Origin: Halichondria panicea
Taxonomy: Eukaryota > Porifera > Demospongiae > Suberitida > Halichondriidae
Direction of reading: 5' to 3'
Assembly: GCF_963675165.1 (NCBI RefSeq)
Contig: NC_087390.1
Coordinates: forward strand, 1,631,501 to 1,695,500
DNA: 64,000 nt
Shown: one piece after another, positions 1-64,000 of the stretch
How the letters are laid out: each line of letters starts with the position of its first letter
Numbering within the stretch: position 1 is the stretch's first letter
Translations under genes and position numbers: made by a program
The notes under the pieces: model-generated
Told to the model about the DNA's origin: nothing
Seen by the model: only the letters and a program-made list of their open reading frames with translations
Databases searched by the model: none

Positions 1-473
1 TAGCGCACAGAGTTGCTAATATCGAGGCATGTCGGAAAGATTGGCCGTGTTTAGGTGCGCCCCCTCGCTAAAATGTGTGTGGGGTTTAAAGACTGTTTCA
101 GCACTTTTAAGGTTCAGTATACCCTCCGAGATGTTATTTAGCGGATAGTGAGCTCAGTGCGAACATCGTCATGTCCTGCAATAGATTAGGTGTCACCTGC
201 AGTTCCAAGAGTACTTAAAGCTGCTGCACATTCCAACCATTTGAAAAGGGGGAGGGATTTCACGAGGGTGCTGGGTCGAGTTACCAATGAGAAAAAAGGA
301 TCATCAGTGATTGAGAGCTTGTTAAGAATCTGCACGTGAATCAGGTGAGGTAGCTTAATTCAGCAGCTAAATGGTTAAAGAGACATGCACAAGATTATGT
401 AATTGTGTACACAACCCAAATGAGCCAAATACAGTGCAACAACCAATCGGTTAGTGTAAAACATGGAATATAC
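1..473. other. No gene recognised (left edge)
   Basis: I see no convincing exon, tRNA or transposon end here. The decayed ankyrin gene to the right is on the minus strand, so this stretch would be one of its introns or downstream sequence, and the remaining exons of that copy, if any, lie outside the window. Confidence 0.4.
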
Positions 474-1988
474 TTTTTGCATCACTGAGGCAGTGATGAG
501 TGATGGCAAGATACTTGGCCACTTCCCAGAATGCAGCGCTGAGGGCCAGAGAGAGTGGAGTATCACCAGCCTTGTTGACTGTACCTGTACAGCAGTCATT
601 GTTTGGTTTTACGTTCTACACACCTACAAATTATGAACATACTTCTAGGATCACAACGATGCTCGTTCACAAGGTACGTGACTGTGTCCAAGTGGCCATT
701 GGCACAGGCCAGAGAGAGTGGTGTGTCACCAGACGCTTTGTCGACTGTACCAGTACATGTATACGAGTGTACTGAATGACTACAGCAATTGATGTGCCAT
801 ATACGATTCTTACTTCTAGGATCACAATGATGCTTGTTTATAAGGTATTTGACTGTGCCCAAGTGGCCATTGACACAGGCCAGAGAGAGTGAGATATCAC
901 AAGCTTTGTTGGCCCCTGTGTTGGTTCATGTAGTGTTTGGTAACCAAGCAACACCTTTTATATGATATAATCAGTAACTGCATGCATGTAAAAAAATCAA
1001 ACAGGGATGTTACATTAGAGTGCAGACGTATAGTAAAAGAGATAATTATAGGCTTCCTATACAAGTTTGTGATAAATCTGGTGTACAATTGTTTCTATAG
1101 AGTACAGGCAGCAACGGAATTTCTCAAACAATGACATGTCCTTTGCAAACCTTGCTGAGTGCACACACTCCCTGCCAGCGTGTACTCTCCAATGCTCACT
1201 AGAGCTTCCACAATATCCTTCCACTGCATGTCAATATTCTTAATTTTGGCTGTCCGCAGAGTTGCTGCTGTAGGATGTTGGCTCTTCTTTATGATTTCCA
1301 GTTGGTCATTGCCCAATCCCAAGCAAACACCAAGTTAAAGCCATTGGTCACATTCCAGTTGACTCAGCTGTTCCAGTGTTGGGTACGAGGACAGAGGATC
1401 TATATAATAGTCAGATAATATACTTATAGAAATTCCCGAGTGTACTGAGGGGGGATACTATAATAGTCCCTGATGAGGCATTTTGTCCAGTTATAAATCT
1501 GAGTGTTATTGCACTGATTGTTACTATGATGTACACTGCAGGGCTACAAAATTGCTTAACTTCATTACTTGGACGTACCCTAAGACACATATATATTATC
1601 TGTGACCATGCACGAACTACTGTGTATAACAGCTGATGAGCTGGTGGCTAACTCACCTCTAGATCCAGGCTGGAACTCCTCTACATGGTCAGCCAAGGCA
1701 ACGTCTCCATTCCTTTTGGTCACATCAGCAGCAGTCTATCCATCACTGTCCTTGATATCTGCATGCATGGTTGCAATTGGTTGAACATAACTGAGCATGC
1801 ACTGACAGTACATGTTTAATTGGTGTCTGCTATATAATTATAGCACTCGCCCAGACTAGGACACAACATAAAAGAGCTAGTTAAATCTGAGTGGGAAAAC
1901 TTAGACAGACGTATAATCGACGTCAAAATTCAAAGTCTATATATAGAGATTGTGCATTATACGCACGTTTATATATGGTTTGCCTATA

Positions 1989-2025
1989 CAGACTCTTGTT
2001 AATCCGGCCACCCTTGGGACAGTGC
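1989..2025. mobile_element. Solo terminus of a Tigger/pogo-like element
   Basis: After a TA dinucleotide the sequence reads CAGACTCTTGTTAATCCGG followed by CCACCCTTGGGAC, matching the left end of the element at 18857. No matching right end is present before the ankyrin exon starting at 2052, so this is a truncated copy or a lone terminal repeat. Confidence 0.5.
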
Positions 2026-2501
2026 AAAGCTAGACTAACACCTAGGCTCACCTGTGGGACAGTGGTGCTCCAGTAACAGCTTAGCAGAGTCCTTCTTAAT
2101 TGTTGTATAGGAACATGCCCAGTGCAAGGGAGTCGAACCATCATTATATCTGTAGCAGCTATACAATGGCTCCAAACTTGATGAGTACCTCTGCGCTGTG
2201 GAGATGGCTGTAAGCACATGCCATGTGTGATGGAGTGCATTCATTATTCTTTCTTGTGCAGTAGTCACTGTTGGGTAGAACTCCTCCCTGAAGCAGCTCA
2301 TTGGACAAGTACTCTTTGGTCACAACCATCAAGACTAGCGTAGTAGAGTTGTTTAGCAAGGCGGTCACTATAATTAAAAGGGGAAATAATTACTAGTTTT
2401 GAGTGTGTGAATGGTAGCTACACCAATATCCGGTGCATCAAACAACCAATTATACAATATTTATAAATCTACTATAATAATAATACTAAACTTAACTACA
2501 G

Positions 2502-2720
2502 TATAGCGCGAAATTTTTGAGGGGCTTAATTTTCGCTGATTGCGTGAGTTAGCAATCTTACACGAAAATTATGTATCACGAAAATTAGAATTATCTGCTA
2601 TAACGTGCAAAGATTAAAGGCATGGCTTCCGGTAAGCAGTCATTCCACGAACATTGTTCAACGAGATGCTTTTAGAGGCCATTCCACAAAATAAAAGTGC
2701 CTCGAAAATTTCGCGCTATA
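2502..2720. mobile_element. 219-bp MITE with about 21-bp inverted ends
   Basis: The left end TATAGCGCGAAATTTTTGAG and the reverse complement of the right end TATAGCGCGAAATTTTCGAG differ at one base. The inside is AT-rich and non-coding. It lies in the first intron of the decayed gene copy. I could not define a target duplication beyond a possible TA. Confidence 0.65.
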
Positions 2721-2889
2721 AGGTATACCCATTGACGGTGTAATTATTATAATTAATTACTCGATAAAAAACTCTTGAGGAATATACTATAGTGAGCAGT
2801 TACTCTTACCTGTTGTGTCCATTGTATAGAGTAGCTCTACACTCAGGCTGACAGCTCTGAAACTCAAGTATAGCAGTATACTATACGAT

Positions 2890-3000
2890 TTTTCTTGCAT
2901 GCACACCACCAAACATGATCACATCAGTATAGACACCACACAGGAAAAGGATTATGCCATACATGGGGAACCACTAAAGCAAAACCACACATATTTAATG
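2890..3000 (-). promoter_or_regulatory. Conserved upstream block of the ROCO family, copy 1
   Basis: The block containing CACACCACCAAACATG, a CACATCA run and GGGGAACCACT lies about 70-180 bp upstream of exon 1. The same block precedes the exon 1 copies at 23269 (present twice, 23384-23600) and 25675 (25760-25870). Retention upstream of three gene copies fits a shared promoter, but it may only mark the duplication. No TATA box is obvious. Confidence 0.45.
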
Positions 3001-3094
3001 ACAATAAACACTGAAACCTCACATTATGTAGTCTCAAATTCCAGCCAATACAAAGGTTTGGGGAAGGCGTGGCCAGACTATACACATTATACAC

Positions 3095-3808
3095 CCACCT
3101 TGATATACCGGCCATTAATTTTGGTTTGGCACGGATTGCTAGTAGTCGGGCGCCGCCGCCCTCTACCGTTGCCCGGAAGGAGGTCGGGAATCAAGCCTAT
3201 CCACAGTTTTGTTCTGTTGTTGGAAATCCAACAATTCCACCAGCTCCAATCAGATTGCAGTATCTCAAGGGGATTGATCACACCCACTCAACTGTACCAC
3301 GTGTGAATTTTGCACACGTTGGATTGACTGAGAGGCGTGGCCAACACCCACTTTAATAAAATGATTTCATCGCTATTGGTTAGCACCCACATAGAATGAA
3401 TGATATTCATGATACTATTGCGTAACAGGCCAGAACAAAACTGTGGATAGGCTTGATTTCCGACCTCCTTCAAGGAGGGCGGCGGCGCTCGACTAGATTG
3501 CTAGCTAGATGTTTACTGCACAACACTCGCCCTGAAATGCGACCACTCTCGCTATTCCGTATACTGGCCAGTATACTGGCTGCCCCAAACTAATTATAAT
3601 TATACGTTTATCAGCCATGGCTGGATATGATGCTTTAGGTGTGGTTGGTAAAACTACACAAAGAGCATTATACTCGAGACAGAACAGACCACGTCATTAG
3701 ATTCGAGATAGGGTTGTTTTTTTGCCGCAGCTATTTCCTGAAATGCAGCTATTCTGGCCAAACTGCACTGTATTAATTAAAGGTGGCCGGATTAACGAGA
3801 GTCTACTG
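3095..3808. mobile_element. Tigger/pogo-like element interrupted by a Mutator-like MITE
   Basis: The right end, GGCCGGATTAACGAGAG then TCTACTG followed by TA at 3809, is the inverted match of the 18857 element's left end. The segments 3095-3142 and 3505-3590 match the reverse complement of 20760-20890 (blocks with ACCGGCC, TTTGGTTTGGCACGG and a GCTAGC run), with the MITE at 3143-3495 inserted between them. The outer left terminus is too diverged to place exactly. Confidence 0.6.
3143..3495. mobile_element. 353-bp Mutator-like MITE with 9-bp target duplication
   Basis: The left end TAGTCGGGCGCCGCCGCCCT and the reverse complement of the right end TAGTCGAGCGCCGCCGCCCT match at 19 of 20 bases. 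Flanking copies of GATTGCTAG lie at 3134-3142 and 3496-3504. Inside the ends a second inverted block extends the similarity (around GGTCGGGAATCAAGCCTATC at 3183 and its inverse near 3450). A 9-bp duplication fits Mutator-like elements. No transposase is present. Confidence 0.8.
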
Positions 3809-5318
3809 TATAACAATCAACGGTTTGACTATACAGTGGAACCTCTCATATATAATGGGTCTGAGGAGGTTGTCTTCTAGTGGGAGAATATAAAGAACAC
3901 TAGCTATGGCATGGATTGAAACAAGATGCTCATATAATTATAGAGCATTCATCCCGTGCATGAGCTTCATTGCACAGCAGCGAAATAACTTTTATCGTAA
4001 GGCCACTCTAAGTGACACTCTGGTTTCTGGTCCTAAAGTTTCTCTAATTGCTTTTCTCATTATGTCTATATTTGCTAGTTCATCTTATGAATCATTCTGC
4101 AAATGAATATCATGATCACACTATTTTGTACCGCATGGACCATTCTGCGTATGTGTAGTAGAAATAATGAGTAGTAAAATCTGATACGGCGTTTGACCAA
4201 AAACCAGAGTATCCCTTGGAGTGGCCTAATTATACCTTATTATCATTATGGAGAATGATCGTGAATCTAAAAAGCAACAATTATAGAAAACAGTATTTTT
4301 GTCACCTTCAAAGATCGCCTACAAGTTTATAATAATCATAACTAGCGAATTATCAATGCAAAAGAGAACTACAGTACAGATGTGCATACATCATGCATGC
4401 TACTACACATATAACAGTGTAGCTACCAATTCCAGCCGCTCTTGTGCTTGTACTCTATATTATATATAAAGAACACTGTATATACAGACCGGCCAACTTA
4501 CGTAAGCATGGAAACTCTACGTCGTCCAATCAGGTGGCAGCACCCTCACCACATGATGAACTTCTCAAGTCCCTACAGAGAAGAACTAAAGCTAGAGAGG
4601 ACAATTACGGTGCCAATAGACTATGGCTGAAATAATCTGTATATATCCTAGCTAAAATCCCTTAATTCATTCACTGTAGTTGTCTTCTGTGCATTTCATT
4701 TTGTGTTTCTTCGCTCAATAATTATAGTACTTATTGTGTATACTATTCACGATGATCCATGCTTGATAACTTGTACCATGATCATGTGCATGCTCTGACA
4801 CTAAGGAATATCCATTGAAACTCTCAGGATGCTCCAGGGTACAAATCCCATGTACTCCAGAGGTGTACATTCATGTACCCTAGGGTACATGGCAGCGGTG
4901 AGCCTGAAACTCTCCCTCCATCCTTTAAGGACCATCTCTTTTTTTTTAACTACCGTGACTGGAAGCACAAAAATGTGCGGTGTTAAAGTTGTAAATGTTG
5001 CTTCTAATTATAATCAATAGGTGTTTCACAGTAAACTAAAAGCTACCTGCATGTATACGTACCATGGATATATCATGGATTTGTACTACCCGAGGGCGCA
5101 CATGGTACAACTATTACTTATACCTTAATACTAAAATAATGTTTTGCGAGATAATTGTGCAATTTTACGATTTACTGGCTGTAGTTTATACTTGAAGCAG
5201 GGTTAAATAACTGCACAAAACATGCACACACACACACATAACAAACAACTAATTAATTAATGTCATGGTGTTCAATTCAGTACAAGAGTCCTATACACAT
5301 AGCTCTATCTCTATACAG
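3809..5318. other. Intergenic, no gene recognised
   Basis: This separates the promoter side of copy 1 from the 3' end of the intact ROCO gene. It holds another TACAGTGGAACCTCT terminus near 3832, typical of Tc1/pogo-type ends, and a short perfect palindrome around 4877 (GTACCCTAGGGTAC). No coding exon was found. Confidence 0.4.
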
Positions 5319-7526
5319 TCAGTCACTCTCAGCACTCACATATAGATCACTGTATGAGCCTGCATGTAAAAAAAGTACTAGTGACTCAAGCAGTACATAA
5401 ATTATAATTATAGACATACACTGTATTTGAAATGTACATGCAACATTTAGTGGAATATGTTCGTCAAGAATGAACACATGTACTGTCATTGTTATACCTT
5501 TTTCATTCAAGTACTGACAGATCTTGGTAGCAATTTCTTCCTTCCTCAGATCCAATAAGATCCTAATCAGTGCTTTAAAGGTTGCTTCGCTGGGTTCGTG
5601 ACCTCTCCAGATTGACAAACAGTTTATCACTGCCACTTGATTCTTTTTACTAACATGAGCGCAAGTCCTCACATCAGCTTGTTCGTTTCCATTCAGCTTC
5701 AGTGGGTGGAGGTAGAGCTCCACATCATCAAAGTGCATAGCTACTGGAGCAAGGTCATCTTGTTCAATCCCTAGATCCAACTGCTCGTCAGTGACTCCAT
5801 GCTTGACCATCAACTCGTGGAGACTGGTGGTCCATGGATCCTATAACACACATGAATGCGTAACATGCTGATAAAATAAGTATACTATAGCCATAGCCAA
5901 GTTGGGGGTAAACTGGCGTAGTAGTATACATTATACAACAGTGGCGTAGGAAGATTTTTACAAGGGGGGCTCATAGTAGTCTGGCCACGCCCTCCCCAAC
6001 TTTGTATTCTTGCAAAGACTAGCTGAAAGAGGCTGGAATTCGAGACTAGGCTCATATAGTCATAGATCAATCATTATCTCTGCGGTAGATCTATCACTTT
6101 GCACTTTAGACATTTGAAACCTATAGCCATCATTGAAATAATCACGCAATTTAAAAGTTAGCTGGCTGCAGCTAGCATGCTGTAGCTTAGTCTCATCATA
6201 GATAGAAGAGAAAGGGATTGGCAACGGAGTGCACTCCCGGTACGATCCGTGTTTCGCCTCGAGGCTTACTTTTAACGTGGGAGTCTAAACATGAATAATT
6301 CATGAGTTTACTATAATTATGTAAAAAAGTCTACAAGCAGTTCTACTGCTAAACATCAACTTCACCTCATTTGTGTGGCCATTTGGGACATAGCACACTA
6401 CTTAGTAACACAACCTAAGGACAGACTGTCCTTAGCTATATATCATAGGTGTTATAATTATAGGAACACAAGCATGAAAAACATTCTGTGTATAGCTACT
6501 TCACAAAAATCAAGATTATATTTTATTCATTTCTAAATGATACCTAACATCAGGGGGCATGTGTTTAAGTGTTGGAGGGGTCTTTGAGAAGTAGGCATTA
6601 GACACAATAAGTTTCCCGGGTTTTCGCGAGAGTTTTAGGGCGAAACACGGATGGTTTCAGGCCTATCTGTACTTTTTGTGTACACTCAATGTAAACGCAT
6701 CACGTGAACTGCCTCCGTTGCAAATCCCTTTCTCTTCAGAGGTGCGGCTGATTCATGAGACTAGCTGTAGCTATAAGCTAGCTCAACAGTTCAAGCTAAA
6801 CATTGCTCTCCAACAAGGGGGGACTACAGTTCCTGGAGACACCCCACTTCCTACGCCACTGTACAAAGAAGTGAAGCACTCATTATAGGGTGGGGCTAAG
6901 TAATTATTTTATTTACCTACACATGCAGCTACGGACAAAGCACCTTTTTCTCATCACCACTGATACCATCGCAACTGATACTAAACACTGAGGGATCGAT
7001 ATCATCATGAGCCACACCAGCTAGGTCCTGTATATATGTATGTGCATGAATAGTGACTCAAGCAGTACATGAATTAGTCCGGGTATACAGAGGAAAGGTA
7101 TATTTATAATAGCTAGAGGAAATTAATAAGCTAACACACTATACACAAGCTTACATATCGGTGTTTGTCAAGAACAGTCATTGTATTTTTCATTAAGTAC
7201 TGACAGATCTTGGTAGCGATTTTTTCCTTCCTCAGATCCAATAAGATCCTAATCAGTGCTCTGAAGGTTGCTTCGCTGGGTTTGTGACCTCTCCAGATTG
7301 ACAAACAGTTGATCACTGCCACTTGATTCCTTTTACTTAAATAAGTCTCTCGCCTCACGTCAGCTTGTTCATTGTCAGTCAACTTCAGTGGGTTGAGGTA
7401 AAGCTCTACATCATCAAAGTGCACTGCTACTGGAGCAAGGTCGTCTTGTTCAATCTCTCGATCCAACTGCTCATCAGTGACTCCATGCTTGACCATCAAC
7501 TCATGGAGGCTGGTAGTCTCTGGATC
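5319..7526 (-). repeat. Tandemly duplicated linker-plus-death-domain exon pair
   Basis: Exons 22-23 (7707-7775 and 7155-7526) and 24-25 (6944-7027 and 5319-5840) are near copies. Each linker contains VAHDDIDxSVF and each death exon begins DPxTTSLHELMVKHGVTDEQ. The death-domain cores share VAVINCLSIWRGH and PSEATF, the second half of a death fold. The first death exon ends at a GT donor (7155) in phase 0, matching the phase-0 acceptor of the second linker, so both can be in one protein. If that donor is skipped, translation stops at 7131. A third, broken copy is at about 24.5-25.1 kb. Confidence 0.7.
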
Positions 7527-10500
7527 CTATACACATGACATGTAGAGATATTAGTAAACTGGTCTTAATTGGGTAAATTCGATTCTAAAACAGTAGATGT
7601 ACAAAGAAGAAAGTTTGAAGCACCCATTATGGTGGGGCCAAAGGGGTCGAACAATTGATAATTCACATTCACAGAATGTGTACACAGTTACAAACAACAC
7701 ACGTACCTTTTGCTCATCACTACTGCTACTAAACACAGAGAGATCAATATCATCATGAGCCACATCAGCTAGGTCCTGTGTGTCAATGAAAAGAAAACTG
7801 TTGAAAGCAAAATCAATTAGACATTTATTCATATATTAGTAAATTCTACTCACCAGAGGGTTTCTCCCAGTGAAGACGCTGTACTTGTTGAGAGTCTCCC
7901 TCAGACAGCTGTAAGTTCCCTCAGTCTCACTCCTCCATGTCTTGAGAGCCTGGACCACCTCCTGTCTGGGACTAACTGACTGAATGTTGACATTAGAATT
8001 GCTCATTATTCTTCTGTACATGCGACTGTTTCGAGCTACTTGATTAAGCTCTTCACTATCGGGTTCGACAACTTGATTGGCAAAATGGAAAATGAATTCT
8101 TTGGAGATTTTCTCATCTTTCTTGACATTCTTGTCACTGTGGATACACTGTATGGTGATTTGATCTAGGCCAGCGTACGGCTCAAACTGTAAGAGGTGCT
8201 CAAAGGTGAGGCCATCTTGTTGTGTCGATTTTATCATTCTTCCATTGGAGGAGACAGTTGCTGCAATATCTTTGATGTTTACCAGCGAGAGGTCAGAAGG
8301 ATTTTTCAGAGGATGCTTAACAACTTCATCTGGATCAATCACTGATTCAATCACATTCACATTGCGGCCAAAACTTTCAACAGTCTCACGGATTGTGTTC
8401 ACAATTCTAGAGCGAAGAATCAGACCTTCAAGTCGAACTGTGTCAGTGCGCATTTTGAGAACAAGAGATCGGCCATTTTCAGCAAGCTCGAGGTGTGCAG
8501 TGATCCCATCATCGTTGTACCAGCAGATCCCACTCTTCCACACTGAGCAGAATCTCTGCAGGGAAGGGACATTGAGCAATATTTTTTGAGCAGGGGCAAG
8601 TCGGAACATGAACACTATCCTCAGAATGAGGACTTGAAGGCAGCGAGGATCAAAAAACTCGGTGTCTTGGGATGTTTCAAATATCCAGCCAAAGTGATAC
8701 TTGATACTCTGAGCGTCTTTCCAAACCTGATCTGGAGTTTCGATACGAATCAGCCCTGGAAAGAAGAGGTATCGAGTGTCAGACTCAGCATCACTGTCAG
8801 TGGAAGAAGCAATCTCTTCTGAAATGAAATCCAAGACTCGTTTGTCTAAGATTTCAAAACACAGCTCTAAATGGGACATGAAGGCAATCAGCATCTCTAT
8901 GTCGAAGCCATTGAATGCTTTCTTAAATTTCGACAAAGGCACCACTCCAGTGCTTGAAGCTAGCTTGCAGTGTTGGCGGAAACTTTCAGGAGCAAACACA
9001 GTCCCAGTTACTGTGGAAAGAAGCGTTTCTTTGTCAATCACTAAAAATGACTTCTCCAGAGAGCTGTCATTGCGGAGAAACAAAAGGAGACCTCTTTTAT
9101 GCAGCTGGTCACAGATCTCTACAAGATGAGGGATCGTGCTGGGTATGAAAGAAAGAATATCTTGGGTGCGTTGTGACAAATCCTCGTTAAGATCGCTCTT
9201 AATTCTTTCGTGGACTTTTCCCAACAACAAAGCGAGGTTGTCTTTGAAGTTTTCGACAAGGTAAATGTAAAAGGTGTGAGCATTCAAGCTGATGATTTCT
9301 GGAGAACGGAGAGTAGCAGAGCTTTTCTGGATCTGTCTTTTCGCTTTTTTCATATCATTCGAATCAGCGAAGCGGCAATCCATTGGAATAAACTCCGTAA
9401 ACTCAAACTTTGGGAATTGCTTGATAATGGGGGCAAAGATGGCCTCTTTGGCACGTGGATCTTCTCCCATTTTCTTCACCTGGTCTGCATGGCTACCAAC
9501 TACTATCACGTGTGCTTTTTCTTTCAGATTGGTGCACTGGTTTTGGACGAGGGTCAACCAATGATACATGGAATCAATAATCGCCTCGTCATTTTCTATA
9601 AGCTTAGCACAGAGGATAATGATGGGTGGTGAGGTTTGAACAGCATTCTCAAGAATGGCACAGTGGCTCGTGTAAAACTCTTTCTGACCAGCAAAATCAA
9701 AGTAAATGATTCTGCCAAACTCCCTGGTGTTTACTTCGTACGGTATAATCCCCACTGTCCTTGCATCGACGCCATTTACTGGTCTTGCCCTCTGTAGTAT
9801 AGACCGAAACCCTCTTGAGGTGTGAATAGATTTCAACAGAGTGCTCTTCCCTACGCCACCGTCGCCAATTATGAGCGCAAACAAAGGAAGTTGTGGGGGT
9901 CGCTCGGAGGAGAGCCTTCCGATAAGGTTGCTGTGTTTCTTGTAGACATTGGCAGCCTTGGCTCCGTGTTTCAAGAGGAGCTTTATGATCTTAGAGTTAT
10001 TTGCCAAATCGAGAGGTGTCTTGCCTTCTTTGTCGGTCACATTCGGATCACTGTGGCATTCTGCCAGTAGAAACTCCACTTTTGAATCACGCCAATACTT
10101 TATTGATAGTAAAAGGGAACCTAGAATAATATAGAAGTTAATCATTGTATACTCCATACATAATTATAATTATACACACCTAACCCAACTTAGTAAAGGA
10201 ATTACCGTAATCCTGTTCCCAAATTAATAACTCTGTATCTATTATTGTATTGGCTGCAGCTAACTCAACATCTATTCATTCATGCAAACTTCCAACAAAA
10301 TGCTAATAGTGATGACCATTTCATAAGAAAAAAATGTATAAAAAGACGCAAACAAGATAATTATATAGGTTGGTCAGTGGTTCGAAAATAGCAATGAGCT
10401 CCAACATACAGTTTCTCCAAAGCATATATGGAGTCAATTGTGCACACACTGGATATAATATGAGTACAATCAATTGATGTAAGGAAGATCAACAAATCAT

Positions 10501-10797
10501 ATAGATTGCAAGTCCCACAAAAATCGTTTCAATGTGATCGCTATAATTATAGGGTTGGCCGGGGAAAACACAAAAAAGTGTAGAAACAAGAAATTTGGCG
10601 AGAGTATAACTTCAATCCGTTACAACGTCATTTACATGTACATTTTACGCGAAATGTTTTTTCGCTGGTAGTTTTCTACCTATTTGGTAGTTTTCCCGGC
10701 CAATTCTAACAATTTTTCACATTGTGCTCTGTAATTATGCCTCGAGGTGTAGCCGCACGAGGAATACGGTAAAGATGACTGTGTGTGTGTGTGTGTG

Positions 10798-10833
<36 letters not shown>

Positions 10834-13800
10834 TGTGTCTGTACTTGTTCCAGCTGTAACTGCTCAACGGTTGCAATGCGAAGAAAACTAACAGCGGCTT
10901 CTATAGCAGGGGCGGATCCAGAAGTAGTTCGCTGGGTTCGTACAAACTACCCTTCCAGCTAGATAATAATCACTTCACCACGGTGCAAATCAATGTGGCT
11001 GATGCAGCCAGTAGCCAGCCCCACCCTCTTGCTATGTAGAGAGAACCAGCCCCACCCTTTTATTATGCAAAGAGAACCAGCCCCACCCTTTTATTAAGCA
11101 GAGAGAACGAACTTTGTACGACTTTGTCTAGCTAGCTAACTGTACTGTCGAATTAGTATAGATTGTAACTAGGGTGACGCAAGCGCCATGGGGCAAGCGA
11201 CGCATCGTGAATTGAAATGTGGGTAGGGCCATATGTGCATGCTCACTGCTGAGGAAAAATGATGACCTTCTTTTTAGTGAAATATGCATGGAACCCCAAT
11301 CTCAAAATTTCAGAATCCCCCACTGGTGATACACTGCTATAATTATGTATAATTGTACAGAGCCTAAACACCATGCGAATACAGTGCAAACTTTTGTTGT
11401 GATTTACTTTTTGTATCACAGTGATGAGTGATGGCGAGATATTTGACCACTTCCCAGTGTCCACCTCTAAAGGCCAGAGAGAGTGGGGTGTCACCAGCCT
11501 TGTTGACTGGTTCTGTGGAATAAGACTATACTATCAACAACGCAACATGCAGCACTGATTATAAACACTTACTATTTGGATCAATATGCTTGTTAATAAG
11601 AGCCTTGATCATATCCAGGTTACCACGGGAACACTCAAGGGAGAGAGGAGTGTCTCCAGCCTCATTCACTGCAACTGAGGATACAAGCAAACTGTGGACT
11701 CTATAATTATATAGAAAGTTAACAGTTTCGCAGTATACACATATTGGGTCACATTGATGTTCTTGAGCAAGCTATTTCATGGTCTACTAGTTGTCCAGAA
11801 ATGTAGAAAAGTAGTGGATTGATTTATGGAATTTGATGTCAAGGCATATACATGATGATGCTGGCCGAATGAGGTTCAGTACTACTAAATACTGGAACTA
11901 AACAGGAGTCAATTAGTAGCTACCTATATACTTGGGACTGTGAAAGCATTGACTATGATATTCTCATTGATGAAATCATTTCATGAAATGGATAACAACT
12001 TTTATCACAGAATAGATTGATCAGTCACAGTGCAAAAGTTCCAATGTCGCACCACTCTATCTAGTGTCTGCAAGAATTAATAACATGTCTGGCTGAGATT
12101 CAGAATAGCGGCTCAATCCAGCTCAACTCTATACTATTAGCACTATGATTATTATATGCATGTATATATAATAATTATTACCATGTTCCAGATAGTTTAA
12201 TTTATATATACACTGTACCGTGCTATATAGGATCTGTCATTGACAACGGAACCCATAATAAAAGAGTATTATCACCAAAATTTAATTCAACCAACAGGTT
12301 AGCAAATTTAAACTAAATTGGGATTTACTTTTTGTATCACAGTGATGAGTGATAGCGAGATATTTGACCACTTCCCAGTGTCCACGTTTGTAGGCCAGAG
12401 AGAGTGGAGTGTCACCAGCCTTGTTGACTGTACCTGTGCATGTACGGTGTGTACTGAGTAATTGTTGACATGGCATAAGGTTTTCTATCACACAACAACA
12501 ACTATTAATGTACTTCTAGGATCACAATGATGCTCGTTCACAAGGTACTTGACTGTGTTCAAGTGGCCCTTCGCACAGGCCAGAGAGAGTGGGGTATCAC
12601 CAGCCTTGTTGACTGGGTCTGTGGAAGACCACCATCAAAAATGTAACAGCACTGATAAACACTTACTATTTGGATCAACATGCTTGTTGATGAGAGCCTT
12701 GACCATATCCAGGTTACCACGTGAACACTCAAGGGAGAGGGGAGTGTCTCCAGCCTCATTCACTGCAACTGTGGATACAAGCAAATTGTTGACACTATAG
12801 AAAGTTTACAGTTTCGCATTTGGTTTTCTACGGCATTGGATTGATTATGGAATTTGATGCCAAAGCATGCATGCATTAATAGTTGTTTAGCACTACTATA
12901 ATTATACTCTGAATAATACTGGTACTAAACAGTGCATGCCTCTGTATATAGCTAGTAGCTACCTGCCTCGACTGTGAAAACATTCTATGGGTTACCCAAA
13001 TACATTTTAAGTGGACAATCAACTGATGAAAGGGAAAGTCTATTGTCACCAAAACTCAATTCAGTGCCAACAGGTTAGCAAAAAACTTAAAATGGGATTT
13101 ACTTTTTGTATCACAGTGATTAGTGATAGCGAGATACTTGACCACTTCCCGGTGTCTACGTTTGTAGGCCAGAGAGAATGGGGTGTCACCAGCCTTGTTG
13201 ACTGTACCTGTACATGTATACGAGTGTACTGAGTGATATTTTGGCTTAGCCAAGATTCCATTTTACATTCTATCACACCTAATGATGAACGTACTTCTAG
13301 AATCACAATGATGCTCCTTCACAAGGTACTCGACTATGTCCAAGTGGCCATTGGCACAGGCCAGAGAGAGTGGGGTGTCACCAGCCTCGTTCACTGGCTC
13401 TGTGAGACCACCATCAACAACGTATAACAACCACTGACAAACCTTACTTTTTAGATCAACATGCTTATTGATGAGAGCCTTGACCATATTCAGGTTACCA
13501 CGGGAACACTCAAGGGAGAGAGGAGTGTCTCCAGCCTCATTAACTGCAACTGTGGACAAGCAAATTGTGGACACTAGACTAAAGTTAACAGTTCACTGTA
13601 CACGCACATTTTGGATCACACTGATGTTCTTGAGTGAGATATTTGATATTCTTCAAATGTCTTTTTTTGTATGCCAGAGAGAGTGGGGTATCACCAGCCT
13701 TGTTGACTGTATCTGTACATGTACGGCGTGTATACTGAGTGATTGTTTGTCATGGCATACAAGCTATCACAAAAAAGGATGAACCTACTTCTAGGATCAC

Positions 13801-16800
13801 AATGATGCTCGTTTACAAGGTACTTGACAGTGTTCAAGTGGCCATTGGCACAGGCCAGAGAGAGTGGGGTGTCACCAGCCTTGTTGACCGGCTCTGTTGG
13901 AAGACCACCATCAACAATGTAACAGCTCTGATAATCACTTACTATTTGGATATACATGCTTGTTAATAAGAGCCTTGACCATCTCTAAGTTACCATGGGA
14001 ACACTCAAGGGAGAGAGGAGTGTCTCCAGCCTCATTCACTGCAACTGTGGATAATTGTGGACACTTAAAAGTTAACAGTTTTGTAGTGCACACACATTTT
14101 GGGTCACACTGATGTTCTGAGCAAAATGTCATAGTCTAAGTCTACACTATGTTTATAGTTGGCAAAAATGTATAGGGTTGTCTCAGGCATCATGGATTGC
14201 ATGGTGTTGGGTAATAATTATGTATGGAATTTGATGGCAAAGCATAGTTATAGCATTTATAGTTGAATGAAGTTTAGTACTAAAATACTGGGCTACCCTA
14301 ATCTAGAGCTTGTGCTTGCTTACTGCTTCAAGTGTGAACATATTCTACTAATCACGGAATGTAATTGACCATTTTGGTGCGAAAGCTCCACCAAAATGCA
14401 CTAAAACCAACAGGTTAGCAAACTTGAAGATTTACTTTTTGTATCACAGTGATGAGTGATGACGAGATATTTGGCCACTTCCCAGTGTCCTCTTTTGTAG
14501 GCCAGAGAGAGTGGGGTGTCACCAGCCTTGTTGACTGTACCTGTACATGTACGGGGTCGTGTACTGAGTGATGCGGCAATTGATGTGCCGTGCTTACTTC
14601 TAGGATCACAATGATACTCGTTCACAAGGTATTTAACCGTATCCAAGTGGCCATTGGCACAGGCAAGAGAGAGTGGGGTGTCACCAGCCTTGTTGACGGT
14701 ACCTGTATAGATGTACAATTAAGACTTAGTGCACACTGAGTGATGCAGGAATTGATGTGCTATATGCTTACTTCTAGGATCACAATGATGCTCGTTTAGA
14801 AGGTACTTGACTGTGTTCAAGTGGCCATTGGCACAGGCCAGAGAGAGTGGGGTGTCACCAGCCTTGTTGACTGTACCTGTACATGTACGGGGTCGTGTAT
14901 ACTGAGTGATGCAGCAATTGATGTGCCATGCTTACTTCTAGGATCACAATGATACTCGTTTACAAGGTATATAACTGTGTCCAAATGGCCATTGGCACAG
15001 GCCAGAGAGAGTGGAGTATCACCAGCCTTGTTGACTGTACCTGTACATACATGTGTACATCGTGTAAGACAATCATGTTACATGATAATCAAGCAAAACT
15101 CTATCTATATGTGTATAATTAAAACAAACGAGAATTTGATACATTAGGTGTACCACAGCATTCAAAATGCTAATACAACTATACAGCACCAAAGTGCTAA
15201 CTCTCGGTTGTTGACCTATAGCAACAAAAAGAGTGGCATATACAGTAGCAAGTAACAGGAGCAATAATATTAAAGTAGACTAGAGGCACGCTGAAACTAT
15301 TGAGAACGGATCACAGTAAAGCCAGCAAAGAATCTGTTCTGGGGATAGGATAAGCAAAGAAGAAACAACCACAATCATATTTCTATAGTTTTCCACTTTC
15401 ATAACTTTTTCCATTGTTCATGGTACGCTTGTATAGCTATATATAGCTATAGTGCAGCCAACGTGCAAGTTATATAGCTTTTATTCGATGACAACGAAGC
15501 CACTATTAAAATGAAAGCACCACGGGTACGTGCTGATGCCTTGGTGGAGATACCAAAGCTACATAACATATAAAGCTACCAGTATCATAATTATGATGAA
15601 CATTAATATTAATTTTGCATGCAAACTCAAAGAGTTGGTAATGATCAACCATTATTATATCGATTGATGCCAAAAGTTCAAGTCTAAAATTAATGGCTGC
15701 ATCAGCAGAGCCTTGCAGCTCTCTTCTTGACTCTTGCATAGCCTACCTTAGGCTGTCAGCTAAAGAAGCTAGCATAGCTAAGGAAATTTTGACTGGAGAT
15801 TTTATTATTAGCAGTTATTTCCTGCTCATGCTCATGCTGAAGAGTCCCACCCACAAAACTGTAAAACAACGTAGCTAGATAGACAGCACAGTGCACAAAA
15901 CTGTTCGATCTTTAAAGCAATAGTTTCAGTATTATTGAGCTTATTTAGTGACTTTATTGTCCCAGCTCAGGAGCAGCAACCTTGAAAATCCAGGTAAATA
16001 GCACTTTCCGGACGGGTCACAGGACAGAGCCTCTTAATCCGGGACGTACTGTCCCGGGAGTTTCAGGACAGTTGGCACCTCATGTATTATGACATGAAGC
16101 TATTGAATCTATAGCTATAATTATACATTGATGCAAAATGTGAGAAATGATCGACCATTATCGTAGCTAAATAGGATCGGAAAATTTTTAAAAGTCCATA
16201 AAATTAATGGCTGCTGCATGAAACAGCTAAGTGCAGCTCTTTTCTCATTCTTGCAACTACCAATAGCTCATCCAACTTAAAATTTAGTTTACCGTCCTGA
16301 ATTCTCGTGAGGGCAAGCTCTTCATTACATAATGCATCATGTACAATAATTACAGCAATTTTGTTGCCCATGCAGTGAGTGGGCAGATCAAAGCAACCCA
16401 GTACTCTGTAATATGGAATGTTGCATCACTACCATAGCAACCATAATTATATGTGTAAATGCAGTGGATGAAATATGCTTTTTGCCAATAACTCAGGTCA
16501 CTTTGAACTATAGTTGTGGGAAGCAAAACTAAGAATTTACTATGGAATTCAGCAAAACTAATGAATTCACTCAAAATACACATGTCTATTATTGCCAATC
16601 AGAATAGTTTGACGTCATTGGGCAACGAGTTAGTTATTGCAGGCACCCTCGTGCAACATGCCCGGCCCTCGACCATTATGTTGCTCCAGTGGCATGTTGC
16701 ACTCGTGCTAGCTGGGCAATATAACAAAGTAGAGTTCTTCCTTCAAGTTATTTTTGCCTTAGTTATAGCTCTGCCACATACTTGATGATGTCATATTAAT

Positions 16801-19800
16801 TACAAATAATGAAGTAAAGTACAAAGGTCAATAATGGAAAAGAATATGGTACCGTCTTTCTTCTAAATATAGGATCACTCCAATAGAAGAACCAGCTGAA
16901 TTTTTTCGTTCTATTTACGAATTATTTTATTGTGGTGCTTAATTAATTAGTTAGCACGACCATTACCAACAACCTACAGTTATAAAATACAGCTAGCATG
17001 TACATGGCTTTAAGCCCATAGTCTGTATAAGTCAGGCTCAGTTAAGTATAGGATATACCACACCTACTCGGAGGATATGCACCCATACATCCTCCACTAC
17101 CGTGGTTACTCTGAGGAGGAGCCGAGAGGTATGTAACCAGAGGATATTATGTGGGTGTATATCCTCCGAGTAGGTGTGGCATATCTGACTTATACCACGT
17201 GACCGCAGCACTATAAAAGGACCTCCCCCTAGCAACAATTCAGTCCTCCACGATGCAGACTGCACAAAAAACAGGACTATGCCGGATTTTTCAGCCGTCA
17301 AAGAGCTAGTTGAGCAACACGTCGACTCCTACAGATGCTCAAGAGCTTCCTTGGTCCAAGCGTTGACCATTCGACGTCCCTTACTGGAGGAGTTACAAGC
17401 TTTTCTTGGAAAAAATGTATCTAAACCAAGCCCATGGACACACGGAAGCTTAGCCATCTTGCTGAAGAGCAGCTTCGATCCGTGTTTCTGCAGTCGCTTT
17501 GAGCCTTGGTACCGTCAAGCATGGCTCTTTTCTCTTTGCTTACTTTCTTTGAACAAATGAAAAAACAATTTGAAAACTGTGCATGCCTGGGGCTGTATGC
17601 TAATATTCTATATATCTTATACAGCTGTTGACCAATGAGATCAAATAGTGCATGGTGATGTATAAGTGTGGTATAAATGCTACATATACTATTGCTGATA
17701 CACATACAGTTGATAAAATGCTACTGCAGATAGAGATGACGATCATATAGATTTTGAATTTTTGAGCGGCTATATATATTTGAGGCAACCAGGTCACTGT
17801 AATACCAGAGGTCCCAAAGAATCTGACTTGACAAGCTTTCAGCAGACCCTCTTTAGCCACACAACAGTGATAAAAATTCGATAGGGTTTCATATATAAAA
17901 AAAGCAGGAGCTGCATGATCTAGGAGGGAAAGGATAAAATTAGTTCACCTTTTGAATTGAGGCCCACAGTTTCCACAAGGTGCTTGATACAGTCCAGCCA
18001 GCCATAGAATGCACTCACTGATAGAGCACTCTCACCTTCTCCTGCAGTTGGTACAATTATTGTTGGTATACAATCCTATATATAAATACTATAAAACCTG
18101 GTCTATACTCAGAACAGACATAATTATTATACTGTACAATTACAAGGGTTTGGTTTAAATTATAGTGTATAAAATTATAATAATCACTTATATACTACAT
18201 AACAGATATAGTTTGCAACACAAGCTCGTAATAAATATGGTGTAGGTATAGTAACGGATTTCTTAAACAATATTCTATATACAAGCACGTGAACTATATA
18301 TATATTATATATGTCATTTTCTGACCTTGCTGAGTGCATACACTCTCTGCCAACTTGTACTCTCCAATGCTCACTAGAGCTTCCACAATGTCCTTCCACT
18401 GCATGTCAATATTCTTGATTTTAGCTGCCTGGAGAGTTGCTGCTGTGGGATGTTGGCTCTTCCTTATGCTTTCCAGTTGATCATTGCCCAATCCCAAGCG
18501 AACACCAAGTTGAAGCCATTGGTCACATTCCAGCAAACTCAGCTGTTCCAGTGTTGGGTAAGTGGACAGAGGATCTATGCATAATAATTAAGATATATCT
18601 GTGGGATTTAGAAACTCCTGTTAGTATCCTGACTAATGGAGAGGGCATACTTAGTCTAATAGTCCCTGAGGCATTGTCATCATTTTCCACTCCTCATGCA
18701 TATACTAATTGGTACATATTTATAATTATGAAGGTATCACTATAGACACCTATAGTGACCATTCATATCGTAATAATAAGTACGTTCCAAAGTTCCAACA
18801 CCTTCAGAAAAGCTGATCTTAACTTAATACAAGAGCTTCAACAGTATTTTACATTACAGTAGACTCTCGTTAATCCGGTCACCCTTGGGACCATGCAGCT
18901 TGGCCGGAATAGCGAGGTGGCTGCATCTCAGGAAATAGTCGCGGCTTAAAAGACCTTACCTCGAATCTAACAGTGGCGTAGGAAGCACGGGTGCTCAGGG
19001 TGCTGGAGCACCCCCTTATCTCAAGCTACCTTACCTACTTGCTCCATGAAGTTCAGAACAGCTAGCTAGCTTGATACAGCAGCTAGCTAGCTAATATAAT
19101 TATAGTAGTCGAGCTAGTACAGTGCAACAACCAAAGAGAGTAGATTTTTTTTTTTGGTACACATTTTTTACATTTTGTGGTATATCTTCTAAAGTAAAAG
19201 TGATATGATCTATTTGAGTGCAGGTACTGAAAGTTCAACTATTGGCGCTTCCATTGGACCACCACCTGTTACATCACATGACATCATCAGTATAAAATGG
19301 CTGTCTGAAGATGTGTACTTCCGAAAATATGTTAGGAATAGAAGTAGCTTATTTGTTTGAGTTAAGATCTGAAATTTGTTGTGCACGTACCTGAGTATAT
19401 TGCTCATCTTTTGAGCTTCAACGGAAGTCTGGGCTACTAGTAAGTTCTGAGAAATACTGCATTTTGTTGTTTTTTGGTGGCAAATATGTTAGGAATACAA
19501 CTTTAGATTTTATATTAGTTAAGGTCTGATTTTTGAGCAGCATGTACTACAATAGTGTACTTTTCATCTGTACTAACTTACAGGAGTTAGGCTAGCTTCT
19601 TCTTTGCTAGAGCGGCCCATCTTGTCAAAAACAGTGCTTTTTATGACTTTTGGGGCAATTTGGCTACGTAGTAAGCTCAATTACCACGCCCCTGTGACAC
19701 AGAATGACCAACACCAACTGTGTATTTGCAGGTAGACATCACATGACCTTTGGATGTAGCAAATAACAACAAGATGATTTGTGATGTCACAAATCAATGA

Positions 19801-22800
19801 ATATCATTGCATACGTCAGCAAAAGTAGCAAAACGGAGCAAAATCACCATTTTTGACAAGAAGGGCTGCTCTAGCAAAGATGAGACTTGTCTAGCTCCTG
19901 TAAGTTAGTACAGATGAATTCTATGCTATTGTAGTACATGCTCCTCAAAAATCAGACCTTAACTAGCATAAAATAGAAAGTTGTATTCCTAACATATTTG
20001 CCACCAAAAAACAACAAAATTCAGTATTTCTCAGAACTTACTAGCAGCCCAGACTTCCGTTGAAGCTCAAAAGATGAGCAATATAGTCAGGTACATACAC
20101 AATAAATTTCAGATCTTAACTCAAACAAATAAGCTACTTCTATTCCTAACATATTTTCGGAGGTACACATCTTCAGACAGCCATTTTATAGTGATGATGT
20201 CATATGATGTAACAGGTGGTGGTCCAATGGAAGCGCCAATAATTGAACTTTCAGTACCTGCACTCAAATAGATCATATCACTTTTACTTCAGAAGATATG
20301 CCACAAAATGTGAAAAAAAATAATATAAAAAAAAATCTACTCTCTTTGGTTGTTGCACTGTAGGTAATAGTTACTGAGCTAGCTATACTAGCATAGTTAC
20401 GTACACAGTACAAAGGTCAGCTAGAATTTATCCAAAATCATGTAGAATTAATTATTTTGGCAAATTTTGATACTGTACCAAATTTGCTTAGTCCGGGAAT
20501 GTAGAGTGCCCAAATTTTTCGGGGGCAAGCCCCCGGACCCCCAGATATATCATTGGCCTCTGGCCACCTCAGCACCCCCTTACAAAAACATCTTCCTACT
20601 CCTCTGTCTAATGAGTACTTTTGCGGTTCTTGTCTCGAGGATAATGTAGGATAATGAATCATTCTGTTCTCTATTTAAGTGTAATTCAATTTTATTTGCT
20701 AAACCACACCCAAACGTCATATCCGGCCGTAATATACGTATAAAATTACATTGAAAACCTTGTTTGGGACAGACAGCACTGGCCGGTAAACAGAATAGCG
20801 AGGTGGCCGTACTTCAGGTCGAGTTTTGTGCAGAAAACATATAGCTAGCATTCCGTGCCAAACCAAATGGCCGGTATATTGAGGTGGCCGCATTTCAGAG
20901 AGCCGGAATAGCGAGAGTCTACTGTATACAGAAACCACTGCCGATTTAGCTGTATACTGACCCAGGGGCGTAACTAGCAATGAGGCAGAGGAGGCCCTTC
21001 ATGCATCTTGTACTACAAATGTCATGTGACTCACCTCACTATAGCTTTTAATAGCTCTGGCTAGCTAACTTCTGGATAACTAGCCAACTATAGGTATATA
21101 GAATGAACAGAAAATGAGCTCTATCACTATCTTGTAGATGAAAAAAAGACGTTAGTGGGTGTAGTTTCCGGATAAAAATTTTGGCAAGCGCCCCGGTTGC
21201 TTCTCCTTCCCATAACATTTCTAGTTACGCCCTTGCTGACTATGCAACTCACTATAACAGCAGCTGATGGCCAACTCACCTCTAGGTCCAGGCTGGAACG
21301 CCTCCACATAGTCAGCCAAGGCTGGGTACCCATACTCTCTGGCCACAACAGCAGCAGTTCGTCCATGTATGATCTTGATATCTGCATGGGGTTGATTGCA
21401 TGAACAGGAGCTAATGAACATAAACCGACAGTATATCACTAAAAATGACTTCTCCAGAAGTTCCCAGGCCTTGCTGTCATTGTTCATGCATAAATAGAAG
21501 GTAGTAAAAAAAGAATAGACGAAATGAGGCAGCAAAGAAAGAAATGGGCGTACTAAGAAAAAGTAAGGCGGCCTGGTTTGGGAAATCGCGTGATCCAAAA
21601 AGATTTTTATGAACGTGGGCGATATAATTATAGCCCATAATCGTGGTGTAAGGTATTCTCCTACGCATTCAAGTTACTGAGACAACCACACAGTCAGCTT
21701 TACCGTATCCCTCGTGCGGCTACGCCTCGAGGCATAACCACCAAGCTGTGCTGGTGGGGAACAGTTAGGGAAACAGCGTGGCCAGCTCTGGTGGCAGTAG
21801 CTGCCTGCTAGATGATAATGATGCATAACTAAACTATTAGTTTAGATCTAGCGTTTAGAAAGACGCAAGAAAAATTTACTATGGTATAATATTATATAGA
21901 ATCTAGATCTATACTAGCCTTATAGTAGATCTAGCTAGCTTTTATAAACTGTTTGCAAACTTCCAGTTCCAAGTACAGCTAGCAGGGGGCAAAGTTTTAG
22001 TCGTACATCTCTACGTGGGCAGTCCAACATCTCTAGCTCTGCGTGCCCATGCTCATTTTCATCCTTCTACCACCCTACCCTTACGCGACTTCCCGATACA
22101 GGCTCTCTAACTCTACCTCTATTTCTTTCTTTATTCCTCCAATTAATACCGTATTTTATCTCATTGAATGATTAATACAGTATTTTGAATTAACGATTAT
22201 GATAAAGAACAGAAAAAGGAGAGCCTCTATGCATATGTAGAGGCTACTCTCATTGGACACAATATTCAATTTCAAACCTTATAATAATTATAGTGGAAAT
22301 AATTTATTATTATTTTTGGCAATTTGGTGAATCTATAATCTTTACAGTGAGGACGCCAAAGTCTATATAGAGATTGTGCATGCACATTTATGGCTTGCCT
22401 ATAATATACATATATAGTATTGACACGTGCATGTGATCAAATGCATGCAGTAAGATCGGTAAATTGCTAATTAAATCGCTAAATACAATGCTTGCCAAAT
22501 TTTCCCGCTCTACGGTATTTGTAACATGAGATGCCTTACTTTATGCATAAAACATGCTGAACAATGTTTGTAAGTTTGTTATACATAGTAACCGTGCACT
22601 ATTGCGTATACCGACTACTCAAAGGTACCTATAATATATATAATTATGACTGTGAAGGCTTTGCTATATCTACAATGGCAGCCACGTACTGCATGCTATA
22701 TATATATACACCTAGACAAGATGACAGACACCTACTAACACAGCTGGACTAACACCCAAGATCACCTGTGGGACAATGGTGCTGCAGTAACAGCTGAACA

Positions 22801-23269
22801 GTGTCCTCACTGTTGTAGAAGCATGCCCAGTGTAAGGGGGTCCAGCTATTGTTAGCTGTAGCAGCTACAATGGCTCCAAACTTGATGAGTAGTTCTGCAC
22901 TTCGGAGATTGTTACGAGCACATACTCTGTGTAGTGGAGTGTCTCTACTACGCTTTCTAGTGTAGTAGTCACTGTTGTTGGGTGGAGCTCCTCTTTGTAG
23001 CAGCTCAAGCACTGCTTGGTCACTACCATTCTGACTAACCTTGTAGAGTTGTTCAGCAAGGCGGTCACTATGGGGAGATGATGTTTGCAGCCATTATTGT
23101 TTAATTAGTGTTTGGGTGTGCATGCAAATGGTAGATCAAAATCGAATTAAATCTTCTACTACACATTGACGTGTAATTATTAACTGCACTTAATTACGCT
23201 CTTATTATTTTATTGAGGAAAGCTATAGATAATTATAGCGAACAGTTTCTCTTACCTGTTAGTATCCAT
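5319..23269 (-). CDS. Ankyrin-death-ankyrin(n)-Roc-COR-death-death (ROCO family) protein
   Basis: The model has 25 exons (minus, high to low): 23256-23269, 22766-23067, 21280-21381, 18326-18574, 17949-18041, fifteen ankyrin exons between 15040 and 11408, 7854-10120, 7707-7775, 7155-7526, 6944-7027, 5319-5840. All junctions use GT/AG and phases agree; the sum is 5637 nt, 1878 residues. Domains: ankyrin 1-139, death domain about 140-222, ankyrin 223-253, fifteen ankyrin repeats 254-774, a last ankyrin then Roc with GDGGVGKST (about 860), DFAGQKE (916) and GSHAD (983), then COR, then two linker-plus-death units (1531-1677, 1678-1878). No kinase or leucine-rich repeat is seen. Roc-COR with ankyrin and death domains recalls DAPK1 without its kinase. 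By family, Roc binds GTP and death domains mediate homotypic assembly; a role in cell-death or immune signalling is inferred. The first ATG is set by exon 1 conservation among three copies. Separate shorter transcripts remain possible. Confidence 0.75.
5939..6861. mobile_element. 923-bp hAT-like MITE with 5-bp TSD TACAA
   Basis: Ends are CAGTGGCGTAGGAAG and its perfect inverse. TACAA lies at 5934-5938 and 6862-6866. The paralogous segment at 24971-24990 is the uninterrupted site with a single TACAA, which proves the insertion. Interior sequence near both ends is also inverted (for example GAGAAAGGGATT near 6208 and its inverse near 6725). There is no transposase. It sits in the intron between the two terminal death exons. 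Confidence 0.88.
7854..10120 (-). CDS. Roc-COR exon (exon 21 of the ROCO gene)
   Basis: This 2267-nt exon is uninterrupted. It opens with one ankyrin repeat (AECHSDPNVTDKEGKTPLDL), then a Ras-like Roc domain: P-loop GDGGVGKST, switch II DFAGQKEF, and GSHAD at the G4 position where small GTPases have NKxD. HAD at G4 is usual in ROCO proteins. The COR domain follows, with the typical IPHLVEICDQLHKRGLLLF helix. The C-terminal part has several beta-rich stretches and a helical end leading to the linker. The acceptor at 10121-10122 keeps phase 1 with the ankyrin exons and the donor after NPL leaves phase 0. All nucleotide-binding residues I can check look intact, so the GTPase is probably functional. 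Confidence 0.85.
10555..10703. mobile_element. 149-bp MITE with TTGGCCGGG ends
   Basis: Terminal inverted repeats TTGGCCGGGGAAAAC (left) and the inverse of TTTTCCCGGCCAA (right) flank non-coding sequence in the intron upstream of the Roc exon. No target duplication could be defined with confidence. Confidence 0.5.
10780..10836. repeat. (GT)n microsatellite
   Basis: A near-perfect GT run interrupted once by CAT lies in the ROCO intron. It directly follows a GCCTCGAGGTGTAGCCGCAC block that recurs inverted at about 21715-21735 and is probably a dispersed element end. Confidence 0.85.
10908..10926. mobile_element. Lone hAT-like terminus
   Basis: CAGGGGCGGATCCAGAAG resembles the ends of the other hAT-like elements in this window (CAGTGGCGGATCC at 23891). 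I did not find a convincing partner end, so this may be a truncated copy. Confidence 0.4.
11015..11107. repeat. Three tandem copies of a 31-bp repeat
   Basis: Three units begin CCAGCCCCACCCT and end AGAGAA, with a few substitutions between them. They lie in the intron upstream of the Roc exon and are non-coding. Confidence 0.75.
11408..15040 (-). repeat. Array of 15 single-repeat ankyrin exons (ROCO exons 6-20)
   Basis: Each exon encodes one ankyrin repeat and enters and leaves in phase 1. High to low: 14936-15040, 14772-14876, 14598-14702, 14436-14540, 13943-14044, 13789-13893, 13608-13712, 13448-13549, 13295-13399, 13103-13207, 12667-12768, 12514-12618, 12329-12433, 11573-11674, 11408-11512. 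Eleven are 105 nt and four are 102 nt. Three main types are clear: A (NKAGDTPLSLACANGHLDTV), B (NEAGDTPLSLECSRGNLDMV) and C (NKAGDTPLSLAYKRGHWEVV). B-A-C recurs as a higher-order unit of about 0.5-1 kb. All 15 are open with intact splice sites. Symmetric phase means any number can be gained, lost or skipped without a frameshift. Remnants of further exons remain in introns, for example near 11740 and 14095. Confidence 0.85.
15041..17024. other. Intron of the ROCO gene, no exon recognised
   Basis: A direct duplication is visible: about 15640-15760 and 16130-16280 share ATGATC-ACCATTAT and ATTAATGGCTGC blocks. A short inverted repeat around GGCATGTTGCACTCGTG lies near 16645-16715, and a GGGACGTACTGTCCC palindrome near 16041. 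None looks coding. Confidence 0.45.
17025..17195. repeat. 171-bp inverted repeat upstream of the small nested gene
   Basis: The outer arms GTATAAGTCAG and CTGACTTATAC and the inner arms (17052-17087 and 17150-17185, containing CACACCTACTCGGAGGATAT) form a long hairpin with a short, partly inverted middle. It looks like a MITE or a cruciform-forming element. It ends one base before the CACGTG/TATA promoter of the gene at 17279, so it may contribute regulatory sequence. Confidence 0.65.
17196..17219 (+). promoter_or_regulatory. E-box CACGTG and TATA box of the nested gene
   Basis: CACGTG at 17196-17201 is followed by TATAAAAG at 17212-17219. A start site about 30 bases on, near the TCAGTCC at 17240, would give a short leader before ATG 17279. 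An out-of-frame upstream ATG is present at 17253. Confidence 0.55.
17279..17560 (+). CDS. Small intronless gene nested in a ROCO intron, unknown product
   Basis: This is a single open frame of 93 residues behind a good TATA box. I do not recognise the family. It has no signal peptide. The first half is helical in character (VKELVEQHV, LLEELQAFLG), the second half holds SFDPCFCSRFEPWYRQAW with two cysteines, and the end is hydrophobic (LFSLCLLSL). It lies antisense in the intron between ROCO exons 5 and 6, directly after a long inverted repeat. It could be a real small gene, a fragment of a mobile element, or a chance frame beside a TATA-like site. The promoter is what lifts it above background. 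Confidence 0.4.
   Translation: MPDFSAVKELVEQHVDSYRCSRASLVQALTIRRPLLEELQAFLGKNVSKPSPWTHGSLAILLKSSFDPCFCSRFEPWYRQAWLFSLCLLSLNK
17949..18574 (-). CDS. ROCO exons 4-5: internal death domain and ankyrin repeat
   Basis: Exon 4 (18326-18574, 249 nt) is an 83-residue death domain with LECDQWLQLGVRLGLGNDQ, the hydrophobic core spacing of the family, and the final helix DIVEALVSIGEYKLAESV. Exon 5 (17949-18041, 93 nt) is one ankyrin repeat (GESALSVSAFYGWLDCIKHL). Both are symmetric phase 1. A death domain placed before the main ankyrin array, as well as two at the C terminus, is unusual for a ROCO protein. The equivalent exon in the decayed copy is at 1151-1399 with a stop codon. Confidence 0.75.
18971..20606. 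mobile_element. hAT-like element with 5-bp TSD TCTAA (middle shell)
   Basis: The left end is CAGTGGCGTAGGAAG and the inverse of the right end is CAGAGGAGTAGGAAG. TCTAA flanks both sides (18966-18970 and 20607-20611). It belongs to the same family as the element at 5939. It carries a third insertion at 19120-20360, leaving about 390 bp of its own sequence. Confidence 0.82.
19120..20360. mobile_element. 1241-bp giant palindromic element (innermost shell)
   Basis: Ends CAGTGCAACAACCAAAGAG and its perfect inverse are flanked by TA. The arms, about 520 bp each (19120-about 19640 and about 19840-20360), are near-identical inverted copies around a spacer of about 200 bp. The TA duplication suits a Tc1/mariner-type foldback element. 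The mirrored open frames in the two arms (near 19210-19407 and 20074-20271) are a consequence of the palindrome. As part of the ROCO intron, RNA from it would form a very long hairpin. Confidence 0.82.
20962..21235. mobile_element. 274-bp hAT-like MITE with 5-bp TSD CTGAC
   Basis: The left end is CCAGGGGCGTAACTAG and the inverse of the right end is CAAGGGCGTAACTAG, with CTGAC at 20957-20961 and 21236-21240. It ends only about 40 bp from the donor of ROCO exon 3. Confidence 0.75.
21280..21381 (-). CDS. ROCO exon 3 (ankyrin-like)
   Basis: This 102-nt phase 1-1 exon encodes IKIIHGRTAAVVAREYGYPA followed by LADYVEAFQPGPR. It reads as the second half of an ankyrin unit and a short linker to the death domain. 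The decayed counterpart at 1657-1758 has the same length but an in-frame TAG. Confidence 0.65.
21382..22765. other. ROCO intron 2, no exon recognised
   Basis: The sequence is largely AT-rich. The segment 22350-22410 matches 1930-1990 of the decayed copy (blocks AGTCTATATAGAG and TTTGCCTATA), confirming that the duplication covered introns as well as exons. An inverted GCCTCGAGG dispersed end lies at about 21715-21735. Confidence 0.5.
22766..23269 (-). CDS. ROCO exons 1-2: start codon and first ankyrin repeats
   Basis: Exon 1 (23256-23269) is only 14 nt: ATG plus four codons ending ACAG before GTAAG. Exon 2 (22766-23067) gives DRLAEQLYKVSQNGSDQAVL and two ankyrin repeats (DTPLHRVCARNNLRSAELLI; WTPLHWACFYNSEDTVQLLL). 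The three copies of exon 1 in the window share the same ATG and donor, which supports this start. Confidence 0.7.
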
Positions 23270-23383
23270 GCCGGTAATAGAGTAGTTACTCATCAACTCT
23301 ACTCAACACTCAGACTGACAGTTCTGAAACTCATTCATGCAGACATGCAGCTATAGCAACAATACAATTAGTTTAAATTATCA

Positions 23384-23600
23384 TTGATTACTGCACACCA
23401 CCAAACATGGTCACATCAACACACATACAATGGGGAACCACTCAAACCAACCTATACAATGCAAACACTGCAACCCAACACTATCTCACATTTTACATTT
23501 AAATTATCATTGATTACTGCACACCACCAAACATGCATGGTCACATCAACACACACATACAATGGGGAACCACTCAAACCAACCTATACAATGCAAACAC
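23384..23600 (-). promoter_or_regulatory. Upstream block of the ROCO gene, tandemly doubled
   Basis: Two nearly identical tandem copies of about 120 bp (23384-23502 and 23505-23630) contain CACACCACCAAACATG, ACACATACAATGGGGAACCA and CACTGCAACC blocks. They lie about 115-360 bp upstream of the ATG and match single copies upstream of the other two exon 1 copies. Their repeated upstream position makes a promoter role plausible. Confidence 0.5.
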
Positions 23601-23890
23601 TGCAACCTAACACTATCTCACATTTTACACTCACATGCAAGGTGGGATATGTGTTACAACTTTGTACTGGGGAACTATATAATACTTAAACCAACCTCTA
23701 ATCGTAATTTAAGTCCCTCTTCAACCAAGAACTAGTTCACTCATTGTCACATAACCCTGTTTTCTTGATAAGAGCGAGTGAATAATGTTTTATATGCAGA
23801 TCAAAAACAATAAAGTATATGCGCAGAATAACACAATGATACAGAAACATACATACATGTACATGTTATTGTATGTGCATGCACGCATTC

Positions 23891-24139
23891 CAGTGGCGGA
23901 TCCAGGAGTGTTGAGAGGGAGGTTCCAAAACAGTAATTTTACAAAAAAAGGTCATCACTTTTCCTAAGCAATGAGCATGCATGCACATCAATTGCATGAA
24001 ATCAGCCTAGTATCTACAGATCCCGATCATTCAAGTTAAGTGCTAGCTATAGTAAGTTGATCTCCAGTGACGTGTGTTCTTGTGTGAAAAAGGGGGGTTC
24101 ATGGAACCCATGCATGGAACCTGCCTAGATCTGCCACTG
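23891..24139. mobile_element. 249-bp hAT-like MITE
   Basis: The left end is CAGTGGCGGATCCAGG and the inverse of the right end is CAGTGGCAGATCTAGG. The flanks are CATTC and CATTA, a 4 of 5 target duplication. It lies between the intact ROCO gene and the chimeric remnant to its right. Confidence 0.6.
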
Positions 24140-24499
24140 CATTATTTTGTTGTGATCCATAATTCAGCTCAAACAGTGTTTTTACAAGCCGGCAACTAGC
24201 TAGGGGGCCTGGGAATTATTTGGAAATTAAGTGCTCAGAGGCACTCAATTTGTAGTGGGTACACAGACCTCTGCTACTGCTATATACTGTTGCACTTCGG
24301 AAGATGGTGAAAGATGCAGCTGTTCAGTCACTACAACTAATACAGATCAAAACGAGCTGAGGGATGTATATTTCTTGGGTATCCTATATAGTGACTCAAG
24401 TATGTAGTACATAAATTAGTCTGGGTATAATTATAGACGTACACTGTACTTGAAATGTATACACTGCATGCAACAAGTACATTTAGTGGAATACGTTCG

Positions 24500-25675
24500 T
24501 CAAGAATGAACACATGTACTGTCATTGTTATACCTTTTTTCATTAAAGTACTGACAGATCTTAGTAGCAATTTCTTCCTTCCTTAGATCAAATAAGATCC
24601 TAATCAGCGCTCTAAAGGTTGCTTCGCTGGGTTCGTGACCTCTCCAGATTTGACAAACAGTTTATCACTGCCACTTGATTGCTTTTACTAACATGAGCGC
24701 AAGTCCTCGCATCAGCTTGTTTGTTTCCATTCAGCTTCAGTGGGTGGAAGTAGAGCTCCACATCATCAAAGTGCATAGCTACTAGAGAAAGGTCATCTTG
24801 TTCAATCCCTAGATCCAACTGCTCGTCAGTGACTCCATGCTTGACCATTAACTCGTGGAGACTGGTGGTCCATGGATCCTATAACACACATGCATGAATG
24901 AGTAACATGCTGAGAAAATAAGTATACTATATATAGCCATAGCCAAGTTTGTGGTAAACTGACGTAGTAGTATACATTATACAAAGAAGTAAAGCACTCA
25001 TTATAGGGTGGGGCCAAAGGGTAATTATTTTATTTACCTACACAGCTACAGACAACGCACCTTTTTCTCATCACCACTGATACTATATCACCACTGATAC
25101 TAAACACTGAGGGATCAATATCATCATAAAATTAATGTGATGAAGATCATCATATTTAGTCGTGCTTGTAACCTCTCTACTCTTTGTAACTGCACAATGA
25201 GGGGAATACGATAAGCAAACTAAATGAATTATATGTAGCTATTATGTACATGTATAGCTACCAATAAATGAGAAATTATGGCCCATTTCCAAATAAACAT
25301 ACAATGTACCATCTGAAAGAGCTCCTTTTAAGCTTTCAGAAAATCAGAAAATCGTTGACATTGGATCATCAGAACTCTATTTAGAGAGCCAATTCTAGTA
25401 CTCGAGTCCAATCACACAATGAAAAATTGGATTGAAAGTACCAAAGGACAATCGGAATGCAATTAAAGTCCTCCAGAAGCATATTTTAATTAAGAACTTT
25501 GACCCTGACATTCATTATGCATTGAGAAAATGACCTCTCACCTTTAGATACTCGTAGCAACTCCCTCAGAACAGACATAATAGCAAAGGGTACTTTCCTG
25601 TAAAATTACGAGGGTATGGTATAGTGCATACAATGCCGCTCTAGTGAGCAGTTTCTCTTACCTGTTAGTATCCAT
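24500..25675 (-). pseudogene. Chimeric ROCO remnant: exon 1 joined to the terminal linker and death exons
   Basis: Exon 1 with ATG at 25675 and donor at 25662 is intact, but the next recognisable exons are the terminal linker (25061-about 25127, cut off in the middle) and death exon (24878 downwards). The ankyrin, Roc and COR exons are missing. The death exon has an extra T near 24650 that shifts the frame within INCLS, so the fold is broken. The segment 24340-25120 aligns with 5319-7030 but lacks the 923-bp MITE there. It could be an internally deleted third gene, or the 3' end of one copy next to the 5' end of another. Confidence 0.75.
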
Positions 25676-26075
25676 TGTATAGAGTAGCTATTCACCAACT
25701 CTATATATACACTCAGCTGACAGCTCCGAAACTCATCCAAAAACAATACAATTATCATTGATTACTGCACACCACCAAACACGGTCACATCAGTGTACAC
25801 ACCACACATGAAAGGATGCCATGTATTTACAATGGGGAACCACAAAGCCAACTATGCACGCATTGCAAACACTGGAACCCAACACCATCTCACTAAGAGT
25901 TCACAATAAAGAAAGAGTATGAAACTTACTATAATTACGGGTACATTCCTTAATGCATGTTGGATGTCAGGGTCATGCTGTCATGATGCATTTAAACTCT
26001 GCTTCTGCTTTGGAGGACTTTAATTGCATTCCAATCATCTAGATCGAATTCTTCCTTTGATACCTCCACTCCATT
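25432..26075. repeat. Inverted repeat enclosing exon 1 and promoter of the chimeric copy
   Basis: The left arm (about 25432-25535) and right arm (about 25945-26075) are inverted copies sharing GGAATGCAATTAAAGTCCTC, a CCCTGACAT block and GTA-CAAAGGA. Between them lie exon 1 (25662-25675) and its upstream block. The arms are about 100-130 bp with several indels. Confidence 0.65.
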
Positions 26076-27172
26076 ATTGGGTTATAGGGTTAGTACAGGA
26101 ATTTTTAGGGTACTATAATCGCTGTTAAATTTACAATTTCAACAATTGAAAAGGAGCTGTTTTATAAAAAATTTCAGCCATAGCAAAAACGAGCCCATTA
26201 TCTTCGAGGATCCTCCTTCGTTTAATTCTCCTTCTCTGTAAGTTTCTCACCGTGCACGCACAAAAACGGTGCACGTGCAATGCATTCTTTACTATTTTTA
26301 GATATAAGACCCCGCCCATTTGTTTTCTGATAGATAGTAGTTGCATGCCCTCTTCTCTTCATACGCCCTTGGTATTATATAATTGTATATAGCTGACGTC
26401 AGTCAAAGGCCATTCTATGCTGACTGATCACATGTGTATCGTAGGGCATTTGTCAATCTTATTAAAAAACATGGTTTCAGCCCTGCAGGTGACCTGTTCT
26501 GGTGCTGTCGACAGTTTTTAATATTGTGTATCGCACCATAGAACCGCTGAACGATGCTGCAGATACTCTCTCTGCCCTATCAGCCAAAAATATAGCTTTG
26601 CGAGACTATTTTCATAGAAAAGTAAAGTTTGTATACGAGTGTAGTACACATAGTGATATGTACTCTATATAATTATATAACTGCATGGTGAGAACTCGAA
26701 TAGAAATGGTGCATGTACTTATCCGTTATACGCCTATACCTGAACACTTTGAGTCAGAATTATCCTGTGTAATCAAAATCAAAATTAATGTGTCGATCAA
26801 TTACACGCATGCACAATGTTAGATGGTGTTGATAAAGCCACAGTATTACATCACACATCTTCGTCAGCTCAAGCATCTGATCTGGTACATTTCCGTCTAA
26901 CGTTAATTGACTTGCATGATGGCCATTGCAGGTATACAGTAACATGTAGGGCAATAATTTAATATGCCAAACCAATCTAAAGGTACTGTCTGTTCCCTGT
27001 GCAGATGAGGTTTCAAGCGTAAGGACGTCAACAACATAGAACCTTTTAAGAGTGCAGCCGATACTGAAAATGAACCATTCTCAACTATCCCAAAAAATGG
27101 TTTATAAGTACAATTGCATGTGCGCAGCATCTCAACAAACTTCTAGTGAGACTGATTGTGCCACATGCTTAG
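26076..27172. other. Intergenic, no gene recognised
   Basis: It lies upstream of the death-domain fragment at 27173 and may hold its earlier exons, but I could not identify any with confidence. Confidence 0.35.
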
Positions 27173-27477
27173 AGATACTCTATGGGATGCCAGAGCAGAT
27201 TGGAACAGCCTGGCCATACAGTTGGACATACCGTCAGGAACGCGTAAGGTTAGGTGATTTTTAAGTGTGCCCACTCCTCATAATTCATTGTGCAGGAAAT
27301 TAGAGCGGATAATCGGGACGGGGGCGTTCGTGAAATGTTTGTAGCAATGCTCGAGGAGTGGTGAATGGTCCCGTTGATCTAGATGACCTCGTGACTGCTC
27401 TTCGATCTGAGCCTGTAGGCAGGGGGGACATGGTGCGAAAAAAGATTACAAGCGGAGAGATAAAACAACCACAATGA
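27173..27477 (+). pseudogene. Frameshifted death-domain fragment
   Basis: Exon 27173-27248 encodes ADWNSLAIQLDIPSGTRK before a GTTAGG donor. A 47-bp intron follows, then an exon from 27296 that begins EIRADNRDGGVREM and FVAMLEEW. The reading then meets TGA, while the following frame gives NGPVDLDDLVTALRSEPVG and ends at TGA 27475-27477. Together this is a clear death domain, with one base missing after the W codon at about 27361. No upstream exons were found. It could be a pseudogene, an assembly error, or a last exon with a premature end. Confidence 0.65.
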
Positions 27478-27674
27478 CATAGATTCTAGATGTCACTAAC
27501 ACATAGAGTTTTTTTATACTAGCTTGAAGCATGGTCATACAAATCTTATCAGAGTTCACAGTCGTAATTATAGCTACGTATATAATTATTTTATAGAAAG
27601 ACAAGCAAAATTATATAATTATGAAGTGTAAAAGAGTAGAACTCTTGACAATAATCTCCAAAATAATAATCAGG

Positions 27675-30600
27675 CTATTGCATGTTCACAAAGTTCTGGA
27701 TGAGGTTGAGTGCTCTCTCCGGCTGGTCAAACGGGAGAATGTGCCCACCCCCTCTCACGACCACCTGCATAAACTTGTTCACTGTCCTCACATACCCGGC
27801 AACATCATCTCCTATCTTCCACACCTGTGAAGGGAAGAAATGTGTGTGTGTGTGTGTGGGGGGGGGGGGGTGAGAACAAGAAATGTGTGTGTGGGGGGGG
27901 GTGATAACACGAAACAAATTCAACAAAACTATATTTGTCCTGTAAACAATCTATTAAAAATCTCCAAGAATAATCATCGATGGACTCACTTGTCTGTCAG
28001 CCTTGAGGTAGGCGTCTCTTCCCGACCACTGCAGTACCTGCAACATGCTCTCCGTAAGGGGAACCCCCACAATGATGTCCAGCTGTCCATTGTACAGGAG
28101 CACCTGAGGGGGCAAAAAAAAACAGTTGACAAGACAGACTGAATGAAAAAAGCAGTAAGCTGTACTGTTCAGCAGCAGCCATGGGACTTTGAAATAATTA
28201 TAGGCATCGTTTTTAGCATGGTTGATCATTTCCCATTACTTAATTAGCAATGGCCAGCATGCAAATTAATGTGAAAAGTATAAACTGTACATGTGCGTAT
28301 ATAATAGCTACATGTAGCTTCCACCGAGGCATGCATCAGTACCCACGGTGCTTTCATTATAATTATTGTAGCACTATAATTTATACCAAAGAAATAATCG
28401 GATGTTCGCAACACAATATTATTTATGGCCTCTCAAATGGTGTTGCGAACGTCCAATTTCCAGTAGCTAGCTTTTTGATGCTATAGTGCTACAATTATTG
28501 CTTTACAATAAATAAAGTGTTACATGAACAGGCAATTGTGTAAGCAATAAAACCATATTTCCCACCTTGTAGTTGTCCATGAGTACTGACAACCAGTCCC
28601 TCACTGTGTCCATAATGTCCTGAGGGTCAAATGAATAACACAATCAACCATCGTGCTAATACACACCCATATCTCACACAACTATGCAACAGAAAACCAC
28701 TGTAGTATTACTTGTGTACAAAACATAATAAAATTGGAAGAGAGGAAACCATCATTGTATCGACTACTTATAAGGCCATTATGTATCAGTACTTTATTGC
28801 ACTCACGTTTCCAAGGGCCATTTCCACGTCTTCAGCGTGAGAGCCATAGCTGAGACTGCCGACGTGAATGGCTCGTCTGATGTCAGTGGTGTTGATGAAG
28901 GGAACGTAGTAGTTAAAATCAGGAGGAGACTGAACGAATAAGAAGTATTGCATGTGACAGTCTTATTTGCATGAAGAAAAGCTACAATTCTGAACATGTA
29001 TTGTGGTCACCCTATAATTAAAACATGCATAGCCAGTTAACAAGCTTCAAAGTCTCCTTAGCGAATGTTTCCATAGCATGTATTTGAACCTGTGTTAGTA
29101 GGCCAAGTCTGTATAGTGTTATAGCTACTGTTGGTCTTCCCAACAAAGGGGTAACAGCTATCCTTACAGAAATATTAATAATATACACAGGGAGAAACGA
29201 ATCACCCCAGGGCACGACTCACATTTCATACTTAATAGAATACTTAAGTACGTACCAACATACGTGTACCTACCGAGGTCCTGAGAATGTTGTAGTAGTT
29301 GGTGGATCCAGTAACATTGTAGAAGTATGTAGGATACGGTATCAGATCTCCGTTGAGCAGAGCATCAAAAATCTGCAACAGTCGGCACAAACATGTCATC
29401 ACAGAGATCATTATACAAATGTAATTGGATATGCTTCTTTTGGCCACCGACTAAACCTTTCAGTAATAGCACAGACTACAACACAGCTGGCTATAATACA
29501 ATATTCACTAACTGCCATAATAATTATAGTGTATATACCTTGAAGGCATCGTAAAACTGTTTGGCTTTGATGTGCTGCACAGCCGTATTGGTCTGTGAAA
29601 AAATGTAAGCGGCTTGGTTCTCATCAACCATTCCAAATTGGAACACAAGGTCAGCGTACGCATTCATCATCTGTGGGGGAGGAGGAAATGCATATTTTGA
29701 ACTGAGAGAAGTGCACAAGAAATTCACTAACTGTTTTGGGAACTACCGAAGAAAATGGATTAAGAGCTGAACCAAAGATGGTTTGACATGCTGTATACCT
29801 ATAACTGCATGGCTTTCAATGAAGTTTTGTCCATTTTGAAAACGAACACAATCCATTCAGGCTTTTAGTTGTAAGCAAAATACTCACAAATGGACAGACA
29901 AAACTGGATCTTAAACTTCCCACGCTACTTTAAGCTACTGTAAGAATACAGATGGTTACGATTGCTTTACATTTTCAGGGTCACAGAGTCCGTCTCCGAT
30001 GGCAAGTCCCTTCAAGTTTATCTTGACAGCTGGGTTGTTCATGTTCTCAGTGTGGATCTTGTAACCAATGGCAGGCACGTACTTCCCTGCATACGACTGT
30101 ATGTGTACAAGAAAGCAAATATTCGTAAAATGATAATTCAAAGCTAAAAATAGTCTAGCTTAGTTATTATGCACAGACTTAGAATCACTTCAATTACGAT
30201 GGTGAAACACTGACCTCTCCAGTGAGATAAAAGTCATTTGCTTGGTACTCGGAGAAGACGGTGAAGAATTGAGTGAGGGCAGAGTACAGGTTGATCCCCA
30301 CTTCTACTTCATTAGTAGAGAATCCCTTACTGTCGTTAGTGAAACTGAAACCAGTGCCAACCTGAGGAGAATAAAAAAGAAAAGGTAGCTCCCATGCGGG
30401 AAATCGAACCCCGGCCACGACGGTGAGAGCGTCGGATCCTAACCACTAGACCACATGGGACTGCACATTACTCACAGGGTTGTCGATGTAGAGCATGTGG
30501 TAGTCGGTGTTCCAAGTGACCTTCCTGAGAGACACCTTCCCGCTGGAGTCCACCACGAGGGGGCCGTTCTCGTTAAACAGACCAAAGAGGGAGGAGCCTC

Positions 30601-31452
30601 CGGGACCACCTTGAAGCCACAGCATCAACGGTGCATCTTTGTTACCATTCTGCGCCAACCAGAGGAGATACATAGTTTACAAACTCTCTCTACTAGAGCT
30701 ACAGATGCAATGGGTATGCAAACCTAGAGTATAATTATACAAACTGAAGTGTTACAGTTTAGGATAATAACTCCAATATCTATACTTTAATGACCTGTGC
30801 AGGGAAGAACCAGAAGAACATGTTTCCATTGGAAGTCTCATTGACAGTGAGGAAGCCAGAGTAACTGGTCACACCAGCTAGCTTCTCCGTCACTTCACTC
30901 AACTTGTGAGCTACAGAGGGAAGAGTACAAAAGAAGTGCAGAATGAATCTTGTAACTTAATAAGACACTATTATAGACTTATACCACAGACACAATAATT
31001 ATTCATTAGCAGCTATGATTAATTTTATTCATAGCTACGATACCATCATGTGATTGTGATTGAGCAACACTGAATGTATACTTACACAATGTCCGCATGT
31101 AAAATCAGCTGATGTCATCATCTATCTCTACAAGCCTTTTACATTTCCCGTTTTGTACGCACAATAATTATGGGGCCTCAGACAGATCTACTTAGTCTTA
31201 CATGTATGCAATATCTTACATTTAGTTGCAAGTTGCATTTATATTGACTGACCCCACATGCAAAACCTCACCAGTGGCGACATCTCCCTTCTTTATGTAG
31301 GGAGTGAGGTAGAGAGGGTCTCCAGGATCTGCACCCAGTGAGGGACGATAGGCAGCCTTGTGCTGATGGAATATGGACCCCAGTGGAGAACTGAGCACCA
31401 GAGGAAGCAACAGAACAGAGAGAAGAACAAAGCTGAAGCTTGTACTTGCCAT
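27675..31452 (-). CDS. CPVL: Serine carboxypeptidase, CPVL type (copy 1)
   Basis: Eleven exons: 31272-31452, 30795-30910, 30476-30649, 30215-30361, 29971-30096, 29539-29670, 29274-29372, 28807-28929, 28566-28619, 27990-28103, 27675-27824. The sum is 1416 nt, 471 residues, close to the usual 476 of CPVL. A signal peptide (FVLLSVLLLPLVLSSP) suggests secretion or lysosomal routing. Family S10 marks: WLQGGPGGSS near the oxyanion region, GES then YAGKY with Ser about 207 at the exon 4/5 border, NGQLDI with Asp about 393 and GGGHILP with His about 450. The triad is complete, so it should be an active acid carboxypeptidase. Intron 3 (30362-30475) is almost filled by a tRNA-Glu gene. A glycosyltransferase gene starts 635 bp upstream in the opposite direction. 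Confidence 0.92.
28366..28494. mobile_element. 129-bp palindromic MITE in a CPVL1 intron
   Basis: The ends TTGTAGCACTATA are inverse copies, and a second inner pair GGATGTTCGCAACAC / GTGTTGCGAACGTCC extends the hairpin around a loop with TGGCCTCTCAAA. A decayed relative with the same loop is seen near 39355-39375 in a TATDN1 intron. Confidence 0.7.
30389..30460 (-). tRNA. tRNA-Glu (CTC)
   Basis: A 72-nt cloverleaf with no intron. The A box is TGGTCTAGTGGTTAGGATCC, the anticodon loop CTCTCAC gives CTC, and the B box is GGTTCGATTT. The acceptor stem TCCCATG pairs with CATGGGA. One T-stem base makes a G-U pair compared with the other copies. It lies in sense in the 114-nt intron 3 of CPVL1, leaving 15 and 27 nt on either side. 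Confidence 0.93.
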
Positions 31453-32087
31453 CTTGCAAACTTAATTAGCCGCGGCTTGTGGACGTGTCGTTGTCACACC
31501 CACTGTCTCTCTGCTGTGTGGGTGTGGCCATAAAGTTACTACAAAGGGTCGTCATAGGAAGAAGTTGCTTAGTAATGGCCTTACCCTCGAGGTAAAAACT
31601 GGCACAAGTACTTTGCACGTGTATTCCTAGCCTCGAGGAAAACTATTACGCACAATAATTATAACTTATTCAAGAACACTCAATACTGTACTGCCTATTG
31701 ATATTTATAACGTTGTAATATCAAATGCTGCCGTCCTTCAGCATCATGATCAAGTATACATCGTTTCGTACATTGTCTAATACCTTGTGAACTGTTAGAT
31801 CTGCTCCAGCTTGCAACTTATTCACTATACCATCTCATCTCTTATAAAGTCAGGAAGTATATAAGGTGACTAACTTAATGAGAATGACTAGTGCAGTGAA
31901 TACTCGTTACTGACATCGATTCATTTTTTCATAGCTTTCATGTGTATACAGGCACTGATAAATTTTAGAACTTAGACATAATTTTTCCCTTCGATACGTA
32001 TTTTCCCTGTCTTTTGCAAAATGGTATGGTTTTGGAAACTCTCTTTTTTCACAGTACTGCATTTATTTTGAAATCTGGTAGACGTGC
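31453..32087. other. Divergent intergenic region between CPVL1 and the glycosyltransferase
   Basis: It must hold both promoters. I see no clear TATA box within the usual distance of either start. Two CTCGAGG blocks (about 31587 and 31633) are dispersed element pieces seen elsewhere in the window. Confidence 0.4.
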
Positions 32088-33341
32088 ATGAGTAATAAGT
32101 GTGTAATTGCAGTGTCTGATAGTGAAGAGATGGTATTAGCTAACTTTATTTCAAGCTTTTATCTATTATGTGTCTGTCTGGCCCACCACCTGACAGTATA
32201 TAGACTAATGCAGATGAGGTTTACAAGGCTATCTAAGAAGTTTGTTTGGACTGTGGCATTTCTAGCGACAATTGTCATGATAATTATCATTTTGATGGTG
32301 CATGTGGCTAGAAAGAATATGTCTGGGACCATTGCTATAGTGGACCTTCTACTGACTGCTTTGTTCTCAAAATCAGATTCACTTGTAGATGTCAAAAGAG
32401 CTACTTTACGAAGATCTGTTGACATCAATGGACATCCTTGTTCGAGTACAAACAGAGCACAAAAACACACCTTGAAAGCTCTAAATATATTTACAGACCT
32501 GTGTGATGTGATGACTGGAAGACACAACGGCTATCACTACGACCATCCTGATATCGTACATTACGTTAAATTCACAGACAAAGATGTAGAAGAAATAACA
32601 TTTCAAGAATTTGTATCGATACTTTCGATGCACAAGTTCTACAGACCCTCGAAGATAAAAATACACAGCAATGCAAAGAAATTTTCTGGAAAATACTGGA
32701 ACTTAACGCAAAGTCTGGGCTTGTATATTGAAATTGGAAATGCAGACCGGTTGAGATTTATTGGACAAAAACAGAGGCCGTACTTCATCTCACATGAAGT
32801 AGACGCACTAAAAGTGGACATTATTGTCAAGAAAGGTGGAATTTTCACAGATTTTGATGTGATTATGGTAAATGGAACGAAATTTCGATCTAAACAGAAA
32901 CTTGCAGAGTGTGTGATAGGATCTGATACTGACCCGTGTACAAGACTCTGTGCAGGATTTGTCTCTTGTGTTGCAAACTCTTCCTTTGCCAGAGATTGGA
33001 GGGAAGGCTATCGCAAAGACTATGCTCCCTACCTGTGGGTCTACAACGCTGGTACTGTGCCCTCGAATCTGCTCAGGAGTTGTCCAAGTTGCTACGACGT
33101 GTATGTGGACAGAACAATCAGTTTGATGAACGGAGCACAAAAGTGGCTGGAACCGAATGGAATAGACTGGAAAAGCAGAAGTGTGATCCACTATATGAAT
33201 CGTATGTTCGGAGTCAACTCGAGGGACATCACACCCAAGGCTGTAGTGACTCGTTTTAATAATACTGCCTTAGGTGATTTATTTATGTATGTCTTAGGTG
33301 ATACTTATCTTTCTCTTTCCTTATCGGAGTATCATGAGTAG
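32088..33341 (+). CDS. Type II membrane glycosyltransferase, GT32/DXD type
   Basis: A single open frame of 417 residues. A strong membrane anchor follows MRFTRLSKKF (VWTVAFLATIVMIIIILMVHV), typical of Golgi type II enzymes; if translation starts at the internal ATG near 32211, this would be the N terminus. The luminal part has YRPSKIKIHSN, KYWNLTQSL, HEVDALKVDIIVKKGG and IFTDFDVI, where DFD is the DXD metal/nucleotide-sugar motif in the GGxxxDxD context of GT32 and alpha-1,4-glycosyltransferases. A C-rich stretch (CTRLCAGFVSC) follows. Donor and acceptor sugars cannot be told from the sequence. It is intronless among intron-rich neighbours and sits between two CPVL paralogues; an upstream exon is not excluded because an AG lies just after the first ATG. 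Confidence 0.75.
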   Translation: MSNKCVIAVSDSEEMVLANFISSFYLLCVCLAHHLTVYRLMQMRFTRLSKKFVWTVAFLATIVMIIIILMVHVARKNMSGTIAIVDLLLTALFSKSDSLVDVKRATLRRSVDINGHPCSSTNRAQKHTLKALNIFTDLCDVMTGRHNGYHYDHPDIVHYVKFTDKDVEEITFQEFVSILSMHKFYRPSKIKIHSNAKKFSGKYWNLTQSLGLYIEIGNADRLRFIGQKQRPYFISHEVDALKVDIIVKKGGIFTDFDVIMVNGTKFRSKQKLAECVIGSDTDPCTRLCAGFVSCVANSSFARDWREGYRKDYAPYLWVYNAGTVPSNLLRSCPSCYDVYVDRTISLMNGAQKWLEPNGIDWKSRSVIHYMNRMFGVNSRDITPKAVVTRFNNTALGDLFMYVLGDTYLSLSLSEYHE

Positions 33342-33474
33342 ATGTCTATACATGTATGTACGTACGTTTCACCTTTTATATATTCAATTGTCGTAACTTC
33401 TTTCATAGCAATAGAATGATATAGATAACTGCATACAAAAAATAATGACGACAAATTGAAGGATATAATTATAT

Positions 33475-36400
33475 TCAAAAGCCATGATCAGGCATGTTCA
33501 CAAAGTTCTGGATGAGGTTGAGTGCTCTCTCCGGCTGGTCAAACGGGAGAATGTGCCCACCCCCTCTTACAATCGCCTGCATGAACTTGTTCACTGTCCT
33601 CACATACCCGGCAACATCATCTCCTATCTTCCACACCTATGAAGGAGAGAAAGTACAGGAATGAAACAGATGTGGTATATAATAATTCTCTATAATTTAT
33701 CTACCCAACAATTACTAAAAAGGAAGTAACTAGCTAGCGTTGGTGTGCAACATTTATCTCTCTCTTTCCTCCCAATAAATAAATGGTATAACTTTTATTT
33801 GTGGGATATTAAATTTTGTTTTGGCTTATATTTCAGGCCTCCCAGTAATCGGGTTAGCATTCCACAAACTACAGTTGCAAAACTGTTTTTCTACAGAGTG
33901 AGCTATTTTGGAGGATAGAGATACATACTGCTGTTATAGGCGATTAATAAGAATTTAAGGCGACCTCCAAACTGCCATATCCCATGCTATCATCCAGCAA
34001 TGTATAACAATTAACCCAGCCCCCAACAAAGCCCGCCTCTGTATAATAGCAAACCCCCTACGTGTCCTTCATAAATGGTTCCTCTGTCACTGTACGCACA
34101 ACTGACAGTAATAGACACCTAATACTAATACACACAATGAATATAGTTCCGTTGGACGGACGGTCGAACAAACCATTTTGTCTGCTTTCAGGTACTCTTC
34201 TTTTCCGGACCAATCCAGCACTTGCAACATTCTCTCCGTGAGGGTGGGGCCCACCACAATGTCCAGCTGCCCGTTGTACAGGAGGACCTGTGTGTGCGTG
34301 GGAGGGGAGAAGTGTGTGTGAGGGTGTGGAGTGGGTGGGGTACATATGTACGGCACCTTATAGTTGTCCATCAGTACAGACAACCACTTCTTAATGGAGT
34401 CCATGAAATCCTGGGGGGTATGACAATTATAATACATGTAGGTGATAATTGATAATGACTATATTCTGATGGCGTTCAACTTTACCGTATGTTTAGAGCA
34501 GTAGGTACATGATTGCTTTCGGACAGAACTGTTTATGATTGTTAGCTATATCAAAACAGGCTCATTTCAATCATCAAGATACCTTTTTCGAGAATGGAAT
34601 ATTTGGATCTGAAAGCAATCACAGTTTTAAACACATTCTTAGACAGGCCTTACAAAAGGCTGCACAACGCATCGTTTATTGTGAAAATGCACAGTTCAGG
34701 TGCATGAAAATGGTCATATAGGACGTTCTTCACTAGGAGGATGGGTATGAAGACAAGGAGTATATTGCAGCTCCCACAATACCGTACAGCTGTTCGGATG
34801 GGTCGAACCACACCGAACACCTGCAAAATATTCGTGGTTTTCGTGGTTGAACACTGGACCACCACGAATATTTTACCCACGAATGAAGCGATCTTACCTA
34901 CCTTTACCTGCAGTGCAAGCAGCAACCACGAAAAAAATTATCCATGAAGTCACTAAATACTGCTCAACCACGAATGTTTTGCCCCCCCGAAAATTACTCG
35001 CTATATACGGTACAACACTTACAATTCCCAGTGCTTTGTTCACCTCTCCGGACTGAGAGCCATAGCTGAGACTGCCGACGTGAATGGCTCGTCTGATGTC
35101 AGTGGTGTTAATGAAGGGAACGTAGTAGTTAAAATCAGGAGGAGACTGGACGGATACAAGAAGATACGATATGGGGTGGGGCCCTTTTTATTTTGAACAA
35201 TTACTCATTGCATGCTGTTACAAATTTTCAACATATCGATGTACAGTGTCTATTGTGATCACCCTATCAGCACCCTTTACAAGTTATAATGGTTCCAAAG
35301 TCTCCATAGCATGTGTTTGGTGTGTTAACAGACCACCTCTTTATTACAGCCACTGTTGGTATCCCCAAGGGTGACCACTACAGACTGTATAATGGCTTGC
35401 TACAAATTTTCCATTACCTTTTACAGACTTTGAATCTAAATAGCTATTGAGAGCGTGTTCAATATTTATACTTATGTCCTTCGTTCATGCACACTTACTT
35501 ACCGTTATTTTCAAAAAGTTATAGTAGTTGGTAGAGCCAGATATGGTGTAGACATAGTCAAACAAAGCGTTCCAAACCTGAAACATAAAATGAACGATGC
35601 ACCGGTACAGAAACACAAGCACGTCAGATAAGCTGCGTAGAGTGAGTTTCTAGTAGCTATAGTATACAACACATGCTAGAAAACATAGGTCTCACAAAGT
35701 ACATATATTATACGTACGTACCAGGCGTGCAGGCACAAACTGCTGGTTCTGAATATTTGTGACGATCTGGTTAGTCAATTCTTGGATCCTGTTTCTCTGG
35801 TTTGTGTCAGCCATTCCAATCTGATAGAGTAGCGGTCCATAGCTGCCCACCATCTGCAAGGAAGGAGGGGGTGAGGATACTAACATCTCTATATCGTTAG
35901 CCGAGGGGATCGAAGCCAATATTATTTATGTGGATGAGATATTTGTATACATTCAGTGGCTCATACAAATTTTAATAAATAAAGAAGTTCACAGAATAAA
36001 TATTTGTTTTATAAACAGGTTAGTAAAAGGCAATAGGTGTTATCAAAGGCAATATCATTATTTTTGCAGATGGGATCTTCAGAGGCTAGCTCATACAGCT
36101 TTTAATAAATGAAAGAAGTTTAATGAATATAATTGGTTCAGGAACGGTGATAGAAAGGCAATAATTATGAGAGAATACTGTATCCACAGAACTTACATTT
36201 TCAGGGTCACACCACCCGTCTCCGATGGCAAGTCCCTTCAGGTTTATCTTGACAGCTGGGTTGTTCATGTTCTCAGTGTGGATCTTGTAACCAATGGCAG
36301 GCACGTACTTGCCACCATACGACTGTACAATAACACCAAAAGACAGAATAATTATAGGATAGTTAATACTGTAGATAAAACACAAACTGAATTATAGTAT

Positions 36401-38562
36401 TATGGTATGGTTTTTGATTGAATGAGCTCATCGTAAAATCTACTGTGATTTAATTGACAAAACGAGGTTGTTTTGTGTTTCGTACTCATTGTTTTGTAAG
36501 GGTCCAGTTTCTGAAAAAACTCGCAAGAACATTGACATAATGCATCACAGTGCTTACATAATTATGTATGCATGTAACTCTCAACAGACCAACTGACCTC
36601 TCCCGTTACGTAGAAGTCGTTTGTCTGGTACTCGGAGAAGACAGTGAAGAATTGAGTGAGGGCAGAGTACAAGTTGACTGCCACCTCCACTTCATTAGTA
36701 GAGAATCCTTTACTGTCGTTAGTGAAACTGAAACCAGTGCCGACCTGAGGAGAATAAAATAAAAATGGTGAGAAAAAGTATCTCCTATGCGGGGAATCGA
36801 ACCCCGGCTACGACAGTGAGAGTGTCGGATCCTAACCACTAGACCACATGGAACTACTTATCATGGTTGCTTTCAGCTGTTACGAATGAGGTGGGTGCTG
36901 CCATAACACGAAACAAAAAACTATCTCCCATGCGGGGAATCGAACCCCGGCCACGACGGTGAGAGCGTCGGATCCTAACCACTAGACCACATGGGACTAC
37001 TTATCATCCATGCTTCCAGCTGTTACGAATGGGGTGGGTGCTACCATAACACGAAACAAAAAACTATCTCCCATGCGGGGAATCGAACCCCGGCCACGAC
37101 GGTGAGAGCGTCGGATCCTAACCACTAGACCACATGGGACTACTTATCATGATTGCTTTCAGCTGTTACGAATGAGGTGGGTGCTGCCAAACAAAAAACT
37201 ATCTCCCATGCGGGGAATCGAACCCCGGCAACGACGGTGAGAGCGTCGGATCCTAACCACTAGACCACATGGGACTACTTATCATGATTGCTTTCAGCTG
37301 TTACGAATGAGGTGGGTGCTGCCATAACACGAAACAAAAAACTATCTCCCATGCGGGGAATCGAACCCCGGCCACGACGGTGAGAGCGTCGGATCCTAAC
37401 CACTAGACCACATGGGACTACTTATCATGCTTGTTTCCAGCTGTTACGAATGAGGTGGGTGCTGCCATAACACGAAACAAAAAACTATCTCCCATGCGGG
37501 GAATCGAACCCCGGCCACGACGGTGAGAGCGTCGGATCCTAACCACTAGACCACATGGGACTGCACATTTACTCACAGGATTGTCGATGTACAGCATGTT
37601 GTAGTCAGTGTTCCAGTTGATTTTTCTGAGAGACACCTTCCCGCTGGAGTCCACCACGAGGGGGCCGTTCTCGTTAAACAGACCAAAGAGGGAGGAGCCT
37701 CCGGGACCACCTTGAAGCCACACTACTACAGGAGCAGATTTATCGTCATTCTGGGGAATCAAAAAAAGAGAAAACATTTGCTTCAATGCCACAACAATTA
37801 ACAATTAAGTACATCTGCAATCAGCACAATACATTGAACCACACAGCACATTATAATTTACCTGTGCAGGGAAGAACCAGAAGAACATGTTTCCATTGTA
37901 AGTCTCATTGACAGTGAGGAAGCCAGAGTAACTGGTCACACCAGCTAGCTTCTCCGTCACTTCACTCAACTTGTGAGCTGCAGAGGAAGAGTACAAATTA
38001 AATAACAAGACACCATAGAGTTATATCACATAATGACACAATATTCACAGCAGCTATGAATAACTCTACGAGACCATCATGTGATTGTGATTGAGTACCC
38101 AATTTTACCAATACGCTCAACTACGTAGGTACCATAACAAACCTAGATGGATGAAGTATTAATTAAAGCTGTGTACATGCAATGATTCAATATTGATCGA
38201 TAGGTACAACGAGAAATCATCAACAGGTCAATTCACACAGAGATTGTGTCTTCAGAACATTCTTTTCCAACTACACCATTTCCATTTGAACATATTTTCC
38301 CTAACGTTTGCCATTCCATTTTCTCAGATTATAAGCAATGAACTATTACAGTACTTACTATAGAGTCATGCAAAACCTCACCAGTGGTGACATCTCCCTT
38401 CTTTATGTAGGGAGTGAGGTAGAGAGGGTCTCCAGGATCTGCACCCAGTGAGGGACGATAGGTAGCCTTGTGCTGATGGAATATGGACCCCAGTGGAGAA
38501 CTGAGCACCAGAGGAAGCAACAGAACAGAGAGAAGAATCAGCTTCTCCATTGCTGCAGCCAT
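33475..38562 (-). CDS. CPVL: Serine carboxypeptidase, CPVL type (copy 2)
   Basis: Eleven exons with the same borders and phases as copy 1: 38382-38562, 37862-37977, 37577-37750, 36598-36744, 36197-36322, 35722-35853, 35503-35577, 35023-35145, 34357-34410, 34174-34287, 33475-33636. The sum is 1404 nt, 467 residues. It has a signal peptide (LILLSVLLLPLVLSSP), WLQGGPGGSS, GES then YGGKY (Ser about 207), NGQLDI (Asp about 385) and GGGHILP (His about 442), so it should be active. Exon 7 is 24 nt shorter than in copy 1, a clean eight-residue loss, and the C terminus ends NMPDHGF instead of NMQ. Exons 1, 3, 5 and 8 are nearly identical to copy 1, while exons 6-7 differ strongly, suggesting gene conversion or uneven selection. 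Intron 3 carries six tRNA-Glu genes. Confidence 0.92.
34780..35012. mobile_element. MITE abutting the CPVL2 exon 8 donor
   Basis: TACCGTA and TACGGTA ends flank a segment with inner inverted CCACGAAT blocks (ATATTCGTGG / CCACGAATAT) and CCCCCCGAAAATTACTCGC near the right end. The right end is only 10 bp from the 3' end of exon 8 (35023), inside the donor region. Confidence 0.55.
36782..36853 (-). tRNA. tRNA-Glu (CTC), divergent copy
   Basis: The anticodon loop is CTCTCAC. The anticodon stem is CGACA/TGTCG against CGACG/CGTCG in the others, a paired change that keeps the stem. The acceptor stem (TTCCATG against CATAGGA) has one mismatch and one G-U pair, so this copy may be weak or decaying. 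Confidence 0.75.
36925..36996 (-). tRNA. tRNA-Glu (CTC)
   Basis: A complete cloverleaf with intact A and B boxes and a fully paired acceptor stem (TCCCATG/CATGGGA). Second unit of the array. Confidence 0.93.
37068..37139 (-). tRNA. tRNA-Glu (CTC)
   Basis: Identical to the 36925 copy over the mature sequence as far as I can see. Third unit of the array. Confidence 0.93.
37203..37274 (-). tRNA. tRNA-Glu (CTC)
   Basis: It differs from the consensus by one base in the variable region/T-arm border (GGCAACG instead of GGCCACG on the plus strand). Anticodon and stems are otherwise intact. Fourth unit. Confidence 0.9.
37346..37417 (-). tRNA. tRNA-Glu (CTC)
   Basis: A complete consensus copy, fifth unit of the array. 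Confidence 0.93.
37489..37560 (-). tRNA. tRNA-Glu (CTC)
   Basis: A complete consensus copy, sixth unit. Its flank toward exon 3 (GGGACTGCACATT then ACTCACAGG) matches the flank of the single CPVL1 copy at 30389, so this unit is the ancestral position. Confidence 0.93.
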
Positions 38563-38661
38563 AGAAGATATAGAGGTGCGGCTAGAAGGCTCCGGATTTT
38601 TTCTCTTCGAATTCTGTTTGCCACATGGCTGTATAGATATATGAGAAGGTTTCTAGGAATT
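38563..38661. promoter_or_regulatory. Bidirectional promoter between CPVL2 and TATDN1
   Basis: Only 99 bp separate the CPVL2 ATG (minus, 38562) from the TATDN1 ATG (plus, 38662). No TATA box is clear, so both genes must start within or overlapping this gap. Confidence 0.6.
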
Positions 38662-41600
38662 ATGGCCACCAGTAGGAAGCTCAGAATGATTGGTGAGCAG
38701 CTATATAATGGTAAAGAGAGCACAATTATGAGCTAAACAATGTGTTTTTTCCCTGCAGATATTGGAGCTAATCTAACAGGTTTGTGAGAATAATAAGATG
38801 GCGAACACATACCATCCTTAATACGTTGTGTAGATCCAGTTTTCCAGGGGATGTATCGTGGCAAGCAAGCGCATCCAAGTTAGTGACAACTTCGATTGAG
38901 TAATACAGTTTCAGAATTCACAGTCATAATTTTTGTTAATCTCTCAATTATTTTCAGGTGACCTAGAGGATGTTCTTGCACGTGCAAGGGAGACGGGTGT
39001 GGAGAAGGTCTGGTGTGCTGTACCAGCCCATACTATACTATTTTATGATTATTCCTTTTGCTTCGTAGATCATAATCACTGGAGGTACCCTCAAAGACAG
39101 CGAGGGCGCTCTCACTATGGCCAAAACTACCGGTATTAAGTTGCCCTCTACTAGCTATTGCTAATGCACTTCTGAGATCTCTAACCTCTGATACATTGTG
39201 TACAGTATTACGTATGATTATCGGCTCAGATTTTTGTGTATTGAGCTTCACATACTACTCATTTCAGTACCGTAACAATTGTAGTAGCCAGTAGCCTGTT
39301 GTAGTACTAATACTATACATACAAACTCTTTTTGAAATTGTTAGCAACAAAGTTATGCATGGCCTCTCAAACATAGCTACGAAAACAGCTAATTTTCATG
39401 CTATAATAATTATTAATTTTTACCACACGTGCTGACTGTAATTCCACCCTCTCAGAGCAGCTGTACTGCACTGTTGGTTGCCATCCCACTCGCTGTGGAG
39501 AATTTGAAGGGACAGCTGGCACCAGTCCAGAGCAATACCTGGAGCAGCTGCTGACACTGGTGGAGGAGAACAAGAGTAAAGTGGCAGCCATTGGAGAGTG
39601 TGGTTTAGGTATGTCCTCCATAGCCTTCTATATAATACTTTGCTTTTTATCACTTTAGATTATGACAGGCTTCATTTTTGTGACAAGCCACTTCAGTTAA
39701 AGTAAGATTAGCGTTGTGATTGTTTATGTGCAACACAATACTCGAAAGCAGGTATTTTGAGAAGCAGTTTTATCTGTCTGAAAAAACTGGACTTCCGCTC
39801 TTTCTCCATTGTAGAAATGCATTTGGCGACTTCATTGGTAATAAAGGCGGCATTGTTCTTTTTGTATGATTAATTAAGGTAATTTACTCCTCTGCAGACA
39901 TAATAGAAAGAAATAGAACACGTTTCAGTGGAGGAGTGGTGAGTGCATTAAAATACTAAGGATGATCTTTCTGTAGTAAAAAAAAAATGCGTTGACCAGG
40001 AGTAGAACCTCTTCTGTGTTCAATGTAAATTATTTTGTGTAATAAAAAAAAAGATGCACTGACCGGGAATCGAACCCGGGCCTCCCGCGTGGCAGGCGAG
40101 AATTCTACCACTGAACCATCAGTGCTGGCTGTCAACTTTACCAATTAATATGTGATTTATATCGATCCGTGATTGCATTTACTAAGGATTACGAGTGCCC
40201 ATTAACTTTTTTCTTTTTATTATTGAGGTCCATTCATTCACTGGGACTCTACCGGAGGCTATGTGTGCAATAGAACATGGACTCTATATTGGGATCAATG
40301 GATGGTATGATATTCTGTGCCCAGAGGAGGTACGACACGAGTACCTCGATTTATATAGCCTCTGCAATTAACGTTGAGTGTGGGCGTCTAATTATCCGCC
40401 CCCACGCTCAACGTTATTGCAGAGGCTAATTGCTAAATCGAGATACTCGTGTCGACCGTACCTCTTCTAGATTTGTTCTGCGCCACAAACTGCCACTATA
40501 TATATAAAACCTACTGTATCCACACAGTTCGCTGAAGACAGCTGAAAATCTTGAAGTTGTCAGGGCAATACCAGCAGACAAGCTAATGATTGAAACCGGT
40601 AAAGAATCAGTAAACAGTAAACAGTATTAAGCAATAATAGATTAGATTGTTGAATGTGCCAGCCATTTTCATTGTTCTAAACAGGTAACGCCAAATATAT
40701 AGAACTATGTGAAGGTCATTCTTAGTGAACTGCCAAGAGCTTGTTCTGGCACTTACATATTCAGAGCTGCTGAAATTAAATTTGTTCGGCTATTTGTATT
40801 TTAATAGTCCCTCTTGCAACTACTTGTGTATCGTTACATCACTCCCACTCGTGTGTCTCAGCGTGCAGGTCGATGCAGCATATTCTGTATACCTGTATAG
40901 TACGTATAAGAATCTTTCTTAAATACAAGCAACACGTGCATTACATCATTACATTGATGGAATTGTGGTTCTCCTTACCTTGATAAATAAACCACCCACG
41001 CAGTTTGTACTCTTACATTTGTTATGACTCTTAGAATACCTGTAGGTGGGTGAGTTGCCTCTACCCTCCACTTATAAGTTAGTATGAGATTATGGTCTAG
41101 AGATGGTTTATAATGCTGAGGGTATTATAGTCATGTATAATTATATTGGGGGCATATAGTGATATAGCATAATAAATTATTGGCCAGCCGATAATTATAT
41201 TTTTTAAACCAAAATAATATTATTAGTATAACGGTAGTAAATTTTTTGTTTGGCTCGAAACAGATTTTGTTTTAGTAAACTTGTCTTTGATGCTTTTCCT
41301 AGGATTCTTGATGCATTGGATATTAGAACCACACCTCGACCACAAGTATCCGTTACTGGAGGTATCAATAGGTTTTCTTGGACCTTTTTAAACCTTTAAA
41401 ACATGCAATAGAGTCACTAGACAGATAATCCTTGCGTTGATTTTCCATAGCAACCTTAATAATTATTTGTTTTTGTCACAATTTCAGTTCCACAGTGACC
41501 TCAGCATACTGTGTTTGTCTATAACGTTAAAAATCAATTCTTCTCTTGTTTTGTTGGGGTCACATGGTCTAAGGTCACTCTACCCTCAATGCCTCAGGCT

Positions 41601-42265
41601 GAATAGCATGCAACTATCAGTGGATGTTCCAGTAGAGTACAGCTCTATTGAGTAGGTTCTTTGTTTGGTTAGATCTGTATCTGTCATTGTGACCACCAAA
41701 CGATTTTTTAGAAATTTAAATCAATCAGCTAATAAAGTAGCCGTAGCAATAGCATCATGCCCACTGTGCGTGTGTGGTATTGCCAATAACACTTTGAATA
41801 GATGAATGGTGCCTGGTGCACTGCATGCATGACTACCAGCCGCTAAAAAAATGCTTGGAGGCGCGTAGAAATAATACTAAACGGTGGGGTGGAGTTGTAA
41901 TGTAAGCATTGTAAAAACCTTGTGAACTAAAGTACGCCTTTGTGCATACAGTATTGGGTCCAACTAGTTTTTGGAGTCATAGATGCTTTGCCATTATTTT
42001 TTATAGAATTCTGTACAAGTAGCCTCATGGTAGCAATTCTAACCCCCACACACATTGTTAGACGCCCCCTGGTGTGAGATCAAACCTAGATTCTAACCCC
42101 CCCCCCCCACACACACACACACTGTTAGATGCCCCCTGGTGTGAGATGAGACCTACCCACGCAAGCAGTAAGCTAATAGAGACATCGTTCCCCTCCAAGA
42201 AGAAGGAGAGGTGGGAGAGAGGAGTGGCCGTCAAGAGCAGGAACGAACCGAGGAACATACTGTGA
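38662..42265 (+). CDS. TATDN1: TatD-family metal-dependent DNase, TATDN1
   Basis: Twelve exons: 38662-38692, 38759-38779, 38834-38878, 38958-39007, 39069-39132, 39456-39608, 39659-39701, 39752-39837, 39898-39938, 40228-40304, 40528-40598, 42129-42265. All phases agree; 819 nt, 272 residues to the TGA. Motifs are in order: [40 protein letters not shown] (metal-binding Glu), LFLHCRN, VHSFTG and ETDAPWC. By family this is a TIM-barrel metal nuclease acting on DNA 3' ends, linked to repair and apoptotic DNA breakdown. The last frame ends NEPRNIL-stop, about 30 residues before the usual end. A good donor (GTGAGTAT) sits at that point, but I found no convincing 13th exon before RECK. Intron 9 carries tRNA-Gly, and the last intron holds a duplicated acceptor. 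Confidence 0.88.
39988..40011 (-). pseudogene. tRNA-Gly fragment
   Basis: TGCGTTGACCAGGAGTAGAA resembles the 3' end of the intact gene 67 bp away (TGCACTGACCGGGAATCGAA), but the rest of the cloverleaf is missing. It is a decayed partial duplicate. Confidence 0.5.
40055..40125 (-). tRNA. tRNA-Gly (GCC)
   Basis: A 71-nt cloverleaf: acceptor stem GCACTG/CAGTGC, A box TGGTTCAGTGGTAGAATTCT, anticodon loop with GCC, and B box GGTTCGATTCC. It lies in intron 9 of TATDN1, antisense to that gene. Confidence 0.95.
40323..40468. mobile_element. 146-bp hairpin MITE in TATDN1 intron 10
   Basis: Left arm blocks GAGGTACGACACGAGTACC and GCCTCTGCAATTAACGTTGA are matched in inverse on the right, with a loop of about ten bases at TCTAATTATC. 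It begins 18 bp after the exon 10 donor. A lone left-arm relative is at about 49080-49112 in a RECK intron. Confidence 0.8.
42036..42147 (+). repeat. Tandem duplication of the TATDN1 exon 12 splice acceptor
   Basis: ATTCTAACCCCC, an AC run, GTTAG and the exon start GCCCCCTGGTGTGAGAT occur twice (42036-42080 and 42090-42147). The second copy leads into the exon. The first keeps an AG but is followed by CAAACCTAGATTCTAA and stops. It could act as a decoy acceptor. Confidence 0.75.
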
Positions 42266-44796
42266 GTATAACAAACATAAGGGAAGGGCGTTACCATGGA
42301 AATATTGGTATTGATAGGTAGGTGCAAGCAACGGGGAAATTGCCCAAGTCGAGCTTAATTTTGTAATTGCTGCATTTACAGCATGCATGGATATAGCCTC
42401 GATCCACACAACAAGTTGTTAGTCTCACAGTGTCTTATAGAAATCCCTTATTTGAGTGAGTTGACATGCAGTCGATTATCTTCGATTATGTATTGGTCAG
42501 TAAACACTTATCCTTATTGTTGTCGCGAAGGTAGCTACAAGAATGTTTACAGTACAAGCTTCCTCAATTACCTCTTGTTGTGTCAACAGAATGGTCAAAG
42601 CAGACCATTCAGGGCCTTGCATGTATTGAGTAATACAATTTTGGACCCCACCTAGACTGTAGCATTCTTTCTAGTATGTGCACTTGATTACTTGCTAGTC
42701 TGTGTGTCTGGTATTGCTCAAAATTCAACATTGCTGTGCTATTCTGTTATTTGGCACAGTAAGGAAAGGGTATTATGCTCAAAGCTTCATTGTAATCAGC
42801 TTTGATGGTTTGTTATGGGTAAACTTGTTTGCCAGATTATTGACCTCATTATACTGAACTCACAGAATCCGACGGAAAAAAATAGGCGTCTTCCTGCCTT
42901 ATTGTCCATGGCAGCAGTTTCTCGGGTATGATACATTGAGAATTTAATTTTAATTCTATGTATACAGTATGCCATGACTTCCCACCAGGAATGTAGAGAA
43001 AAAACTGCCCTAAACTTTCATACAGCAAGGTGTCATACAAGGGAGAGGAAAGGGGGATATCCCCCCTCTGGCTCCAATTCCCCACCCCCCTATAGTTGTA
43101 TGACTGAGTGTCCATAGCTGGCAATTTTACATACTAACAGGGTAGACAGTTGACCTTTTTTAGCAACATTTTCTGGTTACTTTTCAAAAGCATGCCTTAT
43201 TTCCCCCTTTTACTTTAAAATCCTGTATGACACCTGTTAACAGTGTAATTGCATTTACTTGTTAGTAGTTGCAGCTAGCAAAGTTAAGTTGCACTGTATG
43301 TATACGTGTACGTGCAGCTAATAACTAGTTTGAAATATCTCCCTTTAGTCACAGGTACACTGCAGTAGTCGTGTGTATAGTGATAGGTGTCATATCGTTT
43401 GAAGCTTTGTGTCATTTCCCTCTCTCTTTTATCACAAGCCAAAATATCCGTTGATCAGATTGACACTTTGTTGTTTTTGATTGCTCTCCTTCAAGTTGTC
43501 GTATTTAGTCTCCCTCCCTCTTTAAACAAAGCAAAGGAAATATCTCCCCTTGACCTTTGACCCTATGCTACAGTCTGTCTCCACATATACACATACCCAG
43601 TGAGATATTCGTGGAAGTGTTAAACAGGTTCGATTATTTATAGCATGCTAAAATCTCATTTACATACTATTATGACTGTAGGTGGGGTTATTTATTTTCA
43701 AAATCATCGCAGAGAAATGTAATTTGGTGTACATATCCATATGCTCGCTCACCTTGAAGCAACTCTTGAATATGATTATCTACTCCAGTTTTAGTCCTTA
43801 ATTAGTTTTCAAAATAATTTATAGTGGAGAGATAATCACTGTATGGCGTTGTAAGTTGGCACTGTATAATTGTATTGAAAGCTCTTGTGTTCTTAAATTA
43901 TTGTGTTTGCAAGTTTAGGTGTCCATTTGTACATCGACATGAAATATGGGCCAGAACTTGTGTATCCATGCAATTACTGTTCAAACCATATACATAAATT
44001 GCTTTTACTAGAAAATTACTCAAAAATTAATATTAATGTGCTGCTACGCTGGGTACCAAAATTAATGTACACTAAGTGATTTCGATGTGGCGTACGCGTC
44101 CAATCAAAATACTTGTATCCGATGTTGTATATACACAAACACAGTAATTACACGTGTTAAATCAATTATGCTAACTTTGGTGTGGTCATAATGTGCATGG
44201 TTTAATAGACTCGTTATTAACTTAGTGCATGATGCAGATACAACACATGTGCGCTTGCCCTCAGGCGTTGTTATCACTTGCAGATGTGTTTTGGAGGCGG
44301 TCGCAAAACTACAGAAAATGGACAAATTTGAGTTAGCAGATCAGATATATAGAAATACTTGCACGCTATTCAAGTGGGCAATATGACATGACATCATCTT
44401 CCTACATAAGTAATGTTTTTGAGAAAATTAATGTAAATGGTGCTTTGCTGGCAATTATTTTATATGCATGCATGCATTCATTTGTATCTTTTTCAGTCCG
44501 ATTGTCGTATTTCAGTGCTTCGTGTAATTTTAAACATCCCTATTATGTAGAGATAAATACTGCATGCATGTGTATTAAAAAAATTGTTCGTTATTAATTT
44601 TAACCGCAATAATCTAAATCTAATCTCTTCAAGCCTCTGTATATGATCACCACAGTGGTTATGTTTGTATTGATGGAGGTGCATCTACAACTATCTGTTG
44701 TCAGTCCTATCATAACCGTGTACACAGTCCACAATAGCTCAGCTATGTTAATTAAATTACTGGGTATTGGCGGTTTGTAAACACCTTGTAGATGCT
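42266..44796. other. Region between TATDN1 and RECK, no exon recognised
   Basis: I looked for the missing TATDN1 C terminus and found none. It probably holds the TATDN1 3' UTR and the RECK upstream sequence. Several short AT-rich runs are present but no clear element ends. Confidence 0.4.
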
Positions 44797-44804
44797 TATA
44801 AAAG
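44797..44804 (+). promoter_or_regulatory. TATA box of RECK
   Basis: TATAAAAG lies 179 bp before the ATG at 44976, which would give a leader of about 150 nt with no intervening ATG that I can see in the near part. Confidence 0.5.
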
Positions 44805-44975
44805 CCTCATTCAATTGCTGTTGGCAGTCTTATTTGATATCTGATAATATCACTGCAAAGTGAATCAGCTGTCAAACTTTATTTGCAACTGGGACTGCAT
44901 CAACTGCTCTGAATCGCTAGAATCAAGCTATAGGAGAAGATAATCAACTTTTCAGAGAATATTCAATCTTGAACC

Positions 44976-47220
44976 ATGATGAAGGATTGTTCGAGAAACG
45001 GTTGCTTTGGTATCAAGTGTGTGCAGCTCTTAGTGGTGGCAGCTCTGATGAGTGCAGCTGCTGCTAACAGTGAAGGTAAGAGCTGAAGCACTGTCATTAT
45101 TCCGCATCATACATGCAGACTGGCTGCATGCAAATCACTATCCCTATAAAAAAAAAATGTTACTCTTACTGCGTATAATGTATTCAGTTTTCATGTCGAA
45201 CTCCTATAGCATGCAGCCGTGTGCAGTCTGGCTGCAATATGCATGCTAGAGTTTTGTGTGTCTGCATTAATTTTACACACTTACAGCTAATCAAATCATG
45301 TTTATTGTTTGTACCCTAATCCATAGCTCTTCAGTTATTAGTCATAACATAATTGTAGCCTTGCGTGCAATTCGGACAAAGAAATTTATCTATTTTTAGT
45401 GGTCCCTGCTATTAATACAATAGCTGCATGCATGGCTTATAGTTGTTCAAAATTCATTGCTCTGAAATTTTAATAATAACATAATGCTTCCATCCACTGC
45501 AGGACTGGAGCTTTGCTGTGGGAAGATCAGCAGTGACTCTGTTTGCAACGACACTTGTATCAGGGTGAGTGAGAACATGGTTACCAGGCCTTGTGCAGCT
45601 GTAAACAATGCATTTTTTGTGAACTCTTGTGCGTTAACTGTTAGAGCATCACAGCTGGGTCTCATTATAGCAACGAGAAAGAAGTGTTTAACAGCCCGAG
45701 TTGTGTGTGTGTGTTTACACCCAGCTAATGCCTAGCCTCGATTCCAGGCCGCAACCTTAATTGTGAAGGAGACTAGCTAATGCCATGTTTAGACTGTATA
45801 AGGTTAATGGTAAAATCAGCACCAACATGATTGTGAAACTAGCTGCTTTAGAGAGAACTGTACGTAGCTGCTTTATAGAGGGTGCATTGTTATGTACTTG
45901 TGTGCTTATAGATACTGCATGCATTATTATAAATTATATTCTGTGTATTGGTTTCTCTGTTGAGACTTACCTTAAGTAAGTTGAACATTCTTGTCCTTCA
46001 GCTACGTGTATGTACACAGCCGTGCCCATGTAGCAGCTAATAATCATACATATATAGCTCAGCTGAAAATCCATTCCCAAAGTTTATCTGTCAGTCCAAC
46101 TCCCCATAATAATTATGATATCATACAAAGCTCTTAACTCTTTGAAGGGTCTGAATTCTCAGCACTAGTTGGCAGATGTACTGCATTCCATGTTTTCCAA
46201 AGCTCAATTTTCACATGCCACGAGCCAGTGCACGTAATTACATGTATACAGTTAATATTCCAATAACAATGCGAGCTAAGTACATATGAATTGTCCAAGG
46301 AAGATACGTACAGACAAAAAGGATGATTTATTAATATCTAACATATTCAAGGTTAGTATTCTTCCACACAGTGTTGATTTTTCGGGAGATGTGATGAGGA
46401 GGAGGCTCAGTTTTTGAAGTCATTCCGTCTATGACTATCACAGGGAACACTGCATTCATCATGTAGCATCTCTTAGCATGCAATAGATCACAACCAAGAT
46501 GGCGGAGGCCACAGACACTGCTAAGAAAATGATCAGAACCTATAATGGCGAGCACTCCAGCCCCACCTCATACGTAGCATTGCATGACGGTTCCGAACAA
46601 AAGAAGAATTAGATCAGCACTAGAACTTGGCACAGCCTAGCATAAATAGGTAGCTTATATTTCTGATTTTGTCTTCCCTCTTAATTAAACCTATTCGGCT
46701 GGGAGAGACCGCAGACAGCACGGGCCTTTCAGCTTTTTTCTGCTTTTGGTAGCCAATTTGGCTGCCTGTAGTTCATATGCATGGAACATTTTAATTATAA
46801 TTACCTTCGAACTTGGCACCTCATTATAGGAAGCTAAAGTGAATTTTAAATTCTAAGTAAACGACATTTTCGCGTAGTCACTTCCTCATGTCTTAGGCAT
46901 GTCCATTCCAATTATGAAAATATTATAGGGTGCATGTGTTGTTGTTTTTTTGTAGAGAATTTTTTGCGGTGTACACTTTTTGATTGTCTGACTGCTCTTT
47001 GGTTTCTCTGATGTGGTTGGTTGTTGTGGTGACAGTGGTTCAATAGAGTTGGCCTGTAATGTACCTGATGGTAATGATTGGAATAGTTATGTAGATATCA
47101 CATAAGCACACAGCCCTCCCCTGATACACACAAACACACACACACTGAAACACACACAACACATTGTGTACGTACTTAATAAGCAAATGTACATACACCC
47201 ACACACAACACATGCACACA

Positions 47221-47259
<39 letters not shown>

Positions 47260-50200
47260 GTTATCGGAGCTCTCTCCCGCCATGCCCACTCTCAACTCTC
47301 TACAGTTACAAGTCATGAGTAGTGCTTGTTCCCCCTCTTACGTAAGCTAGTCACCATAACCACCCACACAAACATAATGATATTTTTTCTCACGTAGACT
47401 TCGTTCTGGAATTGCATTAATGAGGCCAATCCTACAACCACACCCACGATATCGCCATGTATGTTGCACCACTAGACAGTTCCGTATTGGAGATATACAC
47501 ATACGTAGTTACAGAAGCAGATAATAATATTATATAAGATGGTTAATGTACGTACGTGTGACGTCTTTTATTACAGACTACGCGTGCTGTGCGGCATCTG
47601 AGACGAACGAATGCACCCAAGCTTGTCAGGAGGTACATAGCTAAGAATAAATCGTGATTTACTGGTTTCAGAATGCTTTTATACATGTATCACAGAATTT
47701 TTCCAGCAATCAAGATGTGAGTGTATCCACTGGGAATATCCTTAACGTGTGCGGCGGAGATGGTGGTTTAGGAGTAAGTTATTCTCACCAATAGCTACAT
47801 GTACGTATATGTAGCAATTTATGTTATGTTACGTGAACATGCATACACTAAAAACAAGTGTTTATTCTCTTACAGCCTGTGCTCCTGTGCCTCCTCGACA
47901 TTAGTAAGCAACAACAAATATACAAGTATAGTGTATCATGTCAAGTCTCATGGTGTCATATACGTATAATATTATATGTAAATCTGTACTGGTATATAGG
48001 AACCCAGAAACGTACTCATTGATGCATTAATGTTCATTCACATGCAATTACCTTACGCCCCCCCCTCCCCCAGCTGAAGCCCCGCCCACTCCAGACCCTA
48101 GCATCATACCCGATCAGCCACCATGTAAGCAGATACTTCAAACCTGAATTTGTATATAAGTTGCCTTTTCTCAGTCGTATGCTCGTGGTGATAACGGAAT
48201 AGAATAGTGCACCAAGGCAATAATGTAATGCCATTCCCTATATACAGATGCTGACTGGGCTCGTGTACAGTGTTGCTACAAGGCTGTTGCCGATGAGTGT
48301 CGTGCCAGCTGTCTAGATGTACGTTGCCTTACCTTGCCCCCACAGGCAGCATTAAAGGCCCCCATAGGCTAGGCAACCATCAGTTGTATGTATCTAAATT
48401 GTACGTTGATTGTTTTGGAGATAAGATCAAAAGACTTCCATGGAGATTAAAACAAGAGTTAGAAGTGTACAGTATAAGAGGAGGTCTATACCTTTCCCAT
48501 TCTGGTATCCCATCACCCGAGATTTGACTTTTATCTTTAACCATTGCAATGTGTAGCAGCATGCAAATATACGTATCTGCACACCCTCATACCTCTACCT
48601 CACACATCCCTCACTCGATCCTCACACACCCCTCACAGCTCTACTCTGGTCTTATCTCATCTTCCTCCTGGTACATCTTCCAACTGGACTGCATCCATAG
48701 ACCCAGCGAGGTGAGGCAACAGTCCGGCCATAATGGCTAGGAACAGACTAATACATACATGCATGTGTTTAAGAGTTAAATTTGCCTTCAGTGTTAATGT
48801 TTATTCTGTCAGTGCATGTGATGAATTACAAAACTAAGCAGTTATTAATGGTGACCACATCATTACAACTCTGTTGTCTTCTCTCCCTACAGCATGTTCT
48901 CTTGACCTGCCTATCAGATGGTGAGTTTTTTTGTACACTAAATAATATAGTGACAATAATTAATATTATTTCTATACACATACCTAGATCTGTCTCAAGT
49001 GTTGGCTATAATTATTTCAATCCTGAAACTATGTAGTAATTTAATAGCCTATAATTATTAGTGAGTAGGTTAGTACAGACAGAGGAGGTACGACATGAGT
49101 ACCTCGATTTAGCCAATATGTTTAAGCGTGCCCCCCCCCCCCCCCCACACACACACAGTGAGCTCTCCCTGCAAGTTGGGCTGCTCTGGGCTCCAGTTCT
49201 GCAGCAGTCTAAACAACAGGTGAGTAATCCAGCATACAATTGAATATATTAGCACTTTGGGGCAATTATGATCGAACCGTTGTCAGAGGATTTTTTATAT
49301 GTAGAAATGTATTTTTCTCTGTAAATCGACCAGCAGGTGGCGTTGTTTCTTCCTACTAGCCCGTACCATAGTCTTTAGCAACCATATCTGTATCACATGC
49401 AAGTCACATGACCTCTTCTGTAGGCCCACCATGTCGTTCCGTCACTGCACAGCATCAGCCGACCGTATGGCCAAGACCAGCTACCAGTCGTGGGTGGCAA
49501 GCGGGGTAATCCCCCACCCACTCATTTCCCTGTTCGTTAGTAACCTGGACACCTGTCTCGCTGACATGTGGAAGGTATGGGATTGTTAGATGTTAGTCTA
49601 TGATACGATCACTTACTCTAAAAAGTGACCTCCATATTATTTGCGTTTTAAAGAATGGTTTGATGAATTCTAGTCTCAGTATAATTATAGATTAGGTCCA
49701 GTCCTACATAGACTATAATGTAGCTATAACCTATTATGAGATCAGTTATGGTGGTGGTATAATTATTTCAGAGTTATTGAGACAAGCTTATGAGGGTTGT
49801 ACGTACGTACATTACAGTGGTGATATCTGCGTGCGTGTGTTTACTGTACACGTGACTTAGTTATTGTGTATATGCACTATACACTCCCTTGTGCAACAAT
49901 AGTCTTACAGCAGTTCTTTTGGGCCAATTTGTTGCCTGTCACAACAAGTCTCTTTTTGAATAGACAATAATGTACGTAGCTTTAAAATAATTCATGAGTT
50001 CATCGATACTGCATCATACATAACCATTCGACATTAATTTTGGAGAAGTGTCCCTTATTAGAGGTTCCTCTATTAAATTTTCTTCCTACTAGTCCGTATG
50101 TACATGTACCATCATAATTATAACGTGACGTGTATTGTTCACTGCAGGCGGTGGCTTGTATCACTCATGTGCAACCCTGTCACGCTTCAACTCACGCCAC

Positions 50201-53200
50201 TCAGATATGCAGGTGACCTACGTGCAGTGTATGGTGGACTGTGTTGTATGCACACATGTGTTACTATTATGGTTGCAGAAGTACATACCACTGTATTCTG
50301 TACTAGCTTGGGTTGTCCGTCGGAAGCCTATTGAACAAATAATTGTATTTTTTGTGTTGAAACTATAATTATAGTCAACAAATTACTGCATGTTCTTTTT
50401 ATGTAGAAAGTATAATTATCTCAACCCCCCAACAATAATAGCTTTTGATGTGGTTCAACATTAACAAAACTGCTAGCATGATAATTATTTTAGTATACAT
50501 ACATGTAATCTCTAAATTGCACACGTGCAGGGATGACTGCCTGAAGCTGCTCTCACGTTGCAGTGACTCTGATGTGACCCCTGAGGCCGTGTGTGACATC
50601 ATAGCACCTGCTAGCACACAGGAGTACTGCATCTCACTCAAGCATCTCCTAGGTGAGCTCATTCCTCCATCAGTTCACTCTCCATCAATTTTTCCAATTC
50701 TAAAAAGACTTTATATGTAACTTTAACACTATTGACCTCCCTAAAGAGACCACCTCTCTCTATTGAAACCACTGTACAGAAAACACATTTTCATAGCTAA
50801 CAATGGTATGAGATGAATCAGCCAATTACGTTGTGTGATTTTCTCGATCTACAGAGCCCTCTGAATTTAGTTCCAGAGATGTCCAAAGGGTCACGAACCC
50901 GTGCACCCCCAATCCCTGTGCCGAGGGTTATTTCTGCGCCATTAACCATCGTTGTCAGTCGGACACTCAATCTTGCACGCCCTACTCTTGTCAACCCGGC
51001 TGTGTGGTTGGGGACAAGCCTAGCTTTGTCGTTTCCGAGGGGGGTGGTGTCCGTGTTGCCCTGGTAACCAACTCAGAGCGTAGTTGCTACGGTTACTTCA
51101 ATTGTAGCGAGAATAACGCCGAATCAGATGCAACCAAAGTGACGGCGCTTGGTGGTGCAGGAGTGACGACTAGTTACAGTCCGGTGCACCTGTATTGTGA
51201 GCAGGAAATGCACTGTGTCGTGGATGACACCACTTACAGTGAGTATAGTCTGGTTTATAAGCACCCATAATTATAGTTATTATAAGCATGTATCGATAAT
51301 AATAATATTATTAATGATTACGTTGCTATGCACATTTTTTGTATGCTTTCAACTTCACTTCTTTTAATGTCGTTGAATCAAGTTAATGTGTTTTGGTCTT
51401 AATAACTTATTCTCTCTTCTTCTTCTGCAGAACACCAGAGCATATTCAGTGATGACTGTAACATGTGCACCTGCTACCATGGAAGGGTCACATGCACTAA
51501 GAGAAGCTGCACTGTACGCAATGGCCAGCTGCAATGTGAGTACACTGTAAATACTGTAACAATAAAATATAAATAATAGGTGCTAATAATAAATACTGTA
51601 AAAGTGGGACCCCTCTTAACGGCGAATATTATCGTGATATTACCATTTCACCTGGCTGCAGACTCGTCATGTGACTGTCCCATGACCCACCGTCCTGTGT
51701 GCACATTCGATGGTAGGACACTCCCTAACCCTTGCATGGCCAGGTGAGAGAGAGAGAGTTTAGGAGGAGTTGTATACAGCTGAAACAATTCAATATTATC
51801 GCTACTGTACAGTAGTTTGTATTTGTACGTCTTATTTTGCCTGAGGCATACGCAGATCCAATGAGACCATCTCTCGATCTAAGTCCATAATTATTAACTA
51901 CGTGTACTAAATTTGAAATCTAATACACAAACTCATAGTAAACAATGTTTATAAAAGGTGGTTATTATTTTGGTTATTGGTTAGTACTAATCACCACCAC
52001 TGACCATGCACATCCCTGACATTGTGTTGTGTGTGTGCAGGTGCCTGGGCTACAACGAGACACATTATAGAGTTGGTGACTGTGGCTCTATTTCCCCGTG
52101 TGGGGGTGCTGCCCAGAGTGTGTGTGGTGTGGGGAGTGGGGACAAGTGCCTGCCCAACAGACACGTGTGCATATCACCAGGTCTGGAGATGGCTGCCGAC
52201 TGTACCCAGTACACATGTGGTGAGTGAGTGGGTGGGTGTGAGGGTGTGAGGGTGTGCTGCATGTGCTGCGTGAGTACGTACATTGTATATACATGTACAT
52301 GTAGGACCATGCAAATACACACGGTGACATCTATACGACCTTTGTTCACACAATAATTATACAAACACACAAATAATATTAAGTTTTGTCCCTTCACCCA
52401 ACGGCATAATAGCAACGTTCCCTTCGATCAGTATAATAATAAGTATAGCTATTATCTTCCTTATATTTTGTTGCCAGTGTAAAATCCCACAACAGCAATC
52501 TCTCAATTATGTTATCGTATGTTGCTCTTCTCCTACAGTGTCATCTGAAGGTTGCAACAGTTTGGAGCCGGTGTGTGACTCTGACAATATTCAACACACG
52601 AGTCTGTGCACCTTTGTCACAACACAGAGCGAGGTCAACTACTTCGGATACTGCCAGGTAGCCATAGATACTGTAGTCTTCTTATCTGGGATATAGTTTT
52701 TATCACTTTGTAATGTTTGCAGTTTCCCAAATAATTATGCCAAAGGGCTTGTTAATAAGCTACCTACAGTGTAAATACGTAGCCAGTTGTTGGGGCCCGA
52801 CTTGCATAAGCTATACAATAATTATAAATATGCTAAAGCTAGGGCTGTAAATTGTTTTTAGGTGGTGTATGTACAATGTGATTAATCTCAACTTTGACCC
52901 CTGACCAGGACGAGTGTTCCTATGACAACACAGAGTCTGTGTGCGGTGTGAACGGGGAGACGTACGACAGTCATTGCCATGCCGAGAATGCATACGTTGC
53001 TGTTGACTACAGCGGACGTTGTGAGGATATTCCCGGCACCAACGTTCTTCAAACAAACATTCGTGGGAATTGTGCTGCTGTAGTTTGTCCTCAGTTGCCT
53101 CCTGATTGCGTGGGCGTATTGTCACATGACTCGTGCTGTCCACAGTGTGGTAGTCACTTGACCATATTGTCAGACAAGGAACTTTTGAGGAGAAATATTA

Positions 53201-54087
53201 ACGCTTTAGGGAGAGAGTTTCTTTCGTCAGCTGACATGCTTCGGAAACTGAGATACCAGATCAGCTCGGTACGTATAATAATAAATTATTACGGTTGTGG
53301 GGTTGAGGATATGAAGTGACCGGGTACAACTCTTTGTAGTCAATATTTGGAGGGGGGGAGAGGCTAGCTGAAAAGGTTCAGTTTTATATTCTTTTGAGTG
53401 TAAAGCATTAAATTGTAGCCAAGCTATAAGAGCTATGACTTGTTTACATTATCTGGTGTCTGTTTTTATGGTTTTGCTGCCAATTTTCTTCCTCACAGCT
53501 CGAGTGTGAATTGTTTGGACATGTTTCCTATGACGACTCTGTGTCCGTGTGGGTGCTGCCTACCCAGAGCTTACCTGACAACCTAATGGTGTGTGTGTGT
53601 GTGGGTGTGGGTGTGTTGTCAGAACTGTGTTCCTTTGTATATTAGCTAGTGCATTAATTGTATATTACAGTACGTACGTAGTTCCAGAGAGATATGTATA
53701 CTGTCATAGCTATAGGAACTCATTGTGACTGTCAGTATATACAGTATTGAGAGACCACCTCTCCATGTATAAAATACTGATAAGTTACTCGCGGCTATAA
53801 ATCGTGGGGTGCAATATCTTCATTCTATCCTCTGTATGCAGGTAATGGCTTGCAACGCTGAAGCAGTGAAATTGGCCACCTTCATAAACAACCAGACCCC
53901 CATGCTCGCGTCAGACCCGATACTCTCTCATCTAATAGCAGCTGAGGTTGTCACAACCGACTTCCTCAGCAGCTCTGTTCAAACCACACTCCCTAGTAAA
54001 GTCTCCAGCACGCTCCCTGCTAATGGTGCTGTGACTCTGATTCCATCTGTCATTGTAACAACACTACTTCTTCTGCTTACATTTTGA
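44976..54087 (+). CDS. RECK: RECK, GPI-anchored Kazal-type glycoprotein
   Basis: 23 exons, all phases agreeing: 44976-45075, 45503-45564, 47258-47341, 47398-47458, 47577-47632, 47696-47773, 47876-47903, 48074-48124, 48248-48318, 48639-48710, 48893-48920, 49159-49219, 49424-49574, 50148-50212, 50531-50652, 50855-51238, 51431-51535, 51662-51743, 52041-52219, 52539-52657, 52909-53268, 53499-53588, 53842-54087. Total 2655 nt, 884 residues (human 971). A signal peptide is followed by cysteine-knot motifs at CC 38-39, 105-106 and 182-183, a cysteine-rich frizzled-like part (SPCKLGCSGLQFC), the PCTPNPCAEGYFC region, Kazal-type domains at about 529-565, 625-652 and 656-690, a VSYDDSVSVWVLP beta region, and a hydrophobic GPI-signal tail. 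By family it restrains matrix metalloproteases and, in vertebrates, is a Wnt7 co-receptor. Only three of five CC repeats are visible. Confidence 0.92.
47130..47257. repeat. (CA)n microsatellite forming the RECK exon 3 acceptor
   Basis: CA repeats, partly interrupted, run directly into CACAG at 47253-47257, where exon 3 begins. The exon 12 acceptor (49119-49158) is likewise a C-run plus AC repeats ending CACAG. Confidence 0.85.
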
Positions 54088-54539
54088 CACACAGTCACGT
54101 TGAACACAGAATTCAAACAGCTATAAATAACAAATTTTTGATTGCAGTTCATCAGCACTGGTTGCATCACAACACTTAGTAGCTGCAACACGTTTAACTT
54201 TACGTTTATGTATAATTATTATTTCTCAAGCAAATGTTATTGCGTACATGATTTTTTGCTGCTATCATTTCACATTTTCAAGTATGATGCACCATACTAT
54301 AAAGTCATCATTATTCGTATTGGTACGTATACAGCTGGCTGTAATTTTTTCATCACTCTTCTTATAAAATTATGTGTAGCAATCAGAGATTTTAAGAGGT
54401 GAAAAATTAGTGTATTATTATGTCGACTCTTTTCCAAATTAGGATTATTCAATTTCAAGCCGCGGGTTACAATTATTATTGAGAATGTATAGTTAACGAT
54501 CTTTACCTAAGTAAAAGAGGTGTTACGTGTGCAGCAAAC
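54088..54539. other. Gap between RECK and the double death-domain gene
   Basis: It contains the RECK 3' UTR and the next gene's promoter. No TATA box or element ends are clear. Confidence 0.4.
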
Positions 54540-55590
54540 ATGGCTGTAAGATGTGAGATGAGTTTGGATGCTATTTTGGCCAGTCGTATTCTCAATAGAG
54601 ACAGACTGGACAAGCCTTGCAGTCCAGAGTGTCTAAAAAAGATGGCTTTAAAGCTCACCCGTTGGAAAATCCTCTCTCCTAGCCTGGGGCTCACTTCTGA
54701 AGAAGAACACAAAATTCTAAAATCTCATCAAAAGAATTCTCAAAGAAGAGTTGGCATGCTGAATTTGTGGCAAGAGAAATTTGGAGATCAGGCGACTTAC
54801 TTAAAACTAGCGACCGGGTTTGAGGGGGCCAAGATGACAGATATGATCATCAGTCTATTGGACTGGTTGAAGGAGGCCGAGAGTCCATCGACAGGGAGAC
54901 GAGTGACTAGGGTCCCCAAACTAGGTACGTTGTATGAGAGGCTGATTACCCATGGTTCTGTTGTGATATATACCAATCTGCTCTCTCTGGCTGTAAGTGT
55001 TTAATAGAGAATTTGAAACAAATGTAATAAAAACTGTACTGTAAATAAGTTGGTACATTTTGAGGGCATTTAGAGCTACTTCTTTGCTTTGTTGTGTTGT
55101 AACTCTTTACTAAACTTCGGTCAATTCTTCAGATGTAGCAATAATTGTGCCCCCTCAGGTCCTCCCTCCCACACACACACACACACACACAACCTATGCG
55201 CTAATCTCTGCTCCCCCCCTCCCTCCCCCCACACACACACAATCAGACGACATGCCTAAACCACAGCAGCTGATACGTGTGGTCGGGAAAAGTGGAAAAG
55301 AGATTGTCATTCGAGACCAAATCATGTTTGATTGGGAGATTCTCTACATGCAGCTGAACCCTGACGAACCCTCGGAGGAAACTGATGCTAAAGTGAATGA
55401 AATTCGTACAAGCTCTCGACGACAAGACGATGAGGCTTGTCGCGAGGTGCTACTCATGTGGTTGTCAGGGGTAACCAGTAGAATGCCCATCACCTGGGCA
55501 ACGCTGATTGGACTGTTGCGAGACATCAAACAAGAAGAATTGGCCGAAGAATTGACAGAAGAATTAGACTCTGAACTGAACAGCACATAG
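54540..55590 (+). CDS. Small protein with two death domains
   Basis: Two exons, 54540-54924 and 55247-55590, phase 1, 729 nt, 242 residues. Exon 1 holds one death fold: WKILSPSLGLTSEEEHKILK, then MLNLWQEKFGDQATYLKLAT and MIISLLDWLKEAE. Exon 2 holds a second: FDWEILYMQLNPDEPSEET, then VLLMWLSGVTSRMPITWATL and IGLLRDIKQEELAEEL. There are no other domains, so it looks like a pure adaptor that bridges death-domain partners, as inferred from general death-domain behaviour. It differs from the ROCO death exons and is not a recent copy. The ATG at 54540 follows a short gap after RECK; without splicing the first exon would end at a stop near 55002. Confidence 0.78.
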
Positions 55591-55922
55591 ATACTGAATT
55601 ACAGATTATTCATTGATGCATGCATGCACATGCACACACAAATTGCAATTAATTTGCAATTCATTAGCACTTGTATGACTACTATTTTTATTGCATGCAC
55701 CATGCACACCACTCAGCTTTTTGAACAATTAATGTCATCAACACCAGCAGAACATACCGAAAGTGCATGCAGTCACAGCCATAACATGATATGTATAGTC
55801 ATACAACATTAATTTTAGTATCGACACACACATGCACACACACACCACACACAATCAGTCATTCTCAAAACACAACACAAACGGAAAGACTAAACACTAA
55901 ACGGGAATAAAAGGCTTCTTTG
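55591..55922. other. 3' intergenic gap between convergent genes
   Basis: It holds the 3' ends of the double death-domain gene and the PEAK-family gene. CA-rich sequence at 55822-55850. No exon seen. Confidence 0.45.
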
Positions 55923-58900
55923 CTAGTTCATCTGGTCTTGGAAGAAAAGACAAGCATTGAAAACCAGGCTAGGGTTGGCATTAGCAATAGTTAAATACAT
56001 ACACAGAAGTTTAGCATGTGAGTCTGAATAATCTTTTGAAATATCCTTCAAAGATGGTCTCAAAAAGAATTCCAATGTTTCGGCGAGCAACCAAACTTTG
56101 CATTCTTTCAGCGAATTGATTTGTGCTGGGTTTGGTCCAAACAGAAGAACTAGGCAGCCCAGGGCACCCGGTAAAGCCGTCAGTCTAGCAGCCGCATCAT
56201 AAGCTAACAGCATCTTTAGTAAGTGATTTAAAAGTGGAGAAAGACCATTTAAAATCGGAATTTGATTGTACGAATAGCAACTTCTTCCTAGCTCGCGTAC
56301 AAACTTGTGACTCGGACCCAGAACAAGCTCATACACCATTTGAGCAACTGCGTACGAATCGCTGGTTTCAAACAGAGCCGGCATATCGTCAATCAGCAGA
56401 GAGCTTTCATAGTCAGTGAGTAGGGCCTCCGTCACTTCAGGTGCGACTACGTGGTGTGATCCACCACGACCTACATCAGTGCTCAGTTTTTGCTGGAGTT
56501 TTATGATTTCATCAGTCGAAATATTGTCCAAAGAAATGGCATTGCCAAAGTTAGAGATTACTACTGTATCGTGATCTTCACAATCGACAAAGATGTTGTC
56601 CGGATGAATAGAGTTATGTGCTATTTTGTGGTGGTTCAAGTGAGCAGTTGCTAATAAAAGCTGAGACAAAATTGAAAGAATTTTAGTCTCTGAAATGGCA
56701 CAAGTTGAGGTGGGCTTTAGATCTTCGAAATATCGCCCTAGTGTTATACATGGCATTGAGAGTACAATAAAATCGGCCACTTTTCTGGTCACATAGAGTT
56801 TGTCTGCATTATCAAGACAGGCTTGTCGTGCGAATCTGTCGTACTGGTTTGAGACGTCAGCTTTGAAGTGATTCATCAGCTGAGCAATGCATGGGTGCGG
56901 TGAGTCAGATAGCTGGTGCAGAATGTCGATTTCGCTGATGTGGTCTGTGCTCATGTCAGTGTCCAGCAGTTGTTCTGGGTCAAGGCTGTGGTACAAGTTG
57001 CTCTCCAGGGGGTCTCGAAGATTAAACACACGAACGACCACCTGCATAGCATTAGACAGATATAATTATTATACAGGGGTACATAGTTAATGCATGCATG
57101 CACGAGAGTGCACAGGAAGTCAATATTTACATGTATAGTAAACATTGCATAAGGCAAACCAGTGGGTGGCTGTATAACACCAATATTGTATATGAGAAAA
57201 GCAGTTCAATGATGCACAACAGAAGCTTAATGCAGCATACTTCTAGTTTCCCCTTCAGCATACACCAGAGGACAGTGACCTTTCATTCAATGGATAAGGT
57301 TTCAGAGAAGTGGCAGTCAAAGAGAAACTGGTAAATAATGAGCTCAATAATTAAGTCTATAGCATTCAAACGTACAGAGGAAGAAAACTCTTAAAAATGA
57401 GTGCTATTGGAGACATCATTATGTGTACCGTAACAGTACACTTCACACAAGGCACATCTCACACAGCACTACTTACACACCCTCACACAGTACTAACTAC
57501 ACGCCCTCACACAGCACTAACTACACGCCCTCACACAGCACTACTTACACACCCTCACACAACACTACCTACACATCCCCACACAACACTATCTACACAC
57601 ACAGATTAAAGGTGGAAACTCTAAAATCTATACCTGATCGAGTGCATATATAGCTATTGGATACACACAATGACTCATCAACGTATGTACATAGTTTGTT
57701 TGCAAACAGCTAGTATAGCTATAATTATGTATTAATTTCCCTTAACAGGAAAGCTTTGGATGAAACCCTTCTCCGCACCATTCGGGCTGGGATATAATTA
57801 CAGACAAACTTCTATCAACAGATTTTACAGAAGCCTTAACCGGTTACCTTTCAATATTGGGTTGGTTGGTAATAAAATGTGGTAGCTATACTAACAAATG
57901 ATAGGCTAACGCTGTATACAGCATTCCCACACTTGTACAGTGCAGTATTTACTTTAAACAAATTTCCTCGTACTTCATCAAACCAGCTACTTTAGTATGG
58001 GGATTTATCTGCGCTCTTTCAAGTTATAATTTCATCAAAGCAAGAAATTCTTTCAAAGATTCCCGTGTAATTAACACTCTTAAATGGAAACGTAAACAAA
58101 GTTAAATAGCAATAACACCGAGGTGAGCCCCCCTACTAGCGATTGTATTTGTATACAAATATAATCGTTAACAAAACTTTAAAGTGAAACTCGTCAACAA
58201 TGGACATAGAACGTGGTGATGGCCTATCAGTACACACAATCACTCAATGTCAACCAACCTAACTATCCGTACGTGCAGGGATAATTTAACAAAAGTGTGC
58301 TCACTAAATTCTAATTTTACTAATGGGAAAGTACCAAAACAGAATTATTGCTCACCTTGACAACTTGATTATTGCTTGTCTTTGATGTTCCATTTGTCTC
58401 GTGACTAGAGCGTAGGTTGAACAAGACGCTCATATAACCGTCAGTAGGTTCCCCCATTCTCACATCACGAGGATGATCCTCAATATTCAATCCGACCTCC
58501 CTCAGGGCCTCAGCCGGGTGGTCAACAGCTGCCGTTGTAACATACGGGACCTCCAAGTCACGGTTTGGGGGGTGGTTTGATTTCGTGTCTATGGGGGCGG
58601 CAAGTGCTAGTTGTACTAGAGAGTCAAGATGCTCGGGTGTGAGACTAACTGTTTCAGCAACTTCTGCAGATAATTTCTGGGTTAGAGTCGAAGAAAGTTC
58701 CTCTCCATTTTCACAGTGTACTCTCTCCAGTGCATTAGTTACACAGTGTACAAGTGAATTGATCCGTTCCCTCGATGGGGACGGAGTTAATATCTCGACT
58801 GGAGCAGCGGCTTTTGGAATTGTGAGAGTTTTTAATCTCTTTTCTGCAGCACATTTTATTTTGTCCTTGCAAGCAAGAGATTCCGGACAGCTAGTTGTTT

Positions 58901-59689
58901 GATTATACAATGATAATGATGGTGTTACAATACCACAAGAATCCTTCAAAGGTCGGTGAAATCCCATCTGCTTCAATTCAGGTCTTCTGTGGTCGGAGTA
59001 TCCATGAGTGGTTTGACTGATTTTCACAGCAGCAGGTATCTCAACCCCTGGGAAAGTTTTAGAGGCATTCAGCGTACTATTGAATTGACCACTATTCTTT
59101 ACATTGTGTGCGGTGGTGGTTGTAGGCACGCGGTGTTTAGTTGAAGAGACTACGTGGGTGGTATCTGTTGTAGTGAATTTTGATGGCATTGAGTAGTAGT
59201 AGCCACTCTGCGTATTCGTGGGATTTGGGTTTCGAGAATCGCTGCTCATCCAGTTCTTTTGCAGCCCGCCATCTCTGTCTACAGGGCTGGGAGAATTGGC
59301 CGAAGATGGACTTGCAATGGACAGCTGTGAAATGTATGTAGGGCGTAAGGAATCGCTGCATCCACTGTCGACCAGTGGTGAAATAGAAGGAGCTGTAGTA
59401 CGAACATACGATGAGTACGAATCTCCGTTAGTGAGACAGGGAGATTTCGATGGCGATGACGTTGTTGTAATTGTGTTAGTTCTTGAAGGAGGTCGAAGTT
59501 CAACACTTTGTTCAAAATCGCTGAAAAGAACAGAGGTAGGTCTTGAGCTGGGACGCACGGTTGAAATGAGCCTCTGTACAGAACTTGTGGGAGAGCTGAG
59601 TGAGTGTCTTCTCTGCAGTGAGGAGTGGGAGGGACGTGTCACAAGGTTCGGGGTGAGGGTGGTTGGTGCACTGGTGGTGGTGACTGGAC
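55923..59689 (-). CDS. PEAK-family pseudokinase (PEAK1/PRAG1 type), 5' end not found
   Basis: Two exons, 58356-59689 (phase 1 entry) and 55923-57041, joined in phase 0, 817 residues. The first exon is a Ser/Thr/Pro-rich, probably disordered region ending in a helical segment before the kinase domain. The second is a kinase fold starting VVRVFNLRDP. The catalytic loop reads IAHNSIHPDNIFVD, lacking the HRD aspartate, and the DFG site reads VVISNFGNA, the ISNF.KA form of PEAK proteins. VAPEV replaces APE, and a C-terminal helical tail (CKVWLLAETLEFF; LLCMYLTIANANPSLV) matches the PEAK dimerisation region. So it should be a catalytically dead scaffold in tyrosine-kinase/cytoskeletal signalling, by family. 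The start exon is not identified: upstream lies a GT microsatellite and 4 kb without clear exons. Confidence 0.78.
57460..57603. repeat. 24-bp minisatellite, six copies
   Basis: Units of the type CACACAGCACTACTTACACA plus CCCT vary slightly. They lie in the intron of the PEAK-family gene. The open frame through them (His-Thr-Pro rich) is a by-product of the 24-bp period. Confidence 0.85.
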
Positions 59690-59694
59690 CTACA

Positions 59695-59761
<67 letters not shown>

Positions 59762-59812
59762 TGGGTGGGTGGGTGTGTGTGTGTGTGGGTGTGTGTGCAT
59801 GTGTGTGTGATC
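59690..59812. repeat. (GT)n/(GTGG)n microsatellite at a splice acceptor
   Basis: It reads as a CA-rich tract on the minus strand, ending CTGTAG at the acceptor of the first recognised PEAK exon. Confidence 0.85.
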
Positions 59813-62800
59813 CAGTAAACAGTGTGGTATAAAAATTCTTCAGTGATAGACGTAGTATGAGTGGCCAATAATACATAGGTCAAATACAGAGTTAATTCTC
59901 ATTCTGCACTTCAACCCCATTAGGCCCACACAATTATTATATCCCATCATAGCCAATTAAAGTTAACTCGTGAATACATGCGCATAACATAACTGAACAA
60001 ATACTCCGCTAAACTGTAAAACTCCTCACTTAACCCCCCCCACAGCACACCCTCATAGCAAGACCGTCCCTTCAGCGTAAATAGCCGGACGAGCAGACAT
60101 ACGTACGTAGCTTACAATTATTGGGTTACTACCCCACTCTTGTGTTTACATGCATGTTCACAGAGGTTAACCAGTAACTTGAACCCAGTAAACAGTACAC
60201 GTATAAAACTCCCACAACAATCAACAGATGCATGTATGTACAGTGGGACAACTGTATTCAAAATACCTTTCTATCATAGGACATTGCCTCCGTACAAAGT
60301 CCCAAAATTTACTTTTTCTATAAAACCTCCGAATAAAGGACAACTTTAGAATTACAATTAATGTGGCCCAAAAGTGTACGTTAACTACATAATTTATTTT
60401 CTATATTATGAGGTACTAGAAATTGTAATTTTTGTGATACATTCTATAATAGTCGAGGAAAATCCCTCGTGTTGTATAACCAATGAATATATTTATATAA
60501 ATGAGCTATATCCGTTTGAAATTCATCTGGGGATGAACAATATACCCAAAAAATGCAACACTGAAAATGATTAAAGAAAAGAAACAATGTTACCAATGCT
60601 TCAACCAAGCGTGAAAATCTACAAGTTTTTCTAAATTAGGTAATGAAACTAAAAGAAATGCATGTTTACAAATCGTTACCAAACTACGACAGAAACGCAA
60701 TAAATAAATGATCCATAATTGAGCGATTATTTATACTTTAAGTTATGCACTTTCTTCACTAAAGGCAATCTGTACAATTGTCCTGATTGAGGCTAAATAA
60801 GACCATCGAGACTACACTAGACCAAATTTCCTTATACATATCAAGTTGCATTGTCTAGCTTCTTATAAATGGCAATAAAAAGGACTTGTTTGTCTTGCTA
60901 GTGCTGGCCACTAAACACGCATGCATGGTTAGTCTCATACATTATTATTAAGACAGCTAGCTCAGTGTTTTTGGTCAAGTTGTCTAAACCACCACAGTAA
61001 AGGGAGAGCAATTAAAAAAGATGAACTAAGTTACTTAATACATTACAGAGCTTCCTAAAGGGTTCCTTGAAAATGGTATGAAAAATCAATAATCGTAATG
61101 CAAGTGCCATTTTTCTGATTCCACGAGGCCATACGTAACATGTCCTCTGAATAGTATTAACCATCAAAATACAATCTTGTACTAAAAAAACCCTCTACAC
61201 ACCTTCAGCAGATACTAAAACTGAAGCAGATGAAACATCGTATAGTATAATCTTTATAATTATCTATAGAAAGTACTCTATCTACTCCACAGAGCAGGAA
61301 CAAGAACCTATAGTGTCCAAACAGTGGGCAGTAGTGTCCAAGAGCTACAGCAGACTGAAGTACTAGACACTGAAGCTTGATAGCCGCTCTGCAATGCCCC
61401 CAACACATGCTAGCACAAGCTTTAATCACACATCAAAGCAATCCATTACCTATTAGAACAACATACCAATCAAGATTGCATGTATAGCCTAGGATTTCCC
61501 CCCAGCTAGGTGCATGCACCTATAAGGTGTCCTTACAATAATTAAAGTGCGGCTTAATATTAAATCAGTCTGCATGACAGGAAGAGGGTAAAGGAATACT
61601 GGTTTGGGAATACTGGTTTGCATGGGTGCATGGGTGCATGCAGTCCATTATTATGCAACTAGCTTGCATGCAACACATGCAGGGAGACATTATTATGATT
61701 GATTGTGTGAAACTGCTTGCACCCAAAATCATGGCTGATCTAAGAAGGTGATTGCCTGAGAAGTTCACATGAAAAATTCTCCCTTATCCCAGACGCACAC
61801 AATTGGCTCATTGTACTGCATGGCTGCATTCCAATAGCTATAGGTCGTTAAGAATTCAACGTGTGCAATTCCAAAGCTGCATGCACAGAGATGAGTACTT
61901 CCTACAGGCTATTCTAGACTGATATTATTATACCAAGGATGCATGTAATAAGGACAATAATTAGCGCTTCACACAATAATAATTCTCAGTATACTGATCA
62001 TAATAAATTATGAGAACCGTTTGCATACGACAAGTATCCCCCCCTTGCAGGCACAATACCTTCGCTATAATATTATATGCAAACACATCCTGATAGTCTG
62101 TAATTGAAGTAATGCGCACTTTCCTGCATGCATGGGATACTAATCGCATTAAAACCAAAACATTCAGCCGACATCAGAGAAATACCCGTAAGGTAGCTCT
62201 CCCTCCAGACAGCTTGTCTTCATATCATGCAAGTCTGATCACTAGTGAAGAATTACAAAGGAAATGCAATTAAGAGATAGACTATGTGTATAAAATTCCC
62301 TAACTAAAGGCAGCCACTCAGCCCACTCTTCCCCTATACTTTACAATGAATAGTTGTGAGATGATCGGCTCTCCACCATGAAATCATTCACCCACGGCAT
62401 GAAGCCCCCCCTCCCCCACAGTGAGAAGATTGTCCACTATCAGTCCACCGTAGGTAGGAAGTACTTTCATTATGAGACGTACGTGTACTGCATGCATGAG
62501 GTCACTTCTTATTGATGACTGACTGACTGAATGACACAATCTCTCCGACTATACTAAAAGTTTCAAGGACTATAACACAAACTTGAGGCTCGAGGTTACA
62601 GCAACTATTATGATCACTCTCTATTAACACAGGAAACGAATCACATGACAGGATGTCACAATTTACCAGTAAAGGTAAAACACGACACTAATATACCAAA
62701 AGTGCTCTACATATTAAGCAAGCAATGATTTTTGTTGACATTCGTAATGACAACAAGAACAATGACAAGGATTTAAAGTCGACTAGAAAGGATGCTAGAG

Positions 62801-64000
62801 CTAATACGGCAATCAAATTGAAGCTAATTTGTCATTCAGGGCCGGTTTGGTATCCGAACAGTATAAGCATTGCATGCACAGATGAATGTTTCAGTTTCAA
62901 TAGAAGCAATGCAACTGAGCACTAGGATAGTGCACTGCTCTCTGATGCTAATAATGATAGCTCAGTTTCATTGCTTCTGTTGAAACCGACACATCCATAT
63001 GTGCAAGACGGCAGCAGCAGGGCACACTATCCAACATCACTATAACTATTACGTTACTTCGTACTAGTCACCCCCCACCCCCCAAGCAGAGTTACACTTG
63101 TACACTGGCCTGGACCAATTAAGGAATGAAATACATACTGGGAAACATCAAGTGAAGAGGTAGTTTGTACAGGAAGATCTCTTAGACTAATCGATGAGGT
63201 AATCAAACAACACCACGCCCACACAACAGTGACTCACCAATAAGCGGTTAATTAACACACCCAAGCAAAACACAACAAGTTTAGGTCATTACCAACAGAT
63301 GACTATCTTTAGCACAAAATTGACAAAAATGCTGTGAACCATAACATACACTTCCTAGTTATACGTAGCTATGTTCCTAAAATTGTTCCTAAAATTGTGG
63401 TCATACTTATTCTTCGGAAGGTATAGAATAACTCGATTATACAGACAACATACAACGATTTCCTGTAAACAATTTAGAAATTGTTCAAATATCTGACAAC
63501 CACATAAAAACAAATCAGTACGTACGTTTATTTATTGCGACTGAGGCGAACAACTAGTTACAGTTATCATTCCAGTTTTAAACAAACAGACAGACAGTTC
63601 TTATGCATACTCAAGCTATGGATAGTCCCAGGATGTGATGTCATAGAGTTCAACAAATCGTTACTTGGCAACCCAAAATACACACAGTAAATATTTTGAC
63701 AACAGAAGGAACTCCCTTTTATGGTAATCTATACATCAGTTATCGAAACACAGCAAGCAGTATAAACAGACAAGTATTAAGCTATAGTATGCAAGGTTAC
63801 CCCCAGATTTGATTCGCTCCGGCCAAGATCCACAAAGAAGTAGTTATAAATAACAAAGAAGCGAATAAGTTCCCCTGTTAAGTTTAAATGTAATCACAAT
63901 CAGGATGCCAAGAATCTCTTTGTCGGATATCAATCAGATGTATATATATACAACTCACGAAGGGACTTTGCTTTATACAGAAACATGTCTAAATAAGGAA
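59813..64000. other. No coding exon recognised
   Basis: This would hold the 5' end, first introns and promoter of the PEAK-family gene if they are within the window. The sequence is AT-rich with a decayed TACAGTGGGACAAC element end near 60238. I found no tRNA, long frame or clear transposon. Confidence 0.45.

Follow-up and report, generated by a model that had tools for sequence, protein, structure and literature searches.

What does the ankyrin-rich gene on the minus strand of this stretch of Halichondria panicea DNA (64,000 nucleotides, hereafter the window) encode: one protein with a GTPase core between Death domains, or parts of two separate genes, and what could such a protein do? Between positions 23269 and 5319, 26 exons could be joined into 1832 residues and a stop codon, with all 25 introns bordered by GT/AG, phases in agreement, and no internal stops. 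The single frame with GT/AG borders and consistent phases described in an earlier note on this DNA was thus retained, and its 25 exons and 1878 residues were replaced in the remodelled gene.

All exons are given in window positions on the minus strand. Exon 1 (23256..23269) provides the start codon and encodes MDTN and a split codon. The 20 nt formed by exon 1 plus its donor recurred 205 bp 5' of the N-terminal ankyrin exon in one (L034+35) of nine paralogs modelled below, and were not found in the 365-2167 bp upstream of that exon in the remaining eight. Exon 2 (22766..23067), identified by Pfam Ank and by its variability across 28 paralogs, contains the N-terminal ankyrin repeats and is a hypervariable putative recogniser, hereafter the N-ankyrin exon. 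It is followed by exon 3 (21280..21381), a capping-like fourth ankyrin repeat with nine homologues, by the N-side Death domain of exon 4 (18326..18574; N-Death), and by an ankyrin-like repeat in exon 5 (17949..18041) that is kept in paralogs. An inverted repeat (19164-20317), with arms of 489 nt that are 92% complementary and 176 nt apart, lies within the intron that separates exon 3 from exon 4 and looks like a palindromic mobile element. Exons 6-20 (11408..15040; Pfam Ank_2, 1.1e-112) form a central ankyrin array of 15 exons of 102 or 105 bp, each encoding one repeat, with phase-1 introns at the borders. The last ankyrin repeat, the Roc GTPase, and a probable COR domain share exon 21 (7854..10120). 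Downstream lie a linker kept in paralogs (exon 22, 7707..7775), the first C-terminal Death copy (exon 23, 7155..7526), a duplicated linker (exon 24, 6944..7027), the second C-terminal Death copy (exon 25, 5498..5840), and the tail of the C terminus with the stop codon (exon 26, 5319..5359). Exon 23 does not have the donor used by exon 25 and stays in frame only through a later GTAAGC donor; the third Death domain of the protein is therefore putative.

We compared the conceptual protein with Pfam, a check suggested in the earlier note. Ankyrin repeats matched strongly, Roc exceeded its cut-off (29.4 versus 27 bits), and Death exceeded its cut-off in exon 25. Roc was also matched at E ≤ 10 in all of 22 family members (best 1.8e-9), in which the P-loop GKST and the DxAGQ and SHxD motifs were invariant (22/22), and the Roc profile of the family matched LRRK2 Roc with an E value of 1.5e-11. 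The description of the protein as kinase-less agreed with the search of five segments covering its whole length, none of which matched a kinase domain in Pfam. TRADD-N was likewise unmatched in the window protein, as was LRR, ankyrin being matched instead. NACHT gave no match at E ≤ 10 in the window protein and was weakly matched in 9 of the 22 members, with a best E value of 0.025 versus 1.8e-9 for Roc.

The Death assignments were of unequal strength. Against a Pfam cut-off of 22.6 bits, exon 25 scored 24.9 bits and exon 23 scored 21.5 bits, and exon 4 of the window copy reached 16.8 bits, or 19.7 bits when scanned alone. Homologues of these exons matched Pfam Death at E ≤ 1 in 10 of 12 cases for exon 4 (best 8e-5) and in 13 of 14 cases for copies of exons 23 and 25. 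Three Death domains had been claimed; exon 25 is one on its own score, and exons 23 and 4, each under the cut-off singly, are supported by the family. An N-side Death domain is accordingly predicted for the family, the window copy alone falling below the cut-off. In PDB searches, the family profile of exon 4 did not find a Death chain, and the C-terminal Death profile yielded weak matches, the best being CRADD (E 0.13), followed by FADD. A fourth Death-like segment noticed by eye at the end of exon 21 was dropped, Death being unmatched in this exon of the window gene; it was also absent among the best 25 of the 39 families listed for the 22 members.

A COR domain likely follows Roc in exon 21, as judged from its position. 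COR models were unmatched in the window protein and were absent among the best 25 of the 39 families listed for the 22 members, and none of the 61 rows retrieved with the Roc exon (see below) coincided with one of the 60 COR-A matches in the genome. A joint alignment of the family with the LRR-Roc-COR-kinase proteins of the same genome extended over 350 columns (E 7.4e-10) and was carried by Roc; against one ROCO set of this genome, the whole exon was aligned at the P-loop only. With hhalign, the COR segment alone gave E values of 0.01-0.06 against two ROCO sets of the genome (0.14-0.45 for its second half), which was no better than a mismatched control of Roc against COR (0.043); two COR-A-positive sets compared with one another gave 9.7e-4. 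The order proposed earlier (ankyrin, Death, ankyrin array, Roc, Death, Death) was upheld, except that its COR label found no Pfam match. We regard the gene product as a predicted ROCO protein, subject to COR, and its unusual domain order, with Roc central and Death on either side, was borne out by the gene model and Pfam.

To place the gene in its genome, we searched the 131-Mb assembly (39 contigs, here numbered with the prefix C) with the Roc exon. Of the 61 rows obtained, 42 with 48-100% identity were used, the window's own included; 16 distant rows with 37-40% identity (14 on C7) and three fragments were left out of the order count. Thirty-two of the 42 close Roc exons were located on contig C5, and five of the 42 contained in-frame stops. 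Judged from these matches, the window gene is a member of a large duplicated family, most of which is clustered. The earlier picture of a lone protein no longer holds, since this genome has 42 close Roc exons, including that of the window gene.

This family allowed us to ask whether the ankyrin/Death exons at the 5' end and the Roc exon belong to one gene. We modelled nine close paralogs (L021, L022, L023, L024, L025+26, L028+29, L030+31, L034+35, and L038), and in all nine the N-ankyrin exon, exon 3, N-Death exon, exon 5, and Roc exon occurred in the same order and on the same strand; the linker and C-terminal Death exon (C-Death) were present too in all eight with their 3' end covered. Most boundaries had splice dinucleotides in the expected phase, either exactly where predicted or displaced by one codon, in a search that was lenient because it allowed shifts in three-base steps of up to 24; the C-Death donor was displaced in six of eight. 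The exons of seven paralogs were also joined in silico. Six of these could be read without a stop from N-ankyrin through to C-Death, with lengths of 1170-1586 residues; the seventh, in which the N-ankyrin exon is split, could not. Two further loci agreed in part: L027 (C10) had the N-ankyrin, N-Death, and Roc exons in order, and L036 had its 5' part in order. In the distant relatives L032, L033, and L039, Roc and C-Death were present, but N-ankyrin and N-Death were unmatched in their stretches. Module swapping, considered from N-ankyrin versus Roc distances among seven genes, which showed no clear correlation (Spearman 0.32, p 0.16), was set aside, the genes being too few.

Across the 42 close Roc exons, the N-ankyrin and N-Death exons lay 5' of Roc, in order and on the same strand, in 26 (searched over 30 kb or until another Roc exon was reached); for 21, the N-ankyrin exon was within 15 kb upstream in this arrangement, and the complete order including C-Death was found for at least 17. 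As a control, the opposite strand was searched on both sides of each Roc exon under the same distance limits, and N-Death exons were found for 0 of the 42. N-Death occurred downstream on the same strand for 11 of the 42, none of which had an N-ankyrin exon beyond it, as expected where genes follow one another in tandem. The outcome that would speak against the model, namely 5' exons and Roc exon in separate genes, is opposed by this order and strand in the paralogs. The 2.9-kb intron between exons 5 and 6 would suit a pair of adjacent genes, one encoding ankyrin-Death (exons 1-5) and the other ankyrin-Roc-Death (exons 6-26), but the two halves were kept together across paralogs in order, strand, and phase, and the gap from N-Death to Roc shrank to 1.6-1.9 kb in some of them. 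We consider such a pair very unlikely; that the ankyrin/Death 5' exons and the Roc exon form one gene is well supported by these comparisons.

The C-terminal Death pair set the window copy apart. Among the matches listed, C-Death occurred within 5 kb 3' of Roc once in 27 of the 42, not at all in 13, and twice in two; these counts use the best 150 of 614 candidates, and distant copies may be missed. The two genes with two copies were the window gene (85% and 100% identity to exon 25) and C5:6963074 (84% and 40%). The tandem pair reported earlier is thus present in the window gene, and among the 42 a pair of close copies was listed only there. Fragments of related genes were observed around it. 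An orphan C-Death exon 5' of the gene (24545..24878, minus strand), broken into two frames with profile matches at hmm 1-80 and 76-111, is most simply read as a paralog fragment; an equal-scoring copy of it is located at C14:1520168. On the other side, a downstream paralog has a broken N-ankyrin exon (2053..2302, minus strand; C14:1633553-1633645 and, containing three stops, 1633635-1633802) and an N-Death exon with one TAA (1152..1397, minus strand; C14:1632652-1632897). A partial second copy about 135 kb off (C14:1513927-1520398), comprising a truncated N-ankyrin exon (96%) and the orphan C-Death fragment, suggests a segmental duplication of the window region.

Next, we focused on how selection has acted on the exons of this family. 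For the N-ankyrin exon, we used 28 of 31 matches at ≥61% identity, excluding three (one truncated and two divergent). Pairwise counts that ignore recombination, taken from disjoint nearest pairs, gave the N-ankyrin exon a pN/pS of 1.02 (14 pairs from 28 genes). The values were lower for N-Death (0.48; 12 pairs from 25 genes), C-Death (0.36; 4 pairs from 9 copies, two of which belong to the window gene), and the Roc exon (0.32; 8 pairs from 17 genes). The Death domains and Roc exon are under constraint, with the N-side Death domain under purifying selection. The median omega of the N-ankyrin exon was 0.83 with the first 10 genes and 1.10 with 28.

Sites of the N-ankyrin exon with entropy >2 included ankyrin positions 2, 3, 5, 10, 13, and 14, counted from the TPLH motif. 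We examined a mask of positions 2, 3, 5, 13, 14, and 33, which we take to be the randomised surface positions of DARPin libraries. The mask was chosen once the variable sites were known, though without any tuning to the data. At its 13 codons, the 28 paralogs showed 161 nonsynonymous and 13 synonymous differences (pN/pS 3.04, p=2.7e-6 for >1); the remaining 85 codons of the exon gave 0.72 (p=0.0025 for <1). A pairing without identical pairs gave 2.26 at the mask and 0.88 elsewhere, and under this pairing none of 10000 random 13-codon masks reached the observed pN. With random matchings, the median was 2.19 for mask codons and 0.78 for the others; all 2000 gave p<0.01, these being reuses of the same 28 genes rather than independent tests. 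The mean entropy was 2.01 with the mask in register and at most 1.36 when it was shifted by 1 to 32 positions. With eight genes that have models (4 pairs), the mask value was just 1.54, and again 0 of 10000 random masks reached its pN. Tryptophan and tyrosine are common in binding sites; at the sites with entropy >2 in the N-ankyrin exon, tryptophan rose from 0.9% to 8.7% and tyrosine from 3.8% to 11.8%. These data show an excess of amino-acid change at putative ligand-contact positions on a constrained scaffold.

One DARPin paper, in the text consulted, places the randomised positions on the concave surface without numbering them. Designed repeats with printed sequences vary among themselves at 2, 3, 5, 13, 14, and 33, as well as at 26 and once at 4. 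The N-ankyrin exon resembles DARPins in having variable residues at these same ankyrin positions (2, 3, 5, 13, 14, and 33); DARPins are artificial, whereas this natural exon is also variable at position 10 and not at 26.

As a rival reading, the N-ankyrin exon might be drifting without constraint among decaying duplicates that are on their way to becoming pseudogenes. The pN/pS of the whole exon is near 1, stops occur in 5 of the 42 Roc exons and in some N-Death exons, and broken copies adjoin the gene. Against this, the excess was confined to the contact positions, the other 85 codons remained below 1 in each analysis (0.72, 0.88, and median 0.78), the Roc exon kept a pN/pS of 0.32 over 8 disjoint pairs, and six of the seven joined paralogs were open. 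We therefore regard decay as highly improbable, the least credible of the explanations considered here.

The earlier note had assigned ligand sensing to the ankyrin array. The number of array exons ranged widely among the nine paralogs (0, 1, 1, 1, 2, 3, 6, 13, and 18, of 96 to 108 bp, unbounded pieces being left out of the count) and is 15 in the window gene. In the 36 of 60 array repeats that have 34 residues, positions 2, 3, 5, and 10 were nearly invariant (entropy 0-0.5), and positions 13 and 14 were variable (1.7-1.9). Since positions 2, 3, 5, and 10 are nearly invariant in the array, the diversified surface is, for those positions, particular to the N-terminal domain. The array as a diversified sensor, for which brown algae offered a precedent, was rejected on the near-invariance of these positions, and the part with the diversification expected of a sensor is instead the short N-terminal ankyrin domain.

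Taken together with the gene model, this distribution of variability leads us to propose, as the probable reading, that the window gene belongs to a family of kinase-less ROCO proteins working like intracellular NLR-type receptors. In such a protein, the N-terminal ankyrins would act as a DARPin-like recogniser that binds variable non-self or partner ligands, and the central array would be a spacer that sets its reach. Ligand binding would alter the GTP/nucleotide and dimer state of Roc-COR; shifts of this kind are discussed for other ROCO proteins in the consulted part of PMC6337361. The Death domains could then be brought together and recruit Death-fold adaptors, leading to cell death or defence signalling. 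That Death assembly might be coupled to sensing and to GTP state, as suggested earlier, is plausible on this arrangement, with the sensor placed at the N terminus. The family may work like an NLR-type receptor, but it lies outside the NLR family, whose bona fide members combine NACHT with LRR; neither domain was matched in the window protein.

DAPK1 has ankyrin repeats and is among the closest known comparisons. According to the accessible text of PMC6337361, it represents the ROCO group of metazoans that carries a Death domain and lacks LRR. Like DAPK1, the window gene combines ankyrins, Roc, and a C-terminal Death domain (here exon 25, 24.9 bits) and has no LRR match, and these shared features would fit a regulator of apoptosis or autophagy without a kinase, in which ankyrins bind conserved partners, the GTPase tunes Death binding, and the tandem expansion arose by chance. 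DAPK1, however, has a kinase, whereas the window gene has no kinase match, carries an additional N-side Death domain and an array of one-exon repeats, and belongs to a large clustered family whose N-terminal contact surface is diversified rather than conserved. We judge a DAPK1-like role to be unlikely. The diversifying selection on the N-ankyrin exon is also compatible with self-recognition or host-factor binding. An allorecognition family, in which the variable surfaces of the ankyrins recognise self labels or one another and Death domains execute rejection, would leave the same signature as a pathogen receptor, namely a clustered family with a diversified contact surface and Death outputs; nothing in the data favours self ligands, and we consider this explanation improbable to a similar degree. 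The preferred reading remains an NLR-like receptor on a ROCO core.

Three other families offered further points of comparison. In the available part of PMC11378527, the LRR-ROCO candidate immune receptors of brown algae form an expanded family with one repeat per in-phase exon, the LRRs being 72-bp phase-2 exons and LRR-ROC-COR the sole architecture reported there. The family described here shares the expansion and the one-exon recognition repeat; in the algae, as that text has it, the repeat exons diversify, whereas here the array is nearly constant at contact positions 2, 3, 5, and 10 and separate N-terminal ankyrins diversify. For fungal NLRs, the sections consulted of PMC4986451 report positive selection on ankyrins mostly at the concave surface, together with changes in repeat number. 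Diversified ankyrin repeats and changing repeat number are common to both families; the fungal proteins of that account have a NACHT or NB-ARC core, with repeats C-terminal of it and diversity within the array, whereas the core here is Roc. In the sponge Amphimedon, large lineage-specific Death/TRADD-N expansions, often with ankyrins, are discussed for apoptosis and immunity in the excerpts of PMC8195603 consulted, in which ROCO occurs once, in a reference title. These are likewise sponge expansions of proteins with Death-like domains, but they involve TRADD-N as far as those excerpts describe them, whereas the window gene has no TRADD-N match and has a Roc GTPase core. In the titles and abstract openings of the open-licence literature searched, the present architecture was not reported.

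The variability of the first ankyrin domain suggests that a class of immune-type recognition proteins has gone unrecognised. More tentatively, and with somewhat less confidence than we would need to prefer it, we advance a broader possibility: ankyrin paratopes would form the basis of an immune-type repertoire in an animal, with dozens of ROCO receptors sharing a Death-ROCO-Death chassis, a spacer adjustable by repeat exons, and N-terminal ankyrins diversified at DARPin-library positions, the same sensor and Death exons also flanking a second ROCO core. If true, an animal would have reached the ankyrin binding surface of engineers independently, by gene duplication and site-restricted diversification, and combined it with a ROCO GTPase and Death domains instead of NACHT and LRR. 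The known range of innate receptor designs would then widen, and ROCO proteins, to which LRRK2 and DAPK1 are related, would gain a receptor-like function that could be tested in an animal. It would also supply natural ankyrin binders with directly screenable ligands.

The second core was encountered among related loci. C-Death exons with 72-82% identity to exon 25 lie 1.1-1.8 kb 3' of an unlike, COR-A-positive ROCO core at C5:1.69-1.77 Mb (which includes L047), C22:24174-25791, C5:5905664-5909140, and C5:6097448-6099191, and in two of the C5 cases N-ankyrin and N-Death exons lie upstream as well. Going by coordinates, these modules seem to occur on the flanks of two different ROCO cores. Beyond the L034+35 gene, further C-Death exons (80%, 80%, and 46%) begin at a distance of 3.7 kb (C6:1314759-1329136). 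Dozens of N-ankyrin-like exons with about 30-37% identity to exon 2 occur at C1:0.06-2.7 Mb and constitute another tandem family. Genome-wide, all of the best 150 of 614 C-Death candidates scored as matches, and Pfam Death gave at least 148 matches (150 of 503 candidates scored), so that the genome, by these profile searches, holds a very large Death-domain repertoire. Within the window, neighbouring open frames at 54483-55587 (plus strand) contain two Death matches of 30.1 and 20.5 bits, the latter under the cut-off, and are assigned to a separate predicted Death-fold gene. An open frame at 55926-57065 (minus strand) has a protein kinase domain (45.7 bits), and upstream of it lies a long open frame (58323-59879, minus strand) without a Pfam match.
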